In this document: in pieces, positions 1-64,000 of the stretch
How positions within the stretch are numbered: the first letter of the stretch is position 1
Layout of the letters: the number at the start of each line of letters is the position of its first letter
From: a virus
Length of the DNA: 64,000 bases
Virus record (IMG/VR): IMGVR_UViG_3300030419_007131
Coordinates: 62,001 to 126,000 of that record
Strand: one strand, 5' to 3'
The notes under the pieces: generated by a model
Told to the model about the DNA's origin: nothing
The model's input: only the letters and a program-made list of their open reading frames with translations
Databases searched by the model: none
Made by a program: the position numbers and the translations under genes

Positions 1-444
1 GAAAACATTAACCCCGAAGAATGGGAACCCATGCCAACTAGTAAAAAAGAGATCCCGCCTGAAAAGGAATCGGAGCTTAAAAGCATCTACCGTCGCATAG
101 CTGCCAAAACTCATCCAGACAAAGCGATAGCCAGCGGGACTTCGCAAGAGAAAAAAGCGCAGCTAGAGAAAACTTTCATACAAGCCAAAAAAGCATATGA
201 TGAGCATAACTGGTATGCGCTTTATCGTATTGCGGTAGCTCTCGATCTTCCTTTCGGAGAGCCGAGTCAAAATAAAATCGACTGGATCGAGGAAGATATC
301 GAGGCAGCAATGGCTGAGATATCCAGGATCGCTGGTACCGTCGCGTGGGTATGGTATAACGGCGACGACACAGCCAAGCTGCATGCGTTAAAAAGCTATT
401 TTCAACAAAATTATGGACTAGAGCTAGTACACACTAATGATTAA
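1..444 (+). CDS. J-domain (DnaJ-like) protein, 5' end outside window
   Basis: This is a J-domain protein, a class that stimulates Hsp70 (DnaK) ATPase. The helix II and loop signature is visible as SIYRRIAAKTHPDK, with the obligatory His-Pro-Asp, followed by a helix III-like segment (KKAQLEKTFIQAKKAYDEH). The frame is open to the first base of the window, and an ATG at 31 has no good ribosome-binding site. J-domain helix I is missing from what would follow that ATG, so the gene most likely begins upstream and the window holds its C-terminal part (about 147 codons). The last 60 residues (WIEEDIEAAMAEISRIAG) look helical and match nothing I recognise. It is the only convincing plus-strand gene, and its 3' end overlaps the convergent SbcD-SbcC gene by 11 bases. 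A host DnaK partner is inferred. The J-domain call is firm and the start is not. Confidence 0.75.
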   Translation, partial: ENINPEEWEPMPTSKKEIPPEKESELKSIYRRIAAKTHPDKAIASGTSQEKKAQLEKTFIQAKKAYDEHNWYALYRIAVALDLPFGEPSQNKIDWIEEDIEAAMAEISRIAGTVAWVWYNGDDTAKLHALKSYFQQNYGLELVHTND

Positions 445-3400
445 CTTTGGCATATCCGCCTGTTTTGTCAATCGTGACCTCTACATCCACGATATCTTTA
501 AGAGAATCTAGATGGGAAATAAGAATAACAGTTTTAAAATACATCTTTATAAGCTGTAGAATCCTAATAAAGCCTTCCATATTCTCCGCATCTAAAGCAG
601 TGCCTGGCTCGTCGAGAATAAAAATGTTTCCCTTGGGGAGGGATGATACAGACAGGAGCGCCAGGCGGATTGCCATAGCGGCCACAGTCTTCTCAGCGCC
701 CGATCCCATCTCGATGGGGCGCGGATCGTGTTTGGGGTGCTTAATCAGAATATCAAGCTTGCGACCATCCTCCTGAAAGAAGACTTCAAACTCAGCAATG
801 TTGGAAAGCACCTTGGCTATCTCACCATTAATCACTGGGAGGCGCTTTTTAATGATGTCATAAGCGATTCCGTTAGAGTGGGTGCATCGCATAAACAAAT
901 CGTAGGATGCATACTCTTCACGAATATTGCGTAGATCTTCTTTCTTTTCTTGAAGAGTTTCGATCTTTTGCTCTAGCGAGCCGATTTGTCGGTGGTGATC
1001 ATTTATTAATTCTTCTAGCGAAATGATCGATTCTTGAGTAGTCTCGATTGTTTTTTGAACTTGATTTCTCGAAGATAAAAGATTTTCAATATTTTTTATT
1101 AAATCTTTCTTTTCTTCATACAAATCAATCTTAGTATTTACTTCGTTAAGGGTCGTTCTGTGGGCCTTTATCTTGGCATACAACCTCTCGATCGAAACCT
1201 TGTTGTCCCTCTTTTCGATCTCAATGTTGTTCTTGTTAATAATAATGTTATTATAGTTGTCAATCATTTCAATCATTTCGGCAGAATTAACCAAAGCTAT
1301 TTTAGTCTTATAAGATTTAGCATTTTCAATCTGATCAATGATGTCTACTTCTAAAGAGGGCAGTTCCACGGACGCCAAGTGCGCATCCTTAATGAATTGG
1401 CACATAGGAAAACTACTTCCACACGGCACTTCATCCAACAACTCTACTTTCTTACTCATCGCCTTATATTCATTATCAAGCAATCGAGCGTGACTCACGG
1501 TTTTATCATACTTCTTTTTAAAGTCATCGTATTCTTTCTTTTTTTCTAAAATATCTTCAATATCAATCGTCGTAAGAAAATCATCATACTCACTTAGTTT
1601 ACTATCATATTGTGCATTTTCGTCCTTAAGCTCAACAATATTAATATTAGTATCTTCAATTTTCTCTTGAAGAGATGTCTTAGTTTCTAAAAGCGCCTTA
1701 ATATCCAGTCTCTCAGCTGGGATTGATTCGATTTGTTCCGTTAAATCAGCAAACCGTTGCCGGGCGGTGGCAAGGTCTTCTCTCGCCTGCGTGTGGTTGG
1801 CGGTTTCCTCATCTAGTTCCTGTTGGGCTTCTTGCCATTGAACCTCTGCTAGCGCAATATCATTATCGTAACTAACGTCTCCCACTCGTCGCATGACCGC
1901 CTTAAGCTCTGAGCTATCTTCGTGGGCCATTTTAAACTTTCTCTCGAAAATATCCAAATCCAAGAACTTTGCTAAAATCTCCTTTCGTCGCGTTGACCCC
2001 TCCTTAATAAAGGATAGGTTATCCAGCTGACTCGACATAGAGGTTAACAAGAAATCCTCTACGGTTCCAAATCGTTTGCGTATATGTGCATCAGTTTCGT
2101 TGCGTGTTGTTCCATTGAGACTGATTTCGTCGCCTACAGCTGGATCCACACCACTAAAATCTAGAAAGGTTCGAGCCTCATTCGTGACCTCACCCTTCAG
2201 CTTCTTTACATATTTTTCTGACTGACGTTCGATAGTATAGGTTTTGTCGCCCACTTGAAGCTCAACAACGCCGCGGCAGTCTTTCTTGTTCTGGTTAATA
2301 ATGTTGTAATTTTTTCTTTCATTTTTCGAAGTAGTATTAAACATGGTATAGAGCAAACCGTCGATGATACTAGATTTACCAGAATAGTTCTTACCAAAAA
2401 TACCCACTATACCATTGAGGTTGGCGAAGTCGACGCTGTTGCCCTCACCATAATTGAACAGATTGTCCCACTCAAACCTATTGATGTTCCAGTTAATGTT
2501 GCGCGCGACTTCTTCCGTCTCTTCGATCTGTGAGTTATATCTTCGGTTTAGGTCGAAGACTCGTTGCAACATCTCTTCACTTGGTGCATAGTCAGCTAAG
2601 TACTCTCGAATGAGATTCTCCTGGACGCCCTTGTCTCGCAGGTTTTCTACCTTAAAGCTCCCGCCAATATTCACTGTTCCTCGCTCCCCAGCGGCGCGAT
2701 TTAGAAACGTAATACTCTCCGGCTTAAATCGATGTTTGGCCACATCAACTGCCTTGCGCATAACATCAAGCGGAAGGTTATTGTTACTCACGAGACGCAA
2801 GCGCGAGGTCGGAGGAATCTTCGTACCCTTGGGCATTCGTCCTTTTGGCGTGAGTTCGATTGTTACGAATGGTTTTGGATTAAGCAAAACATGGTGACTC
2901 ACGCGAAATTCGTTTTTGTCTTCAATTTCCCAAATGAGAAATCCCTTGTCATTTGTCTCGCCGTGATTCTGCTGAACAGTTGAACCACAATACCTCACGC
3001 GGCCTTCAGTGTCGAGAATCTGATTTGTCTTGTGGATATCGCCAAGCATTGCATAGTCGTGACCGGCGAAGACGCCGACGTCATGATCGCCGTGATCCAT
3101 TACCCACCCCGTGTCGGTTTTAACTCCAGACACAGAACCATGATAAAGTGCGATGTTAATGCGCGAGTTGTCGCTTGGAGCAACCCAATGATTTTCATCA
3201 AAAACCGACAACACATTGAGGGCGAGATTCGACTCCAGAACAGTTTCTCCGGAGTTCTTAAGCAAATGTAGGTTCGGTAGATCCAAAGCCTTCACAATGG
3301 GCGACAGCGCGTCCTGGCGGCTGCTGTTCTTTAGGTTGCCGTCGTGGTTCCCCAGAATGATGTAGGTTGGTGCGATTTTCGCTAGATTTGAAAAGAAATC

Positions 3401-3586
3401 GGAGCAAAGCTCAACGAACTCTGGTGAAATCTGTGTCTTGGTGTGGGCGATGTCGCCGCAATGAACGATGTAGTCTACGTTCTCTTTGCGAAGGATATCG
3501 TAAAGTTGTTCGAATACCTTCTTGTATTCATAATGAAATTTTAAGTTTTTTATATGCGTGTCCGCAAGGTGTGCTATTTTATACAC
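434..3586 (-). CDS. SbcD-SbcC (Mre11-Rad50) fusion: recombination nuclease/ATPase
   Basis: A single 1050-residue protein joins the nuclease and ATPase halves that are normally two proteins (T4 gp47 and gp46; bacterial SbcD and SbcC). Residues 1-350 are a metallophosphoesterase: D9-x-H11, GD44-45 and the GNHD motif at 79-82 bind the metal pair. The SMC-like ATPase follows: Walker A (GKNYSGKSS) near 395, long coiled coils around 550-930, an MGSGAEKT signature near 960 and Walker B (IFILDEP) near 985, then the H-loop (LISHLDS). Mid-coil VPCGSSFPMC near 719 probably forms the zinc hook, with C-x6-C rather than the usual C-x2-C. The role is end resection, recombination-dependent replication and possibly host DNA degradation. 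The start is GTG at 3586 with AGGGG eight bases upstream. A sigma-70-like promoter at 3613-3642 appears to drive it. Confidence 0.93.
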   Translation of the reverse strand: MYKIAHLADTHIKNLKFHYEYKKVFEQLYDILRKENVDYIVHCGDIAHTKTQISPEFVELCSDFFSNLAKIAPTYIILGNHDGNLKNSSRQDALSPIVKALDLPNLHLLKNSGETVLESNLALNVLSVFDENHWVAPSDNSRINIALYHGSVSGVKTDTGWVMDHGDHDVGVFAGHDYAMLGDIHKTNQILDTEGRVRYCGSTVQQNHGETNDKGFLIWEIEDKNEFRVSHHVLLNPKPFVTIELTPKGRMPKGTKIPPTSRLRLVSNNNLPLDVMRKAVDVAKHRFKPESITFLNRAAGERGTVNIGGSFKVENLRDKGVQENLIREYLADYAPSEEMLQRVFDLNRRYNSQIEETEEVARNINWNINRFEWDNLFNYGEGNSVDFANLNGIVGIFGKNYSGKSSIIDGLLYTMFNTTSKNERKNYNIINQNKKDCRGVVELQVGDKTYTIERQSEKYVKKLKGEVTNEARTFLDFSGVDPAVGDEISLNGTTRNETDAHIRKRFGTVEDFLLTSMSSQLDNLSFIKEGSTRRKEILAKFLDLDIFERKFKMAHEDSSELKAVMRRVGDVSYDNDIALAEVQWQEAQQELDEETANHTQAREDLATARQRFADLTEQIESIPAERLDIKALLETKTSLQEKIEDTNINIVELKDENAQYDSKLSEYDDFLTTIDIEDILEKKKEYDDFKKKYDKTVSHARLLDNEYKAMSKKVELLDEVPCGSSFPMCQFIKDAHLASVELPSLEVDIIDQIENAKSYKTKIALVNSAEMIEMIDNYNNIIINKNNIEIEKRDNKVSIERLYAKIKAHRTTLNEVNTKIDLYEEKKDLIKNIENLLSSRNQVQKTIETTQESIISLEELINDHHRQIGSLEQKIETLQEKKEDLRNIREEYASYDLFMRCTHSNGIAYDIIKKRLPVINGEIAKVLSNIAEFEVFFQEDGRKLDILIKHPKHDPRPIEMGSGAEKTVAAMAIRLALLSVSSLPKGNIFILDEPGTALDAENMEGFIRILQLIKMYFKTVILISHLDSLKDIVDVEVTIDKTGGYAKVNH

Positions 3587-3612
3587 GTAGTTATCCCCTA
3601 GGCTATGATACT

Positions 3613-3642
3613 AGTATACAAGATACGCAGAGGGTATGTCAA
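3613..3642 (-). promoter_or_regulatory. sigma-70-like promoter upstream of the SbcD-SbcC fusion
   Basis: On the minus strand, a perfect -35 (TTGACA, 3637-3642) is separated by 18 bases from a -10 TATACT (3613-3618). It sits in the only sizeable clear intergenic gap (3587-3651), about 27 bases before the GTG start of the fusion gene. This is what a host-type early or middle promoter would look like. Activity is inferred from sequence only. Confidence 0.7.
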
Positions 3643-3651
3643 GGATTATTT

Positions 3652-3960
3652 TTATAATTCTAGCTCGTCGTCGGGGACACCAGCATGGAAGTCGGCGGAG
3701 GCAGCGCGGTCCTGGGCAGCATACAGCTCCTTTTTCAGCAGGTCCTCCAGATAGGCTTCGACCTCTTTATCTCCGGCCAAACCAAACAATTCGGCAGCGT
3801 CGCGGCCAGATTTTGCTCCTTTGGATGCGGCAACAATCGTCAACTTATTAATAAACTTCTCTTCGGGTGTGCCGCCTTCATGGCGGGGTTCCGTCTGAAG
3901 ATCTCCTAGTCCGATTTCTTCTCTAATAATTTCTTTTAGTCTTTGTTTGGTGATTTTCAT
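3652..3960 (-). CDS. Small protein with I-x-E leader peptide (leader protein 1)
   Basis: This 102-residue protein resembles no family I recognise beyond its first 15 residues (MKITKQRLKEIIREE). That segment is shared with the three genes immediately upstream. It reads as a basic amphipathic helix ending in I12-R13-E14-E15, which fits the [L/I]-x-E cleavage consensus of T4-type prohead proteases. The remainder is charged and mainly helical, with a central AAELFGLAGDKEVEAYLEDLL and an acidic end (DDELEL). A strong ribosome-binding site (GGAGGA, about nine bases before ATG) marks the start. It is the last of the four tandem leader genes and is followed by the promoter of the SbcD-SbcC gene. A packaged internal capsid protein is a hypothesis; a DNA-binding or targeting helix is the alternative. 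Confidence 0.75.
   Translation of the reverse strand: MKITKQRLKEIIREEIGLGDLQTEPRHEGGTPEEKFINKLTIVAASKGAKSGRDAAELFGLAGDKEVEAYLEDLLKKELYAAQDRAASADFHAGVPDDELEL
3911..3960 (-). repeat. Leader-coding direct repeat, copy A
   Basis: The 50 bases encoding the first 16-17 residues of the 3652-3960 protein match 4824-4873 at 46 of 50 positions, and the last 40 match at 38. The genes diverge completely after the repeat. This suggests recent duplication or swapping of the leader as a module. Confidence 0.85.
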
Positions 3961-3995
3961 TGTTAATCTTCCTCCGGAGGATCATCGCGATCCGG

Positions 3996-4376
3996 TCATT
4001 TCTCTCCCTCTTCCAGATCGTGCCAGCGACCTGTTTTAAGCCCTCGGCGAAGCCTGCCCACCGTTTTATCCGTGGGGGCGCTCACCTTTACGGCTTCTAC
4101 GGGCTCAACCTCAGCAAGACCAGCGCCATCGCGGTTGAGTGCGCTCTGGCGACTCATTGCTTTCTCGATACTACTGTATTCATAAGCGCCGTCGCGACCC
4201 CCAAACTTCGGTCGGCCACTTGAGTCGAGACCATGGAAGTGGGATTCTTTGGCTCCCTTTCCGGACATCCTTAAAACAAAAGGTGCATCCGCGTCATCAA
4301 GTTTGAGAGCGTCCCACTCATACTTCGTAAGCTCTTCTTTAATGATTTCTTCTAATCGGCGGCGAGTAATTTGCAC
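3996..4376 (-). CDS. Small protein with I-x-E leader peptide (leader protein 2)
   Basis: This 126-residue basic protein begins MQITRRRLEEIIKEEL, the same leader as its three neighbours but diverged in DNA sequence. I12-K13-E14 keeps the I-x-E position. The body is polar and rich in Gly, Asp and Arg (HFHGLDSSGRPKFGGRDG, then EYSSIEKAMSRQSALNRDG), with no recognised domain, and ends with a charged segment (DLEEGEK). The start is a GTG at 4376 sharing one base with the TAG stop of the upstream gene (TAGTG), which implies translational coupling. In T4, several different internal proteins carry a common N-terminal capsid-targeting sequence, and this row of unlike proteins with one leader recalls that. 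The role is inferred only from the leader and the gene neighbourhood. Confidence 0.75.
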   Translation of the reverse strand: MQITRRRLEEIIKEELTKYEWDALKLDDADAPFVLRMSGKGAKESHFHGLDSSGRPKFGGRDGAYEYSSIEKAMSRQSALNRDGAGLAEVEPVEAVKVSAPTDKTVGRLRRGLKTGRWHDLEEGEK

Positions 4377-4873
4377 TATTTAATGCTCTCCAACAAAATC
4401 TTCGTTTCCTCTAGTGACCTAATCGCCTCTCGAACTTGAGGGTGCTGTTCCAAATTACGAAATGCAGCTTTCTGTATCCTGGAACGAAGGCCGTCGGCCA
4501 AATCAGCAAGCGCCGTTATATCGTTCAGCAAAGCGCCCGGGCTGAGGTCATCCGCTTTTGACGCGGAAGCCTTAGAAGCCTCACCGGCACGGAGAATCGC
4601 AGAAACTTCATCTTTTGTATATTCCTCAGTGATAGCATTAGCGGCATCAGCGAGCGCTTGTATGTGTTGTCTGATTTTTTCTTTCTTTTTTGGATCTTTT
4701 TCAGTCTTCCAAAGGTTAAATAATTCTTGAGTGACCTTTTTGGCGTTCTGTAAAGATGCAAGCTTCTCTTGGGCTGCGGCGTGGCGCGCCCGAGTTAGTC
4801 CAAAAGTTCCTTCCTCGACTGCTCCAACTTCTTCCCTAATAATCTCTTTTAGTCTTTGTTTGGTGATTTTCAT
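4376..4873 (-). CDS. Small helical protein with I-x-E leader peptide (leader protein 3)
   Basis: This is the largest of the four leader proteins (165 residues). The leader is identical in its first 15 residues to leader protein 1. The body is almost wholly alpha-helical and probably coiled coil, with charged heptad-like stretches: HAAAQEKLASLQNAKKVTQEL, DPKKKEKIRQHIQALADAANA, then LLNDITALADLADGLRSRIQK, ending SLEETKILLESIK. No catalytic motif is visible. The ATG overlaps the upstream gene's TGA (ATGA), and the TAG stop overlaps the next GTG, so the genes form one translationally coupled unit. A cut after E14 would release a 151-residue helical protein. The function is unknown; an internal head or scaffold-associated protein is a possibility suggested by the leader. 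Confidence 0.75.
   Translation of the reverse strand: MKITKQRLKEIIREEVGAVEEGTFGLTRARHAAAQEKLASLQNAKKVTQELFNLWKTEKDPKKKEKIRQHIQALADAANAITEEYTKDEVSAILRAGEASKASASKADDLSPGALLNDITALADLADGLRSRIQKAAFRNLEQHPQVREAIRSLEETKILLESIK
4824..4873 (-). repeat. Leader-coding direct repeat, copy B
   Basis: This is the partner of copy A at 3911-3960 (46 of 50 bases identical, 913 bases apart). It encodes the leader of leader protein 3. The close DNA identity contrasts with the leaders of the other two genes, which are conserved only in protein sequence. Confidence 0.85.
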
Positions 4874-5085
4874 TCTAATTCTCCACGCTCTTCCATTGAG
4901 TGAGCAATTGCTGTCGCTTGTTTCGGATCTTTACCTTCCTTGTCAACCAAATAGGCGATCTTTCGAGAGATGCGCTCGTCCTTGGCTTTCTTGGCTTCTT
5001 CTAATTCCTGGGTTCCCCGATGAAACTCCCGATAAAAGAGTTCTTCGTGGATGATTTGCTTTAAGCGCGATGTTGAGATTTTCAT
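4870..5085 (-). CDS. Small protein with I-x-E leader peptide (leader protein 4)
   Basis: This 71-residue protein begins MKISTSRLKQIIHEELF, the fourth and most diverged leader, still with I12-H13-E14. The frame is open further upstream, but the ATG at 5085 has AGGAG correctly placed just before it, overlapping the TAG stop of the primase gene, so this start is preferred. After the leader comes a short charged helix (REFHRGTQELEEAKKAKDE) and then RISRKIAYLVDKEGKDPKQATAIAHSMEERGELE. That last segment, with its K-x-x-K-Q-A-x-A-x-A pattern, resembles small domains common in phage and bacterial proteins of unknown role. It heads the four-gene leader set directly downstream of the primase gene. Confidence 0.7.
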   Translation of the reverse strand: MKISTSRLKQIIHEELFYREFHRGTQELEEAKKAKDERISRKIAYLVDKEGKDPKQATAIAHSMEERGELE

Positions 5086-5092
5086 TGGACTC

Positions 5093-6028
5093 CTAGACGG
5101 ACATTGCAAGCGTCAACAATAAATAGTTGTCTGGAGTGATAAGGGTCGCATTTTCCAAGCATTTCTGGAATTGCTCTTTGTTCATCGAGCCAACATCTTC
5201 ATTGTCGCGAATATCAACCTTCCAAACCTCGATATCGAAATCCAACAAAGTCTTAATGATCTCAAGCTCTTTCTTCTTTGCGTCAGGATCCAGAGCCACG
5301 TAAACTCCCGCATCTTCTTTCACGATCTTGCGAAGCAAAACAGAGTTCTGATTTAGCGTAGATCCCAAGATGGGCACAGCATTTCTGCCTGCCGTAATCG
5401 CATCGAATACGCCCTCTACCAGAATGATATCGGAACTCCAATCCACAAACAAATCATTGAAGACAATGTTCTTGCTCACTGGTGGGTTCTTGTACTTAGG
5501 ATAGAACTTCTTGTCGTAGGAGCGTGACACAAAATAGGTCAAATCACCCTCGTCGTCAAACGACGGAATGATAATGCGGCCTTCGTATTCGCCACTGGCG
5601 CAATACCCCATCTTCCACCACACGATATCTTCTCGGTTGATACCTCGCTTACGAAGATAGTTGCGGGCCGCGAAGCCTGTCGGCGGCACATCCCGGGTGG
5701 TCAAGGACACAAACCCTTCAGGCATTTCTAAAATTTGTTTTTCTTCGACTTTTTCTTCGAATATATCTTCAAGCTTGTCATATTCAACAGCGTCTGTAAA
5801 CTCTCGCCACTGCGCTTTGTCGTGGTTTGTGCCGAACCGACGAATAACTCGGTAAATGTTTTTGCCACGCGTATCGCAGACCCAACACTTGTAATAACCT
5901 TTGTCAATGTTGACAGAAAACTTGCGCTTATGATGATCGCAGTAAGGGCACTTAAATAAAAACTCATTGTTGGACCTATAAAAAGGCCCCAGTACATTAG
6001 TTAGAATCTTGAGTTTCTTGGTTTTCAC
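5093..6028 (-). CDS. DNA primase (DnaG/T4 gp61-like)
   Basis: This protein makes RNA primers for lagging-strand synthesis. Near the N-terminus is a CHC2-type zinc-binding domain (CPYCDHH, then KCWVC 20 residues on). The middle and end carry a TOPRIM catalytic core: ILVEGVFDAITAG supplies the glutamate and VALDPDAKK the D-x-D pair that binds magnesium. No helicase domain follows, so at about 311 residues it is a stand-alone primase like T4 gp61 rather than a T7-type primase-helicase. A separate helicase must lie outside the window or come from the host. GTG at 6028, with a purine-rich GGTGGG upstream, is preferred; a TTG at 6049 in the same frame would add seven residues. It overlaps the resolvase gene upstream by 32 bases. 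Confidence 0.88.
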   Translation of the reverse strand: MKTKKLKILTNVLGPFYRSNNEFLFKCPYCDHHKRKFSVNIDKGYYKCWVCDTRGKNIYRVIRRFGTNHDKAQWREFTDAVEYDKLEDIFEEKVEEKQILEMPEGFVSLTTRDVPPTGFAARNYLRKRGINREDIVWWKMGYCASGEYEGRIIIPSFDDEGDLTYFVSRSYDKKFYPKYKNPPVSKNIVFNDLFVDWSSDIILVEGVFDAITAGRNAVPILGSTLNQNSVLLRKIVKEDAGVYVALDPDAKKKELEIIKTLLDFDIEVWKVDIRDNEDVGSMNKEQFQKCLENATLITPDNYLLLTLAMSV

Positions 6029-6530
6029 GAACCCACCCTGCCCGAGCAATTACATAACTATCCGACCGGTCAGCATAACCAGCCTTTGGATTTCCATGCC
6101 TAGTGTATTCTATCTCAAAACCAGGCACATTGTCAAGAACAAATTGCAACGAAACAGCCTTTGCTTTTTGTCCCTTGGGGACCTTTATACCACAAAGCTT
6201 ACGAGCGGAGGTGGCAGCAAGGTATTTAGGTTCACCATAAAACATATTATAACATAACCATGACACAATGCCATTAATTTTGGACAAAAGAGATAAGGTC
6301 TGCGCTGACGAAAACCCGGAGCGGAAGGATTGAAGCGACTGTTCGATATACACCCGCTCTATGGGATATTCCCCCTCTAACGCTTCTAGGCGCTTTCTCA
6401 CAAGCTGCACTTTTTTGAAGAAGTTTTTTTCCTTGCGCAAGTCAATGTGGTCGCACACCAAAATATTGCCACCATAATCTAATACGGTATAGCCAGTAAT
6501 GCTGGTCGATATATCTAAACCCAAAATCAT
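5997..6530 (-). CDS. RuvC-like Holliday junction resolvase
   Basis: This RNase H-fold nuclease, 177 residues long, is close in size to RuvC (about 173). The acidic catalytic set is visible in order: D6 in ILGLDIS, E63 in VYIEQS, and D154 and D157 in YADRSDSYVIA, the last matching the RuvC D-x-x-D block. It would cut four-way junctions, debranching recombination and replication intermediates before packaging, the job done by endonuclease VII in T4. It overlaps the downstream primase gene by 32 bases. The ATG at 6530 has no clear Shine-Dalgarno sequence in the 13-base gap after the structural block. The family assignment is firm; the junction-cutting role is inferred from the family. Confidence 0.85.
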   Translation of the reverse strand: MILGLDISTSITGYTVLDYGGNILVCDHIDLRKEKNFFKKVQLVRKRLEALEGEYPIERVYIEQSLQSFRSGFSSAQTLSLLSKINGIVSWLCYNMFYGEPKYLAATSARKLCGIKVPKGQKAKAVSLQFVLDNVPGFEIEYTRHGNPKAGYADRSDSYVIARAGWVRENQETQDSN

Positions 6531-6543
6531 ACAGTTTATAATA

Positions 6544-7782
6544 TCAGATGTCTAGCTTGATCTTAAATGTAAAGTCGCGATTGGCAGTCTTTCGAACAGG
6601 AGTGGCCATTTTGGCAATACCGATGAGATTCTTTTTCGAATCATAAATGCCAACCTTAGAAATATAGGTTGTCTTGTCAAAGGATGCGGTGGGATCTCCG
6701 TATGCTGAGCTGACAATGTTTTTAATAGCAATTTCGTCATTCTCGATATAAGCACGAGAACCGGAGGCTATAGAGTTGCCTGCGGAATAGGTCACAAAAG
6801 TGGGATTGTTAGACTGGTTGATTTGTCCTTTGGGACACGTGGCAAACATCGTAAGGGTTTGTGTATAAGTGGTACCGCTGAACTCCATAATAAAGGACGA
6901 ACTAGGTGCGATGACGCTTCCAGAAATTGATTGGCCAAAAAATACCCACGCGGGGTTGTCGCCAGCTGGGGTGTCGACGGAGCTTGTATAGGCATCAGTT
7001 ACGGTCGTAGAAAGGGCGTCGGATGCAGTTAACACTATGAACCCTTCATTATACAGAGCGAACCCTATGACGCTACCCGAGCCCACTCCATAGGTGGAGT
7101 ACAGAGCACCATCGCGATTTTTATCGGTAGCCTGCCCAACGAGAGTTCCGGTGATATAATATTTTAAATCAATAGTCCCTTTCTTAATCTCTGAGCCATA
7201 AAAAATACCGGGAATGTTGATCAATCCGACGGGTACTGAGCCCAGGTCTCTCGTTACAGGGCCGCTAGATGCGCTGAAAACCACATTGGGGTTTAAGTAA
7301 CGATAATGATTTATGGTGTTCTTTAAAGCATATAAATGAGAAACATATGCTGAAGATGTACGAGTGGTAGTTGCACTATAATACTCCTTGGCAATACTGG
7401 ATGTGTATGGATACGAACTGATCATCACGTCTCCATAATTGGAGGTGTTGAAGGATGCAGCGGCTTGGGTGCGATATCCAATACGCGAGCCAGTTTTCAC
7501 AACAAATGAATAAATGAGGCCTGAATCGGGGGTCTCTTGTGCAGGGTCCGGGCTAGAAGGGCCTATCAGGCGCCCAGTAGAGGAGGAAACTCTATCAACA
7601 TTTAACTCATAAAGAGAAACAAACCCAGCATCGGTAAGCCTAATGGGGTCTGCAAACGCACCTGAAAGATTGGGGGTATTATTATAAAAAGCGGAGCCGC
7701 TATAAACTAAAAATTTAACGCTTGGATGTGTCTTTAATGTGTTTGAATAAACATCATTTTTGTTAAACTTATAATAAGGCAT
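6544..7782 (-). CDS. Virion-type protein with shared C-terminal domain (A)
   Basis: This 412-residue protein is rich in Ser, Thr, Gly and Tyr and is probably beta-structured. It has no enzyme motif, as expected of a phage structural or fibre protein. The last 50 residues (TYISKVGIYDSKKNLIGIAK, then FTFKIKLDI) are clearly homologous to the end of the next gene upstream (379 residues, ending in VGLYSPDNELLAVAKL and FTVRVRLDY). Both also have similar early segments (ITGTIISG-like and GSAFYNNTPN-like, then SSYPYTSS or YDYPYLSS). The two are therefore paralogues. It is the last gene of the 35-kb virion block and has its own start 20 bases after the upstream stop. The exact place in the virion is unknown. 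Confidence 0.6.
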   Translation of the reverse strand: MPYYKFNKNDVYSNTLKTHPSVKFLVYSGSAFYNNTPNLSGAFADPIRLTDAGFVSLYELNVDRVSSSTGRLIGPSSPDPAQETPDSGLIYSFVVKTGSRIGYRTQAAASFNTSNYGDVMISSYPYTSSIAKEYYSATTTRTSSAYVSHLYALKNTINHYRYLNPNVVFSASSGPVTRDLGSVPVGLINIPGIFYGSEIKKGTIDLKYYITGTLVGQATDKNRDGALYSTYGVGSGSVIGFALYNEGFIVLTASDALSTTVTDAYTSSVDTPAGDNPAWVFFGQSISGSVIAPSSSFIMEFSGTTYTQTLTMFATCPKGQINQSNNPTFVTYSAGNSIASGSRAYIENDEIAIKNIVSSAYGDPTASFDKTTYISKVGIYDSKKNLIGIAKMATPVRKTANRDFTFKIKLDI

Positions 7783-7802
7783 GCCATAACCGCGTCTGCA
7801 CT

Positions 7803-8942
7803 CTAATAATCTAATCGCACTCTGACGGTAAACTCAGTAGTGGGATCCTTCTTCAGAGGCTCCGACAGCTTGGCGACCGCCAAAAGTTCGTTATCTGGCG
7901 AATATAATCCGACTGTTGTCACATATGAAACTGGGAGATCTTGTGAGTTATTTTTCACAACCATCTTACTAGCACTAACATAGGTGGTATTAGAGGAATA
8001 ATTAAAGTCTGTATTATTTGCGCGGCAGAAATAGACCGTTGAATTAAGTTCGGTTGTATTGTTGAATGATATATTAGATATCCGTCGACGGAGATTATCC
8101 GCATTCGTGTCAATAGTGGTGCCGCTCAAGGCCGTATTAAAAAACGAAGCACCATTAGTCGGAGTTACTTGAGTATTAGGCTCGCCGCCGCGTGAAGGTG
8201 AAGCAGCCGGATTACTAGTTGCGAGGAGGCCCGTAGTGGGGCTGCTACCAGTAAAGCTTCTAAAAAGAGAACACGTGAGGACCATGACCGCAGCCTGATA
8301 ATATAGCAAGCCTACCTTGGCATATCCATTCTCATCAACGGCTCCCGCAGCAAGATTGGATCCAGTTGCATAAAGAATACCATATTCGCCGGCCGGAGAA
8401 TTGATTTTATATCCATTCGAGCCGCTCTTGTCTGTTATCGTAACCGATTGCGATAATGGAGTTGTTGAGCCCACACCTTTTGACGTGAAGATCGAAAACT
8501 GAAAGCTTCCCTTCTTGATCTCATCTTTGGCCAGCAGTCTCGTAAAGTTAAAGAAAAAGGCTTCCTTGTTCTTGTTGCCGCCGGTCAAATCGCCGTCTTC
8601 GTCGAACTCACGAATGGCGCCAGTTTCATCATATCCCACCAAAACCTGTGCCATTTCATTATAGATGTTAATTTTCTTGGCATTTTGGACACGATCAGAT
8701 GAACCAGACAGTCCCGAGTTCGCCGAATAACCGCAGGTTATATCTAAAAGATGATTAGCTGAGGAGCTTAAGTATGGGTAATCATAAACTGATTGGAACA
8801 TCCCGTGTCCATAGTTTTTAATATTAGCATCCGCGTATGTTCCTGAAATAATGGTTCCCGTGATTGGAATCGCCTCGTGTAATAGGTTTCTTGTTACAAC
8901 CGAATCTTTGCCGGGTTCAAAAGTTTTAAATGAAGTAGCCAT
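7803..8942 (-). CDS. Virion-type protein with shared C-terminal domain (B)
   Basis: This 379-residue protein is paralogous to the gene downstream. The shared signature is a C-terminal domain of roughly 50 residues with the pattern V-G-[IL]-Y, two polar residues, then L-[IL]-x-[IV]-A-K-[LM] and F-T-x-[KR]-[IV]-[KR]-L-D at the very end. The N-terminal half carries an acidic linker (REFDEDGDLTGGNKNKE) followed by FFFNFTRLLAKDEIKKGSF, a block also recognisable in paralogue A as GIFYGSEIKKGTIDL. No signal peptide or membrane segment is seen. The context of baseplate and tail genes upstream makes a virion role likely. Which component it forms cannot be told from sequence. Confidence 0.6.
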   Translation of the reverse strand: MATSFKTFEPGKDSVVTRNLLHEAIPITGTIISGTYADANIKNYGHGMFQSVYDYPYLSSSANHLLDITCGYSANSGLSGSSDRVQNAKKINIYNEMAQVLVGYDETGAIREFDEDGDLTGGNKNKEAFFFNFTRLLAKDEIKKGSFQFSIFTSKGVGSTTPLSQSVTITDKSGSNGYKINSPAGEYGILYATGSNLAAGAVDENGYAKVGLLYYQAAVMVLTCSLFRSFTGSSPTTGLLATSNPAASPSRGGEPNTQVTPTNGASFFNTALSGTTIDTNADNLRRRISNISFNNTTELNSTVYFCRANNTDFNYSSNTTYVSASKMVVKNNSQDLPVSYVTTVGLYSPDNELLAVAKLSEPLKKDPTTEFTVRVRLDY

Positions 8943-8957
8943 CTGTGTATCCTTATC

Positions 8958-9905
8958 TTAAGTAGTTTTCTTAACAAAACGCAACGGAATATCTAAGGTA
9001 TAGCCCGTTGACACTCCTGAGATTCTCAGAACCGTGTCGATAAACTGATAGTCTGCCGCGGCCAGTGTTTTAGTCCCGCTTACAATATCAACAGTTCCTC
9101 CGGATCCGAGCTGGCCAAATAGATAGGTACTTGTCTTAAGATCCAAACTAGAAGCCACCTTGAGAGACAGACGAGTGCCACGGGGCCCGGCGATTGCAGA
9201 AGAATCTCCGGGAGAGAGCCGCGTTACAGTTCCTGAATCATCAGTATCAGTAAAAATATAAGTAGCAATATCGTCGTCGTCGATAGACGTGGGAGTGAAC
9301 CCCTCGTCGCCCTCACCTACATCAGGTGCTGTCAAAAACCCGAGACGATTATCAATCTGCACAAAATACTGCGTTTCTAAGAGCACCGGATTTATAAAGT
9401 CTTCCGCCGAAAGCTCCGTAGTATTCAGTCCCTGATCACTAGTCACCCTCTTGCTGCCTTGATCGGGGCGGAAACCGTTCATAATTCCATCGTCCAAGCT
9501 GTTGTTATCTGTAGTCAAGGCATTAACCGTGGTTTGGTCGACCAAAACTATATAACTAGATAACGCTGGGGATTGAGTTGAAGCAAACTTAGAATCGCCA
9601 GAATTCCTATGCTGTATTACAGGTAAATATAATAAATCATTTTCTGTATAAGACAAAAGTCGAGATTTCATGCTCGACATATTGTTGGTAAAAGCCTCAA
9701 AGACCGGAGTCTGGAGGATCGCGACGTCATAATAAGCTGACCCACTAGGATTGTTCTTTTCGTACAATCCATAATCTATCTCGTCGTCGCCAAAGGCAAA
9801 CTTAGCCACCCTAAATTTACCATTGCCCTCAGACAGTCTTTTTCTACCCAAATCGGTTAAAACGGCATCTAATATAATATCGCCGGAGTTATCTAAAAAT
9901 CCCAT
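8958..9905 (-). CDS. Virion-type protein with MGF N-terminal domain (A)
   Basis: This 315-residue acidic protein is of unknown role. Its first 45 residues (MGFLDNSGDIILDAVLTDLG, then LSEG and KFAFGDDEIDYGL) align with those of the gene at 16199-17125 (MGFFNKKEEVLDFVLTEYGK, AIG, YAFFDDDILYDV). The two share MGF, L-D-x-V-L-T-[DE], a glycine and the A-F-x-D-D-[EI]-[IL]-Y stretch. They are therefore paralogues, flanking the 882- and 1201-residue genes symmetrically. A good ribosome-binding site (GAGGA, seven bases before ATG) supports the start. The rest is polar, with many Asp-Ser-Thr turns (DIATYIFTDTDDSGTVT). A structural component of the tail or baseplate is the likeliest role from context. 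Confidence 0.6.
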   Translation of the reverse strand: MGFLDNSGDIILDAVLTDLGRKRLSEGNGKFRVAKFAFGDDEIDYGLYEKNNPSGSAYYDVAILQTPVFEAFTNNMSSMKSRLLSYTENDLLYLPVIQHRNSGDSKFASTQSPALSSYIVLVDQTTVNALTTDNNSLDDGIMNGFRPDQGSKRVTSDQGLNTTELSAEDFINPVLLETQYFVQIDNRLGFLTAPDVGEGDEGFTPTSIDDDDIATYIFTDTDDSGTVTRLSPGDSSAIAGPRGTRLSLKVASSLDLKTSTYLFGQLGSGGTVDIVSGTKTLAAADYQFIDTVLRISGVSTGYTLDIPLRFVKKTT

Positions 9906-9942
9906 GTTTATGTCCTCTTCATATAAATAGTGCTAAATATCA

Positions 9943-12591
9943 TTATTCGCTAGGTTTTACTAACCCACTGTTCTTGAAAGTGATATTAAGATCTATTTTT
10001 CTTCCTGTTTTTTTGCTTGTCACGCGCAATCTAAACTTTTTGCCCCATACTCTATCAATATCGGGGGCGCCCAACAAGGTATTGGTGGGCGGCGCCACAT
10101 TCAACGCCGGAGCGCCCGGATTTGCTATCTCTGGGTCATAAATTACCTGACGCATTGCCGGCTCTACATATAAAAAGCGGCGCCCAGATTTATGAAAAGT
10201 TTGAGGTGTGCTCGGAAAATCGAAGATTTCTTGTGTGAAGAAAATCTTACCATTATTGTTGATCATTTCTATCTCATATATGTGCGTCGGATTAGATTTG
10301 TTTCCATGCATGTCGATAGAGCGCGCGCAATAGTAGTACTTTTGATTAGGCTTTATCTTGTCAATGTGCTCACCCGGAATACCATAAGTGGGATTTATGG
10401 TAGTCATTCGCCCCCCTAAAAAGTCCGTATATTTTTCTGGCGCCACGTCAAGTCTGAAAATCTCATACCAATCTACTGGGTCATCGCTCTTAAACGTCAG
10501 TTTCTCGGCGTCCGGTGATGTCATGATCTCCCCGTATGTAAGCGGCATGCCAGTTTGAGCCAGGTATTCTTCTTCAATGTAGGTCCTATCTTCGTCCAAA
10601 ATTGCCACTGGCTTGGAGCTAAGTTCGCCCGTGCTTGAGTTAAGCAGTATCCTAATCTGGTTGTCCACCCCCCGGGCGGCGTAAAACGATACTTCAGGCG
10701 GTACCGGGGGCTTATCCATAATTGTTGTTGCCATTCCGCCCACCACGTAGGGCACGATCATGGCCTTAACGCTGGCATAATTGGATATCGAAACCGTTGC
10801 CGTATTCTTGCCCCACGTACCGGTCCGCTTTACGTTATCATATTCATATTCGTTTCCAAATACTAACATAACTCTATCAATATCATAAACGTATTTTTGA
10901 TTATATTTAACCTGTGAATCAAATAAAGTAGTAGGCATAAGTTGGGGAAACTGTTCAGAAATATAATAAGTCTGGATTGCTTCTTGAAGCAACCCGTTCA
11001 CCACAGGGCGTTTGCGCACAATATACATCAACGTCTCTGTATGACAACGCACACCTTCCAATATTTGATTGAACGTCTTTATAACCTGCGCGATATCTGC
11101 ACCGCCGCCTGGATCTTCCAATAGGTCCTTTTTAGCATTTAATACGTGTGAAGGGTTCACGATCATATCTTCTTCCGAACGCCTATAGTCTCGAAGGAGT
11201 CTAAATGGAGTCTCGGTAGCCGGAGGTGCCTGAGTGCTGGTAAAATCATTGAGCGACGCTGCCAAGTTGGCGGCAGAACTTGGCGAATTAGAGTCCAACA
11301 TGTCTTCGATTACCTGTTCTAAATCATAAATAACAGGATATTCCTGCAAGCCGGTCTGCAACGTATTCTTTCCTCTATTGTCATTGAACTTTTTCTTCCA
11401 GAACGTACGCTCGCAGGGAAGATTGTCTGCCACGCCTTCAGAAATCTTCATAATAGTATAATACTGAAGTATATCAATAAAGTCTTTGGTATCCGCGGAC
11501 CGGGCTAGCTTCCTTAACAGGTTAACATCCTTATTTAAGCCTGTTCGCGAGTCGGCATCGTATCCCATAACAAGTTTGGTATAAAACGGCATTGTCAGTG
11601 TTTGGATTTCCTGTTCTTGAAGAACTCCTAGATCTGAATACAGCACAGCAAAATTTCTATTTGTCTCATTTAGTGCTGTGTCTATAGCATTATATTCGGG
11701 TGTATTAAGAGTCATTTGAGATAGCTGCTGAGAATAAAGTTGATAATATTCTCCAACATTTGTTTCTGTCGCCGTCTGTGCATTCGACACCACAAACCAA
11801 TCTATTGTTTGATCTAATGTTAGGGCCGGGAGATGATAGGCCGCCAACAAGGTGCTGCTGGTATTGATTAATTCTGACTGAAGGTAATAAACATTGGGCA
11901 GGTGATACTCTTTGATCTTTGGGGGCGCGATCGTTGTTTCGTAAACCGGTACCGAAGCATCATAATAATTATAAACAGGCTCAATATACAAATTCATGCC
12001 CGATTCTGCGCGCATCTTTGCATCAGCAGAGGGAAGCCAAAACTGTGCGGTGTGGTCGCTGAGCGGTATGTCCATAAGATGGGTCAATACTCCATCAAAA
12101 GTGGTATCAATCCCAGAAAAAGAATACTCTCCCGAAATAAAATCATAAAACCGATTTGTCCAGCCACTGCCAACAAGAAAACCATTAGCGGCCGAGGACT
12201 TCTCTTTATACCTATTCCAATTATCCCACTCGCGGCCCAGGACTAAGGTTTCTTTGGTTCCTGTGTCTATATATGTATAATTTAAAACAGGCTTGCTGAT
12301 TTGAGTTCTCATGCGCCCGCCCTTGCGGGTATTGTAACGGCGGCCGTTCCATGCTTTTGATTTCATCGCCGTGGGAGATCCATAGTTATACAGTTTATCT
12401 CCTTTAGAACTATAATATGTGGTATAGTACTTTCCTAGTACGCCGCGTAGAGCATCAATGGTGCCCCAATCATTCCTTACCATTGGATGAGGGGACCCCG
12501 GGGGGAGGTCTAGTCTTCGATTTGGCCCTATTTGATCTGCGTCGACGATGAGAAGAAAGTCTTTATTTTCTGTTGGTTGTAATATGGCCAT
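9943..12591 (-). CDS. Large virion-type protein (882 residues)
   Basis: No family is recognised with confidence. The N-terminal third is rich in Tyr, Trp and Arg (KYYTTYYSSKGDKLYNYGS; GRRYNTRKGGRMRTQ). The middle is helical with an MTLNTPEYNAIDTALNETNR segment. The last 270 residues look like beta-sandwich material: PPVPPEVSFYAARGVDNQIR begins it, and NQKYYYCARSIDMHGNKSNP is reminiscent of the C-terminal strands of a fibronectin type III fold. The protein ends in a basic segment (KFRLRVTSKKTGRKIDL). The start ATG overlaps the TAA stop of the upstream gene (TAATG), with the ribosome-binding site inside that gene's last codons. It lies between the two MGF-domain genes, in the virion block. The fibronectin-like reading is tentative. 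Confidence 0.55.
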   Translation of the reverse strand: MAILQPTENKDFLLIVDADQIGPNRRLDLPPGSPHPMVRNDWGTIDALRGVLGKYYTTYYSSKGDKLYNYGSPTAMKSKAWNGRRYNTRKGGRMRTQISKPVLNYTYIDTGTKETLVLGREWDNWNRYKEKSSAANGFLVGSGWTNRFYDFISGEYSFSGIDTTFDGVLTHLMDIPLSDHTAQFWLPSADAKMRAESGMNLYIEPVYNYYDASVPVYETTIAPPKIKEYHLPNVYYLQSELINTSSTLLAAYHLPALTLDQTIDWFVVSNAQTATETNVGEYYQLYSQQLSQMTLNTPEYNAIDTALNETNRNFAVLYSDLGVLQEQEIQTLTMPFYTKLVMGYDADSRTGLNKDVNLLRKLARSADTKDFIDILQYYTIMKISEGVADNLPCERTFWKKKFNDNRGKNTLQTGLQEYPVIYDLEQVIEDMLDSNSPSSAANLAASLNDFTSTQAPPATETPFRLLRDYRRSEEDMIVNPSHVLNAKKDLLEDPGGGADIAQVIKTFNQILEGVRCHTETLMYIVRKRPVVNGLLQEAIQTYYISEQFPQLMPTTLFDSQVKYNQKYVYDIDRVMLVFGNEYEYDNVKRTGTWGKNTATVSISNYASVKAMIVPYVVGGMATTIMDKPPVPPEVSFYAARGVDNQIRILLNSSTGELSSKPVAILDEDRTYIEEEYLAQTGMPLTYGEIMTSPDAEKLTFKSDDPVDWYEIFRLDVAPEKYTDFLGGRMTTINPTYGIPGEHIDKIKPNQKYYYCARSIDMHGNKSNPTHIYEIEMINNNGKIFFTQEIFDFPSTPQTFHKSGRRFLYVEPAMRQVIYDPEIANPGAPALNVAPPTNTLLGAPDIDRVWGKKFRLRVTSKKTGRKIDLNITFKNSGLVKPSE

Positions 12592-15500
12592 TAGAATTTC
12601 CTACTCTTTTTGTTCTTCTTGTTGGAAGAGCCGTAACTCTGCTTATTGCTCTGCTTGTTGCTGGAGCCGCCGCTCTTTTGATCCTTCAAACTCTGATTCT
12701 GCCAGGAGCCCTGCTTATTGCTCTGCTTGTTGCTGGAGCCGCCGCTCTTTTGATCCTTCAAGCTCTGATTCTGCCAGGAGTTGTCTTGCTTTTCTTGATA
12801 TTTTTGCTGTCTTTGTTGCTGACCTAACTGATTTTGTTTATTTTTGTCATTTTGCTTTTGTTTGTTGTCCCGGTCGCGCTGTTGCTGGCGAGCGAGGTCT
12901 TCGGCCTCCTGGGCTGCGGCCTCTTCTTTGACCCTGGCTTCTTCTTTTTGTTGAGCGGCTATACGATCTCGTTCTCGTTTCGCAGCAAGGCGCCTTTGTC
13001 TGGCTTCCTCTTGCCTGGCGCGCTCTTTGCGCTCTGCCTCGGCTTTTCGTTCTGCTTCTTGCCGGGCCTTCTCTTTTCGCTCGCGGAGGATCCTCAGGGC
13101 CTCTGCTTTAGCTGCCGCGGCTGCAGCGGCCTTGCGGGCGCGTTCTTCTCGTATAAGACAATCCTTATATTCTTTCTGAAGCCACTCAAGATCCGCTATC
13201 AGATTGGCACGCTCTATTTGCAAATCCTCAAGTTCGTCGAGAGATGCCTTATACATTGAATAGGGTATTGGACCAGAAACCTTAGCATTCGGTCGCTGCT
13301 TCAGAGGCACTTCAGACCAATAGCGTGGTGGGGGCTCCAGGGCATCGATCCTCCTGCTCAAAGTTCTAATTTGATCGTTTACGCTGTTCATGTGCTTTTC
13401 TTGATCTTTGCAAGCTTCTTTTATCTTTCTCTGTTTGTCGGCCTTTGAAAATCGGGTTTTTCCCTTAGAAGGCGGAGGGAGTACTTCTTCTGGCATCGGA
13501 TACAGGGGGGCTTTCACTGCATACAAAGAAAGCGGACCTTGCTGCTCTAAAAGATTAGAGCCCGGGACCATTCCTCTCACGTCATACTCGCTCTCTTTAA
13601 GTTTCCTATTATAATCTCCCCCGCCGCTATAACCTTCGCGGATAGGACCCAAAGCAAATAAAGTGGCCAAAGGACGCAATCCCAAATCGCCGCGGACATT
13701 GACCGTGTTGGTTATTTGAACCAGTCGACATACTAAAGTGTCTTCGTTAGCTTCCGCAGCTTTGTGGGCCTCTTCGGTCATCGGAACCCAATTGGGAGCA
13801 GAAATGCCATAGAGATGATCGAAGCCCTCTAGATATTCTACTCTTACTAAAGATCCAAAGTTAATAACATTAGATAATGAATTAATCTGTGTGGTGATTT
13901 CTTCATTATCTTGAAGTTTGGCGCCGGCCAAAGAGCCTGCGATAGAACCCAAATTTTGAGGTCTCACTTCCTTAAACCCCGCCGCTTGCTTGTTGACAAT
14001 GGTATTAACAAGGGGCGAGTTGGCAAGTGTCGCACTAGTAAAAATTCCTTTAATATTAGACTGAATGGATCCTGTTTGTGCTGTTTTCGAAGTATTGGCT
14101 TCAGTAAATTTGGAGTCATTTGATAGCATATGTCGAGAGTCAGCTTCTTTGCTCTTTGTCAATCCTTTTGCGGCCACCAATTTACCTAAACTAATAGGGT
14201 ATGGTGTCGCCACAACTCCTATAGAATTTAAAATTGTCATTTTGTTCTTCTCGGAACTTAGAGACTTCTGAGGGTTCATAACTGATGTATTGGTATTGGT
14301 CTTGTTTCTCTGCAGTGAAGAAAGACTATCTGTACTAGCTTCAATACAGGTAGTCGGCACGCGTGCGAAGTTGTTAGATAGACTAACAGCCGCCGGGCTT
14401 AGGAACCCAAAAGCATTAATGCCCACGGCGTTGGGGTTGCTGACGGAGTACTTCTGTTTCTCTTCTTCAACACGGTCGACCATAACCCCGTAAGCCAAAG
14501 TAGGCATAACACCGAATGTATTTGTGAGCTTGCTATCCAAATAATCAAGGCCAACATTCCTGTTCCCTTGAATTTGAAACTTTGTTTTAAACTCCTTTTC
14601 CATCATAAGATATGGGGACCTTTTAACAGCTCGGACGCGGGACTTCTTCGCTCCTGAACGGTTTGTCTTGGGGCCGGTTTTGGACACCAATAAATCTGCT
14701 ATTTGGCCGACAACGTTTCGAATATGTTGAACTAGCAACCCATATCCATCGCCGCCGACAAGTGATTGATTAAACTTTGATGTCAGCGCAAGCAAATTTC
14801 GCTTCCAGTAGGGAACAGTAAATCCTAAAATCTCTTCTTTTCCAAATATAAACATTAAAGCCGCCATATATTGACTTACAAGCTTATTCCACGGGCCCTT
14901 ATGTTCCTTTTCGCGAGGCAGACCCTCGCATTGCTTGAGCGTAGTGTTCAGTTTTTCCAAAATGCCTTGCAGCGCATTCCGCGTTTCATCAATAACCAGC
15001 ACCTCTATTCTGTATTGCATGTGCCCTTCAGTATGGTTGATAGCGCTCCTATCCATGAAAGCAATATTTAAAACCTCTCCATCATTAGAGGTGCTAATAA
15101 TATCTAAATTATCTCCCAAAGACGCTACTTTTTTATACTGGTCGGTCTTTCCGGTCCCGCAAGGAGATTCTCCTTGATTTCCGGGCGTGAGAGAGTTCCC
15201 CTTCATAGTTTGGCCGGCCAGTTTAGAATAGACTACAATATCTTTTATTCGACAAGTGGAACTCAAAGACTCTCCAACTCTAAGAAACCGCCCGAACTCG
15301 GTATTGTCGCGAGCATATTCAAACAAATCGAAAGAAAAGAAACCATGAATGAGGCCATCGCCATTTCTGGATAAAGTGGGCTCCGATACATACGCAGAAA
15401 CAGCGTCTCTCAGGCTAACCGGAGGAAGAAAATCAAGCCTCAAACGATTGCTTGCATCAAGAATCCGCAGATCTATATTTTTGAAATTTGTAACATTCTG

Positions 15501-16196
15501 TGCCGTAACCATGGGATGCTTGGCTATTGTATGAACTGGGCCGGCCATAATTTTGTTATTCCCCAGGTACATATGGACTGCAGTAGGCCACAGAGAACCC
15601 CGAACCCCGAAGCCTTCCATTGTTTCTGCTAAACGAAACAGCTGGGTTCTCGGCGGAACAAGACCATTTTGTAAGATAGTATCCTGAAGCATGCTCATTT
15701 TTTTAACATCGATAGACCCTTTGTACTCCGCATAAGAAACAACCAACACATACACATTGGGGTTGTAGTTAATGACAAACTCCGCATCATAGGTCCAGTT
15801 CCATGTTGTTTGACCCGGGCGCGTGCCCAGGGGTGCTTTTTCTTTCCATTCTTTTTGCGGCAAACTCTTAGAGATAGTTGTTTTGAAGGATGCACTGGAT
15901 CTATAGATCTTGCCCGGGGACCATGGGCGGCGGCTTGGGGCGCCCTTTATAAATCTCACCAAATAGTCCTTATCATAACACAGCCTATTTAACATTTCAA
16001 TATCAGGACTAACCATTACAAAGTTCTTAAAATTTCCTACTCGCTGATTTCCTAGCGCCTTCTCGTTGGATATTTCCATGCGGATGTGCATGCGCCTAGG
16101 CACGCCGGCTGAGTAGCCAATGTCGCTAGAGATCGCCTGAATAGTGACAACCGGCGCAAACAAGCACGTTGAGTAGGGACCAAGTGAAACAGCCAT
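12591..16196 (-). CDS. Large virion-type protein with coiled-coil and K/Q/S/N-rich tail
   Basis: Of 1201 residues, the first 950 are mixed alpha/beta with no family I recognise. The segment from about 960 to 1120 is a long charged coiled coil (many A-E-R-K-A repeats such as KARQEAERKAEAERKERARQ). It passes into a disordered tail rich in Gln, Lys, Asn and Ser that carries two exact copies of a 24-residue unit (starting GSWQNQSLKDQKSGGSS), encoded by the 72-base tandem repeat at 12639-12780. The tail ends SSNKKNKKSRKF, much like the end of the 4325-residue protein (SSNKKSRK). Such a tail could bind nucleic acid or polyanionic surface sugars or act as a flexible linker; none of these is shown. 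It overlaps the downstream gene by one base. Confidence 0.6.
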   Translation of the reverse strand: MAVSLGPYSTCLFAPVVTIQAISSDIGYSAGVPRRMHIRMEISNEKALGNQRVGNFKNFVMVSPDIEMLNRLCYDKDYLVRFIKGAPSRRPWSPGKIYRSSASFKTTISKSLPQKEWKEKAPLGTRPGQTTWNWTYDAEFVINYNPNVYVLVVSYAEYKGSIDVKKMSMLQDTILQNGLVPPRTQLFRLAETMEGFGVRGSLWPTAVHMYLGNNKIMAGPVHTIAKHPMVTAQNVTNFKNIDLRILDASNRLRLDFLPPVSLRDAVSAYVSEPTLSRNGDGLIHGFFSFDLFEYARDNTEFGRFLRVGESLSSTCRIKDIVVYSKLAGQTMKGNSLTPGNQGESPCGTGKTDQYKKVASLGDNLDIISTSNDGEVLNIAFMDRSAINHTEGHMQYRIEVLVIDETRNALQGILEKLNTTLKQCEGLPREKEHKGPWNKLVSQYMAALMFIFGKEEILGFTVPYWKRNLLALTSKFNQSLVGGDGYGLLVQHIRNVVGQIADLLVSKTGPKTNRSGAKKSRVRAVKRSPYLMMEKEFKTKFQIQGNRNVGLDYLDSKLTNTFGVMPTLAYGVMVDRVEEEKQKYSVSNPNAVGINAFGFLSPAAVSLSNNFARVPTTCIEASTDSLSSLQRNKTNTNTSVMNPQKSLSSEKNKMTILNSIGVVATPYPISLGKLVAAKGLTKSKEADSRHMLSNDSKFTEANTSKTAQTGSIQSNIKGIFTSATLANSPLVNTIVNKQAAGFKEVRPQNLGSIAGSLAGAKLQDNEEITTQINSLSNVINFGSLVRVEYLEGFDHLYGISAPNWVPMTEEAHKAAEANEDTLVCRLVQITNTVNVRGDLGLRPLATLFALGPIREGYSGGGDYNRKLKESEYDVRGMVPGSNLLEQQGPLSLYAVKAPLYPMPEEVLPPPSKGKTRFSKADKQRKIKEACKDQEKHMNSVNDQIRTLSRRIDALEPPPRYWSEVPLKQRPNAKVSGPIPYSMYKASLDELEDLQIERANLIADLEWLQKEYKDCLIREERARKAAAAAAAKAEALRILRERKEKARQEAERKAEAERKERARQEEARQRRLAAKRERDRIAAQQKEEARVKEEAAAQEAEDLARQQQRDRDNKQKQNDKNKQNQLGQQQRQQKYQEKQDNSWQNQSLKDQKSGGSSNKQSNKQGSWQNQSLKDQKSGGSSNKQSNKQSYGSSNKKNKKSRKF
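12639..12780 (-). repeat. 72-base in-frame tandem repeat (two copies)
   Basis: Two head-to-tail copies of a 72-base unit, differing at a single base in the part compared, encode two identical 24-residue units in the disordered tail of the 1201-residue protein. A third, decayed start of the unit (DNSWQNQSLKDQKSGG) makes up the first copy boundary. The near-perfect identity points to recent expansion by slippage or recombination. Confidence 0.85.
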
Positions 16197-16198
16197 TG

Positions 16199-17125
16199 TT
16201 AGCAGGGCTCCTCATTTTCATCGCCGGGCGCGCCTGTGCCCGCGGAATAAAGATCTCGATTAAGCTTCAATCTAGAGGCCGAAGTGGACAGGGCCTTCTC
16301 GCTTATATTTAGTTCCTCGATGACTTCTGGCGGAATTTCCTTATCTACTAAAACATTCATATAATACTCTACATTATCAGTAGTAGAAGCAGCAAAAGTC
16401 TGCACATCTTCAGGAGTATAAGCTTTCTGGATATACCCGGTCGAAGAAGAGTGAAAAACTTGAATATCGAAGTTCTCTTTAAGGAAATCAGTATTATTCT
16501 CATTTATTTCCATCATTAAATACTTCTCATTGAGGGCCAAAAAGATATCCGTATTGCCTATTCTCTCGCTAATGGAGATCGGTGAAAGTTGGGGATCCCC
16601 AGCTTTAAAATAAACCTCATAATCTACGGTGATATTCAACTGCGGGATGTTATTAATATACCCATCTTCATCCAAGTATGATACTGAAGATGAGATCTCA
16701 GGCTGAGACAGTAGTTGAAGCTGCCATGCGGCACTATATTGCGACAATAATGAAGCATTCCCTAAGGGATATGCATCTATTTTGCCAGTTTCTGCGAATA
16801 CAGGCTGTTTAAACGCCTCCACGTTTTCAGCGGGATCTGAATTAGTATTGCCGATTGCAGTCTGAAGATTGTTCAGGAACTTCGTTACACGCGTTTCGGC
16901 GCCAGTACGAGTAGGAATTATCTTAAGTTTGGGAGTCTCCTCTTGAATGCGCCCTTCTGACTGGTTTTGGTTTTCCACGTATCCAGACGCGGCCACATCA
17001 TACAGGATGTCGTCGTCAAAAAACGCATAATAGGCAGGGTCTAGTTTTCCTATTGCTAATGAATACTTGCCATATTCGGTAAGCACAAAATCTAGCACCT
17101 CTTCTTTTTTATTAAAAAATCCCAT
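16199..17125 (-). CDS. Virion-type protein with MGF N-terminal domain (B)
   Basis: This 308-residue acidic protein is a paralogue of the gene at 8958-9905 through its N-terminal 45 residues (MGFFNKKEEVLDFVLTEYGK, then YAFFDDDILYDVA). Beyond that the two diverge. This copy has a beta-rich middle (LNITVDYEVYFKAGDPQLSP) and an acidic helical stretch (VDKEIPPEVIEELNISEKAL), ending in a short Cys-containing tail (GDENEEPC). The ATG shares a base with the TAA stop of the giant upstream gene (TAATG), and the AGGA within the giant gene's last codons provides the ribosome-binding site. Its position between two giant virion genes supports a structural or assembly role; the exact function is unknown. 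Confidence 0.6.
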   Translation of the reverse strand: MGFFNKKEEVLDFVLTEYGKYSLAIGKLDPAYYAFFDDDILYDVAASGYVENQNQSEGRIQEETPKLKIIPTRTGAETRVTKFLNNLQTAIGNTNSDPAENVEAFKQPVFAETGKIDAYPLGNASLLSQYSAAWQLQLLSQPEISSSVSYLDEDGYINNIPQLNITVDYEVYFKAGDPQLSPISISERIGNTDIFLALNEKYLMMEINENNTDFLKENFDIQVFHSSSTGYIQKAYTPEDVQTFAASTTDNVEYYMNVLVDKEIPPEVIEELNISEKALSTSASRLKLNRDLYSAGTGAPGDENEEPC

Positions 17126-20100
17126 TACTTCCTACTCTTCTTGTTACTTGAATAACTACCACCAGATTTATTTCGTGACTTATTTTGTGTATAAGTGCCA
17201 GAACGCCGCTTACTTTGTTGGCTTTTCTTGTTACTCTTTTGTAACTGGCCGCGGCTCTGCTTCTTGTTGCTCTTCTTTGACTGTGATTTATCTTGTTTTT
17301 GATTCTTTCTAGATTTCCACGACTCGGTTGTTCGATCGACCTTATCTTGCTTCTGTTTCTGCTCTCTGTTCTGCGTTTTGGCGCCGGTCTTACTGCCAGA
17401 CTTCGAAGATCTCTTATTTTGATATCTGCTGCCGCTCTTGCCACCTGACTTCGAAGGCCCCTTGTCTTGGTATTTGCCGCCGCTCTTTCCGCCGGTTCGA
17501 CTCTTCCCGGTACCCTTATCATCAGTCCCACAATCAGCATCTGCCGTGCCCGGGGGTTGGTTGGGAGCTACACGACCAACAGGATCTGGCCTACGAATCG
17601 TAAGTTGTTCGCCCTCGCTAAGATCGAGGCCAATCTTCATATCTGCCGACACATACTGCACCTCTTCTTCAATCTTGGCAAGCTCAACTAAGGAGAAGTA
17701 ATCATACGGCCAATTGTAACTATAAGGCGTCGTAATTCGAGGTGTCAGAGCACTCACATTATCCGTGACCAAAGAGCGCCGATAGACTTCGAAATCTTTC
17801 TTGGCCTTCCGCTTGACCTTAAATACCAGCCACTGAATGTCATCCCCCTTATCCAAAATAAGGTCAACAAGTTCTTTTTCTTCCACTTCAGTCTCGGCGT
17901 GCTCAAATCTGTCGTCCAAATCGGGGGGGAGATTCTGCCAGATATCGGTGATATCTTTCTCGGTAAGTTTTGTGGAGAATTCAAATACATACATCAGAAT
18001 TGCATCTACTGTATCAAAGTCGACGAAGTTAAATCTTGGTGGGAATACATATTTGTCCATTGCGGCGACCAAGTTTTTATAAGTCTGTGAACGAGGGTCT
18101 GGCTGAGTAAATGATTCTAGAAGCTTTCCGTCTTTCGAGACTGTGCGCACCTCTTGTTCGGGGAACTTAATAAATTCTCGTCGATTCTTGATAGACTTGA
18201 ATGGAATGGCAACAATCGCTTCTTCAAGCTTGTACTCTTTCTTGGGTTTTCCAACGCGCTGGGGGGTTCCCACCTTGAATCCAACAACATCAGCCAGGGA
18301 CTCCCCGCTGCCATCTTCAAGCGTCACCCAGACGCCATCGCCGCCCGTACAGCGATTGCCATATTGGTGCCACATTCCGCGGGTTATCATCTGAGTAGCG
18401 CTTGCGGTGGCGTCGGTCTGAACATAACTTTCCGCAGGCACCGATCCAGTAGAAACCCCAGCAAAGTTCAGAATAGGAGTCTCAAACTTAGACTGGATTA
18501 ACCATCTGTCTTTCTGGGTGACGGTCTGATCCGGGACCTGTTGTAATCGTTCCAAAAGATTGAAAGAGTTATCTATTTGCATGCGGATGTCAGCGTTTGG
18601 ATCGCCAGCGCCGATGCTAGCATTCGCTGCATTAAGGTTGGGAGTGTATTCTTCTCTAAAAAATTCCGTAGTGGTATTAGAAATAATATCATTCAATGTA
18701 GGATAGCCACTTGAAGATGCACTATAAACAAACTTAACCGTCGCCGAACCATCATAGTAGGGAGGAGTAACGTGGGAAAAGCTTAAACTCCAGGGCCCGC
18801 CTTGCTTGTGGGGCAGACTGTTAACGGACGCGGCGCGGACTGACGCGCCTACAGGAGGACCAAAAGCACTACGTCGGGAATACATGTCAAATTTAACTTC
18901 GGCCGAAGAGCTTCGAGCGCACAAGGGATTTACATCGGAGCGATAGAGACGCATTACCATCGTATAGGTGGTTCCGTCTACAACCTTGCGGAAATTCTCT
19001 TCACGTGCAGACTGAAAATTTGTCAGCTCGCTCACAAACATATTGGTTGTTTCACATAAGAAATTATCAATAGCATGCTCATATAATGGACCATGCAGGG
19101 CGCAGGCGGGGGCGGAAAAAATATTGCGTTCTGGGGCAGAGCTGGATGCCACGCTTCCGGTAAACAAGAGGCCAAAGGCAAAGGCACCAGTGCTGGAGAC
19201 GCCCGGCGGGGTGCGCTCTTTTCTTAGCGATGCGGGGCCCCAGCTATAACTACTAGACGGGTGCCTATCAAGCAAGACGTTGAGGCGCCCATTTGGATAA
19301 TTAGAGAGGGCCGTCACATCTACAGAGGCGTCACGAGCGCCCCACTTGGTAATCCTAGTCTTAAGCCACTCATTTGAAAAATATTGTGTTGGATTGTATA
19401 AAGCTTCAAAAGGAAGCTGGGTCATCATGGCGGCCCCCAGTGACATGCCAAACGAGCTCAAGTCCTCAGTTTGAGGGCCCGAGCCCGAGCTTTGCCACAG
19501 AACATTGGCATCTTGGCCGTACGCCTCGAACCAGTTGCCGGGGTTTCCGCGATGAGTGCCGTAATAATTTCCATCTTTATCAACCGCTCTCTGGTCGCCA
19601 GCGCAAGCGAACTCGGGGACGAGGTCAGGGATGGCGTTACCAATTTGGGTGCCCATGAGTATGAAGTCGCTGGTAGCTAGGCCGGACTTAATTGTATTAA
19701 ATAAGATGCCCGGGGACATAAGAGGTTCCATAATTGGACGCAAAGGAAGACCTGGGGCAACCCGGGCAGTATGTGTAATATCAGCCGGGTCAGTAAATGT
19801 TCCTGTCATATAACATAATTGCGGCCCGTAGGACTGTGAGAAGATGCGAGCCAACTCCACCGTTCGTTCTGCTGGGTAAAACCCCCTATAAGGCACAAAC
19901 TTCAAAAGAGCGTCGCACTTTAAGGACACCTTGTCTCGCACAATCATGAGATCTCCAGATCGTTTTTCGTTTAAATCATCATCGACAACTTTAAAATATT
20001 TCAAGAAATCAGAATTTGTATAGGTCCTATAGAACCCCTCTTCCAAGCTGCTGCTGACGGCCGCACCCGAAAGTTCAAAAATATTATCTACCGGAGAAAG

Positions 20101-23100
20101 AAAGTCGCCTCCTTGATCTTCAAGAAGATACTTCATATGAGAGCTTATGCGGAATTCGGGCAAAATAGAATAATCTTTACCAACCGCGCGAATTCTGTCA
20201 GAGATCAATGTATAGTTTTTGTAAGGATCTTTTCCGGCTTGAGAAGGAGCCATCCATACGGTATCGCCCCCAAACGCTACTTCGCTCGCTGAAACGATTC
20301 GATTCGCAGCGCCTTCTGCAGCGCTGCCATCGCCCTGTGTATTTCCGGCAGGCACCCTAAGCGCATACGTTGGCGCGGCATGAGGAGAAGGATGCTCCCG
20401 TTCGTTCCAGGATGTGCCATACACACGGGGGAGGCCGTTCTTTTGCGTCCAGGTTCCATAAAGGTTCATAAGGAGTCCCGAACCGTCTGAGGACGTGGCA
20501 GATTGGGTGACACTATAGTTGAGGTGCGCGTCTAGAGGCCAAGTGCTCTGAGAGGCAATCATGTTGGCGGGCTGGCCCAGGGTTCCGGTGATTGCTGTCG
20601 AGGCGCCTCCATAACGAAGACTGCGGAACTGACGATTAGAGTTCCAGATATTGTCAACATTATAGGCAGTGCGGCCGCGAACAGTCGCCCTAAAGGCATT
20701 CTCGGCCGCTGGATAAATTCTCTGACTATAGTCCATCATCAGACTAAGATCGCTGTTTAGAGCGAACTCGACAATCGAATCGTAGACCTTCGGCTGAGTC
20801 AGGTCGATCTTTAGACCAAGCCTGTTATCCAGGGCTGTGTGTGAAAAATAATCAAATTGATTTGAAAAGGATGGTGCCTTCATCATAATGTTATTTATGG
20901 GGTCGGCGTCTTCGGTATTGTCTTCGAAATAAAAGTAGAAGGGCGAAGCTTCTTGTGCTATCGGCGCTTCAATGAAATCCCTAAACTCATTGGGGCGAGA
21001 GGGATGAGTATACCCTGTCACCTTTTCACCGACCCGATTGGGTATAGCGCGAGGATAAACAGTGGTGCCTATAAGGTTGTTCTTGCGCAGGAGTCGGGCA
21101 ACTTTTGTTTCACCTCCGCGAATTTGTTTCCAGGTTGGCCAGCCGTAAGGGCCATTGCGGTTATTAAGAGTGATGTTTAAAGTGCTGCCGGCTGTCCAAA
21201 CGCTTTCGCGCGAAAGGTTTACGTTGGTGGCTATCCCGGTAGATCCAGAGAGTGCAAAGGCGGAGCGGTTGTAAATGGTCGTAGTAGGAGTGCCATCGGT
21301 AGCGATACTCAAATGATCACCAAGCTGCTTAGTTGCCTCATAGTTAATGTTGTTATAATCGGGGAGAGTTTTCGAGGCAGGCTTGACATATGCTGCTGGC
21401 TTGCCGCCGGCGAAAGGATCAAAGCGCCACCATGCAACCATCGCACTGCCAGTGTTCCAATCTATACGACTAGGATCTAGGGGTGCTCCGACGCCATATA
21501 ACGAACACCAATTCCACGACAAACCATAACAGTCCGTACCAATCGCCACACTTCGAGAAAGAATCAGAATATCAGCGATATTTCCATCCCAGCCGCGGGT
21601 TCCATCGCCCGAGTTACCAATTGTACATCTGTCTGTGGAAGTGGGCAGTTCTATTACATCATCGTTAACAAGAGACCCGGACACAAATCCATTAAAGCCT
21701 CGATACCTCGCGCCGGTATAAGCGAGGGGGTCGCCGCCGTCCATCCATACATAAAAGTAATTGGGGCGCATCGCGGGGAATCCCGGAGTAGCGGTATTGG
21801 AGCCTCCGCCATATGTCATAACAAAATGATGCCATTCCCCTGTGCTACCAGAGCGTCCAAAATAGTTCGTGGGAGTTACAATCTGATGGCGCCCCGTTGC
21901 TGTTTGAAGCTCAAAAGTTAAGCCGGAGCCGTTCCAAAAAATACGCCTTGCACCGTCGAAATCAATTACTCGACCGTATCCACCTCCTCCAGCGGCGCGA
22001 GGCTTAACCCAGCCGGCAATAGTGAACATATTAGCATTGGCTCCGGCGCCCCCGACGATTGGTTTCCAGATACTAGCGGGGCCAATGTCTACTTTGGAAT
22101 CTACTCCGTTAAAATCGCCTGAGTAGGCGCCGGCGATGGGTCCTTCTTCTGACGGGCTTTTGTAGCTGCCAGATCCTATTATGTGAGCATTTACTGAAAT
22201 CGGGTCGATCAACGACGTACCCAATGATCCAACAAAGTTATTTGGTTGTTCCCAATGATAGAACATATGATCGGATCCAGTTATAACTTGGGCTAATGTA
22301 GAAGCACTAGCACAGGCGGGTGAATCATATCCATAAATGCGGCCGGCTGAAGAGGATACCACCTGGGCCACCGTGGCCAACGTCGATGGTGTTTTGACAA
22401 CCAAAGAATCCGCAATCCATTTATACTGCTGCTTGGATTGTGGAATAGCGTGTTGCACAAAAAGATTATCATAAATTTTAAACTCTGATACGGGAGGCCA
22501 CTGTGTCGGCGCCGTAGTCGCTGTTGTATAAGGAGGCTGTAATGCGCCGCCCCAGCTAGGAATAATCTCTACACTTCCAACACCAGTATAATTTGTTGAG
22601 GCAAAAGGAGTTGGGGCGCGGTTCAGGCCGGAAGCTTTTGTGTCGCCGGCCGCAGCATCAAATGTGTAAAGCGCGCCGAGGCCATTAATAAAGGTATCTT
22701 TCTTGAAGATAGCATCCCCATCGCCATGATAACCATCATACAGGTCCGATACTTCTCGGGCTGTGAGATCCCGATTCCAAACAGCCACGTTCGCTATTTG
22801 CATCGTCGCTGCCCCCAATGCCGCATAGCCCGAAACAAAGTTCGTAGGCGCGGTGCCACCCGAGGCGGTAAAGTTCAAGGGATACCGCACCTGTCGATTC
22901 CAGAGAGAGTGAAAACCCCAGTTAGAAACCTCATAGGGCAGGTAGTCCTGGAAGCGTACGCGCTCTGCATCCATTTGTAACTCACCATTCAAATACATAT
23001 AGCAATTCAGGACCGGGACGGCTTCGTCGAAAACAGAAGACCCAGACTGCGCAACGATTGTTAAGTGATGCCACTGGCCCCGTTTGAGTCTGCGGCTGCG

Positions 23101-26100
23101 AAGCGCTATTGAACCATTGAAGTAGCCGGAAGCACCGGCAATCTTACAATATAAACGATCTACATTGCCGTTGTTTCCAAGGGTGTCGGGATCTCCCAGC
23201 CACACGATCTCTAAACCAGAATAACGTCCGGAGTTATAGGGCCCATCGCCCACTCCGAAAATTCTCCGCAGGCCCGTCGTACCGTCGTCATCGCGATTAA
23301 TCCACATCGAAATGGTATAAGACTGTGCTTGATCGGCCGAGGACGTACTTAACGTTCCGATTGCATCTTGCCAAGCTGCAGTAGTTCCGAGGTTCACCCG
23401 TTGTGTCGTCATCGATCCCGCTGGGCCGGCCAAATAGCTTTTAAAGCCTGCTTCTCCAAGAGCCCATTTCGCATTCCTATTGGTTTTTGTCCACGAAGGT
23501 ACGGTAACGTAACTGCCGGAAGTCACTGAGCCATAGGCTGCATCAGAACCAAATGGACCACAGTGCAGACTGGCGCGTTGATTGAGGCCACGATTCTTGC
23601 CAATCTGATCGACAACACGGATAGAATTTTGTATAGAAGGATCAACAGAAGCACTTCCCTGGATTCCATAATCGATAACCTGGCGGTTACGATACGGGGA
23701 AGCATTGTATACGGAAAGTTCTTCGTGGGCCGGGTCTAGGTATCCACGAGATAGCGTTCTATAGTCGCCCGGTGCACTAAAGCGGTTAACGATAATAGAT
23801 TGGTTTGAATTAGCGCCTTGTCGATCAGGAAGCGCATAATCTAGTTGTATGCCGTCTGATGATTCGAGAGAGCCCCAGCCGGCTGCAGAGCCTGTAAGGG
23901 TCGGAGCAAAGGTGGCTGGCTGGCCCAATCGTCCATTATTATTTCCCTTCTGGTCATATATATATTCACCGGAAATCCCCGAATCACGCGCGTCATCGCC
24001 CATTCTCCACCACGAAATGCACGAAGGGGCATAAGACAACAAGAAAGCCAGATTAAATGGTTTGCCATTATTATATAAAGTCTCCACCTCAGCCGCGCTA
24101 AACTCCTTGTTCCATATGCTAACCTCGTCCATATAGCCGTTGAAGGCCTTGTTTGTACCACCATTGGCACCAAGGGCGCCTATATTTGTTTCTATCGCAA
24201 CCGGACTGTCGGTATTGGTGCTTCCGTCGTCATTAACGCCGTTAAGATAAATGTGGAGTGCGCCGGCAGCGCCGCCGGCATAAGTCACAACAACGTGATA
24301 CCATGTATCCGCAGCAATCGTTGTACTACTTTGTCTCCAAGCAGAAGGGGCGTTGGTCCATTGTAAAATATTAGAAGCGTCCGTACGTATATATAGGTAT
24401 CTATCCGAGGTGCCGAACTTCATCAAATAAGGCAGAGTATCTGTTATCGAGGTAAGATTAATCCACAGTGAAATAGTAAAGGGTTTTGCGTCTGCACCAG
24501 CGCCGCCAATGGCCGCATCCCAGGTGGCGGCCGTTCCAATATTGATATAATCTCGATATCCATCGCTGCCGCCATCAAAATACATTGACTTTGTATTAGA
24601 ATCCCCCTGATGATTGGCCAACGGAGAAAGCGTGCGAAGCGCCGCAGCCATCGGATTCAGCGCGAAACTAAAGGACTGATCGTTAAAGAACGGATCATTA
24701 ACCGTCCGGGCATTACTATTGATAACCTGATAATTCTTCTGATAGTTGCCGATCGGATTATGAAGAATGGTGCCGCTCAAGCGCGTTCCCACCGAAGCCG
24801 TTGTCATCAAGATGTTCTTGATATTAACTGGGCGCTTGGATGTCTCGTCCCGGAACCGATAAGCCATAGGCAGATCCGGCAGGTAACCATACTCAGCACT
24901 GCCCGAAGGAGTATCTGCAAAGGGGTAGTTTGCCGGGACAATGCCTAGGGCGCCCGAGTAGCCGCTTGCAGCCATGCTGCCGGCATCTGCACCCAAAGCG
25001 AGGCGGAAGCCCTCAGCGCGGTTCTCACGCGTATCTGAGCCCTGATTCAACTCCGTGTGGCGATACTTGCGACCACCAACAAATTTCTCCGTGAAGGGCC
25101 CTTGCGCAGGAACATCATGATCATTCACAAAATCATTATGTAGATTGGTTATCATTGTTCCCGACTTCCACTGCTCTACTTGAATATTGTAGCCAGTTCT
25201 AACTGAGGAACTGTAAAGACTAAAGGGTGCAAAGATGTTTCCGTTTGCTTTCTTATCCGGGTCTGCGCCCCCATCAGCACCGAAAGTATTAATGCTCGGA
25301 TCTAAGGAGAAGCCCAATCGTTGTTTGAATGTGGGATGATATACGTCAACAGTTTCAATCAAGTCCTCGACATCTGTATCAAAGGACAGCATGATATTGA
25401 TCGGAACGTTAGAAGCCGAAACTGTAGGTCCAAAGGGCTGAATTGCTGGGAACAAAGCATTTGGCCGGTTAATAGGAGGCCTGCCTACGCCGCCGAAAGT
25501 GACAGCTCCCTCTGCATCGAACCTAAAGGGGGCACCAATGCGCCGGTCATAAGATTGGCGGATTGCATTCAAAAGATCAGCGCGTACGGGATTGAGGCTA
25601 CTCGAAAGCGGAAGATCGTCTCTCTCGGCAACATAACGCCACCAGTAAACATTCTTATTCTCCTGATAATTAGCGACAGTAGTATAAGTTCCGCCGCCGA
25701 CCACTGCTGTATCTGCAGCGCTCATTGTTTCTATGGTAGCTCGGCTATTATTTAATATTTGCCAGCTTCCGGAAGCGTTATTCACTCCCTTTTGATCTTT
25801 GATTTCTGCGACTGCATCGTTGGCGGCCGAACCAAATCTCCACCAAGAAACTAAGTCCGAATAAGCCGAATGGGTTGTGAGATTCTGGGGGCCCGGATTA
25901 AAACCAGTTGCAGGAGCAAAACCAGTAGTCTTGTTATATATCTCTGCTACTTCGGAGGCACTCAGCTTCTTCCCCCACAAACTCATAGTAGCTATCTCGC
26001 CGGCCCGGAAAGTCTCATTTGCATTGCCCGCTGAAAATGCAGCATCAAGCATCGATCCTATGCGCGCACTGTTGTTAACTGTAGGCACCGTTCCTATAGG

Positions 26101-29100
26101 CTGATAGGTGACACTAATAGTTTGAGCCACCCCGTTAACATAAATGACCGGAACGTTTGCTGTGTCAGAGGCATCATATGCAACTGCAATATGGCGCCAA
26201 GAATCACCAGAAATTCCAGCGCCGGATGTAATCCATTCACCATTCCTGCCGGTAAAATTGATACTAAAATACACTTCGCCACTGGAACGCAAAGATACTC
26301 GTCGGAATCCATTTTCGCCAAACATAAACCATTCACGGTGGCCATCCGAAGGATTATATTTAACCCAGCCGGCAAAAGTAGATGCCGAAGAACTCAAGCT
26401 TGTCCACGATGAGTCGAGGGCGATATCATATCCTACAGCAACCGCGGGGGCCGGTGCATCAGGCTGTGTCAGCGCAACATACCTGGTATTATAGTAATCA
26501 TAAGTGGTGGTGTATATTGGGTGCGCCGGAGCATGCACATGCTTCCAGTTACTTATCTGAGTGGGGTTGGATGATCCAATCTGTCTCTTTGTCGGGGAAG
26601 TATTTGAGAACAAGAGGGTACCAGCAGGAAGGTCATCCGGTGATCCTCCCGCAGTGCTGTCAATCACGTTCACACCGTTAAACGACGCTGTGATATCCAG
26701 GGCGCCGACTCGCTCCAAAAACGGGAATATTCTTCGATACTTGGGGCGCTCTAAAAGATGGTTCTCAATAATCGTGCGCACATTTGCAGAAAAGTCGGCG
26801 GAGGCCGGAACCAATTGTCCCAACATAAAGGACAGCGAGGAATCAAACCACTTATAAAACTCATAAAAGCGATCAAAATCCATAGTATCGTTAGACACTT
26901 TTTCGAAAAACTTTCTCCTCATGAATTGCAGCTGCTTATAATGCGGGCGATGCTTTTCGACAGAATCACCGATTAAGTTATGTAAATCCTTAAGATTTGC
27001 AAAAGAATTGATCATCTCTTCGGAAATAACCTGATACATGCTCTTTTCAAAAGCAAAATAGAAGTCGGTTGGCCTAGTTTCCGAAGTAAAAAGTTCTTGA
27101 TCCTGGGTGCCGAGGACCTTAACCATGTCTTGAGAAACAATATTTTCTGGGAGATTAAGTTTCGATGAAACAACAAAGTCCTTGTCTATAGCCTTAACTG
27201 AAGATGCCAAGAAGTTATTTCCGAGACCAGTGTACTGTCGATTAAGAAGGGGGCCCAAAACACCAAACGTGGTTGCAGTAGCGGAACCAGATGCCAAATC
27301 GTCCACCACAAACTGCTGACTTGCGTTCGAACCTGTGTTAGTTAAGAACTCCCAGTTAAAAGCCAGAGTATCGATCTTCGCGACGTCGCCATTGGAACCG
27401 CTTGTATCAAATTGGAATGCATAAAGGTGCGGCTGCAGCGCTCCATGATTCTCGGTATCTAAGATATGGCTATTAAGGGTTTCATCATTCAAATAATCGA
27501 GCCAGAAACGGCATGCGTTTACCTTAACATCGCTAGTTTGAAGGACGTTTCCGGTGAAATCTTCACGGTGGGCGCCGATATAGACACGTCGCGAACCAGT
27601 TATGAAGCCAGCTGGGGGCGCACTAACCGTTCCCGAAACAGTGAATTCCTGCATAATATCGCCAGCTTCGGCCTGAACACCATGAAGCTCCACGACATAG
27701 TTACCGTCGAGACCGCCATAGGCAGCCCCAGCGCTGTTTGAAAGCCCCGCAATTGGATATTTCGCGGGTCGAACTCGGACCGCCAGATTCCATCGTGTGT
27801 TGTCGTATACTCCTTCATAAAGTGGAGAGGTAAGATAGGGAACAAAACCGCCGGCGGTGCCAGTGAGGACAAACCTCGCATTATTTGAAGTCCTTTCATC
27901 CCTAACTGCATATACTTGGAAGTTAACCCTATCAGGCGACGGCCATGTGGTTGCGGCTGTCTCTGTAGTCCCATGCACACCAAACAAAGAAGAAGACACA
28001 ACATTCGTGTCATAATATACAATGGACTCCGGATCCAGCTTTTTGGGCATGAGCACTTCTGTTTCAAGCGTATAGGAATACCCTCCTGTTAAAGAAGTAA
28101 CCGAGGGAAGATATCCAACGGAGTTGGCATTCGAGGAGTCGGCATAGTTATAAACATTCGCATATTGATTTTCGGCAGTATTGAAATTAACAAATCGATC
28201 CGTGACGATAACGTTTCTGCGACTATTTCGCATCTCATACTGAACGTTATCGGCATACATGTTGATCTTGACAAGCTCGTCGTCAATGCCAAAACATCGA
28301 ATAAGGTTTCTAAAAGCTTTTTCAGTACCCTTAGACTTATAGATATAACTTAAGTTGTTATATATGTTCTGATAGATGGTATTTTTAATGTCATGTAAGG
28401 ACTTGTCGAAAATCTTATTTTCGCTACGATCAGCAAGCTTTTCTAAAACGTCCGCATCAACAAATAAATCTGGTGCCACAAAGCCATACGTACCCAAGAA
28501 CCTTTCAGAAAAAGGAATGGGCTTGTTGCTGCCGCTGGGATAGCTGATGTCTTTAATCTTATTGAGGCTACCGATCTGCAAGTGCAAAGTGTCAAAGTAG
28601 CTAGACAAGATTTGTGTTAGTTTCTTGAGGTCACCGCTTCCCTCGTCGTCCTCTTCGGTTATCCAAGACGGCACCGAACTGTACATGGAGGCATTGTTGT
28701 TAACATCGTGTTCGGAGCCACTAAGTTCCAGTTCAGTATTGAGCGCAACCACCTTAGGGTGGAAAGCATAAATAATCGGATCTTCAAACTCTTTCGTAGC
28801 AGCCGAAGAAGAAATTATAGCAGAGCCAGTATTCCGGGAAGATGAGTTATATCCTGTCCACGCTCCGTTTGAAAATCGACCTGAGTAATCCAGCACCGTA
28901 CTATCGGTGGCTGACTGACCTGTAATCCCTTCGTTGAACTTAAAGTAAACGCCCAAATCAACATTGGCGGTCTCACTTGTATCTATAAAGGGTGTAGGAT
29001 CACTGTTAACACCGCCGCCCACTTGGGTAAACCAAAAGCGCCCAATATCTTGCGAAGTTCGTTGAGTCTTCCAATACCTAAATTCGTCCAAGGAGCCAGA

Positions 29101-30102
29101 TAATTTACCAGAGGCGGCGGCTGCAGTCGAACCAGATGGGCTGCCGATGAGAGCGCCGATATAAGCCTGTAAGCTAGTATTTTCAGCGTCGTTTAATCCT
29201 GCGGTACCGAGGGTCGTCTCGTTGCTGATGCGCCCATCAACATAAAAGCGCGTAGTTACGCCGGCAGCTGCAGAGAGCATGGTGACCGCATAATGGTGCC
29301 AGCTTCCATCGGCTATCGACGCCGTTGTAACAGAAGCCGGGCAGATGTTTTGACTAAAGAACCCGGTAGAACCAGAGTATGCGGTCAGGCGAAATGGCCC
29401 CACTCCATCAGTAGCTCCCGTTAACTCAAGGCGCAGGCGTGTGTAGTCGGCAGATGAAGACACCACACCATTCCACATATCAAAAATAACTTCTTTTTCT
29501 GTAGAGCCGGTAATGAACTCATCTTTTTTCAACCAAAATTCGATTGTTGAGCCACTGGAGGCTAAATCAAACTCAAGGTTAGAACCCCTATTCTTGGTTG
29601 GTTCATAGTAATTGGAGCCTGTAAAGGTTAGCGCAAGAGGAGACATGCCGTCAGGATTGACGTTTGGTCCGCCCTTGACATGAATGTATTCGTTATTGGC
29701 AGCTGCATTAGGAGCACCGTAGCCATCGGTCAAGGTCGAAGCGCCATAACCGTCTGCTGTTAATATGACATAACCTGTTGTACGCGGATAGCGCTTATCA
29801 AAAATATAGAGATCCAAGTAAGTGGACTCATTCATCCACTCCAGCTTTTCTCTAAGGGACCCATCATAGGGATAAGTATTATAAATGCGCTCTAAAGATT
29901 GCTTGTAGTAAGAAACCGCAGAACCATATCGAGCGAAATTTCCGGGCTTGGAAAAATCGACGTGAGGTATAAACCGTTCTTCCTCAATAATATCCTGTTC
30001 CTGATATCCAACAGATTCAACTTGATCTGCGATTTCGGCAGCAGTCTTATTAGAGAGAGACTGAATGTTTTCTGCAATCTCAAAATACTTCTTGATGCTC
30101 AT
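17125..30102 (-). CDS. Giant LamG-repeat virion protein (4325 residues), probable fibre/adhesin
   Basis: This 12,978-base gene encodes one of the longest proteins expected in a phage. Five LamG/concanavalin-like beta-jellyroll domains are visible, each with a strand of the type TIxxWxx and the hallmark G-x-W-[HR]-H-x-x-V followed by x-Y-V-[DN]-G. They lie at roughly residues 175-365, 1235-1400, 1850-2010, 2240-2440 and 2670-2850. Such domains commonly bind sugars or protein ligands. The N-terminal 180 residues and the block near 540-660 (IYQNIYNNLSYIYKSKGTEK) are helical and may anchor it to the tail. The last 140 residues are a disordered Lys/Ser/Gly/Gln-rich tail ending SSNKKSRK. No transmembrane segment or peptidase motif is seen, which argues against a tape-measure role. 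Host recognition is inferred from the domains. Confidence 0.8.
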   Translation of the reverse strand: MSIKKYFEIAENIQSLSNKTAAEIADQVESVGYQEQDIIEEERFIPHVDFSKPGNFARYGSAVSYYKQSLERIYNTYPYDGSLREKLEWMNESTYLDLYIFDKRYPRTTGYVILTADGYGASTLTDGYGAPNAAANNEYIHVKGGPNVNPDGMSPLALTFTGSNYYEPTKNRGSNLEFDLASSGSTIEFWLKKDEFITGSTEKEVIFDMWNGVVSSSADYTRLRLELTGATDGVGPFRLTAYSGSTGFFSQNICPASVTTASIADGSWHHYAVTMLSAAAGVTTRFYVDGRISNETTLGTAGLNDAENTSLQAYIGALIGSPSGSTAAAASGKLSGSLDEFRYWKTQRTSQDIGRFWFTQVGGGVNSDPTPFIDTSETANVDLGVYFKFNEGITGQSATDSTVLDYSGRFSNGAWTGYNSSSRNTGSAIISSSAATKEFEDPIIYAFHPKVVALNTELELSGSEHDVNNNASMYSSVPSWITEEDDEGSGDLKKLTQILSSYFDTLHLQIGSLNKIKDISYPSGSNKPIPFSERFLGTYGFVAPDLFVDADVLEKLADRSENKIFDKSLHDIKNTIYQNIYNNLSYIYKSKGTEKAFRNLIRCFGIDDELVKINMYADNVQYEMRNSRRNVIVTDRFVNFNTAENQYANVYNYADSSNANSVGYLPSVTSLTGGYSYTLETEVLMPKKLDPESIVYYDTNVVSSSLFGVHGTTETAATTWPSPDRVNFQVYAVRDERTSNNARFVLTGTAGGFVPYLTSPLYEGVYDNTRWNLAVRVRPAKYPIAGLSNSAGAAYGGLDGNYVVELHGVQAEAGDIMQEFTVSGTVSAPPAGFITGSRRVYIGAHREDFTGNVLQTSDVKVNACRFWLDYLNDETLNSHILDTENHGALQPHLYAFQFDTSGSNGDVAKIDTLAFNWEFLTNTGSNASQQFVVDDLASGSATATTFGVLGPLLNRQYTGLGNNFLASSVKAIDKDFVVSSKLNLPENIVSQDMVKVLGTQDQELFTSETRPTDFYFAFEKSMYQVISEEMINSFANLKDLHNLIGDSVEKHRPHYKQLQFMRRKFFEKVSNDTMDFDRFYEFYKWFDSSLSFMLGQLVPASADFSANVRTIIENHLLERPKYRRIFPFLERVGALDITASFNGVNVIDSTAGGSPDDLPAGTLLFSNTSPTKRQIGSSNPTQISNWKHVHAPAHPIYTTTYDYYNTRYVALTQPDAPAPAVAVGYDIALDSSWTSLSSSASTFAGWVKYNPSDGHREWFMFGENGFRRVSLRSSGEVYFSINFTGRNGEWITSGAGISGDSWRHIAVAYDASDTANVPVIYVNGVAQTISVTYQPIGTVPTVNNSARIGSMLDAAFSAGNANETFRAGEIATMSLWGKKLSASEVAEIYNKTTGFAPATGFNPGPQNLTTHSAYSDLVSWWRFGSAANDAVAEIKDQKGVNNASGSWQILNNSRATIETMSAADTAVVGGGTYTTVANYQENKNVYWWRYVAERDDLPLSSSLNPVRADLLNAIRQSYDRRIGAPFRFDAEGAVTFGGVGRPPINRPNALFPAIQPFGPTVSASNVPINIMLSFDTDVEDLIETVDVYHPTFKQRLGFSLDPSINTFGADGGADPDKKANGNIFAPFSLYSSSVRTGYNIQVEQWKSGTMITNLHNDFVNDHDVPAQGPFTEKFVGGRKYRHTELNQGSDTRENRAEGFRLALGADAGSMAASGYSGALGIVPANYPFADTPSGSAEYGYLPDLPMAYRFRDETSKRPVNIKNILMTTASVGTRLSGTILHNPIGNYQKNYQVINSNARTVNDPFFNDQSFSFALNPMAAALRTLSPLANHQGDSNTKSMYFDGGSDGYRDYINIGTAATWDAAIGGAGADAKPFTISLWINLTSITDTLPYLMKFGTSDRYLYIRTDASNILQWTNAPSAWRQSSTTIAADTWYHVVVTYAGGAAGALHIYLNGVNDDGSTNTDSPVAIETNIGALGANGGTNKAFNGYMDEVSIWNKEFSAAEVETLYNNGKPFNLAFLLSYAPSCISWWRMGDDARDSGISGEYIYDQKGNNNGRLGQPATFAPTLTGSAAGWGSLESSDGIQLDYALPDRQGANSNQSIIVNRFSAPGDYRTLSRGYLDPAHEELSVYNASPYRNRQVIDYGIQGSASVDPSIQNSIRVVDQIGKNRGLNQRASLHCGPFGSDAAYGSVTSGSYVTVPSWTKTNRNAKWALGEAGFKSYLAGPAGSMTTQRVNLGTTAAWQDAIGTLSTSSADQAQSYTISMWINRDDDGTTGLRRIFGVGDGPYNSGRYSGLEIVWLGDPDTLGNNGNVDRLYCKIAGASGYFNGSIALRSRRLKRGQWHHLTIVAQSGSSVFDEAVPVLNCYMYLNGELQMDAERVRFQDYLPYEVSNWGFHSLWNRQVRYPLNFTASGGTAPTNFVSGYAALGAATMQIANVAVWNRDLTAREVSDLYDGYHGDGDAIFKKDTFINGLGALYTFDAAAGDTKASGLNRAPTPFASTNYTGVGSVEIIPSWGGALQPPYTTATTAPTQWPPVSEFKIYDNLFVQHAIPQSKQQYKWIADSLVVKTPSTLATVAQVVSSSAGRIYGYDSPACASASTLAQVITGSDHMFYHWEQPNNFVGSLGTSLIDPISVNAHIIGSGSYKSPSEEGPIAGAYSGDFNGVDSKVDIGPASIWKPIVGGAGANANMFTIAGWVKPRAAGGGGYGRVIDFDGARRIFWNGSGLTFELQTATGRHQIVTPTNYFGRSGSTGEWHHFVMTYGGGSNTATPGFPAMRPNYFYVWMDGGDPLAYTGARYRGFNGFVSGSLVNDDVIELPTSTDRCTIGNSGDGTRGWDGNIADILILSRSVAIGTDCYGLSWNWCSLYGVGAPLDPSRIDWNTGSAMVAWWRFDPFAGGKPAAYVKPASKTLPDYNNINYEATKQLGDHLSIATDGTPTTTIYNRSAFALSGSTGIATNVNLSRESVWTAGSTLNITLNNRNGPYGWPTWKQIRGGETKVARLLRKNNLIGTTVYPRAIPNRVGEKVTGYTHPSRPNEFRDFIEAPIAQEASPFYFYFEDNTEDADPINNIMMKAPSFSNQFDYFSHTALDNRLGLKIDLTQPKVYDSIVEFALNSDLSLMMDYSQRIYPAAENAFRATVRGRTAYNVDNIWNSNRQFRSLRYGGASTAITGTLGQPANMIASQSTWPLDAHLNYSVTQSATSSDGSGLLMNLYGTWTQKNGLPRVYGTSWNEREHPSPHAAPTYALRVPAGNTQGDGSAAEGAANRIVSASEVAFGGDTVWMAPSQAGKDPYKNYTLISDRIRAVGKDYSILPEFRISSHMKYLLEDQGGDFLSPVDNIFELSGAAVSSSLEEGFYRTYTNSDFLKYFKVVDDDLNEKRSGDLMIVRDKVSLKCDALLKFVPYRGFYPAERTVELARIFSQSYGPQLCYMTGTFTDPADITHTARVAPGLPLRPIMEPLMSPGILFNTIKSGLATSDFILMGTQIGNAIPDLVPEFACAGDQRAVDKDGNYYGTHRGNPGNWFEAYGQDANVLWQSSGSGPQTEDLSSFGMSLGAAMMTQLPFEALYNPTQYFSNEWLKTRITKWGARDASVDVTALSNYPNGRLNVLLDRHPSSSYSWGPASLRKERTPPGVSSTGAFAFGLLFTGSVASSSAPERNIFSAPACALHGPLYEHAIDNFLCETTNMFVSELTNFQSAREENFRKVVDGTTYTMVMRLYRSDVNPLCARSSSAEVKFDMYSRRSAFGPPVGASVRAASVNSLPHKQGGPWSLSFSHVTPPYYDGSATVKFVYSASSSGYPTLNDIISNTTTEFFREEYTPNLNAANASIGAGDPNADIRMQIDNSFNLLERLQQVPDQTVTQKDRWLIQSKFETPILNFAGVSTGSVPAESYVQTDATASATQMITRGMWHQYGNRCTGGDGVWVTLEDGSGESLADVVGFKVGTPQRVGKPKKEYKLEEAIVAIPFKSIKNRREFIKFPEQEVRTVSKDGKLLESFTQPDPRSQTYKNLVAAMDKYVFPPRFNFVDFDTVDAILMYVFEFSTKLTEKDITDIWQNLPPDLDDRFEHAETEVEEKELVDLILDKGDDIQWLVFKVKRKAKKDFEVYRRSLVTDNVSALTPRITTPYSYNWPYDYFSLVELAKIEEEVQYVSADMKIGLDLSEGEQLTIRRPDPVGRVAPNQPPGTADADCGTDDKGTGKSRTGGKSGGKYQDKGPSKSGGKSGSRYQNKRSSKSGSKTGAKTQNREQKQKQDKVDRTTESWKSRKNQKQDKSQSKKSNKKQSRGQLQKSNKKSQQSKRRSGTYTQNKSRNKSGGSYSSNKKSRK

Positions 30103-30109
30103 ATTCTAA

Positions 30110-31654
30110 TTATTCTTCAACCCTAAATTTAAACGTCTGAGGTTGTTCCTCCCACGACCCTATACTGTCATTATAATAAGCGAGCTTTATTTCATACATA
30201 TAATCCGGCGCTAACATTGAAATATCAAGATCAAAATAGTTGCCCGCGTCGTCATATGAAAGATATGTACTAAGATCAGATCCTGTCCCAAATGGAATAG
30301 CTACATAGTTGTCCGTTACGCGTGTAACAGAAAAGGAGGCGCTTTCCATAATGTCAGTTGGATTATTGGCGGTCGATACAGTATAAACGGTAGGACTCCA
30401 ATCCTTGTCTCTAATGAAAAACCTAAACCTAGATGTATCTGTTTGAGAATATTTTTTCTTCAAGTTAGTGCAAGAGGTGATTTTGTTAAAAGTGGGCGCC
30501 GAAGCATACGTGGGAAAAAGCTCCGGGTAGAAAGAGCCTGTGCGGAACTCTACGCCGCCGGAGTGCCAAACGTCATGCATGGCCAGCACACGCGTCGAGG
30601 CGGCCGTCAGGGCCACCTCACACTTATATATGCCCGGGCTTACATAGCTAGCCGTCGCATTAAGGTCGCCCGACGCTGCAACGCCACCGCCGACAGGGAG
30701 AACGAGTTTAGAAGCAGTGGGCGCACTGTTTGAGCTAGAATAAAAAGAAACCAGTAAGTTATTGGTGCCGACTGCTGGAATGTTCACGAGGCGCCCTCGA
30801 ACATAATTGTACAAATATAAGGTATTAAGATTGTCCGCAGCGGGGGCGGCGGAGCTTGAATAATAAATGTTCTCCCTGTTATCCATTATGCGGGAGTCCC
30901 ACCGAGCTTCAATCAGCGGCCGCTTAAAAAAGAACTCAGTAGAACGAGCAAAAAACTTCTTAGTATAATAGGATTCTTGGGCCCCCTGGATGTTGTTAAT
31001 AAGAACTGACGTGTCTTGACCTGTAGAGCTTGAGAAATATGCCTCTTGGCTGGCAGTAAGTCGTACGCCAAACCCATAGTTGTTAATGACCCCAATCGCA
31101 GGAGTGACTCCCTCAAACTTTAGCCACTCTTCGATTATGTGACTCACATCAAGCTCTATATCCTCATAGCCTTGCGGAAACGAAACATTATAGTTAGATG
31201 CTGTTAGATAATCTCCACCAATGGAGGTCCAAAATGTAGAATTATCCGACTTACTCCAGTTGGCTGAACCAAAGTCTTGATAGTTGTCCATATCTAAGCC
31301 GGTGCCTTCGGCCCAAGACCGTGAGACCGGGGCGATTACAAGATTAAATCCTTGTGGTAACGTCCAGGGATGGCGGGCGTTAAACATCCTTAAGTAAAAT
31401 GAAACGCTTCCTGATGCAGGAATACTACCAGCCGTCCTCTGGGCTGCTATGGTTGAAACAGGAAACTGAATTAGGACCCGGGACAACTCTTGGGATTGTC
31501 CAGTTGTTGAGCCGGAACTCTGCCCATAAATAGAAAAGATTTCTAATGAATCGGCATAGCCCATATTAGAGCCGGTGCCCCTCAGGCGCAAGTTGTCTTC
31601 AAACGCATTCGTTATTGTTGTATCTGCGCTAGCTGTATATCTTACAATGGCCAT
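30110..31654 (-). CDS. DNRLRE-like beta-sandwich virion protein
   Basis: This 514-residue protein opens with a pattern typical of DNRLRE-type carbohydrate-binding beta-sandwiches: MAIVRYTASADTTITNAFED, a polar loop, then LSRVLIQFPVSTI, SVSFYLRMFNA and an APVSRSWAEGTG segment. That family is found in secreted and surface proteins. The latter half is beta-rich and ends in WEEQPQTFKFRVEE, a further sandwich-like strand set. It lies between the gp6-like baseplate gene and the giant LamG protein, so a baseplate-proximal fibre or connector is plausible. The ATG shares a base with the TAA stop of the gp6-like gene (TAATG). The DNRLRE assignment rests on pattern recognition alone and is moderate. Confidence 0.55.
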   Translation of the reverse strand: MAIVRYTASADTTITNAFEDNLRLRGTGSNMGYADSLEIFSIYGQSSGSTTGQSQELSRVLIQFPVSTIAAQRTAGSIPASGSVSFYLRMFNARHPWTLPQGFNLVIAPVSRSWAEGTGLDMDNYQDFGSANWSKSDNSTFWTSIGGDYLTASNYNVSFPQGYEDIELDVSHIIEEWLKFEGVTPAIGVINNYGFGVRLTASQEAYFSSSTGQDTSVLINNIQGAQESYYTKKFFARSTEFFFKRPLIEARWDSRIMDNRENIYYSSSAAPAADNLNTLYLYNYVRGRLVNIPAVGTNNLLVSFYSSSNSAPTASKLVLPVGGGVAASGDLNATASYVSPGIYKCEVALTAASTRVLAMHDVWHSGGVEFRTGSFYPELFPTYASAPTFNKITSCTNLKKKYSQTDTSRFRFFIRDKDWSPTVYTVSTANNPTDIMESASFSVTRVTDNYVAIPFGTGSDLSTYLSYDDAGNYFDLDISMLAPDYMYEIKLAYYNDSIGSWEEQPQTFKFRVEE

Positions 31655-33453
31655 TATTGGACGGAGCCCCTAATGTCTATGTTTGGAAACTTCATTTCAA
31701 AAACACTATTGATATCTGCTTCTATGCGGCGCCCATCTGCTGTAAGGGCCCCATTAAAATCGAACGAGGAGTTGGCATAGGCGCCGCCTTCCTTGCCCTC
31801 TATCTCTAAATCTATTACATCAATAATTCCCGGAACCTTCTGTAACACTTTATAGAACTCAGTTATCAAGATGGACTCTCCGATCTCGTACTGGTTATTG
31901 GCCAGCCATGCACGGAGTGCAGCATTGGCCTTATTAAGCACCGTGAATCGATCGGCATTGAGGTCCAAAGCCACGACGTATTTGATTCCAAAGTTAACGA
32001 TGACTGCATTTAGTATGTCTACGGTATCGTTGATCATTTTATATTGCAGAAGCCACGTTTTTAAATTATTTTTTAGTGTCTCATTAGGGATAGTTAGCTT
32101 TCCGCTAGAATCTTCTGAGATTGTGTAGACATTAATATTCCTCTTCATGGCGCTGAAGTCTCTTTCTATTGCCACTCGCTTAAGGGAACCAAATTTGCCA
32201 GGCATCCCATAACAGATGGCCTGATAGTCCTCTATCGTAACGGCCCTGTTTTGAGTTGCATAATAGCCGTACACGCGTTGCCTGATCTCGTCCGAGGATG
32301 GAAGAGAAATATCTCCTACGAACTGCTCTTCGTTTGTAACCTCTAGAGAGTTACGAATACTGGCACGAGTAGCAGCCGCCAAAGTTGATTGTGCAACAAA
32401 CTTAAATCTTGTTGATTCTACAGTGTTAATGGTACCAACCCCTGCATTAACATCATCTGTAGTATTAACTCGGAATCCCACTCGCACCGTCGTGTTAGCT
32501 GGCGCAATACCGAACTTATCGCTATTGATAAGGTTTGTGGGGTCAAAGTCTTCATCAGTAGTGTAGTCGCGCCCATTCATGTTTAACACTAAACTAGACG
32601 GATCAACCACCGAATTGGATAAAAGCTCCGAATCCGAACCGTATCCGAACTGTAAATAAGTTGTAGTATCGGAGGGCTCTACCACAAACCGACGAGCGAC
32701 GGGAATAGCTTTCATAACATTTCTTACTGTGCCATTGGTAGCGGTGTTGGTATTGCGAATACCTTTGTATATAACGTTTTGAGACAAATGATTTACTTGA
32801 ATATACTCATGCCCTTCTGAATCAAAGCAGTCGATCACCTCGGCGACGTTCGTCAGCCCTAAATCTAGTCGACGGAAGCGCTCAAAGGCACCTATAGTAA
32901 ACTCTTTATAAGATGCGCGGCCGGAAACGGCGCGCCCTTGCGCTCTGATGACAAAATTAGTAGGATTGCCAGTAGTGGTGTCAACGGTACCAACCACTAT
33001 CTGATTGCCGGACTGGCCAAAGTCTACATCTTCTAATAAAGTATAAGAACCGCCGCCGGTGGATCCGAAGATTGCGCCAGCCTGTAAAACCGGTGCGTAG
33101 TTAAGATCGGGGCCGGCGGCATTAGAATTGGCAGGGATTTGGATATAAAAGGTAAGCACCCCATAAGAAGAGGGGCTCCTATTGAGCTTGAAGCCCATTT
33201 GGCGGGCAAGGCGAATGACATTATTATACTCAACTGCAGTTTCTAGAAAGCTCTCGTTGGCCTGGTAATCTACATAGAAAGAGAGAATATCCCCGATGTA
33301 TGCTACCGTATCAAGCATGAGGGAGCCAAAAGAGGCTTTATTAAAGTCTTTATAGGTATTTGGATAATACCTTTTGGCATAATTTTCAAGATCTTGTCGA
33401 ATCGAATCAAAATCTCTACTTGTATAATCTATGGGGAGTAATTTCTTAGACAT
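31654..33453 (-). CDS. Baseplate wedge protein, T4 gp6-like (baseplate J family)
   Basis: This 599-residue protein is a close match in layout to T4 gp6 (660 residues). The N-terminus has the family's typical opening, DYTSRDFDSIRQDLENYA, followed by KASFGSLMLDTVAYIGDILS and FYVDYQANESFLETA, the conserved helix pair. In the middle, RQRVYGYYATQNRAVTIEDY and YGMPGKFGSLKRVAIERD are the second conserved block. Near the end, ILITEFYKVLQKVPGIIDVI is the J-domain-like segment. In contractile tails, gp6 forms the ring that links baseplate wedges. The next gene upstream is a gp25-like wedge component, the pairing seen in many contractile systems. This is the strongest evidence that the phage is a myovirus. 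Confidence 0.88.
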   Translation of the reverse strand: MSKKLLPIDYTSRDFDSIRQDLENYAKRYYPNTYKDFNKASFGSLMLDTVAYIGDILSFYVDYQANESFLETAVEYNNVIRLARQMGFKLNRSPSSYGVLTFYIQIPANSNAAGPDLNYAPVLQAGAIFGSTGGGSYTLLEDVDFGQSGNQIVVGTVDTTTGNPTNFVIRAQGRAVSGRASYKEFTIGAFERFRRLDLGLTNVAEVIDCFDSEGHEYIQVNHLSQNVIYKGIRNTNTATNGTVRNVMKAIPVARRFVVEPSDTTTYLQFGYGSDSELLSNSVVDPSSLVLNMNGRDYTTDEDFDPTNLINSDKFGIAPANTTVRVGFRVNTTDDVNAGVGTINTVESTRFKFVAQSTLAAATRASIRNSLEVTNEEQFVGDISLPSSDEIRQRVYGYYATQNRAVTIEDYQAICYGMPGKFGSLKRVAIERDFSAMKRNINVYTISEDSSGKLTIPNETLKNNLKTWLLQYKMINDTVDILNAVIVNFGIKYVVALDLNADRFTVLNKANAALRAWLANNQYEIGESILITEFYKVLQKVPGIIDVIDLEIEGKEGGAYANSSFDFNGALTADGRRIEADINSVFEMKFPNIDIRGSVQ

Positions 33454-33469
33454 AATGGTATCTCGTTAA

Positions 33470-33862
33470 TTAGTTATTTACCTTAATTTCTAATACCGTA
33501 TTTTGCTGCAAAGGCACAATAGTAAAAGATATAGCTAGGTTTATGGTGTAGGGATGTAAGTTAGGATTTGATTCGGGTGTTTGGAAATCAATATTGTCAA
33601 TTCTTATATAGGGCAGATGAATGGCCACCTGTTCCCGGATGCGTCCGGCGACATCAGAGTAGGTTACAACCGTATTTGGTTCAAACAAATATTGTTTAAG
33701 ACCCACTCCAAAAGTCGGATACATAATGCGTTCGCCTGGTACCGTAAGAATCAGCATCTTAAGGTTTTGTTTGGCCAAAGACTCAAAAGTCCTATTAAGG
33801 TCGTAGGGGCCAAAAACGTCATTGGTGCTTAGCGGTAACTTAACTGATAATCCTGCAGCCAT
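33470..33862 (-). CDS. Baseplate wedge protein, T4 gp25-like
   Basis: This 130-residue protein has the size and pattern of the gp25/W family of contractile-tail baseplate proteins. A conserved central block LKMLILTVPGERIMYPTFGV is followed by GLKQYLFEPN, with the invariant PGERxMxPxFGxGLxxxLFEP core. The C-terminal half is a beta-rich domain (YTINLAISFTIVPLQQNTVL). gp25 sits at the inner baseplate and starts sheath polymerisation; its resemblance to a lysozyme name is historical. It lies between the 1781-residue gene and the gp6-like gene, three bases from the former, and shares their operon. The assignment is confident. Confidence 0.9.
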   Translation of the reverse strand: MAAGLSVKLPLSTNDVFGPYDLNRTFESLAKQNLKMLILTVPGERIMYPTFGVGLKQYLFEPNTVVTYSDVAGRIREQVAIHLPYIRIDNIDFQTPESNPNLHPYTINLAISFTIVPLQQNTVLEIKVNN

Positions 33863-33864
33863 TT

Positions 33865-36800
33865 TTATTCTTCATCCTCCTCACAACGCGTAGCTTCGCC
33901 GCGGCCTGTAAGATCTGCATTTGCGTTTCCGCCAAAACCAAAGTCAGCAGCCACATTAGCATCTGGGCCTGGAAGCTCGATATTAATTAGTGAGAGTAGC
34001 AAATAAATCAGTCCCAAAGGAGTGGGAGGAATCATTAGCATGCCACTAATGGTACCTGTGAAGTCAACCCCATCCAGAGAGATGCGTGGAAAGAAGTTGG
34101 TGGGAGGATCTGGGGCGCCTTCAGGCTTGGGAAAATCTCCCATCGCTGCCGCAATCATACACAGGATAATCCCTAGCAAGTCTGAGCCACTCAGGGGACT
34201 GTCGGGGAACTGGTCCAGTACCTTGTCTAATTCGGCCGCTAACGCATTAAAGGCTGCGCCTGTACCAGTTTTAATAATCTTTGTGACCACAACATGAGGA
34301 TCAATCATCTCAATGACACCCTTAAGAATATTAATAGGAGTCATGATGAGCATCTTCAAAATATAGTCGCGTGCCATCGTATCGGTATTCGGGGTATCCA
34401 TACTGAGCGCTGTGTTGCGTGCGGCGCTGCGGCGGATTCGGGGACGAGTATCAAAATGATCTTGGTTTTGAATGGTTTGCGACAGAATACTTATCACCCT
34501 ATCCTTGGTGGTCTGCATCGCATCCTCGATATCACTAAAATAAAGATTAGTAAGATAAAAATTCTGGATGATTGGTATCAGTGTGATTAATTCCTGGCTG
34601 AACACACTACTAAAATAATCTTTATATTCCGGCTGGGCCAGGATGTGGTCTATCTCTAGAGGGTTGAGCGGTACATCATCGAACATTGCCGAATATGATT
34701 TGTCGTGTTGTGCGCCATTATAGTCTCCAGCGCCAGGTACGAGCGGCGCTGCAGCGTCCGGTACCCTAAGTGGTTCTGAAATTTCCAACAAAAGGACGGG
34801 ACCCTTCTGGGTAGCTGTGCCGGCTGTAATATTTTGCCAAAGTCGGAACTCTACGTCGACCGTACCAGTGTTGTAGGCCACGTGGGTGCGTGTCCAAAAT
34901 ACACGATGAACTGAGCGGTCGGCCGGAGGGTTGAAATAGGAGGGCTGAGCAGGTCGGGTGAGATCATTTCCAAATGTCCTCACTATTTCTTCAGTTTTTA
35001 GTTTGAGTTGTTGTTTCCATCCAATTGTCCCTATAAAAGCTCGCCGGCGCTTGCCGGTCTGTTTCCCTTCCGGATCGATTGCTGTGATTTGCTGGTCGTT
35101 CAGGCCTGCGTACATCTCATCGAAAGATCGCGGTACCGTGTATGCTTTAAAAGAAGATAAGAAGAGGTCTTCCAGGGTCTTTTCACTCGTCATTGGGGTT
35201 GCTTCGGTTAAAGCATTTGAAACAGGACCTGGTGAATCCAGAGTACCCATAGAAAGTGTAATCCTCTGTTCGGTTAAGAAATCTACAATCTGGTAAAAAT
35301 CATCATCATTATATCTAAAGAGTGTCCCGGCCGGGAACACGATGTTGCCGTCCAGATCTTTAATCCCGGCAGATCCATCGGCCGAGACTCTTTTTACCTT
35401 GCGGTTAAAAATGTCTATAATCGCATTTCTAATCTTCTCAGATTCGGTGTATACCACGGCTTCTTCAAAGCGGCCACGAGTTTTAGGGCAGTCGCCTTCT
35501 ACAGCTGCAGCAGCTTCTTGCTCTCTGGCATACTTGGCGGCAGCCCGGGCGTCGACGGAATCAAAATATCTATCGATAGAGCCCCTGATTTGATCTCGCA
35601 TATAAACAACAATGAATTCTTTACCAAAGAGATCATCGAGTTTGATCGCTGAAAATACAAAAATGTTTTTTATGATAAACTCGGCTATATGAACTTGTAT
35701 CAACAGCAAAAACATGCCTATCTTAATCGTGTCCCTCAGGCGATTGCGCGACGGAATGTCAGAGTCCTGGCACGCAGACTCTAAATATTCGTCTTGCATT
35801 TGGTCAAAAATACCCTGGACGTCTAAGAGGTCGGCCACATCACCAACTGCACAGTTGAGATTATCATGGAAAAAGTTAACTGCATTTAAAGACGCGGCAT
35901 CAAAAATACCATTGGCGATAAAATAATCAAATACCTGATCAAGGATCTCGGCATAAGTGTAAGGAAAGTATTTTCGTTCTGCCGTGGCAAGACCATTCGC
36001 GCCGACTACATCCTTGATCGCATCGACATACGGTACCAAACTTAAGTTATTAAAATCTTCTACCACTTCCGATTTAAACTCGTCGATTTGATTGGAGGTG
36101 CCCAGAATGTCAGATAAACTCACGGTCAAAGGATCGGCTATCACCTTGTCATCTGTTGCATCAACATAGCCCACATAATTCAGCTGAATGCTTTGTTCGG
36201 TTCCCCCGGTGCGGCGTGGAAACGAAAAAGTTATCTTCTCGCGCTCAATCCCGCTGTATAGTCTGTGCTGCGAGTCGAAATATTCCCCAACGAAGTGATT
36301 CCTGACTGTATATTTCTGATTGTCATCATCCCATAACCTTGCCCGTGACATGTCGATATAATTGATAAACTTGTCATAAAACTGGCGCTTAAATACATAT
36401 TGAGTTGTTACGGGGCCGCCTGGGTTGTTATTTACCGAAGTTGCTATCTCTGTGACAGCTTCTTGGACCTCATTAAGTTTAGCTTGAAACGAGGGCAAGT
36501 CCAGGGCTGCTTGCAGCTGGATCCCGATTGAAGCTGCAGTTTGTCCTACAAGATCCGGATTTTCAGCGATGCAAGCTTGAAGCATGTCCGCGAACGGGGC
36601 GCCGGCGGCGTCAGTGTCTTGAAACATACTAATAACGCCCTCAAGAAATTCGAGGCTTCCTGAATTTGCTTGCGGAAGTTCTGGCCACTCAGAGGGGTCT
36701 ATCCCTACTTCGTTATCTTCAAAATCTGTATTCGTAAGACCTGAGGTAGGGTTGGCGCTTAAACTAGTATCTAAAAGAATTCGTTTAACAGCGTCTGCCG

Positions 36801-39210
36801 AATATAAAAACTGCAGCTCCACAAATTCGACCAAGTTACTAAACACTTCAGGAAGCATCCTGGTAACTGTAGGATCATTGACATAGTTGTCCAAGTCGGG
36901 ACAATCAAAATTAAAAACAGGAGGCGGCAGTCCAAGGCCCCCGCCAGCAGGATCGCCAGGCGTGCCCGAACCATTGCCATACGGATCCAAACCATTCTCG
37001 ATCAAATCCAAGAGGTCGTCTATGTTCTTCTGTTCTTCAATATCCAAGGACCGAAGATCATCTTCTGTTAAACAAATGTTGTCCTGATTGAGCAGCACAA
37101 CTGCATTCGCGATTTCGTCGCACAAAGCCAACACTCGCTTTCGATCTGCTATGGAAGCCAGATACCCAAACAGCTCCAAAATACGCGAAGGAGTAGAAAA
37201 GTTATTGGCAATAGCCTCGTTATCCAAAGACTTGTTGTACTCGATAATGCGATCCATGAGGTCCTCAGAGATTGCATCGCGGTATAGAAGCAACGTACAA
37301 ATATCAGTACCACTTAAGATATCCGACAGGCCGTCGAGATAATCCATTACCTCTGAAGGACTGAGGCCGTCTGGGCCTGGGGGTATTTGTCCTGCCTCAT
37401 CTGGACCCCCGCCGGGGGGAAGGCCTGCGCCGCCGGGAGAGCCCGTGTCTCCTAAATCAAAAGGCGTTCCGCCAATCTTTGGTGCAGCCAAGTTTATGAA
37501 ATCATTAAGATTGTTGTCTCCATAATTTGTGGCATAAGGATTCTTGCGGCGGCATGCTTGTCGCAGCATCTCGGCAAGCTGCAAAATTATAGCCAATATG
37601 GTTTTCTGAAGTTCAGAGAGAATTATCTTGAGTATCTCGCGTCGTAAGTCACCCGTAATGAGGAACATTGAGAACATGCTTGGGTCCATAACGGGGCGCG
37701 TATTGCCGCCAGCTGTAAGCTGACACTCTAATGAGGCCTCTAGCGCCAGCCTAATGCGTGCAATCTCGAAGTCGATGCCGAATCCCAAACACAACATCGC
37801 TTCGCGTGCAAGCTGTTTGAGTCCAAAGTTCCTCAATACCTGATCCAGATTGCCACTTAAGCCGGCAGCATCTAATAGATCGTCTTGGCCTGCGGCCGCA
37901 AACGGAGTAATTTCGGATAAAGGCTTTAGTTTGGCATTAATATCAATTCCCGTCTTTAAGGTTCGAGTCACTCCCTTCTCATTTACTTTCTCATAAAGCT
38001 CAGCGTTTGCTGATATCTCATTTCTGAGGATGAGTAGTTCGGAGGCGGTATAAGCTGTGGCCGAGGCTTGAAGACCATTAGTATCTTCTATCTCAATAAT
38101 GCCTATCTCAATAGCGGCGTTCAACAAATCATTGTTTTCGCCATTATTCCCAGGTTGGGTTACCTGCGGCTTATACAAAGCGCCGGGATCATAGCCCAAT
38201 TCATCAAGCATCCGCGGTGCGGTGACCATCAAAAACTCCCATAATGAAAAGGGCGTTCCTTCTTGGGCCGTTTCGCGCTTTCTCTGCAGCACGCGCTTAG
38301 AATTTTGAAGACACTGCAAAGTCAGTTGGTCATTAAAATGCTTGTCATACTCAACCAGAGTAAAGTAGCCGACAACCATGAACTCACTAGCGATTGAAAA
38401 GTTAACGGATTGAAAAGTTATTTGAGAGAAAGTTAGATCAGGCACAGGCTTGTCGGCGCCCTTTTGCGCAAAATAAAAGGTAACAGTGTCTCCATCTAAA
38501 AATTTGTAGTAAGGATCGCCTGCTCGCAATTCATCCACAATCTCTCTAAAGGCGCTGGTAATGAGTGTTTTAACTGACTTGCTTAAAAAGTTAAAGTCAA
38601 TATCCTTTACCACCGAGGGGATCTGGCCCTTCTTCTGTTGGTCGGCGAAAGTTTTAATTGTATTAGATAACTCGTTGGTAGTTTGATTCAGCGAAGAAAT
38701 ATTCACCTGACATTGATAGCGGGTGGGACCCACCTCTCGGGCCGCATTAAAATATTCTAAGTTGGGTAGATATTCAGGAAGCTGGTTTTGGACATCCGGA
38801 TTTATATACGTGTTACATATTAGCAACTGTCGTATCTCAAACACAGGTAGTTCAAGTTTAAAAACTACTATACTTTGATTTGGCAGAGCGGTGAAGCTAG
38901 AGCCATAATCCTCTATTGTGAGCGCATCCAGAATCTCGGTTCGGAGGGCTGTATATACCTGATCGTTGCCTCCGTTTTGTACGAACAGATCTGCATCATA
39001 AAGACGTATATAAAACTCCGGAAAATAATGAGTAATATAACGATCTGCCGCTATGTTCAAGAGATCCGCACTATCTGTTTTAATCGAGGCGTCAGATGTG
39101 TATTTTTTGGTCTTAAGCTTCAATCTATAAACGTCAGCAATCTCTTCCTTGAAAGGAATATTTACTGGATAAGAGAGATACTCTTTAAAATAGTTGAAGT
39201 TGGTTGCCAT
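33865..39210 (-). CDS. Very large baseplate-region virion protein (1781 residues)
   Basis: No family is recognised. The N-terminal 330 residues are mixed and folded-looking. Two flexible Gly/Pro linkers (around residue 590: GGAGLPPGGGPDEAG; around 750: GNGSGTPGDPAGGGLGLPPP) divide the chain. Several hydrophobic stretches occur late in it: FLLLIQVHIAEFIIKNIFVF (about 1165-1187), LLGIILCMIAAAMG (about 1677-1690) and LMIPPTPLGLIYLLLSLINI (about 1725-1745). These may be membrane-active or buried. It ends in an acidic tail (ATRCEEDEE). It is encoded immediately upstream of gp25 and gp6, and downstream of the M15 peptidase gene. A baseplate-hub or cell-entry component is plausible from context, but no motif proves it. 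Confidence 0.6.
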   Translation of the reverse strand: MATNFNYFKEYLSYPVNIPFKEEIADVYRLKLKTKKYTSDASIKTDSADLLNIAADRYITHYFPEFYIRLYDADLFVQNGGNDQVYTALRTEILDALTIEDYGSSFTALPNQSIVVFKLELPVFEIRQLLICNTYINPDVQNQLPEYLPNLEYFNAAREVGPTRYQCQVNISSLNQTTNELSNTIKTFADQQKKGQIPSVVKDIDFNFLSKSVKTLITSAFREIVDELRAGDPYYKFLDGDTVTFYFAQKGADKPVPDLTFSQITFQSVNFSIASEFMVVGYFTLVEYDKHFNDQLTLQCLQNSKRVLQRKRETAQEGTPFSLWEFLMVTAPRMLDELGYDPGALYKPQVTQPGNNGENNDLLNAAIEIGIIEIEDTNGLQASATAYTASELLILRNEISANAELYEKVNEKGVTRTLKTGIDINAKLKPLSEITPFAAAGQDDLLDAAGLSGNLDQVLRNFGLKQLAREAMLCLGFGIDFEIARIRLALEASLECQLTAGGNTRPVMDPSMFSMFLITGDLRREILKIILSELQKTILAIILQLAEMLRQACRRKNPYATNYGDNNLNDFINLAAPKIGGTPFDLGDTGSPGGAGLPPGGGPDEAGQIPPGPDGLSPSEVMDYLDGLSDILSGTDICTLLLYRDAISEDLMDRIIEYNKSLDNEAIANNFSTPSRILELFGYLASIADRKRVLALCDEIANAVVLLNQDNICLTEDDLRSLDIEEQKNIDDLLDLIENGLDPYGNGSGTPGDPAGGGLGLPPPVFNFDCPDLDNYVNDPTVTRMLPEVFSNLVEFVELQFLYSADAVKRILLDTSLSANPTSGLTNTDFEDNEVGIDPSEWPELPQANSGSLEFLEGVISMFQDTDAAGAPFADMLQACIAENPDLVGQTAASIGIQLQAALDLPSFQAKLNEVQEAVTEIATSVNNNPGGPVTTQYVFKRQFYDKFINYIDMSRARLWDDDNQKYTVRNHFVGEYFDSQHRLYSGIEREKITFSFPRRTGGTEQSIQLNYVGYVDATDDKVIADPLTVSLSDILGTSNQIDEFKSEVVEDFNNLSLVPYVDAIKDVVGANGLATAERKYFPYTYAEILDQVFDYFIANGIFDAASLNAVNFFHDNLNCAVGDVADLLDVQGIFDQMQDEYLESACQDSDIPSRNRLRDTIKIGMFLLLIQVHIAEFIIKNIFVFSAIKLDDLFGKEFIVVYMRDQIRGSIDRYFDSVDARAAAKYAREQEAAAAVEGDCPKTRGRFEEAVVYTESEKIRNAIIDIFNRKVKRVSADGSAGIKDLDGNIVFPAGTLFRYNDDDFYQIVDFLTEQRITLSMGTLDSPGPVSNALTEATPMTSEKTLEDLFLSSFKAYTVPRSFDEMYAGLNDQQITAIDPEGKQTGKRRRAFIGTIGWKQQLKLKTEEIVRTFGNDLTRPAQPSYFNPPADRSVHRVFWTRTHVAYNTGTVDVEFRLWQNITAGTATQKGPVLLLEISEPLRVPDAAAPLVPGAGDYNGAQHDKSYSAMFDDVPLNPLEIDHILAQPEYKDYFSSVFSQELITLIPIIQNFYLTNLYFSDIEDAMQTTKDRVISILSQTIQNQDHFDTRPRIRRSAARNTALSMDTPNTDTMARDYILKMLIMTPINILKGVIEMIDPHVVVTKIIKTGTGAAFNALAAELDKVLDQFPDSPLSGSDLLGIILCMIAAAMGDFPKPEGAPDPPTNFFPRISLDGVDFTGTISGMLMIPPTPLGLIYLLLSLINIELPGPDANVAADFGFGGNANADLTGRGEATRCEEDEE

Positions 39211-39211
39211 A

Positions 39212-40231
39212 TTAGTTGGTAATATTATATTTGCTTAATATAAACTTTCCTTTGCAGCCATCAGCCGCCTCAGAGCCTCCGGGCGTTTCCAAATAATTAA
39301 GTTGTACCGAGTTCATTTTTTGCATTTGAGTATTCAGCTGCAATTCAACATTTGTTAACTTGTTGATCATCGACTCAATACCGTCGGGCATCAGACCCTC
39401 AAAGTCGGGTGAGGTTAGTTGGCCGTAGAAAGGGGAGCGATGAGTGTGTTTAATCAAGGCCTGAGTTAGGGCCCGATCTTCCACAACAAAGTTCTTAAAC
39501 AGCTCCCTTAAATCATTGATGTTGTCTATTATCTCTTCCAAACAATCCTTAAGATTGCCACCCTTCACCATAGGCTGTAAGTCTGAATCATCATTCATAG
39601 CCACCAGTTGTATACCATAATCGCCGGTATAAGCGCCCGTGAGGCTTCCCCCTTGAGAATTCTGGGCGTCGGTTCTGGTTATTAGTTTTATGTTTTCGCG
39701 GCCGACGATACGGACCACGTCTGCTTTTAGGGCAACAGCACTTTTCGGTGAATCAATCGATGTTGATCGGATGCCTTCGGTTATATCGAGATAATCATCT
39801 ATATCTGCTTTCTGAGATATATACACTCGCGCGGCGTCGTGGGTGAAACTGGGATCCACATTTATCTCTTCATTCTTTTTCGTGTGGCTTTTCCCGTACA
39901 CACCCATTTGTCCTGCAACTAAATCAATTGCCGCAGCATGTGTCTGGTTGGTGCCCCCGGTACCGGAATATATATTGTCCTTACGGTCGCGCTGGAGTCT
40001 AATAAGACATCCCTGGCCTTCAATCTGCGCGTCGCCCGGGCGAGAGACGGGTTTAGGCGTATCGTACGGGTGGCCCACTCTCTGACTCGTTCCCAACCCA
40101 TTGCTCTCGGCCTTTCCTTTCGCATCCTTAGAGTCGTACAATTTCTTATCAACATCCGACATAAGGTCAGTGTTAATCGCTTTACCGGTTCCTGCGCTAG
40201 ATTTTTCGTCTTTTAAATCAATTTCAGACAC
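39212..40231 (-). CDS. Baseplate-region protein, unknown (339 residues)
   Basis: The family is not recognised. The first 110 residues are polar, charged and probably disordered (MSEIDLKDEKSSAGTGKAIN and KGKAESNGLGTSQRVGHPYD). A beta-rich middle includes SAVALKADVVRIVGRENIKL, a repetitive strand pattern like that of spike or needle proteins, and IDLVAGQMGVYGKSHTKKNE. The C-terminal 110 residues are helical (LKDCLEEIIDNINDLRELF). The combination of a beta-helix-like middle and its position beside the M15 peptidase and the gp25/gp6 genes would fit a central spike or hub-associated protein, but this is only suggestive. The start is GTG at 40231, with AAGGAG nine bases upstream. The stop is one base from the next start. 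Confidence 0.55.
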   Translation of the reverse strand: MSEIDLKDEKSSAGTGKAINTDLMSDVDKKLYDSKDAKGKAESNGLGTSQRVGHPYDTPKPVSRPGDAQIEGQGCLIRLQRDRKDNIYSGTGGTNQTHAAAIDLVAGQMGVYGKSHTKKNEEINVDPSFTHDAARVYISQKADIDDYLDITEGIRSTSIDSPKSAVALKADVVRIVGRENIKLITRTDAQNSQGGSLTGAYTGDYGIQLVAMNDDSDLQPMVKGGNLKDCLEEIIDNINDLRELFKNFVVEDRALTQALIKHTHRSPFYGQLTSPDFEGLMPDGIESMINKLTNVELQLNTQMQKMNSVQLNYLETPGGSEAADGCKGKFILSKYNITN

Positions 40232-40259
40232 TTACTTTCTCTCCTTTCTCAACGGGCCC

Positions 40260-41426
40260 TTATACAGTAAAGGTATCCGCCGGTGATGTCCCAGAACGAT
40301 TGGCCCCGAACCTATGATTGCGGGTATGATCAGTTTCTCCCACCGACCAATGCCAGTATTCATTTGAAATTCGTCGCAGGCCGGCATCATATAACGCCTG
40401 ATAAATAGGCCCGTGAGCCAATATATCTGCTCTTTGAGTTGGGTTCTGGGCGATATCGAGGGCTTGTCCGTGAGTATGATAGCCTTTACACGGATGTGCC
40501 AGGTCGCCTGCTTTAACTTGTCCTGGCTGACCCTTTGTCATGTAGGCCTGCTTTTGAACTTGATACGAGCGATAAGAATCACCAATGATCAACTCTATGC
40601 CTTGTCTTTGCAAATCTAAATACGCAGTTTCAACTTTCCTAACAAACGACTCTTTTCCTCTAATATAGCCCCCATACGCATTCGGAACAATCGCAGACTT
40701 CACAATAGGCTCATTAAGAATCCCCTGAGGCGGATTCATACCGGTTCTAGAGTCGGAGCACCCCTCTGCTGTAGCTGGGACTAGGCGCCCGCGGGAATCA
40801 ATCTGATCATCCACATTGCTAGAGTCACGGCCTGGGGAAACCCACGGAGGGCCAGATGCATGAACCGAGGAAGCGTTTTCTTCATCTTGTGCGAGATCAA
40901 TTACTTTACCAACTTTAACAATCAGAGGGTTGTGTAAAGTCTTGAAGTTTTCAAATACGACAGTCACAAGCTGTCCATAACTAAGTTGTTTTGGGCTTTG
41001 CTCGGGATGCCGGACAAGCTGATAAGTCTGGATCACGGGGTCGGTGGGGCTTCTTGGCGCGGGGCGAGGCTCTATCTCTGGAATAAACACATAATATGCC
41101 GTCTCATTACCGTCACTTAACATGTTCTTAAAGATATCTGCCACGCGGCTGAACAGATTCATTTTGGCATAGCTGTCTAGCCAGGTTTCTTTATTGCCCA
41201 ATACTATACTAGGAACCTCCTTAGATCCTACTACAATCCCATCATATTGATTAATTTTTTCCAGAGCGCTGGGGCTGACTGTGTGGTATGTGGCGCGGCG
41301 CAACCATTCAATATTGGTTGTGCGGCGAACGTCGCCGGCGCCATCTATGGAGGTGTCGGCCGTATCGTTTAAGGTACCCTGCTTAAGTTTATCTAAGCTT
41401 AGTTTGGACCCCGAATCAGCAGACAT
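40260..41426 (-). CDS. Virion-region protein with C-terminal M15 peptidase domain (VanY-like)
   Basis: Residues 1-230 have no recognised domain but include a compact beta-rich stretch (LSYGQLVTVVFENFKTLHNP). From about 255 the protein is an M15-family D-Ala-D-Ala peptidase: GDSYRSYQVQKQAYMTKGQP is the substrate-binding loop, KGYHTHGQALDIA near 315 supplies the zinc histidine and aspartate (H-x-x-G-x-A-x-D), and EYWHWSVG near 360 supplies the catalytic glutamate and third zinc histidine. These enzymes cut peptidoglycan peptide stems. Because the gene sits among baseplate genes, the enzyme is probably carried on the tail and acts during entry; a lysis endolysin is the alternative. All key residues appear present. 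No signal peptide is seen. Confidence 0.85.
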   Translation of the reverse strand: MSADSGSKLSLDKLKQGTLNDTADTSIDGAGDVRRTTNIEWLRRATYHTVSPSALEKINQYDGIVVGSKEVPSIVLGNKETWLDSYAKMNLFSRVADIFKNMLSDGNETAYYVFIPEIEPRPAPRSPTDPVIQTYQLVRHPEQSPKQLSYGQLVTVVFENFKTLHNPLIVKVGKVIDLAQDEENASSVHASGPPWVSPGRDSSNVDDQIDSRGRLVPATAEGCSDSRTGMNPPQGILNEPIVKSAIVPNAYGGYIRGKESFVRKVETAYLDLQRQGIELIIGDSYRSYQVQKQAYMTKGQPGQVKAGDLAHPCKGYHTHGQALDIAQNPTQRADILAHGPIYQALYDAGLRRISNEYWHWSVGETDHTRNHRFGANRSGTSPADTFTV

Positions 41427-41427
41427 A

Positions 41428-41733
41428 TCAGCCGTCTTCCTCGGTATTTAATAAATCATAAAGCTGTTCTTTATCATCAGCCGTGAGACCAAACTTAGTG
41501 TTTGTCTGTTTTTGAAGCAGCCCGGTAAGCTTAACGAGTTGTTCGTTGGAACGCTGGAGGTTTTCGACGTATTTGGCTGCTATGGGGCCCAGCTCTTTGC
41601 GCGCGGCGTCCGACAGTTTCATGTCGTTGATAGCATCTAAAAGCAGAGCTTTGGCCATGGCACGGTCCTCGCGTATATTCGTTGTTGTTTCTTCTATGTA
41701 ATCATCAAGATTTAAATTTCGCCGTTTTCCCAT
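41428..41733 (-). CDS. Small helical protein of unknown function (101 residues)
   Basis: No family is recognised. The sequence is predicted helical and highly charged: DDYIEETTTNIREDRAMAKA, then a KLSDAARKELGPIAAKYVEN segment and an ELVKLTGLLQKQ-type coiled coil, ending in the acidic LYDLLNTEEDG. The start lies inside the end of the sigma-factor gene (22-base overlap), with an AGGAAA ribosome-binding site in the sigma reading frame. The stop is one base before the next gene. The genes are therefore co-translated. Phage genes in this position are sometimes small terminase subunits or transcription partners of the late sigma factor. The helical, acidic nature is compatible with either, but nothing in the sequence decides it. 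Confidence 0.55.
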   Translation of the reverse strand: MGKRRNLNLDDYIEETTTNIREDRAMAKALLLDAINDMKLSDAARKELGPIAAKYVENLQRSNEQLVKLTGLLQKQTNTKFGLTADDKEQLYDLLNTEEDG

Positions 41734-42407
41734 TTTCCTTTAAATACCCTATACCTTTTTCTGAGTTTGTTAAGATTATTGACAACCTGCTTAGTGTTTA
41801 GTCCTGTGATTTCTCTCAAGTATAAGTAAATAGCTTTTTTATTAAAAATTTCTATGGTATCGGCTGAGTCCATGAGTATTCGTACAGCCATCAAAACCTT
41901 TTTTTCATTTTCTTTTAACATGAAAGAATCCCAGGTGTCAATTTCTCTGTATAGCGAACTCCAAAACTCGACTTCAGTTCTTTTCTGTTCATATGTGGGG
42001 TCCGCAGAAACCAAGTCTTCTTCGAGTTCGTTTAAAACGTCCTCCATAAAAACCTCTGTCTGGTTCCGTTTTTGAGTTTTTTTAACTTTATGAATAAACC
42101 AGTTTTTGGTTACTACTGAAAAGTAGGAAAAGGCTTTTGATCCTTTGTCGGGATCATATTTGTTTAGAATAGTGGTGAGCCACACTTTGCAATCGTCTTT
42201 TAAATAATCTATGTTAGGCAGACTAGTAAATCTATATGTATAGATAATTTTGTCCACCATTTGATCGAAAGCTGGCTGTATATACTCTATATAGAGTTTT
42301 GATCTTAACTCAAGATCGTTGCTACCGGCATATTTAACGATGGCATCTTCATGAATTTTAGTAAAATAATGATTTTTAGTAGATTTCTTCTTTTTCCGTT
42401 GCGCCAT
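41712..42407 (-). CDS. Late-transcription sigma factor, T4 gp55-like
   Basis: This 231-residue protein resembles T4 gp55, the phage sigma subunit that directs host RNA polymerase to late promoters. The region-2-like core is visible: YDPDKGSKAFSYFSVVTKNW followed by FIHKVKKTQKRN, which corresponds to the A-F-S-Y-[FL]-x-x-x-x-x-N-x-[FI] pattern of the group, with aromatic residues for promoter melting. A C-terminal helical segment (YLREITGLNTKQVVNNLNKL, then RYRVFKGKW) looks like a helix-turn-helix. No -35-recognising region 4 is obvious, as expected for gp55. Its presence implies sliding-clamp-coupled late promoters, which I could not locate in this window. It is strongly basic at the start (AQRKKKKSTKN). 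Confidence 0.8.
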   Translation of the reverse strand: MAQRKKKKSTKNHYFTKIHEDAIVKYAGSNDLELRSKLYIEYIQPAFDQMVDKIIYTYRFTSLPNIDYLKDDCKVWLTTILNKYDPDKGSKAFSYFSVVTKNWFIHKVKKTQKRNQTEVFMEDVLNELEEDLVSADPTYEQKRTEVEFWSSLYREIDTWDSFMLKENEKKVLMAVRILMDSADTIEIFNKKAIYLYLREITGLNTKQVVNNLNKLRKRYRVFKGKWENGEI

Positions 42408-42705
42408 CCAGTTCGTCCTCTAGTTCGTTGTCTAATGTATATTGAAAAATCTCTCGAAAACCTTCTATCTCGTCTGTCACCTCTCGTGTACGCACAACTA
42501 AGTTTTCTATCACAGGCTCGCCGTGGTAGCTGTCCATGCTGTACATGTCACTAACGAACACTTGAAATGCCTTCGTAGTTAAAAATAGGTCGGACAAGTT
42601 TTCAGATATAAAAAGAAACTTTCTTAACAGCTTAATCACATACCATATCAGCAGGCCATTCAAGATAAGAGAGGATGCCATAATAATATAAACCCACATC
42701 ATCAT
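42376..42705 (-). CDS. Small one-pass membrane protein beside the sigma factor
   Basis: This 109-residue protein starts with a single hydrophobic segment (VYIIMASSLILNGLLIWYVI, residues 5-24), followed by a basic KLLRKF stop-transfer. A largely helical acidic domain of about 80 residues then ends DNELEDELDGATEKEEIY. By the positive-inside rule the domain would be cytoplasmic. No family is recognised. It overlaps the sigma-factor gene by 32 bases and the zinc-ribbon gene by four (ATGA), so it belongs to the same translational unit. A role tying phage processes to the membrane is speculation; the sequence shows only an anchored acidic protein. Confidence 0.65.
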   Translation of the reverse strand: MMMWVYIIMASSLILNGLLIWYVIKLLRKFLFISENLSDLFLTTKAFQVFVSDMYSMDSYHGEPVIENLVVRTREVTDEIEGFREIFQYTLDNELEDELDGATEKEEIY

Positions 42706-42950
42706 CGTTCCTCATTTATTTCTTGTTTTTGGCGCGCAAGATCGCCCCGAGCATCCTGAATAAATTCTTCTGTCAGGTCGCCCACGCGGCGTTTAGCTTC
42801 TTTTTTGACATTTGTACTAAACGTCGTTAGCAATTTAACGAGCGTGTCTTTTTCGTTACACTGTATGCAATCTGCCGCACTTTCGTGCGACAGATGCTGA
42901 ATTGTTAATATCTCATTGCAGTGGCCACATTTATATTGGTAGCGTGGCAC
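42702..42950 (-). CDS. FmdB-like zinc-ribbon protein
   Basis: This 82-residue protein opens MPRYQYKCGHCNEILTIQHL, the standard N-terminus of FmdB-family zinc ribbons (M-P-x-Y-x-Y-x-C-x-x-C). The second pair, DCIQCNEK, completes a four-cysteine zinc site. The rest is a charged helix (DLTEEFIQDARGDLARQKQE), longer than in many bacterial family members. FmdB-type proteins are thought to be small regulators or binding modules, but none has a well-established function. The location between a small unknown gene and the gp55-like sigma factor suggests a part in late gene expression. This is inferred only from neighbourhood. Confidence 0.8.
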   Translation of the reverse strand: MPRYQYKCGHCNEILTIQHLSHESAADCIQCNEKDTLVKLLTTFSTNVKKEAKRRVGDLTEEFIQDARGDLARQKQEINEER

Positions 42951-42953
42951 GTG

Positions 42954-43127
42954 CTACCGCTTGGTCTCTAGCTGGACCAATCGCTCGTGAATACTGTTAA
43001 GGTGTGCTTCCAGGTCTCGTGCTTGTTGTTGCACAGCCTCGCGAACCATATCTTCTGCGATTTCGCGAGCGCGGCCTTCGGTCACCGAACGCTTCTCATT
43101 CTTTGTAGTTTTTCTAGTCGGCATCAT
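42954..43127 (-). CDS. Very small helical protein (57 residues)
   Basis: This short gene fills the space between the zinc-ribbon and 76-residue genes. The protein begins MMPTRKTTKNEKRSVTEG and continues RAREIAEDMVREAVQQQARD, LEAHLNSIHERLVQLETKR. It is a short basic N-terminus followed by a strongly amphipathic, coiled-coil-forming helix. A good ribosome-binding site (AGGAG) precedes it, four bases before the first ATG (43127) and seven before the second (43124), so either may be used. It overlaps the end of the 76-residue gene by 14 bases. It may oligomerise through the helix; no function is evident. The ribosome-binding site, codon packing and lack of gaps make it likely real. Confidence 0.7.
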   Translation of the reverse strand: MMPTRKTTKNEKRSVTEGRAREIAEDMVREAVQQQARDLEAHLNSIHERLVQLETKR

Positions 43128-43344
43128 TATTCTCCTCTCTCAAAAATTCAACCTCTTCATCAAGAGTTACTCCCTCAAAAGAGACAACCGGCGGATTAGT
43201 AACCACCAGTGTGGAGTGACTTTGATCATCAGGGGCAACCTGAAAATTCATTTCTTTCAACATTGGAACAATGTCACTCTGCTCCATTAATGACTTCTGA
43301 AGGGCCATCATTAGTGCCCCTACGGCTTGATCTGTTAATTTCAT
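43114..43344 (-). CDS. Small acidic protein of unknown function (76 residues)
   Basis: No family is recognised. The protein is short and acidic: a helical start (KLTDQAVGALMMALQKSLME), then VPMLKEMNFQV, a beta-like LVVTNPPVVSFEGVTLDEE and a strongly acidic end (EFLREENNDAD). An excellent ribosome-binding site (AAAGGAGAGGAAACTATG) precedes the ATG, and the gene starts 13 bases after the nucleotide-sugar dehydratase gene. It opens the small-gene and sigma-factor group downstream of the glycan cassette. An acidic, partly helical protein beside gp55 could be a transcription co-activator like T4 gp33, but I see no sequence similarity to support that. Confidence 0.6.
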   Translation of the reverse strand: MKLTDQAVGALMMALQKSLMEQSDIVPMLKEMNFQVAPDDQSHSTLVVTNPPVVSFEGVTLDEEVEFLREENNDAD

Positions 43345-43357
43345 AGTTTCCTCTCCT

Positions 43358-44308
43358 TTACCAATGAAAATTTTCCTTATAATAATCTACAATTGCGCCA
43401 ATTTCATCATCAAAAATCTTTTGCGGACTCCAACCTAAGCTTCGAAGTTTTTCATCATTTAATGAATATCTAACGTCTTGGCCCGGTCGGCGGTAGTCTA
43501 AGTTGGTAAACTGTTCCAATTCTACCTCTTTCTCAAAGAAATGTTTAAGGATTTTTTTTACTGTTTCGACGTTTTTTTGTTCAAAACTTCCTGCCACATT
43601 GTAAATTTCATTTCGTGCGCCGCTTTCAATAATAGTTGTTACGGCGGTTGCGGTATCCGAGGCATGAAGCCAGTTCCTCACTGGCTCGCCTCGATCATGA
43701 AGACGTATTTTCTTGCCTCGCTGTAGCAACTTAATGCTTAGCGGAACAAGTTTCTCTGCATGCTGATATACTCCATAATTATTGGTGGGACGTAAAATAA
43801 TATACTCTAAAGCATATGTTCTAGCCCATGCCTTGATTAGCATATCGGACGCGGCCTTAGACGCCGAATATGGATTGCTCGGCTTCAGTACGTCTCTCTC
43901 AGTATGAGACCCCTCCGCAATATCTCCATACACCTCATCTGTACTGAAGTGGAAAAAGACCGGGGCCTCACAAACATTTGTAGGCTTATACCTAATGATA
44001 TCTAATAAATTTTTTACCCCATTCACGTTCGTGTGAAGGAAGTCGTCACTGTCTATAATACTGTTTCCCACATGTGTTTCTGCGGCAATATTAATAACAT
44101 AGTCACAATCGGGAAGACTCGTTAGGGTTGCAATGTCCTCGTTTTTAAAAGTGAAGCGAGGGTGCGCCTCAAAATCGGCCAATAAATGAAGGTTTGCGGC
44201 GTAGGTGCACTTATCGATTCCATAAACGCGCCAGCCCTTGTCCAAGCAAGCGCGAGTCACATAAGACCCGATAAACCCTAAACATCCCGTTATTACGACG
44301 AGCTTCAT
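43358..44308 (-). CDS. dTDP-glucose 4,6-dehydratase-like SDR enzyme
   Basis: This is an extended short-chain dehydrogenase/reductase of 316 residues. The NAD-binding G-x-x-G-x-x-G motif is ITGCLGFIGSY at the start. The catalytic set characteristic of 4,6-dehydratases is present: FSTDEVYGD supplies Thr-Asp-Glu, and NPYSASKAASDML supplies the Tyr-x-x-x-Lys pair. The RPTNNYGVYQ and VRNWLHASDTATAV blocks fit RmlB-type enzymes, while the length is slightly below the usual 340-360. It would convert an NDP-hexose (dTDP-glucose if a true RmlB) to its 4-keto-6-deoxy form, the branch point for most deoxysugars. It is the last gene of the 18-kb glycan cassette. The nucleotide specificity is not visible from sequence. 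Confidence 0.85.
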   Translation of the reverse strand: MKLVVITGCLGFIGSYVTRACLDKGWRVYGIDKCTYAANLHLLADFEAHPRFTFKNEDIATLTSLPDCDYVINIAAETHVGNSIIDSDDFLHTNVNGVKNLLDIIRYKPTNVCEAPVFFHFSTDEVYGDIAEGSHTERDVLKPSNPYSASKAASDMLIKAWARTYALEYIILRPTNNYGVYQHAEKLVPLSIKLLQRGKKIRLHDRGEPVRNWLHASDTATAVTTIIESGARNEIYNVAGSFEQKNVETVKKILKHFFEKEVELEQFTNLDYRRPGQDVRYSLNDEKLRSLGWSPQKIFDDEIGAIVDYYKENFHW

Positions 44309-44671
44309 CTAATCACCTTTAATAACTCTATGGCTATCGCTATCGAAATGCTGAGTTGAAAACTCGAACAACTCGGTGTCTTCTAGCGCAATCATCTGGT
44401 GCCTAAGGCCGCGTTGAACATGAAAATTGTCTCCGCGACTTAACACAATCTCATTAGCGTTGTCCAGATCGTCTTGGTCCGAATATTTAAGCAAGATTTT
44501 TCCCGACTGAATGTAAAATACTTCGTCTTTTATCACGTGATAATGCCATGAACATCTCTTGCCTTTTACAAAATACAGCAACTTCCCACAATACTCACTG
44601 CAATTTACGATCCACTTTTCAAAGCCCCATCCTTTGGGCACAAATTTAATCGGTAAAGAACTCATTATCAT
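44309..44671 (-). CDS. Cupin, mannose-6-phosphate isomerase C-terminal type
   Basis: This small single-cupin protein has 120 residues. The two cupin motifs are visible: motif 1 includes CSWHYHVIKDEVFYIQSG, with the H-x-H and Glu metal ligands, and motif 2 includes GDNFHVQRGLRHQM, with the second histidine. The start (VPKGWGFEKWIVNC) matches the pattern of the isolated cupin domain found at the end of bifunctional mannose-1-phosphate guanylyltransferase/phosphomannose isomerases. Such stand-alone cupins are common in O-antigen and capsule gene clusters, where they isomerise sugar phosphates or keto sugars. The substrate cannot be told. It overlaps the HAD phosphatase gene by 26 bases. AGGA precedes the ATG closely. 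Confidence 0.78.
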   Translation of the reverse strand: MIMSSLPIKFVPKGWGFEKWIVNCSEYCGKLLYFVKGKRCSWHYHVIKDEVFYIQSGKILLKYSDQDDLDNANEIVLSRGDNFHVQRGLRHQMIALEDTELFEFSTQHFDSDSHRVIKGD

Positions 44672-44966
44672 TTATTCCTTTATCGTCAACATACACATCT
44701 CCGGACGGCTTGCCCAAAAATAGGGAATGGTACTTGACACCCCATTCTGCTAGCTGCTTCTGTGTCACATCAAAGAACTTAGCATACGCGTAAGCTTCGG
44801 AGTTGCCGCTGCGTCCCATGCCTCGTGCCGTTTGAAATATAATTGTGTGCCCCTCGTCATAAAGTTGGTTAACCTTTTCGATCCTGTCAGTCAAAGGGGT
44901 AGAGTTCTCGTAGTCGCTGTTGGCATTATCACAGATTGTGCCGTCAATATCAAATACATATACCAT
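44646..44966 (-). CDS. Small HAD-family phosphatase of a sugar cluster
   Basis: This 106-residue protein is of the short HAD group found in capsule and LPS loci. Motif I is VFDIDGTICDN, with the nucleophile and acid-base aspartates (D6 and D8); motif II is the threonine of IIFQTARGM; motif III and IV functions are supplied by the GKPSGDVYVDDKG stretch, with its lysine and acidic pair. It lacks a large cap domain, so it should act on small accessible sugar phosphates. Its position immediately beside the heptose nucleotidyltransferase gene suggests that it could serve as the heptose-bisphosphate phosphatase (GmhB step), although true GmhB is larger and has zinc cysteines that are absent here. 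It overlaps that gene by one base. Confidence 0.78.
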   Translation of the reverse strand: MVYVFDIDGTICDNANSDYENSTPLTDRIEKVNQLYDEGHTIIFQTARGMGRSGNSEAYAYAKFFDVTQKQLAEWGVKYHSLFLGKPSGDVYVDDKGINDNEFFTD

Positions 44967-45355
44967 TACATGGTCTCCAAAATGCGCGTGGTAGAATATC
45001 CCTCAACAAACTGAAATATCCTCACCGATGCTAGGTCGCTCCCAACCACTTGATCTGCTGTATAATCGCCACCTTTGACTATTATATCAGGTTCCACTTG
45101 CTTTATTAACTCGTACGGAGTATTCTCGTCGAACACCTCTACTCTGTCCACATAGCGACAGCCTTCAAGCATTACCTTACGGTCTTCAACATTGAAGAAG
45201 GGTCGACTGGGGCCTTTAAGTCTTCGGACGCTGTCGTCACTATTTAAACCCACAACTACAGTCCCCAGTGATTTGCAATATTTAAGCAACTCCATGTGTC
45301 CTCGGTGCAATATATCAAAACACCCATTCGTAAAGATTAGTTTAGTAGTTGGCAT
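44966..45355 (-). CDS. hldE (C-terminal domain): Heptose-1-phosphate nucleotidyltransferase (HldE C-terminal/RfaE2-like)
   Basis: This 129-residue protein matches the cytidylyltransferase-like half of bifunctional HldE. It starts LIFTNGCFDILHRGHMELL, with the H-x-G-H nucleotide-binding motif, continues with VVVGLNSDDSVRRLKG and RPFFNVEDRKVMLEGCRYVD (the conserved R-P, then R-x-x-x-L-x), and ends VKGGDYTADQVVGS and EGYSTTRILETM (the family's G-Y-S-T-T). It joins a heptose-1-phosphate with a nucleotide to make the ADP- or related activated heptose used in LPS inner core or glycan synthesis. In E. coli it is fused to the kinase half; here the kinase lies 1.2 kb upstream at 46550-47278, with a membrane protein and an SDR enzyme between. 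Confidence 0.88.
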   Translation of the reverse strand: MPTTKLIFTNGCFDILHRGHMELLKYCKSLGTVVVGLNSDDSVRRLKGPSRPFFNVEDRKVMLEGCRYVDRVEVFDENTPYELIKQVEPDIIVKGGDYTADQVVGSDLASVRIFQFVEGYSTTRILETM

Positions 45356-46268
45356 ACCAGGGGCTCTCGATAATAGAATAGGTCGTTATCAGCTGTTTGA
45401 TACCGTCATCCAAATCAAAAGCACAAGTATATCCCCTCGAATAAATCTTCTCACTACTCACAATATAATCACGAGTATCAGGATCGCTAGTAAATTCCGC
45501 GCGAATTATTTCAAGTGGAAGGTGCTTCTGAATTGTCTCGGCGAGCTGCAACTTATTCATATTCAAAACATCATTGCCTACATTAAAGGTTTCCCCGGTA
45601 CATGCATCCCAGTTATCGAGCACAAATTTGAACGCATTGCATACGTCATGAATATGCACATAATTCCTCATAAATTCGCACTCATAGAGCACCAGTACAC
45701 GGTCTCGTAAAGTTCGTAACACAAAGTTATTAACGAGCAAATCGGTGCGCATGCGAGAAGATGGGCCGTAAACAGTCGCCAAACGGAACGTTACGCAGTT
45801 CACAGCGCTCCTGTAGGCGTTTTCAGCGTCAACCTTGGTTCTACCATACAGAGACACGGGATTGAGCGGAGATTCCTCTGTGCGGACTGTACCGTCTTCG
45901 CTGGTGCCATACCCTGAGTTGGTGCATGGATAGATCACCTTTTGCTCCGGAAGCTTGTTGTCGGCGATCCACTGATTAATCTCGTAGTTAATTTCTACAG
46001 CTGCCCGGGGATCCCGGTCGCAAAGTGGGAACCCAACCAATGCGGCCAAAGGAATGATGACATCGCAACCTTCCATGAGCTTTCCCAATAGCTCTCTATC
46101 ACGGACGTCACCGCGCACAAAAGTAAAGTTGGGACTATTAGCGTACCTTAGTAAAGACGTGGCATCGTACATTAAGTTATCGATTACCACCACTTCGTGA
46201 TCATCAATAAAATAGTTCACCAATTCGCTACCAATATAGCCGGCTCCTCCAGTAATTAATATCTTCAT
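45342..46268 (-). CDS. NAD-dependent epimerase/dehydratase (extended SDR)
   Basis: This is a 308-residue extended SDR with the Rossmann motif ITGGAGYIGSELVNYF and an acidic residue after strand two (VVIDNL, binding the NAD ribose). The active site is less standard: PCTNSGYGTSE takes the Ser/Thr position, and SLYGRTKVDAENAY supplies the Tyr-x-x-x-Lys pair. The closing block, NYVHIHDVCNAFKFVLDNWD, fits UDP-glucose 4-epimerase-like enzymes. A nucleotide-sugar epimerase or dehydratase role is therefore secure, while the substrate is unknown. It is encoded between the heptose nucleotidyltransferase and the DUF962 membrane protein and could act on the activated heptose, as in the HldD step; this is inferred from context only. 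It overlaps the downstream gene by 14 bases. Confidence 0.82.
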   Translation of the reverse strand: MKILITGGAGYIGSELVNYFIDDHEVVVIDNLMYDATSLLRYANSPNFTFVRGDVRDRELLGKLMEGCDVIIPLAALVGFPLCDRDPRAAVEINYEINQWIADNKLPEQKVIYPCTNSGYGTSEDGTVRTEESPLNPVSLYGRTKVDAENAYRSAVNCVTFRLATVYGPSSRMRTDLLVNNFVLRTLRDRVLVLYECEFMRNYVHIHDVCNAFKFVLDNWDACTGETFNVGNDVLNMNKLQLAETIQKHLPLEIIRAEFTSDPDTRDYIVSSEKIYSRGYTCAFDLDDGIKQLITTYSIIESPWYANY

Positions 46269-46269
46269 T

Positions 46270-46560
46270 TTACCACTCCAACTTTCCGGTTAATATATCT
46301 TTGAGCATTACCCAGTCGCATGCTTTTGCCCACAAAGGCTTAGAAAATGCGGCCGGCTCGTTCTTTTCAAAAAAGAAGTGTCCTGACCATGCGAACGGAT
46401 AAACCACAAAAGGTGTCAGCAACAAAAGCGGCCATGATTTAAAAATGATTGCTGCAACCAAAGTTAATAGTGTAACGCACTGGCCCACTACATGCAATCG
46501 CCTACAAATAGGGTTTTGATGTAAAGTCAGATAATACTCGTAGTATTCTTTAAACGACAC
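46270..46560 (-). CDS. DUF962/Mpo1-like membrane protein
   Basis: This 96-residue integral membrane protein matches the DUF962 family by two conserved blocks. The first is SFKEYYEYYLTLHQNPICRR, followed by LHVVGQ (the N-P-x-x-R-R-[LM]-H-x-x-G signature). The second is YPFAWSGHFFFEKNEPAAF (the G-H-x-x-x-E-x-N-x-P signature). Two or three hydrophobic segments lie between. In yeast, the family member Mpo1 is an iron-dependent dioxygenase of 2-hydroxy fatty acids; the bacterial members are uncharacterised. The frame is open further upstream, but a GTG at 46560 with AGGAGG seven bases before it is clearly the start. The gene overlaps the kinase gene by 11 bases. A lipid-modifying enzyme in a phage glycan cassette is unexpected. 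Confidence 0.85.
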   Translation of the reverse strand: MSFKEYYEYYLTLHQNPICRRLHVVGQCVTLLTLVAAIIFKSWPLLLLTPFVVYPFAWSGHFFFEKNEPAAFSKPLWAKACDWVMLKDILTGKLEW

Positions 46561-47278
46561 CGACGCCCCTCCTTTGGACCACCTCTGTGGCACACTCGTT
46601 TGCAAAGACAATCGCTTGACGAATATCTTGGGTTTCCATATACTTGGCTACCAGGCCGGCCAAAAAAGTATCTCCTGCTCCTGACATATCTTTCACCTCT
46701 ACGTTTTCCACCGGGAACCTCTCGCCCTGGTATTCACACCCTTTCTCTCTCAAAGTAATAATCATGTTATCAGTGTTGTCAACCGTATGTTTCGTACGAT
46801 TGAACTCATATTCATTAATTTTGATAAACTTGGCGCCGGTCGACCAGGGCCCTAGGATCTTTTTTGTGTCCATGAAAACAGTAGAATGATTTTGGCAAAT
46901 AAAAGCAATATCCTCTTCGATCAAAAAGCCCTTATTATAGTCGGATATAACAATAGCATCATATTTTGAAAGAAGTTCTTTCGTTAAGCCCTCAACGCGC
47001 CGAACATCTTCCTCGCCCGTGTCAACGCGTAAAAACATGTAATTGGTTTGCTGGTCCACATACCTAGTTTTTTCGGTTTTCTCAGCGTTACTCATTAAAT
47101 CACAGGCGGTCCCGAGTTGTTGGAGATTAGCTGCTACATTTGCCGCCATTCCTCCGTTGCTGCAGGTTTTCTTGGGAACGAAAACTGGTGCTGGGACGTC
47201 CGGACAAAGGCGCGTACACTCACCATATACAAATACATCAGTACATGCGTCCCCTATAACCAGCGTCTTGCTACTCAT
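46550..47278 (-). CDS. hldE (N-terminal domain): Heptose-7-phosphate kinase (HldE N-terminal/RfaE1-like, PfkB family)
   Basis: This PfkB-family sugar kinase of 242 residues is shorter than the usual 310-330 of the HldE kinase half. It opens with LVIGDACTDVFVYGECTRLC and PAPVFVPKKTCSNGGMAANV, the substrate-binding G-G family motif, and ends with DMSGAGDTFLAGLVAKYM, the ATP-binding G-A-G-D-T-F with catalytic aspartate. YDAIVISDYNKGFL and VFMDTKKILGPWSTGAKFIK are the usual HldE blocks (S-D-Y-x-K-G and D-x-K). It would phosphorylate heptose-7-phosphate at C1. Its partner nucleotidyltransferase is at 44966-45355. The 3' end overlaps the GTG start of the DUF962 gene. The reduced length comes mainly from shorter mid-region loops. 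Confidence 0.85.
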   Translation of the reverse strand: MSSKTLVIGDACTDVFVYGECTRLCPDVPAPVFVPKKTCSNGGMAANVAANLQQLGTACDLMSNAEKTEKTRYVDQQTNYMFLRVDTGEEDVRRVEGLTKELLSKYDAIVISDYNKGFLIEEDIAFICQNHSTVFMDTKKILGPWSTGAKFIKINEYEFNRTKHTVDNTDNMIITLREKGCEYQGERFPVENVEVKDMSGAGDTFLAGLVAKYMETQDIRQAIVFANECATEVVQRRGVGVV

Positions 47279-47681
47279 CTTTCCAGCTAACTTCCCAATC
47301 CTTAAAATCGGCAGCTAAGCAGTCTATCTTATAGTCCTTTCTGCCGCCAACTATCTCTTGAATTTTATTTTTGGCAACGTTGCGGATACCATTTAGCCCA
47401 TGGGTCAACTCTAGATTGTTGCCGTCTTTGATTCCTTTGCGGTAATTAGATTCATTGTGCCAAATATGAAGGTTCATTTGTGATAACACAACAATAGCAC
47501 GAATAGTTTCGCCCGTAATGTTTTCGGAAGAATCCAATATCAATTGAACATCATGAACAATGTCCTTGATTTCCTGGGAATATTCCTCTTTGTGCTCGGG
47601 AATGAAAACTTCTTTAAGCTGTGCGATAGAAAGTCTATCAATCAGCTCTGCTAATGTGGGCAAATATTTTCTTTGACTCAT
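47271..47681 (-). CDS. Unknown protein in glycan cassette (136 residues)
   Basis: No recognised family. The sequence is helical and well conserved in appearance: YLPTLAELIDRLSIAQLKEV, FIPEHKEEYSQEIKDIVHDV, then NITGETIRAIVVLSQMNLHI and WHNESNYRKGIKDGNNLELT, ending with GLNGIRNVAKNKIQEIVGGR and a CLAADFKDWEVSW tail. The order of a helical start, a tryptophan-histidine-asparagine centre (WHNESNYR) and a conserved E-L-T-H-G-x-N-G-x-R block suggests a folded domain with a polar active-site-like centre. No catalytic motif is assigned. It overlaps the kinase gene by eight bases and follows the dehydratase gene closely, so it probably serves the same pathway. A small sugar-binding or isomerase protein is one speculation. 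Confidence 0.6.
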   Translation of the reverse strand: MSQRKYLPTLAELIDRLSIAQLKEVFIPEHKEEYSQEIKDIVHDVQLILDSSENITGETIRAIVVLSQMNLHIWHNESNYRKGIKDGNNLELTHGLNGIRNVAKNKIQEIVGGRKDYKIDCLAADFKDWEVSWKDE

Positions 47682-47690
47682 AATCTACCT

Positions 47691-48836
47691 TCACCTAGGG
47701 GCACTACAGTTGGCTAAACCTTCTTTCAACGCAACAATGATTCGGGCGACGTCGTCGTCGCTCAAATACTGATGGCAGCCGATATGAACACCGTTGTCTC
47801 CCACCCATTCAGATTCAGGAAAATCACCCAATGAGTGACCCATGTCTGCAAAAGCCGCATGTTGTGTAGGAATACACCCAAAATTTCTCTTGTGATGAAT
47901 ATTGTGATGATCTAAGGCAGCCTTGATATGTTCAATATCTCCTTCTGTCTTGCACGTCACACTAAATCCATGAGGACAGTTTACATTTCCCTCGTCTTCC
48001 TCGGAAAACCACGCAACGTCTTCAAACCCCACAACGCCAGCGCGCATTTCTTTCATGAAACGATGACGTGTCCAAAATGTATCCCAGAACACACTAAGTG
48101 CTTCGAGGCCGATAGATGCTTCTAGATCGTTCATCTTAGAGTTCAGCCCAGTTCTCAGATGATCAAAATAAATAGAATTGTGTGGGCGGCCGTGTGAGCG
48201 TGTAGAGGTCAGAAGATTGCCGATTTCTTCACTATTAGCCGACACCATACCTCCTTCGCCACAGCACACCAGGTGAGCAATGTAGAAACTGTAAACCGAC
48301 ATGTCGCCCCACTGGCCGACGAGCTTGCCTTTATATCTTGCGCCATGAGCTTCGCACGCATCTTCAATGACGAGAAGATTGTGTCGAGACGCGATATCAC
48401 AGATAACATCCATTTCCGCCATGCGGCCCATCGTGTGCACCGGCATAATAGCTACCGTATTTTCGTTAATAGCCTCTTCAATTTTCGACTCATCAATATT
48501 CAAAGTTTCTCTTTTGACGTCAACAAACTTCGGTACCAGGCCTGCAGCGCGGACTGCATTAGAGGTAGCAATAAACGACAACGCTGGGACGATCACTTCA
48601 CTAACATTTCTTTTGGCGCCCTTCAGATCATACAAAGCCAAGCAAGAGTTTAGTACACCATCCGTACCTGAACTTACAGCAACACTTTGGGTATATTCAA
48701 ATAACTCGTTCCACTGCTTTTCTAAAGCCTTTACTTTCGGACCTCCGGATGCCCAGTTGGTATCGCAAACATCCATAAGATGCTCCCGAGCCAAATCGCC
48801 GATTACTAGTTCACCAAATTCAATTCTTTTTTTCAT
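47691..48836 (-). CDS. DegT-family PLP-dependent sugar 3-dehydratase (ColD/RfbH-like)
   Basis: This 381-residue DegT/DnrJ/EryC1/StrS-fold enzyme binds pyridoxal phosphate: SGTDGVLNSCLALY near the start and LVIEDACEAHGARYKGK, with the PLP-nitrogen aspartate. In the aminotransferases of the family, the catalytic lysine sits in S-F-x-x-x-K. Here the block is SFYIAHLVCCGEGG, with His188 at the lysine position. Lysine-to-histidine replacement is the known mark of the 3-dehydratases ColD (GDP-4-keto-6-deoxymannose) and RfbH/E1 (CDP-4-keto-6-deoxyglucose), which remove the C3 hydroxyl to give 3,6-dideoxy sugars. E1-type enzymes also bear an iron-sulfur cluster, for which no cysteine cluster is obvious, so the ColD mechanism fits better. 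It follows the thiamine-enzyme genes, overlapping by four bases (ATGA). Confidence 0.85.
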   Translation of the reverse strand: MKKRIEFGELVIGDLAREHLMDVCDTNWASGGPKVKALEKQWNELFEYTQSVAVSSGTDGVLNSCLALYDLKGAKRNVSEVIVPALSFIATSNAVRAAGLVPKFVDVKRETLNIDESKIEEAINENTVAIMPVHTMGRMAEMDVICDIASRHNLLVIEDACEAHGARYKGKLVGQWGDMSVYSFYIAHLVCCGEGGMVSANSEEIGNLLTSTRSHGRPHNSIYFDHLRTGLNSKMNDLEASIGLEALSVFWDTFWTRHRFMKEMRAGVVGFEDVAWFSEEDEGNVNCPHGFSVTCKTEGDIEHIKAALDHHNIHHKRNFGCIPTQHAAFADMGHSLGDFPESEWVGDNGVHIGCHQYLSDDDVARIIVALKEGLANCSAPR

Positions 48837-49357
48837 CTGTATAAATCTCCATGTTCAATTATTAAAGTAGATCGATCGCTGTTTAAAGCTCTCTCGTACG
48901 CAGGCACCACCTCAGGTCCGTACAGCAACTCAACTACATCAATATTGGTACAAGCGCTCCTGAAGCACTCTGTATAGTCCGCTTTATGTTGGTGACCCGG
49001 GTCGAGGGGGTACTGTGATCCCACAACAGCCTTCATGATAACCTTCGGCTTACTCTGACCCACAGACATGGCCTCCCACTTGTCTAGGTGATTTACGATT
49101 TGGTTCATTGCTAAAATGATGAAGTTCATTCTGGGATAAACAGAAACCGGAATGTATCCCTCGATGGCTAGACCTAGGGCGACTCCCGCTTGAAATTCTT
49201 CTGCAACTGGTAGTTCAAGAAGCTTCTCTGGAGGGAAATGCTTCACCTGATGAGTAAGGGCGGTTCCCTTATATTCTACGGCCTGTCCAATAAAAATTGT
49301 TTTGGGATGCTGATTTAGCAATTCCATTCCTTTATACACTTCTTCTTTATAGTTCAT
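48833..49357 (-). CDS. Thiamine-diphosphate enzyme, E1-beta-like (Pyr domain only)
   Basis: This 174-residue protein matches the pyrimidine-binding domain of E1-beta subunits (pyruvate/acetoin dehydrogenase type): LLELPVAEEFQAGVALGLAI contains the catalytic glutamate of the thiamine aminopyrimidine contact, and IPVSVYPRMNFIILAMNQIV and GQSKPKVIMKAVVGSQYPLD follow the family order. A full E1-beta has about 330 residues with a C-terminal transketolase domain, which is absent here, so this is a stripped-down subunit. The ATG at 49357 is preferred (GGAG, seven bases upstream); the frame is open further back, but only through the end of the alpha gene. It pairs with the E1-alpha-like gene upstream and is followed by the 3-dehydratase. 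A two-carbon transfer to a deoxy sugar is an inference from that context. Confidence 0.82.
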   Translation of the reverse strand: MNYKEEVYKGMELLNQHPKTIFIGQAVEYKGTALTHQVKHFPPEKLLELPVAEEFQAGVALGLAIEGYIPVSVYPRMNFIILAMNQIVNHLDKWEAMSVGQSKPKVIMKAVVGSQYPLDPGHQHKADYTECFRSACTNIDVVELLYGPEVVPAYERALNSDRSTLIIEHGDLYR

Positions 49358-49358
49358 C

Positions 49359-49991
49359 CTAAAACTCCACAAATACGCCCGTACCCGAATGGGGATAAGA
49401 CATCTCATACGTATAATAAACAAGATCTGTACTAGTATCCGCAGACATAGTTTTATAGATCTGGTATAAAGACTCCGTGGGAACGGAGCCCCAGCACTCT
49501 TCAGTGATGGTCCCCACCGACTTGCCGTTGTCTTCGATTATGAAGGTGATTGGGAGGTCGTGGGATATTGCGTAAACAATAGATTCATGGGATATGCCTG
49601 TTCGAAAGCTCATATCTCCAAGAAAGCAGAATACACGATTAAGCTTATTCTGTTTCTTAAGCGCCAACGCGGTGCCGGTTGCAATCGGGGAGATTCCTCC
49701 AACGATAGCAGAACTATAGAAATTATAATCCGGGTAATGCAGGGTAATAGACCTTCCCTCTAAAATATCTTGCTTCACTCTTTCAGGAGGAACTCCCTGT
49801 AAAAGAGCGTGTAAATGGCTAGCCCAAGTTGAATAAACATAATGTTCATTGGAAATCTGAAGGTTTTTAAAGATGTCGACAAGTATCTGCTCATTACCAT
49901 CTCGTAAATGCACAGGAGCGGTAATGTGGCCGGCTTCGTAGATGGCGGCGATATCTTTTTCAAACTCGATCAAATCACTGGCTTGTAACAT
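49359..49991 (-). CDS. Thiamine-diphosphate enzyme, E1-alpha-like (PP domain)
   Basis: This 210-residue protein resembles the alpha subunit of 2-oxo acid dehydrogenase E1. It has the family order WASHLHALLQGVPPERVKQD, YNFYSSAIVGGISPIATGTA and VFCFLGDMSFRTGISHESIV. The thiamine-diphosphate motif starts at GD and ends at IIEDNGKSVGT, with the metal-binding Asp and Asn, so the cofactor site looks intact. It is shorter than the typical 320-370 residues, missing C-terminal parts. Homologous alpha/beta pairs occur in glycan and antibiotic deoxysugar clusters, where they add a two-carbon unit to a keto sugar (as proposed for AviB1/AviB2 in avilamycin synthesis), rather than in central metabolism. 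Acyl transfer to the product of the adjacent 3-dehydratase is inferred. It overlaps the RmlC-like gene by 17 bases. Confidence 0.85.
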   Translation of the reverse strand: MLQASDLIEFEKDIAAIYEAGHITAPVHLRDGNEQILVDIFKNLQISNEHYVYSTWASHLHALLQGVPPERVKQDILEGRSITLHYPDYNFYSSAIVGGISPIATGTALALKKQNKLNRVFCFLGDMSFRTGISHESIVYAISHDLPITFIIEDNGKSVGTITEECWGSVPTESLYQIYKTMSADTSTDLVYYTYEMSYPHSGTGVFVEF

Positions 49992-50484
49992 TCTTTTTTA
50001 GCTCCTTTAAAGATTGTGAACGGCGATCCCTCTCTGAGACTATTTGACACAATGAGTCGTCCCATTCGGGCGATATATCAGAATCATCATAGTGAACACT
50101 CCATTGGTCTTCCGGTGCTGTATAGTACTCGCTCCATTTATAATAGAAAATGCAAGTTGTACTCAAGCACTGATGCGCGTTTAACGTGCGTGGCGGCACT
50201 AGAACCGAAGTAGATTCAAGCGAATCACCATCTAGAATATAAACCTTTTTTTCGTCTGTGTCAATGTTATACGTAACTAATTTTATCTTTCCGTGTAAAC
50301 AAGAGATAAGCTTCCACGTCTTATCGTCGCCATGAAATCCCCTAATCACTCCTTGGTTAGATTTTGAAACCTTATCTTGAACAAACGTACAATCTACTGG
50401 GATTTTTCTTTCATCATAAATCGTATAGATATTACCGCGGGGCTCAAAATGCTTCTGATCCACCAACGTAATATCATTGTACAT
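49975..50484 (-). CDS. RmlC-like deoxysugar epimerase (cupin)
   Basis: This 169-residue protein matches the dTDP-4-dehydrorhamnose 3,5-epimerase family in its conserved block SNQGVIRGFHGDDKTWKLIS, with the R-G-x-H motif carrying the catalytic-region histidine, then CLHGKIKLVTYNIDTDEKKV and LVPPRTLNAHQCLS, the second cupin half. The start (VDQKHFEPRGNIYTIYDERK) also follows the family (F-x-D-x-R-G-x-x-x). It would invert centres next to a keto group of an NDP-4-keto-6-deoxysugar. Close relatives include 3,4-ketoisomerases of amino-sugar pathways, so the exact product is open. It lies between the SDR gene and the thiamine-enzyme pair, overlapping both, as part of one deoxysugar sub-operon. Confidence 0.8.
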   Translation of the reverse strand: MYNDITLVDQKHFEPRGNIYTIYDERKIPVDCTFVQDKVSKSNQGVIRGFHGDDKTWKLISCLHGKIKLVTYNIDTDEKKVYILDGDSLESTSVLVPPRTLNAHQCLSTTCIFYYKWSEYYTAPEDQWSVHYDDSDISPEWDDSLCQIVSERDRRSQSLKELKKNVTSQ

Positions 50485-51430
50485 GGTTTTTATACCATTC
50501 GCAAGTCTTCCTCAAACCTTCCTCAATACTGGTGCTTACGGTCCATCCGAGATCTCGCTCGGCTTTATCGCAATTAAGTATAACAGTCGTAGGAATGTCC
50601 GGCTTGGTAAGGTCGAACTGAAGATCTAGCTCCTTGTCGTTTAGCTTCATGATTGTTTCGGCCAACTGAAGAATGGGATAAGCTTGTCCTCCTCCGCAAT
50701 TGTATAGCTCATACATTCCCTTTTGGTTGTCGATGCACTTATGAATAAAATCAACCAAATCGTCAATGTAAATGATGTCTCGCGAGGCTTTACCTTCTCC
50801 CCAAATCTCTAACGTATCTTCCGCATTGATAATCTTATTTACAAAAGCGGGAACTACATGGCACTTGTCCAAGTCAAACTTGTCATAGGGTCCGTAAACA
50901 TTAGAGTGACGGAAAGCCGTGAATTTCGTCGTACCAATACGTGAATAAAAGTCGCACATATTCTCATTAAAAACCTTCATATGGCCTACGCCAAAATATG
51001 CACTGTATAACTCATCGCTGGCGCTCCAATCAGCCTCAGACTGAGGATGGTCTTTGGGCTGATACATTACCGTGCAACTGGGGAAGAGCACATGACCTAC
51101 ACCAGCCGTCATTGCTTCTCGGAAGATCCAAGCATTCATGACCACATTGTCAGTCACATGAACATATGGCCTCTCTACCACGTCCTTTGCGCCGGTGGTG
51201 GTGGCAGCAGCCTGCAGTACCACATCAAAATGCTTGCTAGCAAACAGCCCCTTAACCTCGGATTCGTTGCGCAAGTCGATCGAAACATAGTCAACCCCTT
51301 CCACTCGGCCACGCTGAGGTTCTGTCTTATTAAATAACGTCGCCGTTATATCATAGCTGTCTTTAAAGTGGTCCAAACATGTTTTGCCGATCAACCCATC
51401 AGCTCCACAAATCAGCATAGTCTTCGTCAT
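50474..51430 (-). CDS. Extended SDR, GDP-fucose synthase/epimerase-like (copy 1)
   Basis: This 318-residue NAD(P)-dependent sugar-nucleotide enzyme has ICGADGLIGKTCLDHFKDSY as its Rossmann motif. AFRHSNVYGPYDKFDLDKCH and the C-terminal LEIWGEGKASRDIIYIDDLV are shared with the SDR at 52082-53074 (VEIWGDGSAGRDIIHARDIA), so the two are paralogues flanking the methyltransferase gene. The general layout recalls GDP-L-fucose synthase (Fcl). The standard Tyr-x-x-x-Lys site is not clear: the region reads SAYFGVGHMKVFNENM, with spacing that does not fit the usual pattern, so the catalytic tyrosine may be displaced or lost. It overlaps the next gene by 11 bases. Substrate and exact reaction are not determined. 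Confidence 0.75.
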   Translation of the reverse strand: MTKTMLICGADGLIGKTCLDHFKDSYDITATLFNKTEPQRGRVEGVDYVSIDLRNESEVKGLFASKHFDVVLQAAATTTGAKDVVERPYVHVTDNVVMNAWIFREAMTAGVGHVLFPSCTVMYQPKDHPQSEADWSASDELYSAYFGVGHMKVFNENMCDFYSRIGTTKFTAFRHSNVYGPYDKFDLDKCHVVPAFVNKIINAEDTLEIWGEGKASRDIIYIDDLVDFIHKCIDNQKGMYELYNCGGGQAYPILQLAETIMKLNDKELDLQFDLTKPDIPTTVILNCDKAERDLGWTVSTSIEEGLRKTCEWYKNHVQ

Positions 51431-52089
51431 TCTGCTGTCTCCTTTATCAGATATGCGATCCCCACCTCCTTGGAGTGGGAAATAAATTGCCAGTTATAGT
51501 CGGTTTCTCGCAGAACTCGCGGAGTTCCGTACCTGTCTCCCTCAAAATTTGCATCATGAAGAGCCACGATTCCGCCGGCCTTAACCTTAGGATAATAGTT
51601 TTCCAAATCCTTTTTAACATACTCATAAGAGTGATTACCATCGATGAAGACAGCATCGTATTCTTTGTCGAGCGTCGCATGTAGGACCGTAGAATCCCCC
51701 TCTAAAATCGTCTCTAAAGTAGAATCCATTTCGGGCTTGTAGCGCTCAATAAACTGTGGGTCGTACTCAATCGTCGTGATATGATCCAGGAGCAGACTCA
51801 GTACAAAATGTGTAGAGGCCCAGTGGCCCAGCCCAATCTGTAGCATATCTTTAACATCGTTTTTTAACAATAATTTCAAGAAGTCCACCAACTCTGCTCT
51901 GACCTGTTGGGTTACCTGTGGGTGACTATTAACAATGTCTACATCTGGATTAATGTACAAATCTTTGTACCAATCGTTTTGTGCTAAGATGTTCCGTGAA
52001 CGTTGTTCCGAGAGAGACAAAACTAAATCTATTTTTGGGAGCAACTCCTGGTTATGGATATACTGTTTTATAAATTGCTTATTAATCAT
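51427..52089 (-). CDS. Class I SAM-dependent methyltransferase
   Basis: This 220-residue methyltransferase lies inside the sugar cassette. The S-adenosylmethionine fold is visible from MLQIGLGHWASTHFVLSLLL (motif I, with one glycine fewer than the classic G-x-G-x-G), then HITTIEYDPQFIERYKPEMD with the acidic ribose-binding residue, and YDAVFIDGNHSYEYVKKDLE followed by VKAGGIVALHDANFEGDRYG (motifs of the Methyltransf_24 group common in O-antigen clusters). The substrate is probably a sugar or sugar-linked intermediate. The frame is open further upstream, but the ATG at 52089 has GGAGGAG seven bases ahead, so I choose that start. It sits between two paralogous SDR genes and overlaps both by a few bases. 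Confidence 0.85.
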   Translation of the reverse strand: MINKQFIKQYIHNQELLPKIDLVLSLSEQRSRNILAQNDWYKDLYINPDVDIVNSHPQVTQQVRAELVDFLKLLLKNDVKDMLQIGLGHWASTHFVLSLLLDHITTIEYDPQFIERYKPEMDSTLETILEGDSTVLHATLDKEYDAVFIDGNHSYEYVKKDLENYYPKVKAGGIVALHDANFEGDRYGTPRVLRETDYNWQFISHSKEVGIAYLIKETAE

Positions 52090-53074
52090 TGCTATTCTCC
52101 TCCACCTGAAAGGGGTTAAACCTACCAGTCGTCGGACCATTTGCCAGATACCACTCCATAGTCTCCTTCAGGCCTTCCTCTAAGCTCACAGAGGGCTGGA
52201 ATCCATATCCGTTAAGGCGCTCTGTGTTGGGTACCCTAAACTGATCTCCGGTAGGCTTACTAAGATCGTGGGTAATGGCTAGATCTTTTCCGGACACGGC
52301 CACTAGGGTCTCGATGACCTCCTTAATAGTAAAGGTCCTTCCATGACCAACATTTAGGGGTTTCGTAATTTGATTTTCTACGGCAAAGATAGCGGCGCCA
52401 GCAATATCGCGGGCATGAATAATATCCCTACCGGCAGAACCATCACCCCAAATCTCAACGGAAGTCTCAGCCTCAGCCACCTTACGAACCAACGAAGGAA
52501 TAAGCGTCGAAGTACGCAAATCAAAATTATCAAATTTACCATAGATGTTGGCAGGCTTAATAATAGACATCTTCTTTTCCTCATACTGCTCGTCATAAGC
52601 ATTAACCTGAACTTCGCCCATACGCTTCGCCCAGCCGGCAAACCAATCATTGGGGGAGGGGTTCTGAGTCCACAAATCGTCCTCCTTAAAGGTCCGAGCA
52701 GGACCATATGTGCCAATGGTGCTGGTATAAAGCCCCCACTTCACTGAGGGAGTGTTGTAGATGGCGTCGAGTATGTTGGTGTTCATCATGATAAAGTCTC
52801 TAAATATTTGATATTGAAAGGTTTTCATAACAACAGGGGAACCTTTAACTCCGGCAATATGGAAAACATAATCCATACCTTCACACAACTCATAACAGTT
52901 GGTCTTCGACCGCAAATCTTTCTTGACATACGTAGCGCCCCATGCAGGATCAAGATTGTTCTCGTCCAAAGATACGGACGTAACGACGGCTCCCTTCTTA
53001 ACCAGCAGTTCTACTAGTTCACGACCTACAAGACCCGTGCCGCCAGTAACCAAGACTTTTTTATTCTCAAGCAT
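52082..53074 (-). CDS. Extended SDR, nucleotide-sugar epimerase/reductase (copy 2)
   Basis: This 330-residue NAD(P)-dependent sugar-nucleotide enzyme has a clear Rossmann motif: VLVTGGTGLVGRELVELLVK. YTSTIGTYGPARTFKEDDLW provides the Ser/Thr position, and NDWFAGWAKRMGEVQVNAYD holds a G-W-A-K-R-M-G-E block where the active-site lysine is present but the usual tyrosine four residues before it is not evident. RPANIYGKFDNFDLRTSTLI and VEIWGDGSAGRDIIHARDIA are shared with the copy 1 SDR. A GDP-fucose-synthase-like or 4-epimerase-like reaction is the best general call. It overlaps the glycosyltransferase gene upstream by eight bases and the methyltransferase downstream by eight. Confidence 0.78.
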   Translation of the reverse strand: MLENKKVLVTGGTGLVGRELVELLVKKGAVVTSVSLDENNLDPAWGATYVKKDLRSKTNCYELCEGMDYVFHIAGVKGSPVVMKTFQYQIFRDFIMMNTNILDAIYNTPSVKWGLYTSTIGTYGPARTFKEDDLWTQNPSPNDWFAGWAKRMGEVQVNAYDEQYEEKKMSIIKPANIYGKFDNFDLRTSTLIPSLVRKVAEAETSVEIWGDGSAGRDIIHARDIAGAAIFAVENQITKPLNVGHGRTFTIKEVIETLVAVSGKDLAITHDLSKPTGDQFRVPNTERLNGYGFQPSVSLEEGLKETMEWYLANGPTTGRFNPFQVEENSND

Positions 53075-54020
53075 GTTTGTTCCTCCAAGTTATTAATGAT
53101 TGATCGTCTGTTTGGATATAACGATAGATTTTCTCTACAGTATACTCTTGGCTTTTAAGATACGCTGCTTCAATTATATCCTGATATTTTTCAAAGTTGG
53201 TTGACACGTCGTGGATGATATCTCTCAACTCTTCGAAGTTTTCAAAGTAAAGAAACTCTGTACCGGGCTCATAAAAGTCTTCCACCAAGTCCCAGGGGTC
53301 CTTCTTAACCAGCATCAATGACTTTGAACTGGTAATCTCGTGGGTTCTTACTTTAAACTGTGGCATAATGCCCTCATCAAACCTCTCGAATGCCTTGAAC
53401 TTATTCTTAACTGAGGATGGGCTCATGTAAATCATGTTGAAGCTCAACGAAGACCGACAGCGACTTAGCTCGATCAGCTTCTGGTCGCCCGGGAGCATAA
53501 CGTGAGTACACTTCGCGAACTCATATGGGTGCCTCATCCATGTATTCCTCTGGGATGTCATGAATTTATAGTTAAACTGCATGAGGGTTTCAACTGCAGA
53601 TATATGGTCTTGTCCATGAATAGAGCCCATCCATGAGCAATCAGCATCATAGTTCCCGAATTCGGTCACCGTATAGTTGGTGAAAGGATAGGGGATGTAT
53701 TTAAACTTCTCATACCCATAGTGATCGTTCATAAACTCACACGTAAAAGGACAAACACAATAGACCTCAGTGAAAAAATCAAAATGATCAAAATGATAAT
53801 AGTCGGCCTTAGCGGTGAACTCGCACGGACTCCATAACGCCAGCAAACAGCGGCGTTCATAGTCGCGATATGGCTCCTTTATTCCATGATCATAAATCCA
53901 ATGCGCGCCGTTCATCAAGACCGCGTTGGAGGTGTCGTCGTTGAAGGGCTCTAGGCTCTTATGCATGTAGGGTACAACCCCCCACAAGCAATCGCCCTGC
54001 CAATTACATACTATTTTCAT
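53067..54020 (-). CDS. Glycosyltransferase, GT-B type (CgeB-like C-terminus), putative
   Basis: This 317-residue protein of the glycan cassette lacks a sharply defined family motif but has the layout of a short GT-B enzyme. Two alpha/beta halves are visible: FDHFDFFTEVYCVCPFTCEF, then KYIPYPFTNYTVTEFGNYDA at the junction, and a later YMSPSSVKNKFKAFERFDEG and VRTHEITSSKSLMLVKKDPW block that recalls the C-terminal glycosyltransferase half of CgeB-like proteins, where E and D residues bind the nucleotide sugar. Many aromatic and histidine residues occur (DYYHFDHFDFF). It overlaps the SDR gene downstream by eight bases, so it probably acts in the same pathway. The role is inferred from context as much as from sequence. 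Confidence 0.55.
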   Translation of the reverse strand: MKIVCNWQGDCLWGVVPYMHKSLEPFNDDTSNAVLMNGAHWIYDHGIKEPYRDYERRCLLALWSPCEFTAKADYYHFDHFDFFTEVYCVCPFTCEFMNDHYGYEKFKYIPYPFTNYTVTEFGNYDADCSWMGSIHGQDHISAVETLMQFNYKFMTSQRNTWMRHPYEFAKCTHVMLPGDQKLIELSRCRSSLSFNMIYMSPSSVKNKFKAFERFDEGIMPQFKVRTHEITSSKSLMLVKKDPWDLVEDFYEPGTEFLYFENFEELRDIIHDVSTNFEKYQDIIEAAYLKSQEYTVEKIYRYIQTDDQSLITWRNKHA

Positions 54021-54734
54021 TTAACGGTATCCCCTTGTTTTATAGTTTATATCATATTCTCGGAACATTTCAAACATTTCATCATAATATTCGGCAATAT
54101 TCCACAATCCCTTGGTCACAGCAGTCGCAATACAGGGGTAAATGGTCGAATCGTAATGAAATATTCCTCTTTTCGGAGAGCCCGAGTAGTATTGGAGGCC
54201 CTTGAGGCCCAATTGGCGGCACAAGCTAGACCCTTGTGGTTCTTGCTGCATGCGTGTATTTCCCTCCGGTGCGGCTTCAAAAATGCTCTCAAAGGCGCGA
54301 GTATCCCACAAACTTGCCTGTTGTGCGAAAAAGTTAGGATCTTCTGGGTCGATAATATAGAGATTATCTCGATAAGGCGTTGTAGCTTCGGGCCCCTTAA
54401 TAAATTTGCAAAAGCTGTATTCTGTTTCGTCCAACAGTCGTGTCAACTCTTCTATTTTAGCCTGCTGGATGTCTGCGTAAAGAATATAGTCTTCGCTCGT
54501 ATACAAAATATATTTTTCTTCGACTTGATTTATGCAAGAAAGAAACTGATCCCGGTAAGCTGCCTCGTTATCATAAAGAATAGGAACAATATCGTCCGGA
54601 AGACCATCGGCAGTGTCCGTGAACGCGTACTTTTTGATCCCCTTCGCATGGCGGGAGAGGCGGCCAAAACAAGGAGCCCATACATCTGAATAGTTTGAGT
54701 TAGTATCTACAATTAAAGCTAGATTATCAGCCAT
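54021..54734 (-). CDS. Putative glycosyltransferase-like protein (237 residues)
   Basis: This protein is not clearly assigned. It resembles small GT-A-like proteins in that a YILYTSEDYILYADIQQAKI block could act as a metal- or donor-binding acidic loop (E-D-Y in place of D-x-D). The beginning, NLALIVDTNSNYSDVWAPCF, and a central KFIKGPEATTPYRDNLYIID are alpha/beta in character. It ends with many tyrosines (EYYDEMFEMFREYDINYK). The frame is open upstream, but the ATG at 54734 with GGAGGT nine bases ahead is the better start, overlapping the compact aminotransferase gene by eight bases. It sits between that gene and a probable GT-B gene, which is the main support for a glycosyl-transfer role. 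Confidence 0.5.
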   Translation of the reverse strand: MADNLALIVDTNSNYSDVWAPCFGRLSRHAKGIKKYAFTDTADGLPDDIVPILYDNEAAYRDQFLSCINQVEEKYILYTSEDYILYADIQQAKIEELTRLLDETEYSFCKFIKGPEATTPYRDNLYIIDPEDPNFFAQQASLWDTRAFESIFEAAPEGNTRMQQEPQGSSLCRQLGLKGLQYYSGSPKRGIFHYDSTIYPCIATAVTKGLWNIAEYYDEMFEMFREYDINYKTRGYR

Positions 54735-55356
54735 GAGGACGAACCTCCACATCCTTAAAAATATCAAATTCAGTAAGATCTCGATACGGAGGATTCTCAG
54801 GAATATCCGGCACGTTTTGCGGGTAATTCTGCATCAATGTCAAGCCCCTGGCGGCTTGCTCTGGTGTCATATACATATTCCAGCCCTCCTCATCAATGTT
54901 GTCCTCGTGGTATTTCATGCCGGCAGTACGCCCCTCATAGCGTCGAGCCTTGAACCATTCAGCTGCCTCTGGATTATCTGTGAGTATCATTCCACCTTTA
55001 CCAATCTTAAGATGTTTTTTGATATGAAAGCTTAAGCACATAAACGTGCCCGGAATATACATATTGGAAGTAAACCTCTTGGCTGCGTCATAAACCGGAA
55101 AAGGCTTAAGCTGATATATTCCCTCCCACGGGCGGTCATCAAATATCAGTTTGCCACCAGCTTGACGAACGGACTGTGGCGGAGATAAGTAGGTGCGCTT
55201 TGGTATTATAACTTCTTTGTCTTTGACTCCCACCCATTTACAAGCGAGAAACAGGGCATTCGTGCAACTATTCAGCGAGACCGCGCAAGGAGCGCCAGTA
55301 TAGTGGGCCACTTCCTCTTCAAACATTTGAACTACTTTATAGGGACTATGTAGCAC
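54727..55356 (-). CDS. Compact DegT/StrS-family aminotransferase-like protein
   Basis: This 209-residue PLP-fold protein is barely more than half the usual 370-400. It keeps key elements: NSCTNALFLACKWVGVKDKE with the phosphate loop, VIIPKRTYLSPPQSV, VYDAAKRF with the PLP aspartate (D90), and SFHIKKHLKIGKGGMILTDN with the catalytic lysine (K114) in S-F-H-x-x-K. The region between the phosphate loop and D90 is about 70 residues shorter than normal, and the C-terminal domain is short too. It is therefore either a minimal functional form or a decaying one. Upstream is a GNAT acetyltransferase, a pairing typical of 3- or 4-acetamido sugar synthesis. GTG at 55356, with GGAG five bases ahead, shares a base with that gene's TAG. 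Confidence 0.78.
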   Translation of the reverse strand: MLHSPYKVVQMFEEEVAHYTGAPCAVSLNSCTNALFLACKWVGVKDKEVIIPKRTYLSPPQSVRQAGGKLIFDDRPWEGIYQLKPFPVYDAAKRFTSNMYIPGTFMCLSFHIKKHLKIGKGGMILTDNPEAAEWFKARRYEGRTAGMKYHEDNIDEEGWNMYMTPEQAARGLTLMQNYPQNVPDIPENPPYRDLTEFDIFKDVEVRPHG

Positions 55357-55736
55357 TATTTCTCCAATAAATAATATTTCTTTGTAAAGCCACAACTCTC
55401 AAACAAACGCACGCTAGCTTCGTTTTCAATTTTAACCTTCGCAACCCCATCAGGATGACGCTTCATCAACTCATTAATCATGAACTTTGCCACGCCTCTT
55501 TTCTGAAAGTCTGGATGTGTTGCAACACGAATATCATTATCAATAGCGCCCACAAAACCAGCAGGTTGACCCTCCACCAAACAAATATAGTACATCTTAC
55601 CATACTTCTTCATGTATGTCACGTGATTATTAAAACTTATTTCACCTTGTTGGATAAACCCCTGTTTGACATCTTCGTGGGTTCGCAACAATCGAATAAA
55701 CTCCCAATATTCTTTTTCATTCTCTACTAATTCCAT
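55356..55736 (-). CDS. GNAT-family N-acetyltransferase
   Basis: This 126-residue protein has the GNAT fold in order: an N-terminal ELVENEKEYWEFIRLLRTHE, the beta strands MYYICLVEGQPAGFVGAIDN, then motif A (VATHPDFQKRGVAKFMINEL) with the Q/R-x-x-G-x-A acetyl-CoA pyrophosphate loop, and motif B (IENEASVRLFESCGFTKKYY). It is small for the family but complete. It is followed at once by a DegT/StrS-type aminotransferase, so transfer of an acetyl or another acyl group to a sugar amine is the natural reading, as in WecD or FdtC systems. The substrate is not visible. It overlaps the upstream gene by ten bases and ends in TAG sharing a base with the next GTG. Confidence 0.85.
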   Translation of the reverse strand: MELVENEKEYWEFIRLLRTHEDVKQGFIQQGEISFNNHVTYMKKYGKMYYICLVEGQPAGFVGAIDNDIRVATHPDFQKRGVAKFMINELMKRHPDGVAKVKIENEASVRLFESCGFTKKYYLLEK

Positions 55737-56524
55737 CGATCTACCTGATGTTGAAATGGGCTTCTTGAGTTAAGCCAATATCCGGTGAGATATCCTCGCG
55801 TGTGCTTCCATCCTTCTAGGCCGAGCAACGGATTGAGGCAACTCCCGATATCTAAAAAGGTATTGTTAGGATTTGATTTAAACCCTTCATAAATCACATA
55901 GTTGCTCAAAGTTGCAGCAGAACACAAAACAACACTATTCTCTAGTTTGTTCTCTTCAATATAGTCTGCAACTTTCTGAGCAGTGTCATAGTTGTTAACC
56001 TGACAGTTGGATCCCACCAAGAACGCCTTTTTAATCTCAAAGGGCAGCAGCGAAAGATCGGCCAATTCATTGACCACATACAGCAAATCGCGGTCAGCAA
56101 GAACAGGCACCATTTCTTCTACAAATCTAGAATAATTTGCGTTGATAAGTAGATTGGCAAATGTAAGATTTTCATGGTCACCGCCATGGAAGTCTATCAT
56201 CCAGTTAAAGTTGTCGCGACCGACGTGACCATCGGTTGCTGTACAGATACCCTTATAATAATGGTCTTGATTATGTTTATAACATTCGATAAGCTTGTCG
56301 CGATATTTTTGATGTTTCTCTGGATGAAACTCTTTGTGTTCTTCCTGGGTATATCTGTTGGGGCCCTTTATATCGCCGGTGACGTAATGGTTGTCGGCTA
56401 AGACAACCGTCTTGTTTTGTAACATAAACAACTCGCCATCAGAAAATCTAGTAAAGGCAAAGTTCTCTACTTTCTTTAATTTATCCAATACAAAATCAAA
56501 GTCTTTTGTGAAATCCTTGAACAT
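55727..56524 (-). CDS. Putative GT-D-type (DUF1792-like) glycosyltransferase
   Basis: This 265-residue protein has an early block, NFAFTRFSDGELFMLQNKTV, that recalls the conserved R-[FY]-[GS]-D-G-E stretch of the GT-D fold (DUF1792), where the acidic residues bind the metal-nucleotide. The last half is alpha/beta: AFLVGSNCQVNNYDTAQKVA, NSVVLCSAATLSNYVIYEGF and TFLDIGSCLNPLLGLEGWKH, consistent with donor binding. It is encoded between UDP-GlcNAc 2-epimerase and the GNAT gene. In known GT-D enzymes the activity adds glucose during glycan synthesis. The family link rests on one motif and layout, so it is moderate. Confidence 0.65.
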   Translation of the reverse strand: MFKDFTKDFDFVLDKLKKVENFAFTRFSDGELFMLQNKTVVLADNHYVTGDIKGPNRYTQEEHKEFHPEKHQKYRDKLIECYKHNQDHYYKGICTATDGHVGRDNFNWMIDFHGGDHENLTFANLLINANYSRFVEEMVPVLADRDLLYVVNELADLSLLPFEIKKAFLVGSNCQVNNYDTAQKVADYIEENKLENSVVLCSAATLSNYVIYEGFKSNPNNTFLDIGSCLNPLLGLEGWKHTRGYLTGYWLNSRSPFQHQVDRWN

Positions 56525-57529
56525 TTACTTTTCCGACAAAATAGAAGCTATCCGTTGAGAGGATGCCCCATCGCCGTAAGGACAAACTTCGTCGGGTGCA
56601 ACTTTAAACTTTTTATCAGCCTCCAGCCAATTGACTAAATCTAGTAACTCCGCCGGATGAGGACACATAAAGGAAAAAACTCCCATTCCTTCAACTCGTT
56701 CTGTAATCTGCCGACACACAACGCACTTCTTCCCCAAGAACGATGCCTCTTCCTGTATCCCTCCACTATCGGTAATGATGAACCTACAATTAGCAATCAT
56801 CCGTATGAACTCTTCATGACCTACCGGCTCTATCACTTTAACTGTTTTTAGTATATGTTTATATTGTTGCACATTAGGATTTGGATGGAGCGGTATAATA
56901 AACTCATACTGCGAATAGAGCGATGCAATCTTTTCCAACTCATTAAACCATTTATCCATTAGGGCGTGGTTTTCACGGCGATGCATGGTTATCAAGATAG
57001 TATTTCCATATCTGGTCTTTATGTCTTTTAGGTTGTCCAACACAGTGTTCCCCACGACGTACACATTTGAGGTGATATTTTCGCGACGCAGATTGCAAGC
57101 CGACAGGTCCGTGGGACACAGGTGAATATTGGCCATTCGAGCAATGGCTTGACGATTAAACTCTTCAGGATAGGGATGCATCAAATCGCCAGTACGTAGG
57201 CCAGCTTCCAAGTGAATAATCTTTAACTTACGATGGAACGCGGCAAGGGCTACAGCGAAGGCTGAGGTTGTGTCTCCCTGAACCATAACGCTTGTTACAT
57301 TATTGAAAACATGATCACTGTTCATAATAGATGCAACAATAGAATCTAGTCGATTGGGCCCGTCTTTAATTTCCAACTGACGTACATCAGTGGTAGCTAC
57401 CACATCTTTTAGAAGACTCGTGTGTTGGCCAGTAAACAAAAGAGCATACGGTATCTTTCCATCAAACTCTTTTAATAAAGGTTTAATCTTAATATACTCG
57501 GGTCGCGTTCCGAAAGAAATCAATATCAT
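56525..57529 (-). CDS. wecB: UDP-N-acetylglucosamine 2-epimerase
   Basis: This 334-residue protein matches the WecB/MnaA family closely in order: ISFGTRPEYIKIKPLLKEFD, VQGDTTSAFAVALAAFHRKL, LEAGLRTGDLMHPYPEEFNR, ITMHRRENHALMDKWFNELE, LHPNPNVQQYKHILKTVKVI and TDSGGIQEEASFLGKKCVVC, with the catalytic and UDP-binding His, Glu and Arg residues of these blocks present. It interconverts UDP-GlcNAc and UDP-ManNAc, the entry point to ManNAc-containing surface polysaccharides. It is slightly shorter than the usual 375. It abuts the DUF1792-like gene and overlaps the glycosyltransferase gene by four bases. The family is secure, although a related substrate cannot be ruled out. Confidence 0.88.
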   Translation of the reverse strand: MILISFGTRPEYIKIKPLLKEFDGKIPYALLFTGQHTSLLKDVVATTDVRQLEIKDGPNRLDSIVASIMNSDHVFNNVTSVMVQGDTTSAFAVALAAFHRKLKIIHLEAGLRTGDLMHPYPEEFNRQAIARMANIHLCPTDLSACNLRRENITSNVYVVGNTVLDNLKDIKTRYGNTILITMHRRENHALMDKWFNELEKIASLYSQYEFIIPLHPNPNVQQYKHILKTVKVIEPVGHEEFIRMIANCRFIITDSGGIQEEASFLGKKCVVCRQITERVEGMGVFSFMCPHPAELLDLVNWLEADKKFKVAPDEVCPYGDGASSQRIASILSEK

Positions 57530-59142
57530 GATTTAGTAACTCCCCGTACGGTTTGCCATCCCTTGTCCAGGCCGGCCCTAACGCACTCGTCTCTCTCGCT
57601 AAAAAATTGTTTGTGCGAAACTGCTTGATTAGTTGATGTAGCTTTAGCATCTATACCAAGTTCGTTTCCTAAGATGGAACCATGAAGTTCGCGGTCCTCT
57701 GGCGGGTGTGCGGGACAATATGTTGGAATATTGCCGTGAATTTTACTCATGAAGGCAAATTGAATATCTTCACCATTATCCCATGTGGTCGGCTTTTCTT
57801 GCCACAAATATCGTAGCCATTCGCGTTTAAAAAACCAACCATGGCCGACCAGGTCGACCTCTTTGACTTCAGCATTTTGTGTGGGCCACCCACAGCGATC
57901 ATGTTGCACATACCGATCGCCTTTAAGGATAACCCCAGCTGTACCCAAAATGCCTTCATGAGTTTTCATTGTTTCTAAACAGTTATGATGCCATTTTTTC
58001 CCTGGAACTGTGTCGTCGTCATACATCGCGACGTACTCTGTGTCGGCCAAAAGCGCAGCTGCAAAGCGGCCGTAAAACTTCCAGTTATAATCATTTTTAA
58101 AGATGCGATCGACGCCGAGGGACTCAAAATCATAGCCCGCATTATCTTCGTGAGCGTTAACCCACAGCCAGATCTGTTTTGGGGGATGGGTTTGAGCACG
58201 AATGGCCTCAATCTGCATGGAGAGGTTATACGGCCGCCTGTAGGCGTTTAGAATAACCGTAATGTCTTGAGGAGTTTCCCGAGTTGGTTCCCGAGTAATA
58301 GAGTCGGCTACCTTTTGAGCTACATTCACCCGCTCTGTGCGTGCAAAATCAATAAGCTCTTGTCCTTTCAGGTCTTTAAACCATGGCTCAGAAATACAGC
58401 CATTAAAATTATTGGTCACAACCCGACAATTCAGCATTCGCGCCTCTATAAGCATTCGATTAAAGGTCTCCAACACCGCTGGAAAGAAAACGAGCTTTTC
58501 ACATTTACTCAACTGTTCCATAAAAGTAGCATAGCTGGGAGATCCTATCCTCGTATAGGACAGGCCTTTGCTCTCGCAGAACTCAACATTCCTAAACGTG
58601 TTCTTGGTCGGATTACGACTGTCCAAAACGCCGTGGGTAAATGTTTTCTCTGTATCTACCAAAGCTTCTATTATATCCAGATGTTCATCGGACCAGAGGC
58701 TCATCCCCAGATTCACTACATTGGCGCTGTTCAGGTTCTTTTTTATGACCTCGGCATGAAGCGCCGATTGCGCAAACACGTTCTTTGCATTAACGTAGAA
58801 ACTCTGATTTCTCAGATCATTCTTCGAAACTAAAAAATTAGGGTATCTTGATGGATCCCGAGCTTTAATGTACTTATGATCGTGCTCCATGATGGAGTAC
58901 ACAGCGGGATTCTCTACAAACCATGATTTGGCTGGCGCGCCCAGTTGTATAAAATTGGAAACCAGAAAATGAAAACCAAAGTTTTTATACATCTCAAGAT
59001 GTTTGGGACCAACTTCATGGGCCTTGAACCTAACAATCTTGTGGCCAGCGCTTTCCAGCAACGACAGAAGAACACTGTCGCACAGTTCGGCGCCCCCAGC
59101 AACCTCTCCAGCAAAAAAATCAGATATGTAGAATAACTGCAC
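57526..59142 (-). CDS. Two-domain glycosyltransferase (GT4-like plus GT2-like)
   Basis: This 538-residue protein seems to combine two transferase folds. Residues 1-285 are GT-B-like: an AGEVAGGAELCDSVLLSLLE opening, then FTHGVLDSRNPTKNTFRNVE and LVFFPAVLETFNRMLIEARM, which is the E-x7-E-type donor site region. Residues 290-538 are GT-A-like: ITVILNAYRRPYNLSMQIEA, NDYNWKFYGRFAAALLADTE and YVAMYDDDTVPGKKWHHNCL with the D-D-D metal motif, then WFFKREWLRYLWQEKPTTWD and NGEDIQFAFMSKIHG. Such fusions would add two sugars in succession. The two halves might come from a gene fusion, as the join near 285-295 (TREPTRETPQ) is linker-like. It overlaps the 2-epimerase gene by four bases. Confidence 0.75.
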   Translation of the reverse strand: MQLFYISDFFAGEVAGGAELCDSVLLSLLESAGHKIVRFKAHEVGPKHLEMYKNFGFHFLVSNFIQLGAPAKSWFVENPAVYSIMEHDHKYIKARDPSRYPNFLVSKNDLRNQSFYVNAKNVFAQSALHAEVIKKNLNSANVVNLGMSLWSDEHLDIIEALVDTEKTFTHGVLDSRNPTKNTFRNVEFCESKGLSYTRIGSPSYATFMEQLSKCEKLVFFPAVLETFNRMLIEARMLNCRVVTNNFNGCISEPWFKDLKGQELIDFARTERVNVAQKVADSITREPTRETPQDITVILNAYRRPYNLSMQIEAIRAQTHPPKQIWLWVNAHEDNAGYDFESLGVDRIFKNDYNWKFYGRFAAALLADTEYVAMYDDDTVPGKKWHHNCLETMKTHEGILGTAGVILKGDRYVQHDRCGWPTQNAEVKEVDLVGHGWFFKREWLRYLWQEKPTTWDNGEDIQFAFMSKIHGNIPTYCPAHPPEDRELHGSILGNELGIDAKATSTNQAVSHKQFFSERDECVRAGLDKGWQTVRGVTKS

Positions 59143-59143
59143 T

Positions 59144-60409
59144 TTAAAACTCTAGGACAGCATCCCCGTCTACAGGAGGCGCCGACACGCCTCCACACGC
59201 TTCCAGTACCGAATCGGCAAACTGTTTGTACATCTTCTCGGGAGTAAATTTATCGAGCACATGCTTTTGAAGTGCCTGCGCTTCGTTTCGGTAATGGCCC
59301 TGCTTATCAATTGCTTCACGCAAAGCGCGCTTATAAGAAGCCTCCTTAGGATAAGCCCACTGGGAGCCCTCCACGAGCATTTGCGGCACGCGGGCATATG
59401 GCTGAATCTCAGCCAGTTCGTAGTCAACCTTAATAACCCTAGGAACATCCTTGCCCTTCTTGTTGGGCTTGCAAATAAAGTCCATCTGGCCGCTCCATGT
59501 TACAGTAAGAAGAGGGAGACCATTACAGGCTGCCTCGAAGAGGGGGAGACCCCAGCCTTCTCCATGGCCGATGTTCACTAAGGCCTGCATTGTGGGGTGC
59601 AAATATAACCACGATAGATGATTCGGAGTCAGTTCCCCGTGCAAAAAATACACCTTACACTTACGATCGGGAATATCTAAACTATTCAGCACATGGTTGA
59701 TGCGATGTGTAGTAAATTCTCGATCCATAATGCTATCTGCGGCAGTATTTGTCTTCAGTACTAAGCCGACATCTTCATCATCCTTAAATGTTTCCACAAA
59801 CCATTTAAGAGTGTTTTCTACGTTTTTTCTGGGCGCCCATTGAGACATTACTAAAAAGTTTTTAGAGGTTGTAAACTCAACATCCAGTGGCTCAGGAGGC
59901 ACGACTCCTCGAACGCAGTAGTTCACTACGTCGATAGGGACCTTTACGCTCCAGTCATCAAGAACTTCTCCGGTCTCTTCATTCGTCGCCTGATAAACGG
60001 TATTTTCAAATACTGACTTGGCATGATTAGAGACGACAATGACCCGCTCCATTGTCTCGTTCACTTTTCCGATCCACTCCGGGGCAACTTTCGTCGTTTC
60101 TATCCCGGCGGTGTACCCAATATTTACGGGGGTGATTCGTTCGAACTGATTCGGGACTGTAATTTGGAGCGATGCGTCAAACTGGCCGCCGGCTTGCATG
60201 AAGTGGTGGGTTTTTTGAAGCAGAAACTCAATCTCCGCTCTTTCGGGGGAACTCTCGGCGATGTTTTTCGTGGAGCCCCATGAAGTATTAATGACATAAA
60301 CATCAAACAAATCCCGATGAGACTGCATCGCTCTAAGAGCGAAGCGTGACTGTTCGCCATAGCCAGATCGAGAGAGAAGGGGCCCTCTCATTAAAAGTTT
60401 TTTCTGCAT
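59144..60409 (-). CDS. Glycosyltransferase family 4 (copy 1)
   Basis: This 421-residue GT-B enzyme is of the GT4 type. The N-terminal RGPLLSRSGYGEQSRFALRA contains the substrate-side glycine loop, and the C-terminal donor domain contains FLVMSQWAPRKNVENTLKWF, VYFLHGELTPNHLSWLYLHP and ALVNIGHGEGWGLPLFEAAC, the canonical G-E-G-W-G-L-x-x-x-E-A block with the two glutamates of the E-x7-E motif. It is a retaining transferase using a nucleotide sugar. No signal or membrane segment is seen, so it acts in the cytoplasm. It is encoded one base from its neighbours. Sugar and acceptor are unknown. Confidence 0.88.
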   Translation of the reverse strand: MQKKLLMRGPLLSRSGYGEQSRFALRAMQSHRDLFDVYVINTSWGSTKNIAESSPERAEIEFLLQKTHHFMQAGGQFDASLQITVPNQFERITPVNIGYTAGIETTKVAPEWIGKVNETMERVIVVSNHAKSVFENTVYQATNEETGEVLDDWSVKVPIDVVNYCVRGVVPPEPLDVEFTTSKNFLVMSQWAPRKNVENTLKWFVETFKDDEDVGLVLKTNTAADSIMDREFTTHRINHVLNSLDIPDRKCKVYFLHGELTPNHLSWLYLHPTMQALVNIGHGEGWGLPLFEAACNGLPLLTVTWSGQMDFICKPNKKGKDVPRVIKVDYELAEIQPYARVPQMLVEGSQWAYPKEASYKRALREAIDKQGHYRNEAQALQKHVLDKFTPEKMYKQFADSVLEACGGVSAPPVDGDAVLEF

Positions 60410-60410
60410 T

Positions 60411-61664
60411 TTAGAGTACCCTCATTTCATATGGTGTATATCCCGTGCGGTTATCCCATGATCCGCAATCTTCATTCAATTGCGTAAAAAGATCATCCCA
60501 AGATTGCACGAAGTCGTCAAAGTTAAACTGCTTTAAAGTCCACTCACGAGCCTTAGCTCCCAGTTCAGTGCGTTCTTCGGCTGTCATATTGTATACCTTA
60601 AGCAGCGCATTTACAAAGTCTTCCTTTGAGATTCGATCTTCATAAATATAAGGAACAGACTGAGATCCAATGATAGATTTTGAGGTCGGTTCAATACCAA
60701 CTCCAAAGCACGTTTCGCCATCCGAGATCTGGTCTTTAAGACCTCCGGTCAGTGTCACTATGATAGGCGTCCCGCAAGATAGGGACTCCAACGTAGAAAG
60801 GCCGAAGCCTTCTGCATCAGATATATTTACAGTACAGTCGGCGACGTTATAAATCCCGGCCAGGTCGCGAGAATCCACCTTTTCACGTGAGAAAAGCACC
60901 TCTCCTGAGGTGAGTCCCAGTTCGTGAATAATGGCTTCCAGGTCTTGACCATGAACATCCTTAACATCTGTGTGCATGATCAAGGTTGCCTTATCATGGC
61001 CCACTTGGTCCAAGAATTCTTTAAACCACCAAATCAAAGTACCAGACTGCTTTCGTCTTGCGTTTCTATTATTCCAGAAACAGACAAACTTATCTGTCAG
61101 GCCTTTCTGGTGACGATACTGTGCAATTTCGCCCGGAGGCATTGGCTTAAAGATGTCACCGTCCACAGCATGTGGAATATAACTGCTTGGTGTCTCGGGC
61201 GCAACTGTTTGAAGAATATCGTGAGTTAGCCGCGAGATGCAAGCCACATGATCATTTGAAAGATAAAAGGGTCGATTAAATTTAGGATGAGGATAGTTGT
61301 CCCATACGTGATAATACACCATCGGCACATGGGGTCGAATCTCATGCTCGATCTCCCAAAGCCACCCATAAAAACGAGGGTCGGTCATAAACCACAAAAT
61401 ATCAGGCTTTTGCTGATATATCATAGCTCTCACCATTTCTTGTGTACCATAGCCATCCACGGGCCAAATGATCCAGTCTTCTCCCCACTGCTCTGTATGT
61501 TGGGGGTCGTGACGGGGGTGTTTTATAGCCCCCCCAAAAGAGACAAACTGATATTTACCGGTTTTAAGCATCCCTTCGATAATATACTTTGTCTGAGTTC
61601 CAACCCCAGAGGGGGAAAGTGGATGATCTCCGATAGTAAAAATCTTAATTTTATTATTAGACAT
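60411..61664 (-). CDS. Glycosyltransferase family 4 (copy 2), first gene of the cassette
   Basis: This 417-residue GT4-type enzyme has IFTIGDHPLSPSGVGTQTKY as its N-terminal loop, MVYYHVWDNYPHPKFNRPFY mid-way, then FVCFWNNRNARRKQSGTLIW and GIYNVADCTVNISDAEGFGL followed by STLESLSCGTPIIVTLTGGL, the typical G-F-G-L-S-x-x-E-S donor-site block. It opens the leftward glycan cassette, 12 bases after the nuclease gene. Its N-terminal half is particularly rich in Trp, Tyr and His. Sugar and acceptor are unknown. The family assignment is secure. Confidence 0.88.
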   Translation of the reverse strand: MSNNKIKIFTIGDHPLSPSGVGTQTKYIIEGMLKTGKYQFVSFGGAIKHPRHDPQHTEQWGEDWIIWPVDGYGTQEMVRAMIYQQKPDILWFMTDPRFYGWLWEIEHEIRPHVPMVYYHVWDNYPHPKFNRPFYLSNDHVACISRLTHDILQTVAPETPSSYIPHAVDGDIFKPMPPGEIAQYRHQKGLTDKFVCFWNNRNARRKQSGTLIWWFKEFLDQVGHDKATLIMHTDVKDVHGQDLEAIIHELGLTSGEVLFSREKVDSRDLAGIYNVADCTVNISDAEGFGLSTLESLSCGTPIIVTLTGGLKDQISDGETCFGVGIEPTSKSIIGSQSVPYIYEDRISKEDFVNALLKVYNMTAEERTELGAKAREWTLKQFNFDDFVQSWDDLFTQLNEDCGSWDNRTGYTPYEMRVL

Positions 61665-61676
61665 TAATGTGTTCCT

Positions 61677-62456
61677 TTACGGGCAATGTTCCGTTTTATA
61701 CAATCTGCAACGATACGGCTTTAAACAACTCAAACGATTTTTAATCGTACGCCCCTGTAGAATATTATAGATTGCTTGGTATAGAAGTTTAAGAGCGTTT
61801 TCCGTTTTTTTGAGGCCGCTCGTTACCCTAAATAGTTCAACCCTGTTTTTACTGGCTGTTCTTTTAAGCAACGCGAAGTGAGTTTCTACCTTGGAAGGGT
61901 CGATTTTGTGCTTCTGGCAAAAGAAATGTTTATACAATGTTAGCTGATATGTCACAAGCTTTTCAGACTTCTTGCGAGAATCCCATCCCCACGAACACGT
62001 CTTCCAATCAAACAGGTGATAGGTGTCCCCTACTTTAATAACAGCGTCAACAAACCCTTTGAAATAAACATTAAAATTCTCAATAGGAACATACAACATT
62101 TCCTCTGAGGAAAAGACTTCATATTCTCCGAAGTATTCCTCAAGGGCCTTGTCGACCTCGGCCAGGATCTCGGGCCCCGCGGTACGCATTTGTTCTACGT
62201 TTTTGTCATTTACTTCAATATTCTTTTCTAACAATTCCTGCAGACGCTTATTGAAACCTATTTGGAATACCTCTGCCTCATCTATTTGTTCCTTGAGGAG
62301 CTTTTTTTCACAAACGTCATGAACTGCGCTGCCAAAGGCTGTGTATTCATTTCCTTCGAATGGGCTTACCTTTTCAACCCATGATTTTTGATGATAGTGT
62401 GGGCAAAAAGCCCAATCTTTAAGTTCAGAATAAGATATGTGTTCACGCTTGCTCAT
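61677..62456 (-). CDS. PD-(D/E)XK nuclease, RecB/Cas4-like
   Basis: This 259-residue protein of the RecB-like nuclease superfamily has ISYSELKDWAFCPHYHQKSW as its start (C18), YTAFGSAVHDVCEKKLL with the conserved histidine, and the catalytic core VYFKGFVDAVIKVGDTYHLF followed by DWKTCSWG (G-x-x-D, then D-x-K). VTYQLTLYKHFF supplies the Q-x-x-x-Y motif. The C-terminus is CLKPYRCRLYKTEHC, so one Cys early and three late are placed as in the iron-sulfur-bearing Cas4/AddB group, although the first of the late three is six residues, rather than three, before the second. It would act as a single-strand exonuclease in recombination. It overlaps the metallopeptidase gene by 14 bases. Confidence 0.82.
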   Translation of the reverse strand: MSKREHISYSELKDWAFCPHYHQKSWVEKVSPFEGNEYTAFGSAVHDVCEKKLLKEQIDEAEVFQIGFNKRLQELLEKNIEVNDKNVEQMRTAGPEILAEVDKALEEYFGEYEVFSSEEMLYVPIENFNVYFKGFVDAVIKVGDTYHLFDWKTCSWGWDSRKKSEKLVTYQLTLYKHFFCQKHKIDPSKVETHFALLKRTASKNRVELFRVTSGLKKTENALKLLYQAIYNILQGRTIKNRLSCLKPYRCRLYKTEHCP

Positions 62457-63069
62457 TTATTATTTCTTCAATCTTTTTGTGTAAAAGTGGGCTTATGTCT
62501 TTAACTGTTTTTGGGCTATCGAGAAAGTATTTCTCAAAACCATTTGCAAAATATTCCTGCAGCGACGTGGCACCATAAGGAGATACAAACAATCCCATGG
62601 TTAAAGACAGCAAAGTGGGATACCCGACTTCATCGGCAAGAAATTTATCAAACTTAGGATTATACTCTATTTGAGCATAAGCCTTGGGATTGATGTGGTA
62701 TCCTTCTGCTTCAAGTATGTGTTTCAGTCGCGACCTTTTGCCCCTAAATTCGTCGACCAAATCCTTGTTATAAATTTGGCCGCCTAGGCGATCCTCCAAA
62801 GAGTGGGCTGTTTCATGTATAAAGTCTTCCATCAAATCGAAATTCGTTGGCTCTTGAGAAGAGATATATATAGCTCCATTTCTATATGTGGCATTACGGC
62901 CCTGTAGTTCTTTAAAGTCGCCAATATAAACCACATCCAAATCATGCAATAGACTTTGCGGGAGAATCTCTTCTACCTCTTCGCAAAAGGCTGGTATATC
63001 CACGCTTTCTTCGGGGGTGTTAAGCACAAAAAGCGGAATATTATAAATATAATATTCGTAATGGGTCAC
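62443..63069 (-). CDS. Putative zinc metallopeptidase (HExxH)
   Basis: This 208-residue protein contains EDFIHETAHSLEDRLGG, a clear H-E-x-x-H zinc-binding motif, with the third ligand probably the glutamate of SLQEYFANGFEKYFLDSP, as in the E-Y-F-A-x-x-F block of anthrax-lethal-factor-like (ATLF) peptidases. NATYRNGAIYISSQE and IGDFKELQGR lie at the start. No signal peptide is visible, so it is a cytoplasmic or virion protein. It could process phage or host proteins. It is encoded next to the PhoH and RecB-like genes, overlapping each by a few bases. A prohead protease is unlikely as those are serine-type. The metallopeptidase call is good; the target is unknown. Confidence 0.72.
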   Translation of the reverse strand: MTHYEYYIYNIPLFVLNTPEESVDIPAFCEEVEEILPQSLLHDLDVVYIGDFKELQGRNATYRNGAIYISSQEPTNFDLMEDFIHETAHSLEDRLGGQIYNKDLVDEFRGKRSRLKHILEAEGYHINPKAYAQIEYNPKFDKFLADEVGYPTLLSLTMGLFVSPYGATSLQEYFANGFEKYFLDSPKTVKDISPLLHKKIEEIINEQA

Positions 63070-63299
63070 TGCTGGGTGCTTTCAACATCTAAAAGTGCCT
63101 GCTCATAACCGCGTAAGAAGTTTTCTTCGGCAACAGCCATCAAAAACTCCGGGAATTCTGCAGCAAATACCTGCACGGCCATGTCCACCGTCACGGCTTC
63201 CTCAGCCTCAAGTCGTTCGCCTATATAATTAACGACGAGTTCTTGTAGGCCCGTGTTGGTCTCGACAGCCTTTTCTAAATCGGGATTTTCATTTTCCAT
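63066..63299 (-). CDS. Small acidic helical protein beside PhoH (77 residues)
   Basis: No family is recognised. The protein begins MENENPDLEKAVETNTGLQE and continues LVVNYIGERLEAEEAVTVDM and AVQVFAAEFPEFLMAVAEEN, ending with FLRGYEQALLDVEST. It is acidic and wholly helical. The frame is open further upstream, but that part overlaps the PhoH gene and is arginine-rich and unlike the rest, so the ATG at 63299 is chosen, though its ribosome-binding site (GTGAGA) is weak. It lies just after the PhoH stop and overlaps the metallopeptidase start by four bases. A partner of PhoH or of the peptidase is possible from context only. Confidence 0.6.
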   Translation of the reverse strand: MENENPDLEKAVETNTGLQELVVNYIGERLEAEEAVTVDMAVQVFAAEFPEFLMAVAEENFLRGYEQALLDVESTQQ

Positions 63300-63306
63300 T
63301 ATGGTC

Positions 63307-64000
63307 TCACAAATTCTGTGCAGCGAAGGTCGCAACTTTCGATCTCTCACCCTTGTGTAGGGTGACATGAGATGCCAGCTCAAACTTCTTGAACTTTTCG
63401 ACGGCATGCGTCAACCCATTGGAGGTAGCATCGATATATACATTATCAATCTGTTCTACGTCTCCGGTCAACACAATTTTGGTTCCTTCGCCCACTCTAG
63501 TTATTATAGTCTTTAATTCGTGGCTTGTCAAGTTTTGAGCTTCATCAATGATGATAAAGGCATTTGAAATCGATCGACCACGAATATAAGTCAATGCTTC
63601 TATCTCTATTGTACCCTTTTGCATGTAAATGTCAAGGGTTACTTTATCATTTCCCATTAAAAATTGAAGATTATCCTGAATTGGCATCAACCAGGGTGTC
63701 ATTTTCTCTTCCATAGTTCCGGGGAGGAACCCAATGTCCTTTCCTAGGGGCTGTACGGGCCGTGAGACGATTACGCGGGTGTATTGTTGTGTCATCTCGT
63801 CTATGGTCTGTTCAAGGCCTGCAGCGATGGCACAGATCGTCTTACCACTACCTGCTTTTCCGATCACACTCACGATTTGAATCCCGGGATCCATTAAGGC
63901 ATCCATTAAAAACTGTTGTTCTTTGTTTCGAGGCTTAATTCCCCAAATCTTCTGACTTTTTAGTAACTGACGAATTGGCATGGCGTGGTGAACAAATCGT
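63307..64000 (-). CDS. phoH: PhoH-family ATPase, 5' end outside window
   Basis: This is a PhoH-like P-loop ATPase. VSVIGKAGSGKTICAIAAGL is Walker A, RVIVSRPVQPLGKDIGFLPG the S-R-P block, AFIIIDEAQNLTSHELKTII Walker B, and TKIVLTGDVEQID the sensor I region, ending GLTHAVEKFKKFELASHVTL. PhoH occurs widely in phages and probably acts on RNA. The start KIWGIKPRNKEQQFLMDALM matches the junction after the PIN domain in long YlaK-type PhoH proteins. The frame stays open for six codons upstream of the ATG at 63981 to the edge of the window, and that ATG has no ribosome-binding site. The gene is therefore most likely truncated, with an N-terminal PIN RNase domain possibly outside. The ATPase call is firm. 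Confidence 0.9.
   Translation of the reverse strand, partial: RFVHHAMPIRQLLKSQKIWGIKPRNKEQQFLMDALMDPGIQIVSVIGKAGSGKTICAIAAGLEQTIDEMTQQYTRVIVSRPVQPLGKDIGFLPGTMEEKMTPWLMPIQDNLQFLMGNDKVTLDIYMQKGTIEIEALTYIRGRSISNAFIIIDEAQNLTSHELKTIITRVGEGTKIVLTGDVEQIDNVYIDATSNGLTHAVEKFKKFELASHVTLHKGERSKVATFAAQNL

Follow-up and report, generated by a model that had tools for sequence, protein, structure and literature searches.

A gene array with a common 15-residue leader

Why do neighbouring viral genes encode small proteins that begin alike and have no detectable similarity thereafter? The window analyzed here, 64,000 bases in length, corresponds to positions 62001-126000 of the 165,065-base virus record IMGVR_UViG_3300030419_007131 and contains four such genes. 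They are co-directional on the minus strand, encode, in this order, proteins of 71, 165, 126 and 102 aa and are located between a primase gene and a Mre11/Rad50-like gene:

434..3586 (-): fused Mre11/Rad50-like (SbcCD-like) nuclease-ATPase, downstream flank of the array; 1050 aa; Pfam Metallophos 4.6e-12, SMC_N 1.1e-10
3652..3960 (-): leader protein 1; 102 aa, ATG, MKITKQRLKEIIREE followed by the body; no Pfam match
3916..3960 (-): leader of protein 1, residues 1-15; candidate cut after I12-R13-E14
3996..4376 (-): leader protein 2; 126 aa, GTG start, VQITRRRLEEIIKEE followed by the body
4332..4376 (-): leader of protein 2
4376..4873 (-): leader protein 3; 165 aa, ATG, MKITKQRLKEIIREE followed by the body; extra VEE/G site at residue 21
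4829..4873 (-): leader of protein 3
4870..5085 (-): leader protein 4; 71 aa, ATG, MKISTSRLKQIIHEE followed by the body
5041..5085 (-): leader of protein 4
5093..6025 (-): DnaG-type primase, upstream flank of the array; 310 aa; Pfam DNAG_N 6e-7, Zn_ribbon_DnaG 4.5e-6

Each of the four array genes is preceded by a Shine-Dalgarno-like sequence, with overlaps of 1-4 bases between genes 2 and 3 and between genes 3 and 4. The leaders follow the consensus M-[KQ]-I-[TS]-x3-L-x2-I-I-x-E-E, and the leader DNA of proteins 1 and 3 is identical at 43 of 45 positions. Based on the amino-acid composition of the window, the pattern M.I[TS]...L..II.EE is expected at a given start with a probability of about 1e-8; four leaders in a row are therefore not due to chance. 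Without their first 15 residues the four bodies showed no significant mutual similarity (best E = 2.8), and full-length matches among the four proteins were driven by residues 1-17. A Pfam search of the four proteins revealed no credible family. The original prediction, made from the sequence of this locus, had described four tandem proteins at positions 3652 to 5085 with a common 15-residue leader and unrelated bodies. Genes, coordinates and the lack of relationship behind the leader were all confirmed. The four leaders it had listed are present, but the second begins with GTG, so that its residue 1 is coded V, and a fifth leader gene (MKITRQSLKDLINEE) exists at record position 136182, outside the window. 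The same record also has several starts of a second type, e.g., MKLLLENWRKYLTEGE and MKLMMEGWRKYQLLTEAQ.

Head proteins and prohead protease of the phage

In phage T4, internal head proteins carry a common N-terminal capsid-targeting sequence (CTS), which is removed by the gp21 protease after [L/I]-x-E. Terminase, portal and major capsid protein (MCP) of the record analyzed here are T4-like according to PHROG matches, and a protease gene is found among the head genes:

52705-53301 of the record: prohead core protease S77 (PF03420), E = 1.7e-31, 109.7 bits against a cut-off of 27; between the portal and the T4-like MCP genes

The motifs GELDHP and ISSRG are invariant among relatives of this protease. 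The H of the first and the S of the second, which we take to be the catalytic residues of S77, are both kept. The record represents a T4-like phage of 165 kb whose gp21-type (S77) prohead protease is intact.

The capsid protein of the record contains [LI]xE at residues 9, 34, 50 and 59, i.e., clustered in its N-terminus, and the capsid protein of Flavobacterium phage immuto has such sites at similar positions. The gene immediately preceding that of the MCP, in the scaffold position, encodes a protein with 21 [LI]xE sites against 8.7 ± 2.5 expected from shuffled sequences. L-T-E or L-S-E is found near the start of the S77 chain itself in most relatives. T4 was used as positive control: gp22 contains 16 sites (5.9 ± 2.1 expected), gp23 shows LTE65/A, and ipII and ipIII have only MKTYQEFIAE/A in common. 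As far as can be judged from sequence, the [LI]xE sites of the capsid protein, putative scaffold and protease of the record resemble those of T4 gp23, gp22 and gp21. From the sites in the capsid and scaffold-position proteins and from the T4 controls it can therefore be inferred that the phage should own a protease cutting after [LI]-x-E.

A protein of about 140 aa, encoded outside the window (record 52249-52692; L005:12249-12692, minus strand), has a leader-like start, MKKSELKKILKPLIKECIKEV. In many relatives a protein of this type is encoded just after S77 or one to two genes further on. It is possibly a core protein which the leaders mimic or join.

Distribution of the leader and its association with S77

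For identification of further leaders, viral contigs were scanned with a degenerate-DNA pattern for MKIT...L..II.EE. This gave at least 120 matching rows, with 170 leaders among the matches listed. Leader-bearing records (51) contain 1-12 copies with wide synonymous variation, and the reversed pattern did not occur in the same 51 records. Since synonymous sites vary freely across phages while the peptide is kept, the leader peptide is under selection. A search of 84,980 genomes of bacteria and archaea with the same pattern gave only 16 stretches, and a host origin of the leader was rejected for this reason. The 16 stretches lie mostly in MAG contigs; S77 was present in 3 of the 12 genomes.

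S77 was detected in 31 of 50 leader contigs compared to 5 of 40 controls (Fisher p = 1.4e-6). For contigs of 15-100 kb the numbers were 20/37 and 2/33; for contigs of at least 100 kb they were 11/13 and 3/7, which is not significant alone (p = 0.12). The control contigs were chosen by an MKIT-type start pattern and are unmatched for phage type, and part of the association may simply reflect occurrence in T4-like phages. Leaders were found in two of the 40 control contigs, fragments of 58 and 38 kb that both lack S77. None of the five S77-bearing control contigs contains a leader; the leader is therefore not universal in S77 phages. The leader search that had been proposed with the original prediction thus found the leader to be common in phages and associated with S77. 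The opposite outcome, a predominance of the leader in phages lacking an [LI]xE protease, would have spoken against the prediction but was not observed.

Leader genes are common next to S77, portal and capsid genes. Among 30 S77 neighbourhoods that were read, most show a leader-type start adjoining S77, often between portal and protease, which is the position of gp67/gp68 in T4. In many other leader records the leaders are scattered over several places. Our impression from contig origins and MAGs, without a count, is that these uncultured leader phages are mainly marine. A short-peptide tblastn search of the leader against cultured phages gave no match at E <= 10, but the query is too short to be informative. 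Among the genes read in the cultured phages Mel-JY01 and RM378, which have related capsids, no clear leader was found.

In the cultured Flavobacterium phage vB_FspM_immuto, reading of the genes revealed leader-like starts, MKKSQLRQIIKEAL, MKKSQIVKAVQEVL, MKKSELVKLIKEEL and MKKSQLREIIRKEL (L412:8493-9251, L412:18660-18881, L459:42251-43316). Two leader-like starts are located shortly before the primase. A repeated start, MEN-FDLKKFLVEN, is perhaps a further leader class.

A second leader class and the proteins behind the leaders

A second class of leader, MKLL-x-ENWRxYLxE, occurs in the same phages. Among the matches listed, 205 class-1 leader proteins fall into 175 body clusters, 152 of them singletons; for class 2, 127 leader proteins form 80 body clusters. 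Few class-1 bodies have known domains, namely kinase (AAA_33) and GNAT, and class-2 bodies include Zeta_toxin-type kinase, NUDIX, GDSL, HD, M23 and amidase domains. The M23 peptidase, amidase and GDSL lipase are unexpected for proteins stored in a head.

Both classes are found on homologous kinases, which begin with MKITNKQLRQIIKEELNRVLRENMG in L122/L135 and with MKLLLEGWRKYLNEQDEPTAKK in L382 and show 64% identity over 210 aa. The kinase gene of L135 lies immediately upstream of S77. Immediately downstream of S77, two proteins of 473 and 474 aa (L131, L132) have only their first 22 residues in common. AlphaFold2 of the kinase pair yielded a model of low confidence (pLDDT 53), in which residues 5-23 form a helix ahead of the first strand; it was not used as evidence.

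A 330-aa protein without Pfam match, encoded beside S77 (L151:429-1421, minus strand), carries an N-terminal leader and a C-terminal leader-like stretch, SISKERLQEIIKEEIDNRKKMM. T4 Alt is cleaved at both ends, and the L151 protein with leader-like stretches at both of its ends recalls it. An assignment of this protein as ParB-like was dropped in the absence of Pfam support.

Leader exchange at the array locus

Relatives of the primase were found in 44 viral contigs, most of them 78-100% identical. In the loci that reach as far as the SbcCD-like gene, the interval behind the primase contains variable sets of leader genes, from none to six. The primase flanking these variable loci is mostly 78-92% identical, and the SbcCD-like flank is kept. 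Three distant records (47% primase identity) have no leader genes in this interval. The 94 leader genes of 32 loci belong to 34 body families, and class-1 and class-2 leaders occur on the same bodies. One exchange is seen between L456 (MKINKAKLRQIINEEVASFIDEKKDKVSKKISYLMDKE) and L433 (MKLILENFRKFVNEGEDKVSKKISYLMDKE), with bodies 85% identical over 177 aa, and another between L446 and L420 (88% over 113 aa). Between L415 (MKITKQRLKKIIKEEMDAMRGADRPGAGIED) and L438 (MKLIMENFKKFINEEEDAMRGADRPGAGIED), and also L441, the junction is at residue 14/15.

The proteins of the window have relatives at these loci. The body of the 71-aa protein, KIAYLVDKEGKDPKQATAIAHSM, is related to bodies behind class-2 leaders in L433 and L439. 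A relative of leader protein 1 with the same type of leader and body start (MKLTKQRLKEIIKEELGLGDLQTEPRHEGGTPEE) is present in L449/L059, and a relative of the body of leader protein 2 is found in L419 behind the leader MKITKQRLKEIIKEE. In the array clade, pairs of leaders that encode the same peptide show 94-96% DNA identity, compared to about 31% on both sides. We infer that a cargo array with rapidly changing content is located between primase and SbcCD-like gene, and that the four genes of the window represent one copy of it. Such rapid turnover would fit cargo under host-defence pressure.

The leader is thus a module at the protein level, which occurs on unrelated bodies, is exchanged on homologous bodies and is often found in phages that also have S77. 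It had been described as a single mobile tag. Its mobility is supported by both the unrelated bodies and the exchange; the leader itself is real, but at least two interchangeable classes exist.

Candidate cleavage sites

Leader anatomy was analyzed in 120 starts that were fetched without requirement at residues 13-15 and do not match the fetch pattern. Of these, 111 have E at residue 14, though it was not selected for, and the end of the leader (I12-x-E14) matches the protease motif [LI]-x-E. Residue 15 is E in 78, A in 19, V in 8 and S in 5 of the 120 starts (E 74 and A 18 among the 111 with E14); at the sites of T4 internal proteins it is A. A second [LIVM]xE, which was part of no search pattern, is present at residues 17-26 in 66% of the E14 leaders compared to 17% in comparable windows further on. 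The P1' residue of this second site is A, G or S in 36% against 20% elsewhere (p = 1e-4), and [LI]xE/[AGS] peaks at residues 18-22. The near-invariant E14 and the enriched second site therefore give two candidate cuts, one after E14 and one after about E18-E22. A cut after residue 14, as originally proposed, agrees with the conserved E14 but is not the sole candidate. Prohead proteases are known to cut propeptides at more than one place (PMC9026906).

Function of the leader

An exchangeable module with an [LI]xE end, in phages with a gp21-type protease and in head-gene neighbourhoods, is most simply explained, on the precedent of T4, as a capsid-targeting propeptide. We consider it very probable that the 15-residue leader is such a T4-type propeptide, removed by the protease; packaging, cleavage and injection are inferred, without virion data. 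As the prohead assembles, the amphipathic leader helix would dock its protein to the scaffold core while the shell is still open. Cleavage by S77 would follow after [LI]-x-E, i.e., after E14, at the second site near residues 18-22, or at both, and removal of the leader would free the body inside the head. The freed body would then be packed with the DNA, injected into the next host and may act there as an early host-takeover or anti-defence protein. Several observations stand against this reading. Besides the limits of the S77 association given above, residue 15 is in most cases E where the T4 sites have A, class-2 leaders on lytic-enzyme-like domains (M23, amidase) have no obvious fit to injected effectors, and no known function can be assigned to the four window bodies.

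It is conceivable that the leader targets the prohead core but is not cut at residue 14; E14-E15 would then merely terminate the docking helix, with the cut at about residues 18-22 or absent. The [LI]xE/[AGS] peak at 18-22 and the unusual E15 as P1' residue would be explained in this way, and in the L456/L433 and L446/L420 swaps E22 of class 1 comes to lie roughly where class 2 has E14. However, E14 is near-invariant within a fitting I12-x-E14 motif, the L415-L438/L441 junction lies at 14/15, and three of the four window proteins have the E14 site only, without a second [LI]xE within 26 residues. We regard this possibility as rather unlikely, but it deserves to be kept in mind. An uncut helix that binds another phage or host complex (tail, baseplate, replisome or membrane) would have to account for the frequent position of leader genes beside S77, portal and capsid genes, for their presence in several places in many other records, and for a leader-end [LI]xE that matches sites of the phage's own capsid protein. 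This reading is very unlikely in our view, although the window array adjoins the primase and SbcCD-like genes, the leader pattern is amphipathic and some class-2 cargo consists of peptidoglycan enzymes.

The N-terminus could also be nothing more than a handle for recombination or gene birth, a conserved 45-bp start cassette to which new ORFs are fused, without any role in localisation. The mosaic, rapidly changing bodies and the high DNA identity of same-peptide leaders between dissimilar flanks in the array clade would be expected from this. It does not account for the S77 association or for synonymous variation with a kept peptide across phages, and leader DNA homology cannot explain how two unrelated leaders swap on the same body; we consider such a handle alone to be highly improbable. 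That the four proteins are diverged paralogues which kept only their N-terminus, as the tandem arrangement and common start might suggest, was rejected as scarcely credible: no body similarity was found at E < 1, homologues of the bodies occur behind other leaders in related phages, and 152 of 205 leader bodies are singletons.

If the propeptide reading is followed to its general form, uncultured, mainly marine T4-like phages would use a general set of interchangeable cleavable tags to bring into their heads many and rapidly changing proteins (orphans, kinases, acetyltransferases, HAD/NUDIX and lytic enzymes), the tag alone would read out the injected repertoire, and new ORFs would become virion cargo by tag capture. 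We hold this wider picture to be probable, with clearly more reservation than for the leader itself. Phage proteins that are injected are the first to act in an infection, and those of T4 switch off host restriction systems. Outside T4 relatives few are known, because their sequences have nothing in common. If the leaders are indeed capsid-targeting propeptides, a text search of viral genomes would yield a very large number of candidates for injected proteins, most of them without known function and from uncultured phages. The leaders would also suggest that capture of a 15-residue tag turns new proteins into virion cargo.

Comparison with known systems

The closest known system is the T4 CTS of IPI, IPII, IPIII and Alt, which is cut by gp21. 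It likewise consists of a short leader with MK start and [LI]-x-E end on unrelated bodies, in a phage with S77 and a scaffold rich in [LI]xE, and its cargo genes vary among related phages (PMC9026906, PMC12373910). The T4 proteins Ip1-3 have only their packaging leader in common and inhibit GmrSD restriction enzymes, a different one in each case (PMC12373910); the precedent named in the original prediction is thus very close. A length of 10-19 residues was taken as short for leaders of this type. In contrast to the T4 CTS, the leader described here ends in I-I-x-E-E at residue 15, exists in two interchangeable classes, is found on hundreds of cargo types across phages and is often followed by a second [LI]xE. 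The window leader cannot be aligned with MKTYQEFIAE (at most 3 matching residues, ungapped) and was therefore classed as CTS-like in working, not as a CTS homologue. The hypervariable internal-protein loci of T-even phages, encoding injected GmrSD inhibitors, are also similar, with unrelated small proteins that have only the leader in common in otherwise conserved phages (PMC12373910), whereas here the interval from primase to SbcCD-like gene contains none to six genes and the phages are uncultured.

In the giant phages phiKZ and SPN3US (gp175/gp245), an S77-related protease removes N-terminal propeptides of head or ejected proteins, and gp53 and gp54 of SPN3US have an identical 15-residue N-terminus (PMC5694885). 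The SPN3US protease, however, cuts after A-x-E, several propeptides exceed 100 residues, and gp53 and gp54 are paralogues, not unrelated bodies. The kind of system is already known from the T4 CTS. The open literature searched, which did not cover subscription papers and preprints, contained no description of the leader sequences, of their scale or of the exchange between two classes; within this scope the leader remains undescribed, as had been supposed.

Further features of the window

Two other regions of the window were noted. A long run of minus-strand genes at 43358-62400 encodes proteins whose N-termini resemble, by appearance only, nucleotide-sugar epimerases, cytidylyltransferase-like proteins and glycosyltransferases. 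A single ORF of 4325 aa (17125-30102, minus strand) is located among apparent tail and baseplate genes.
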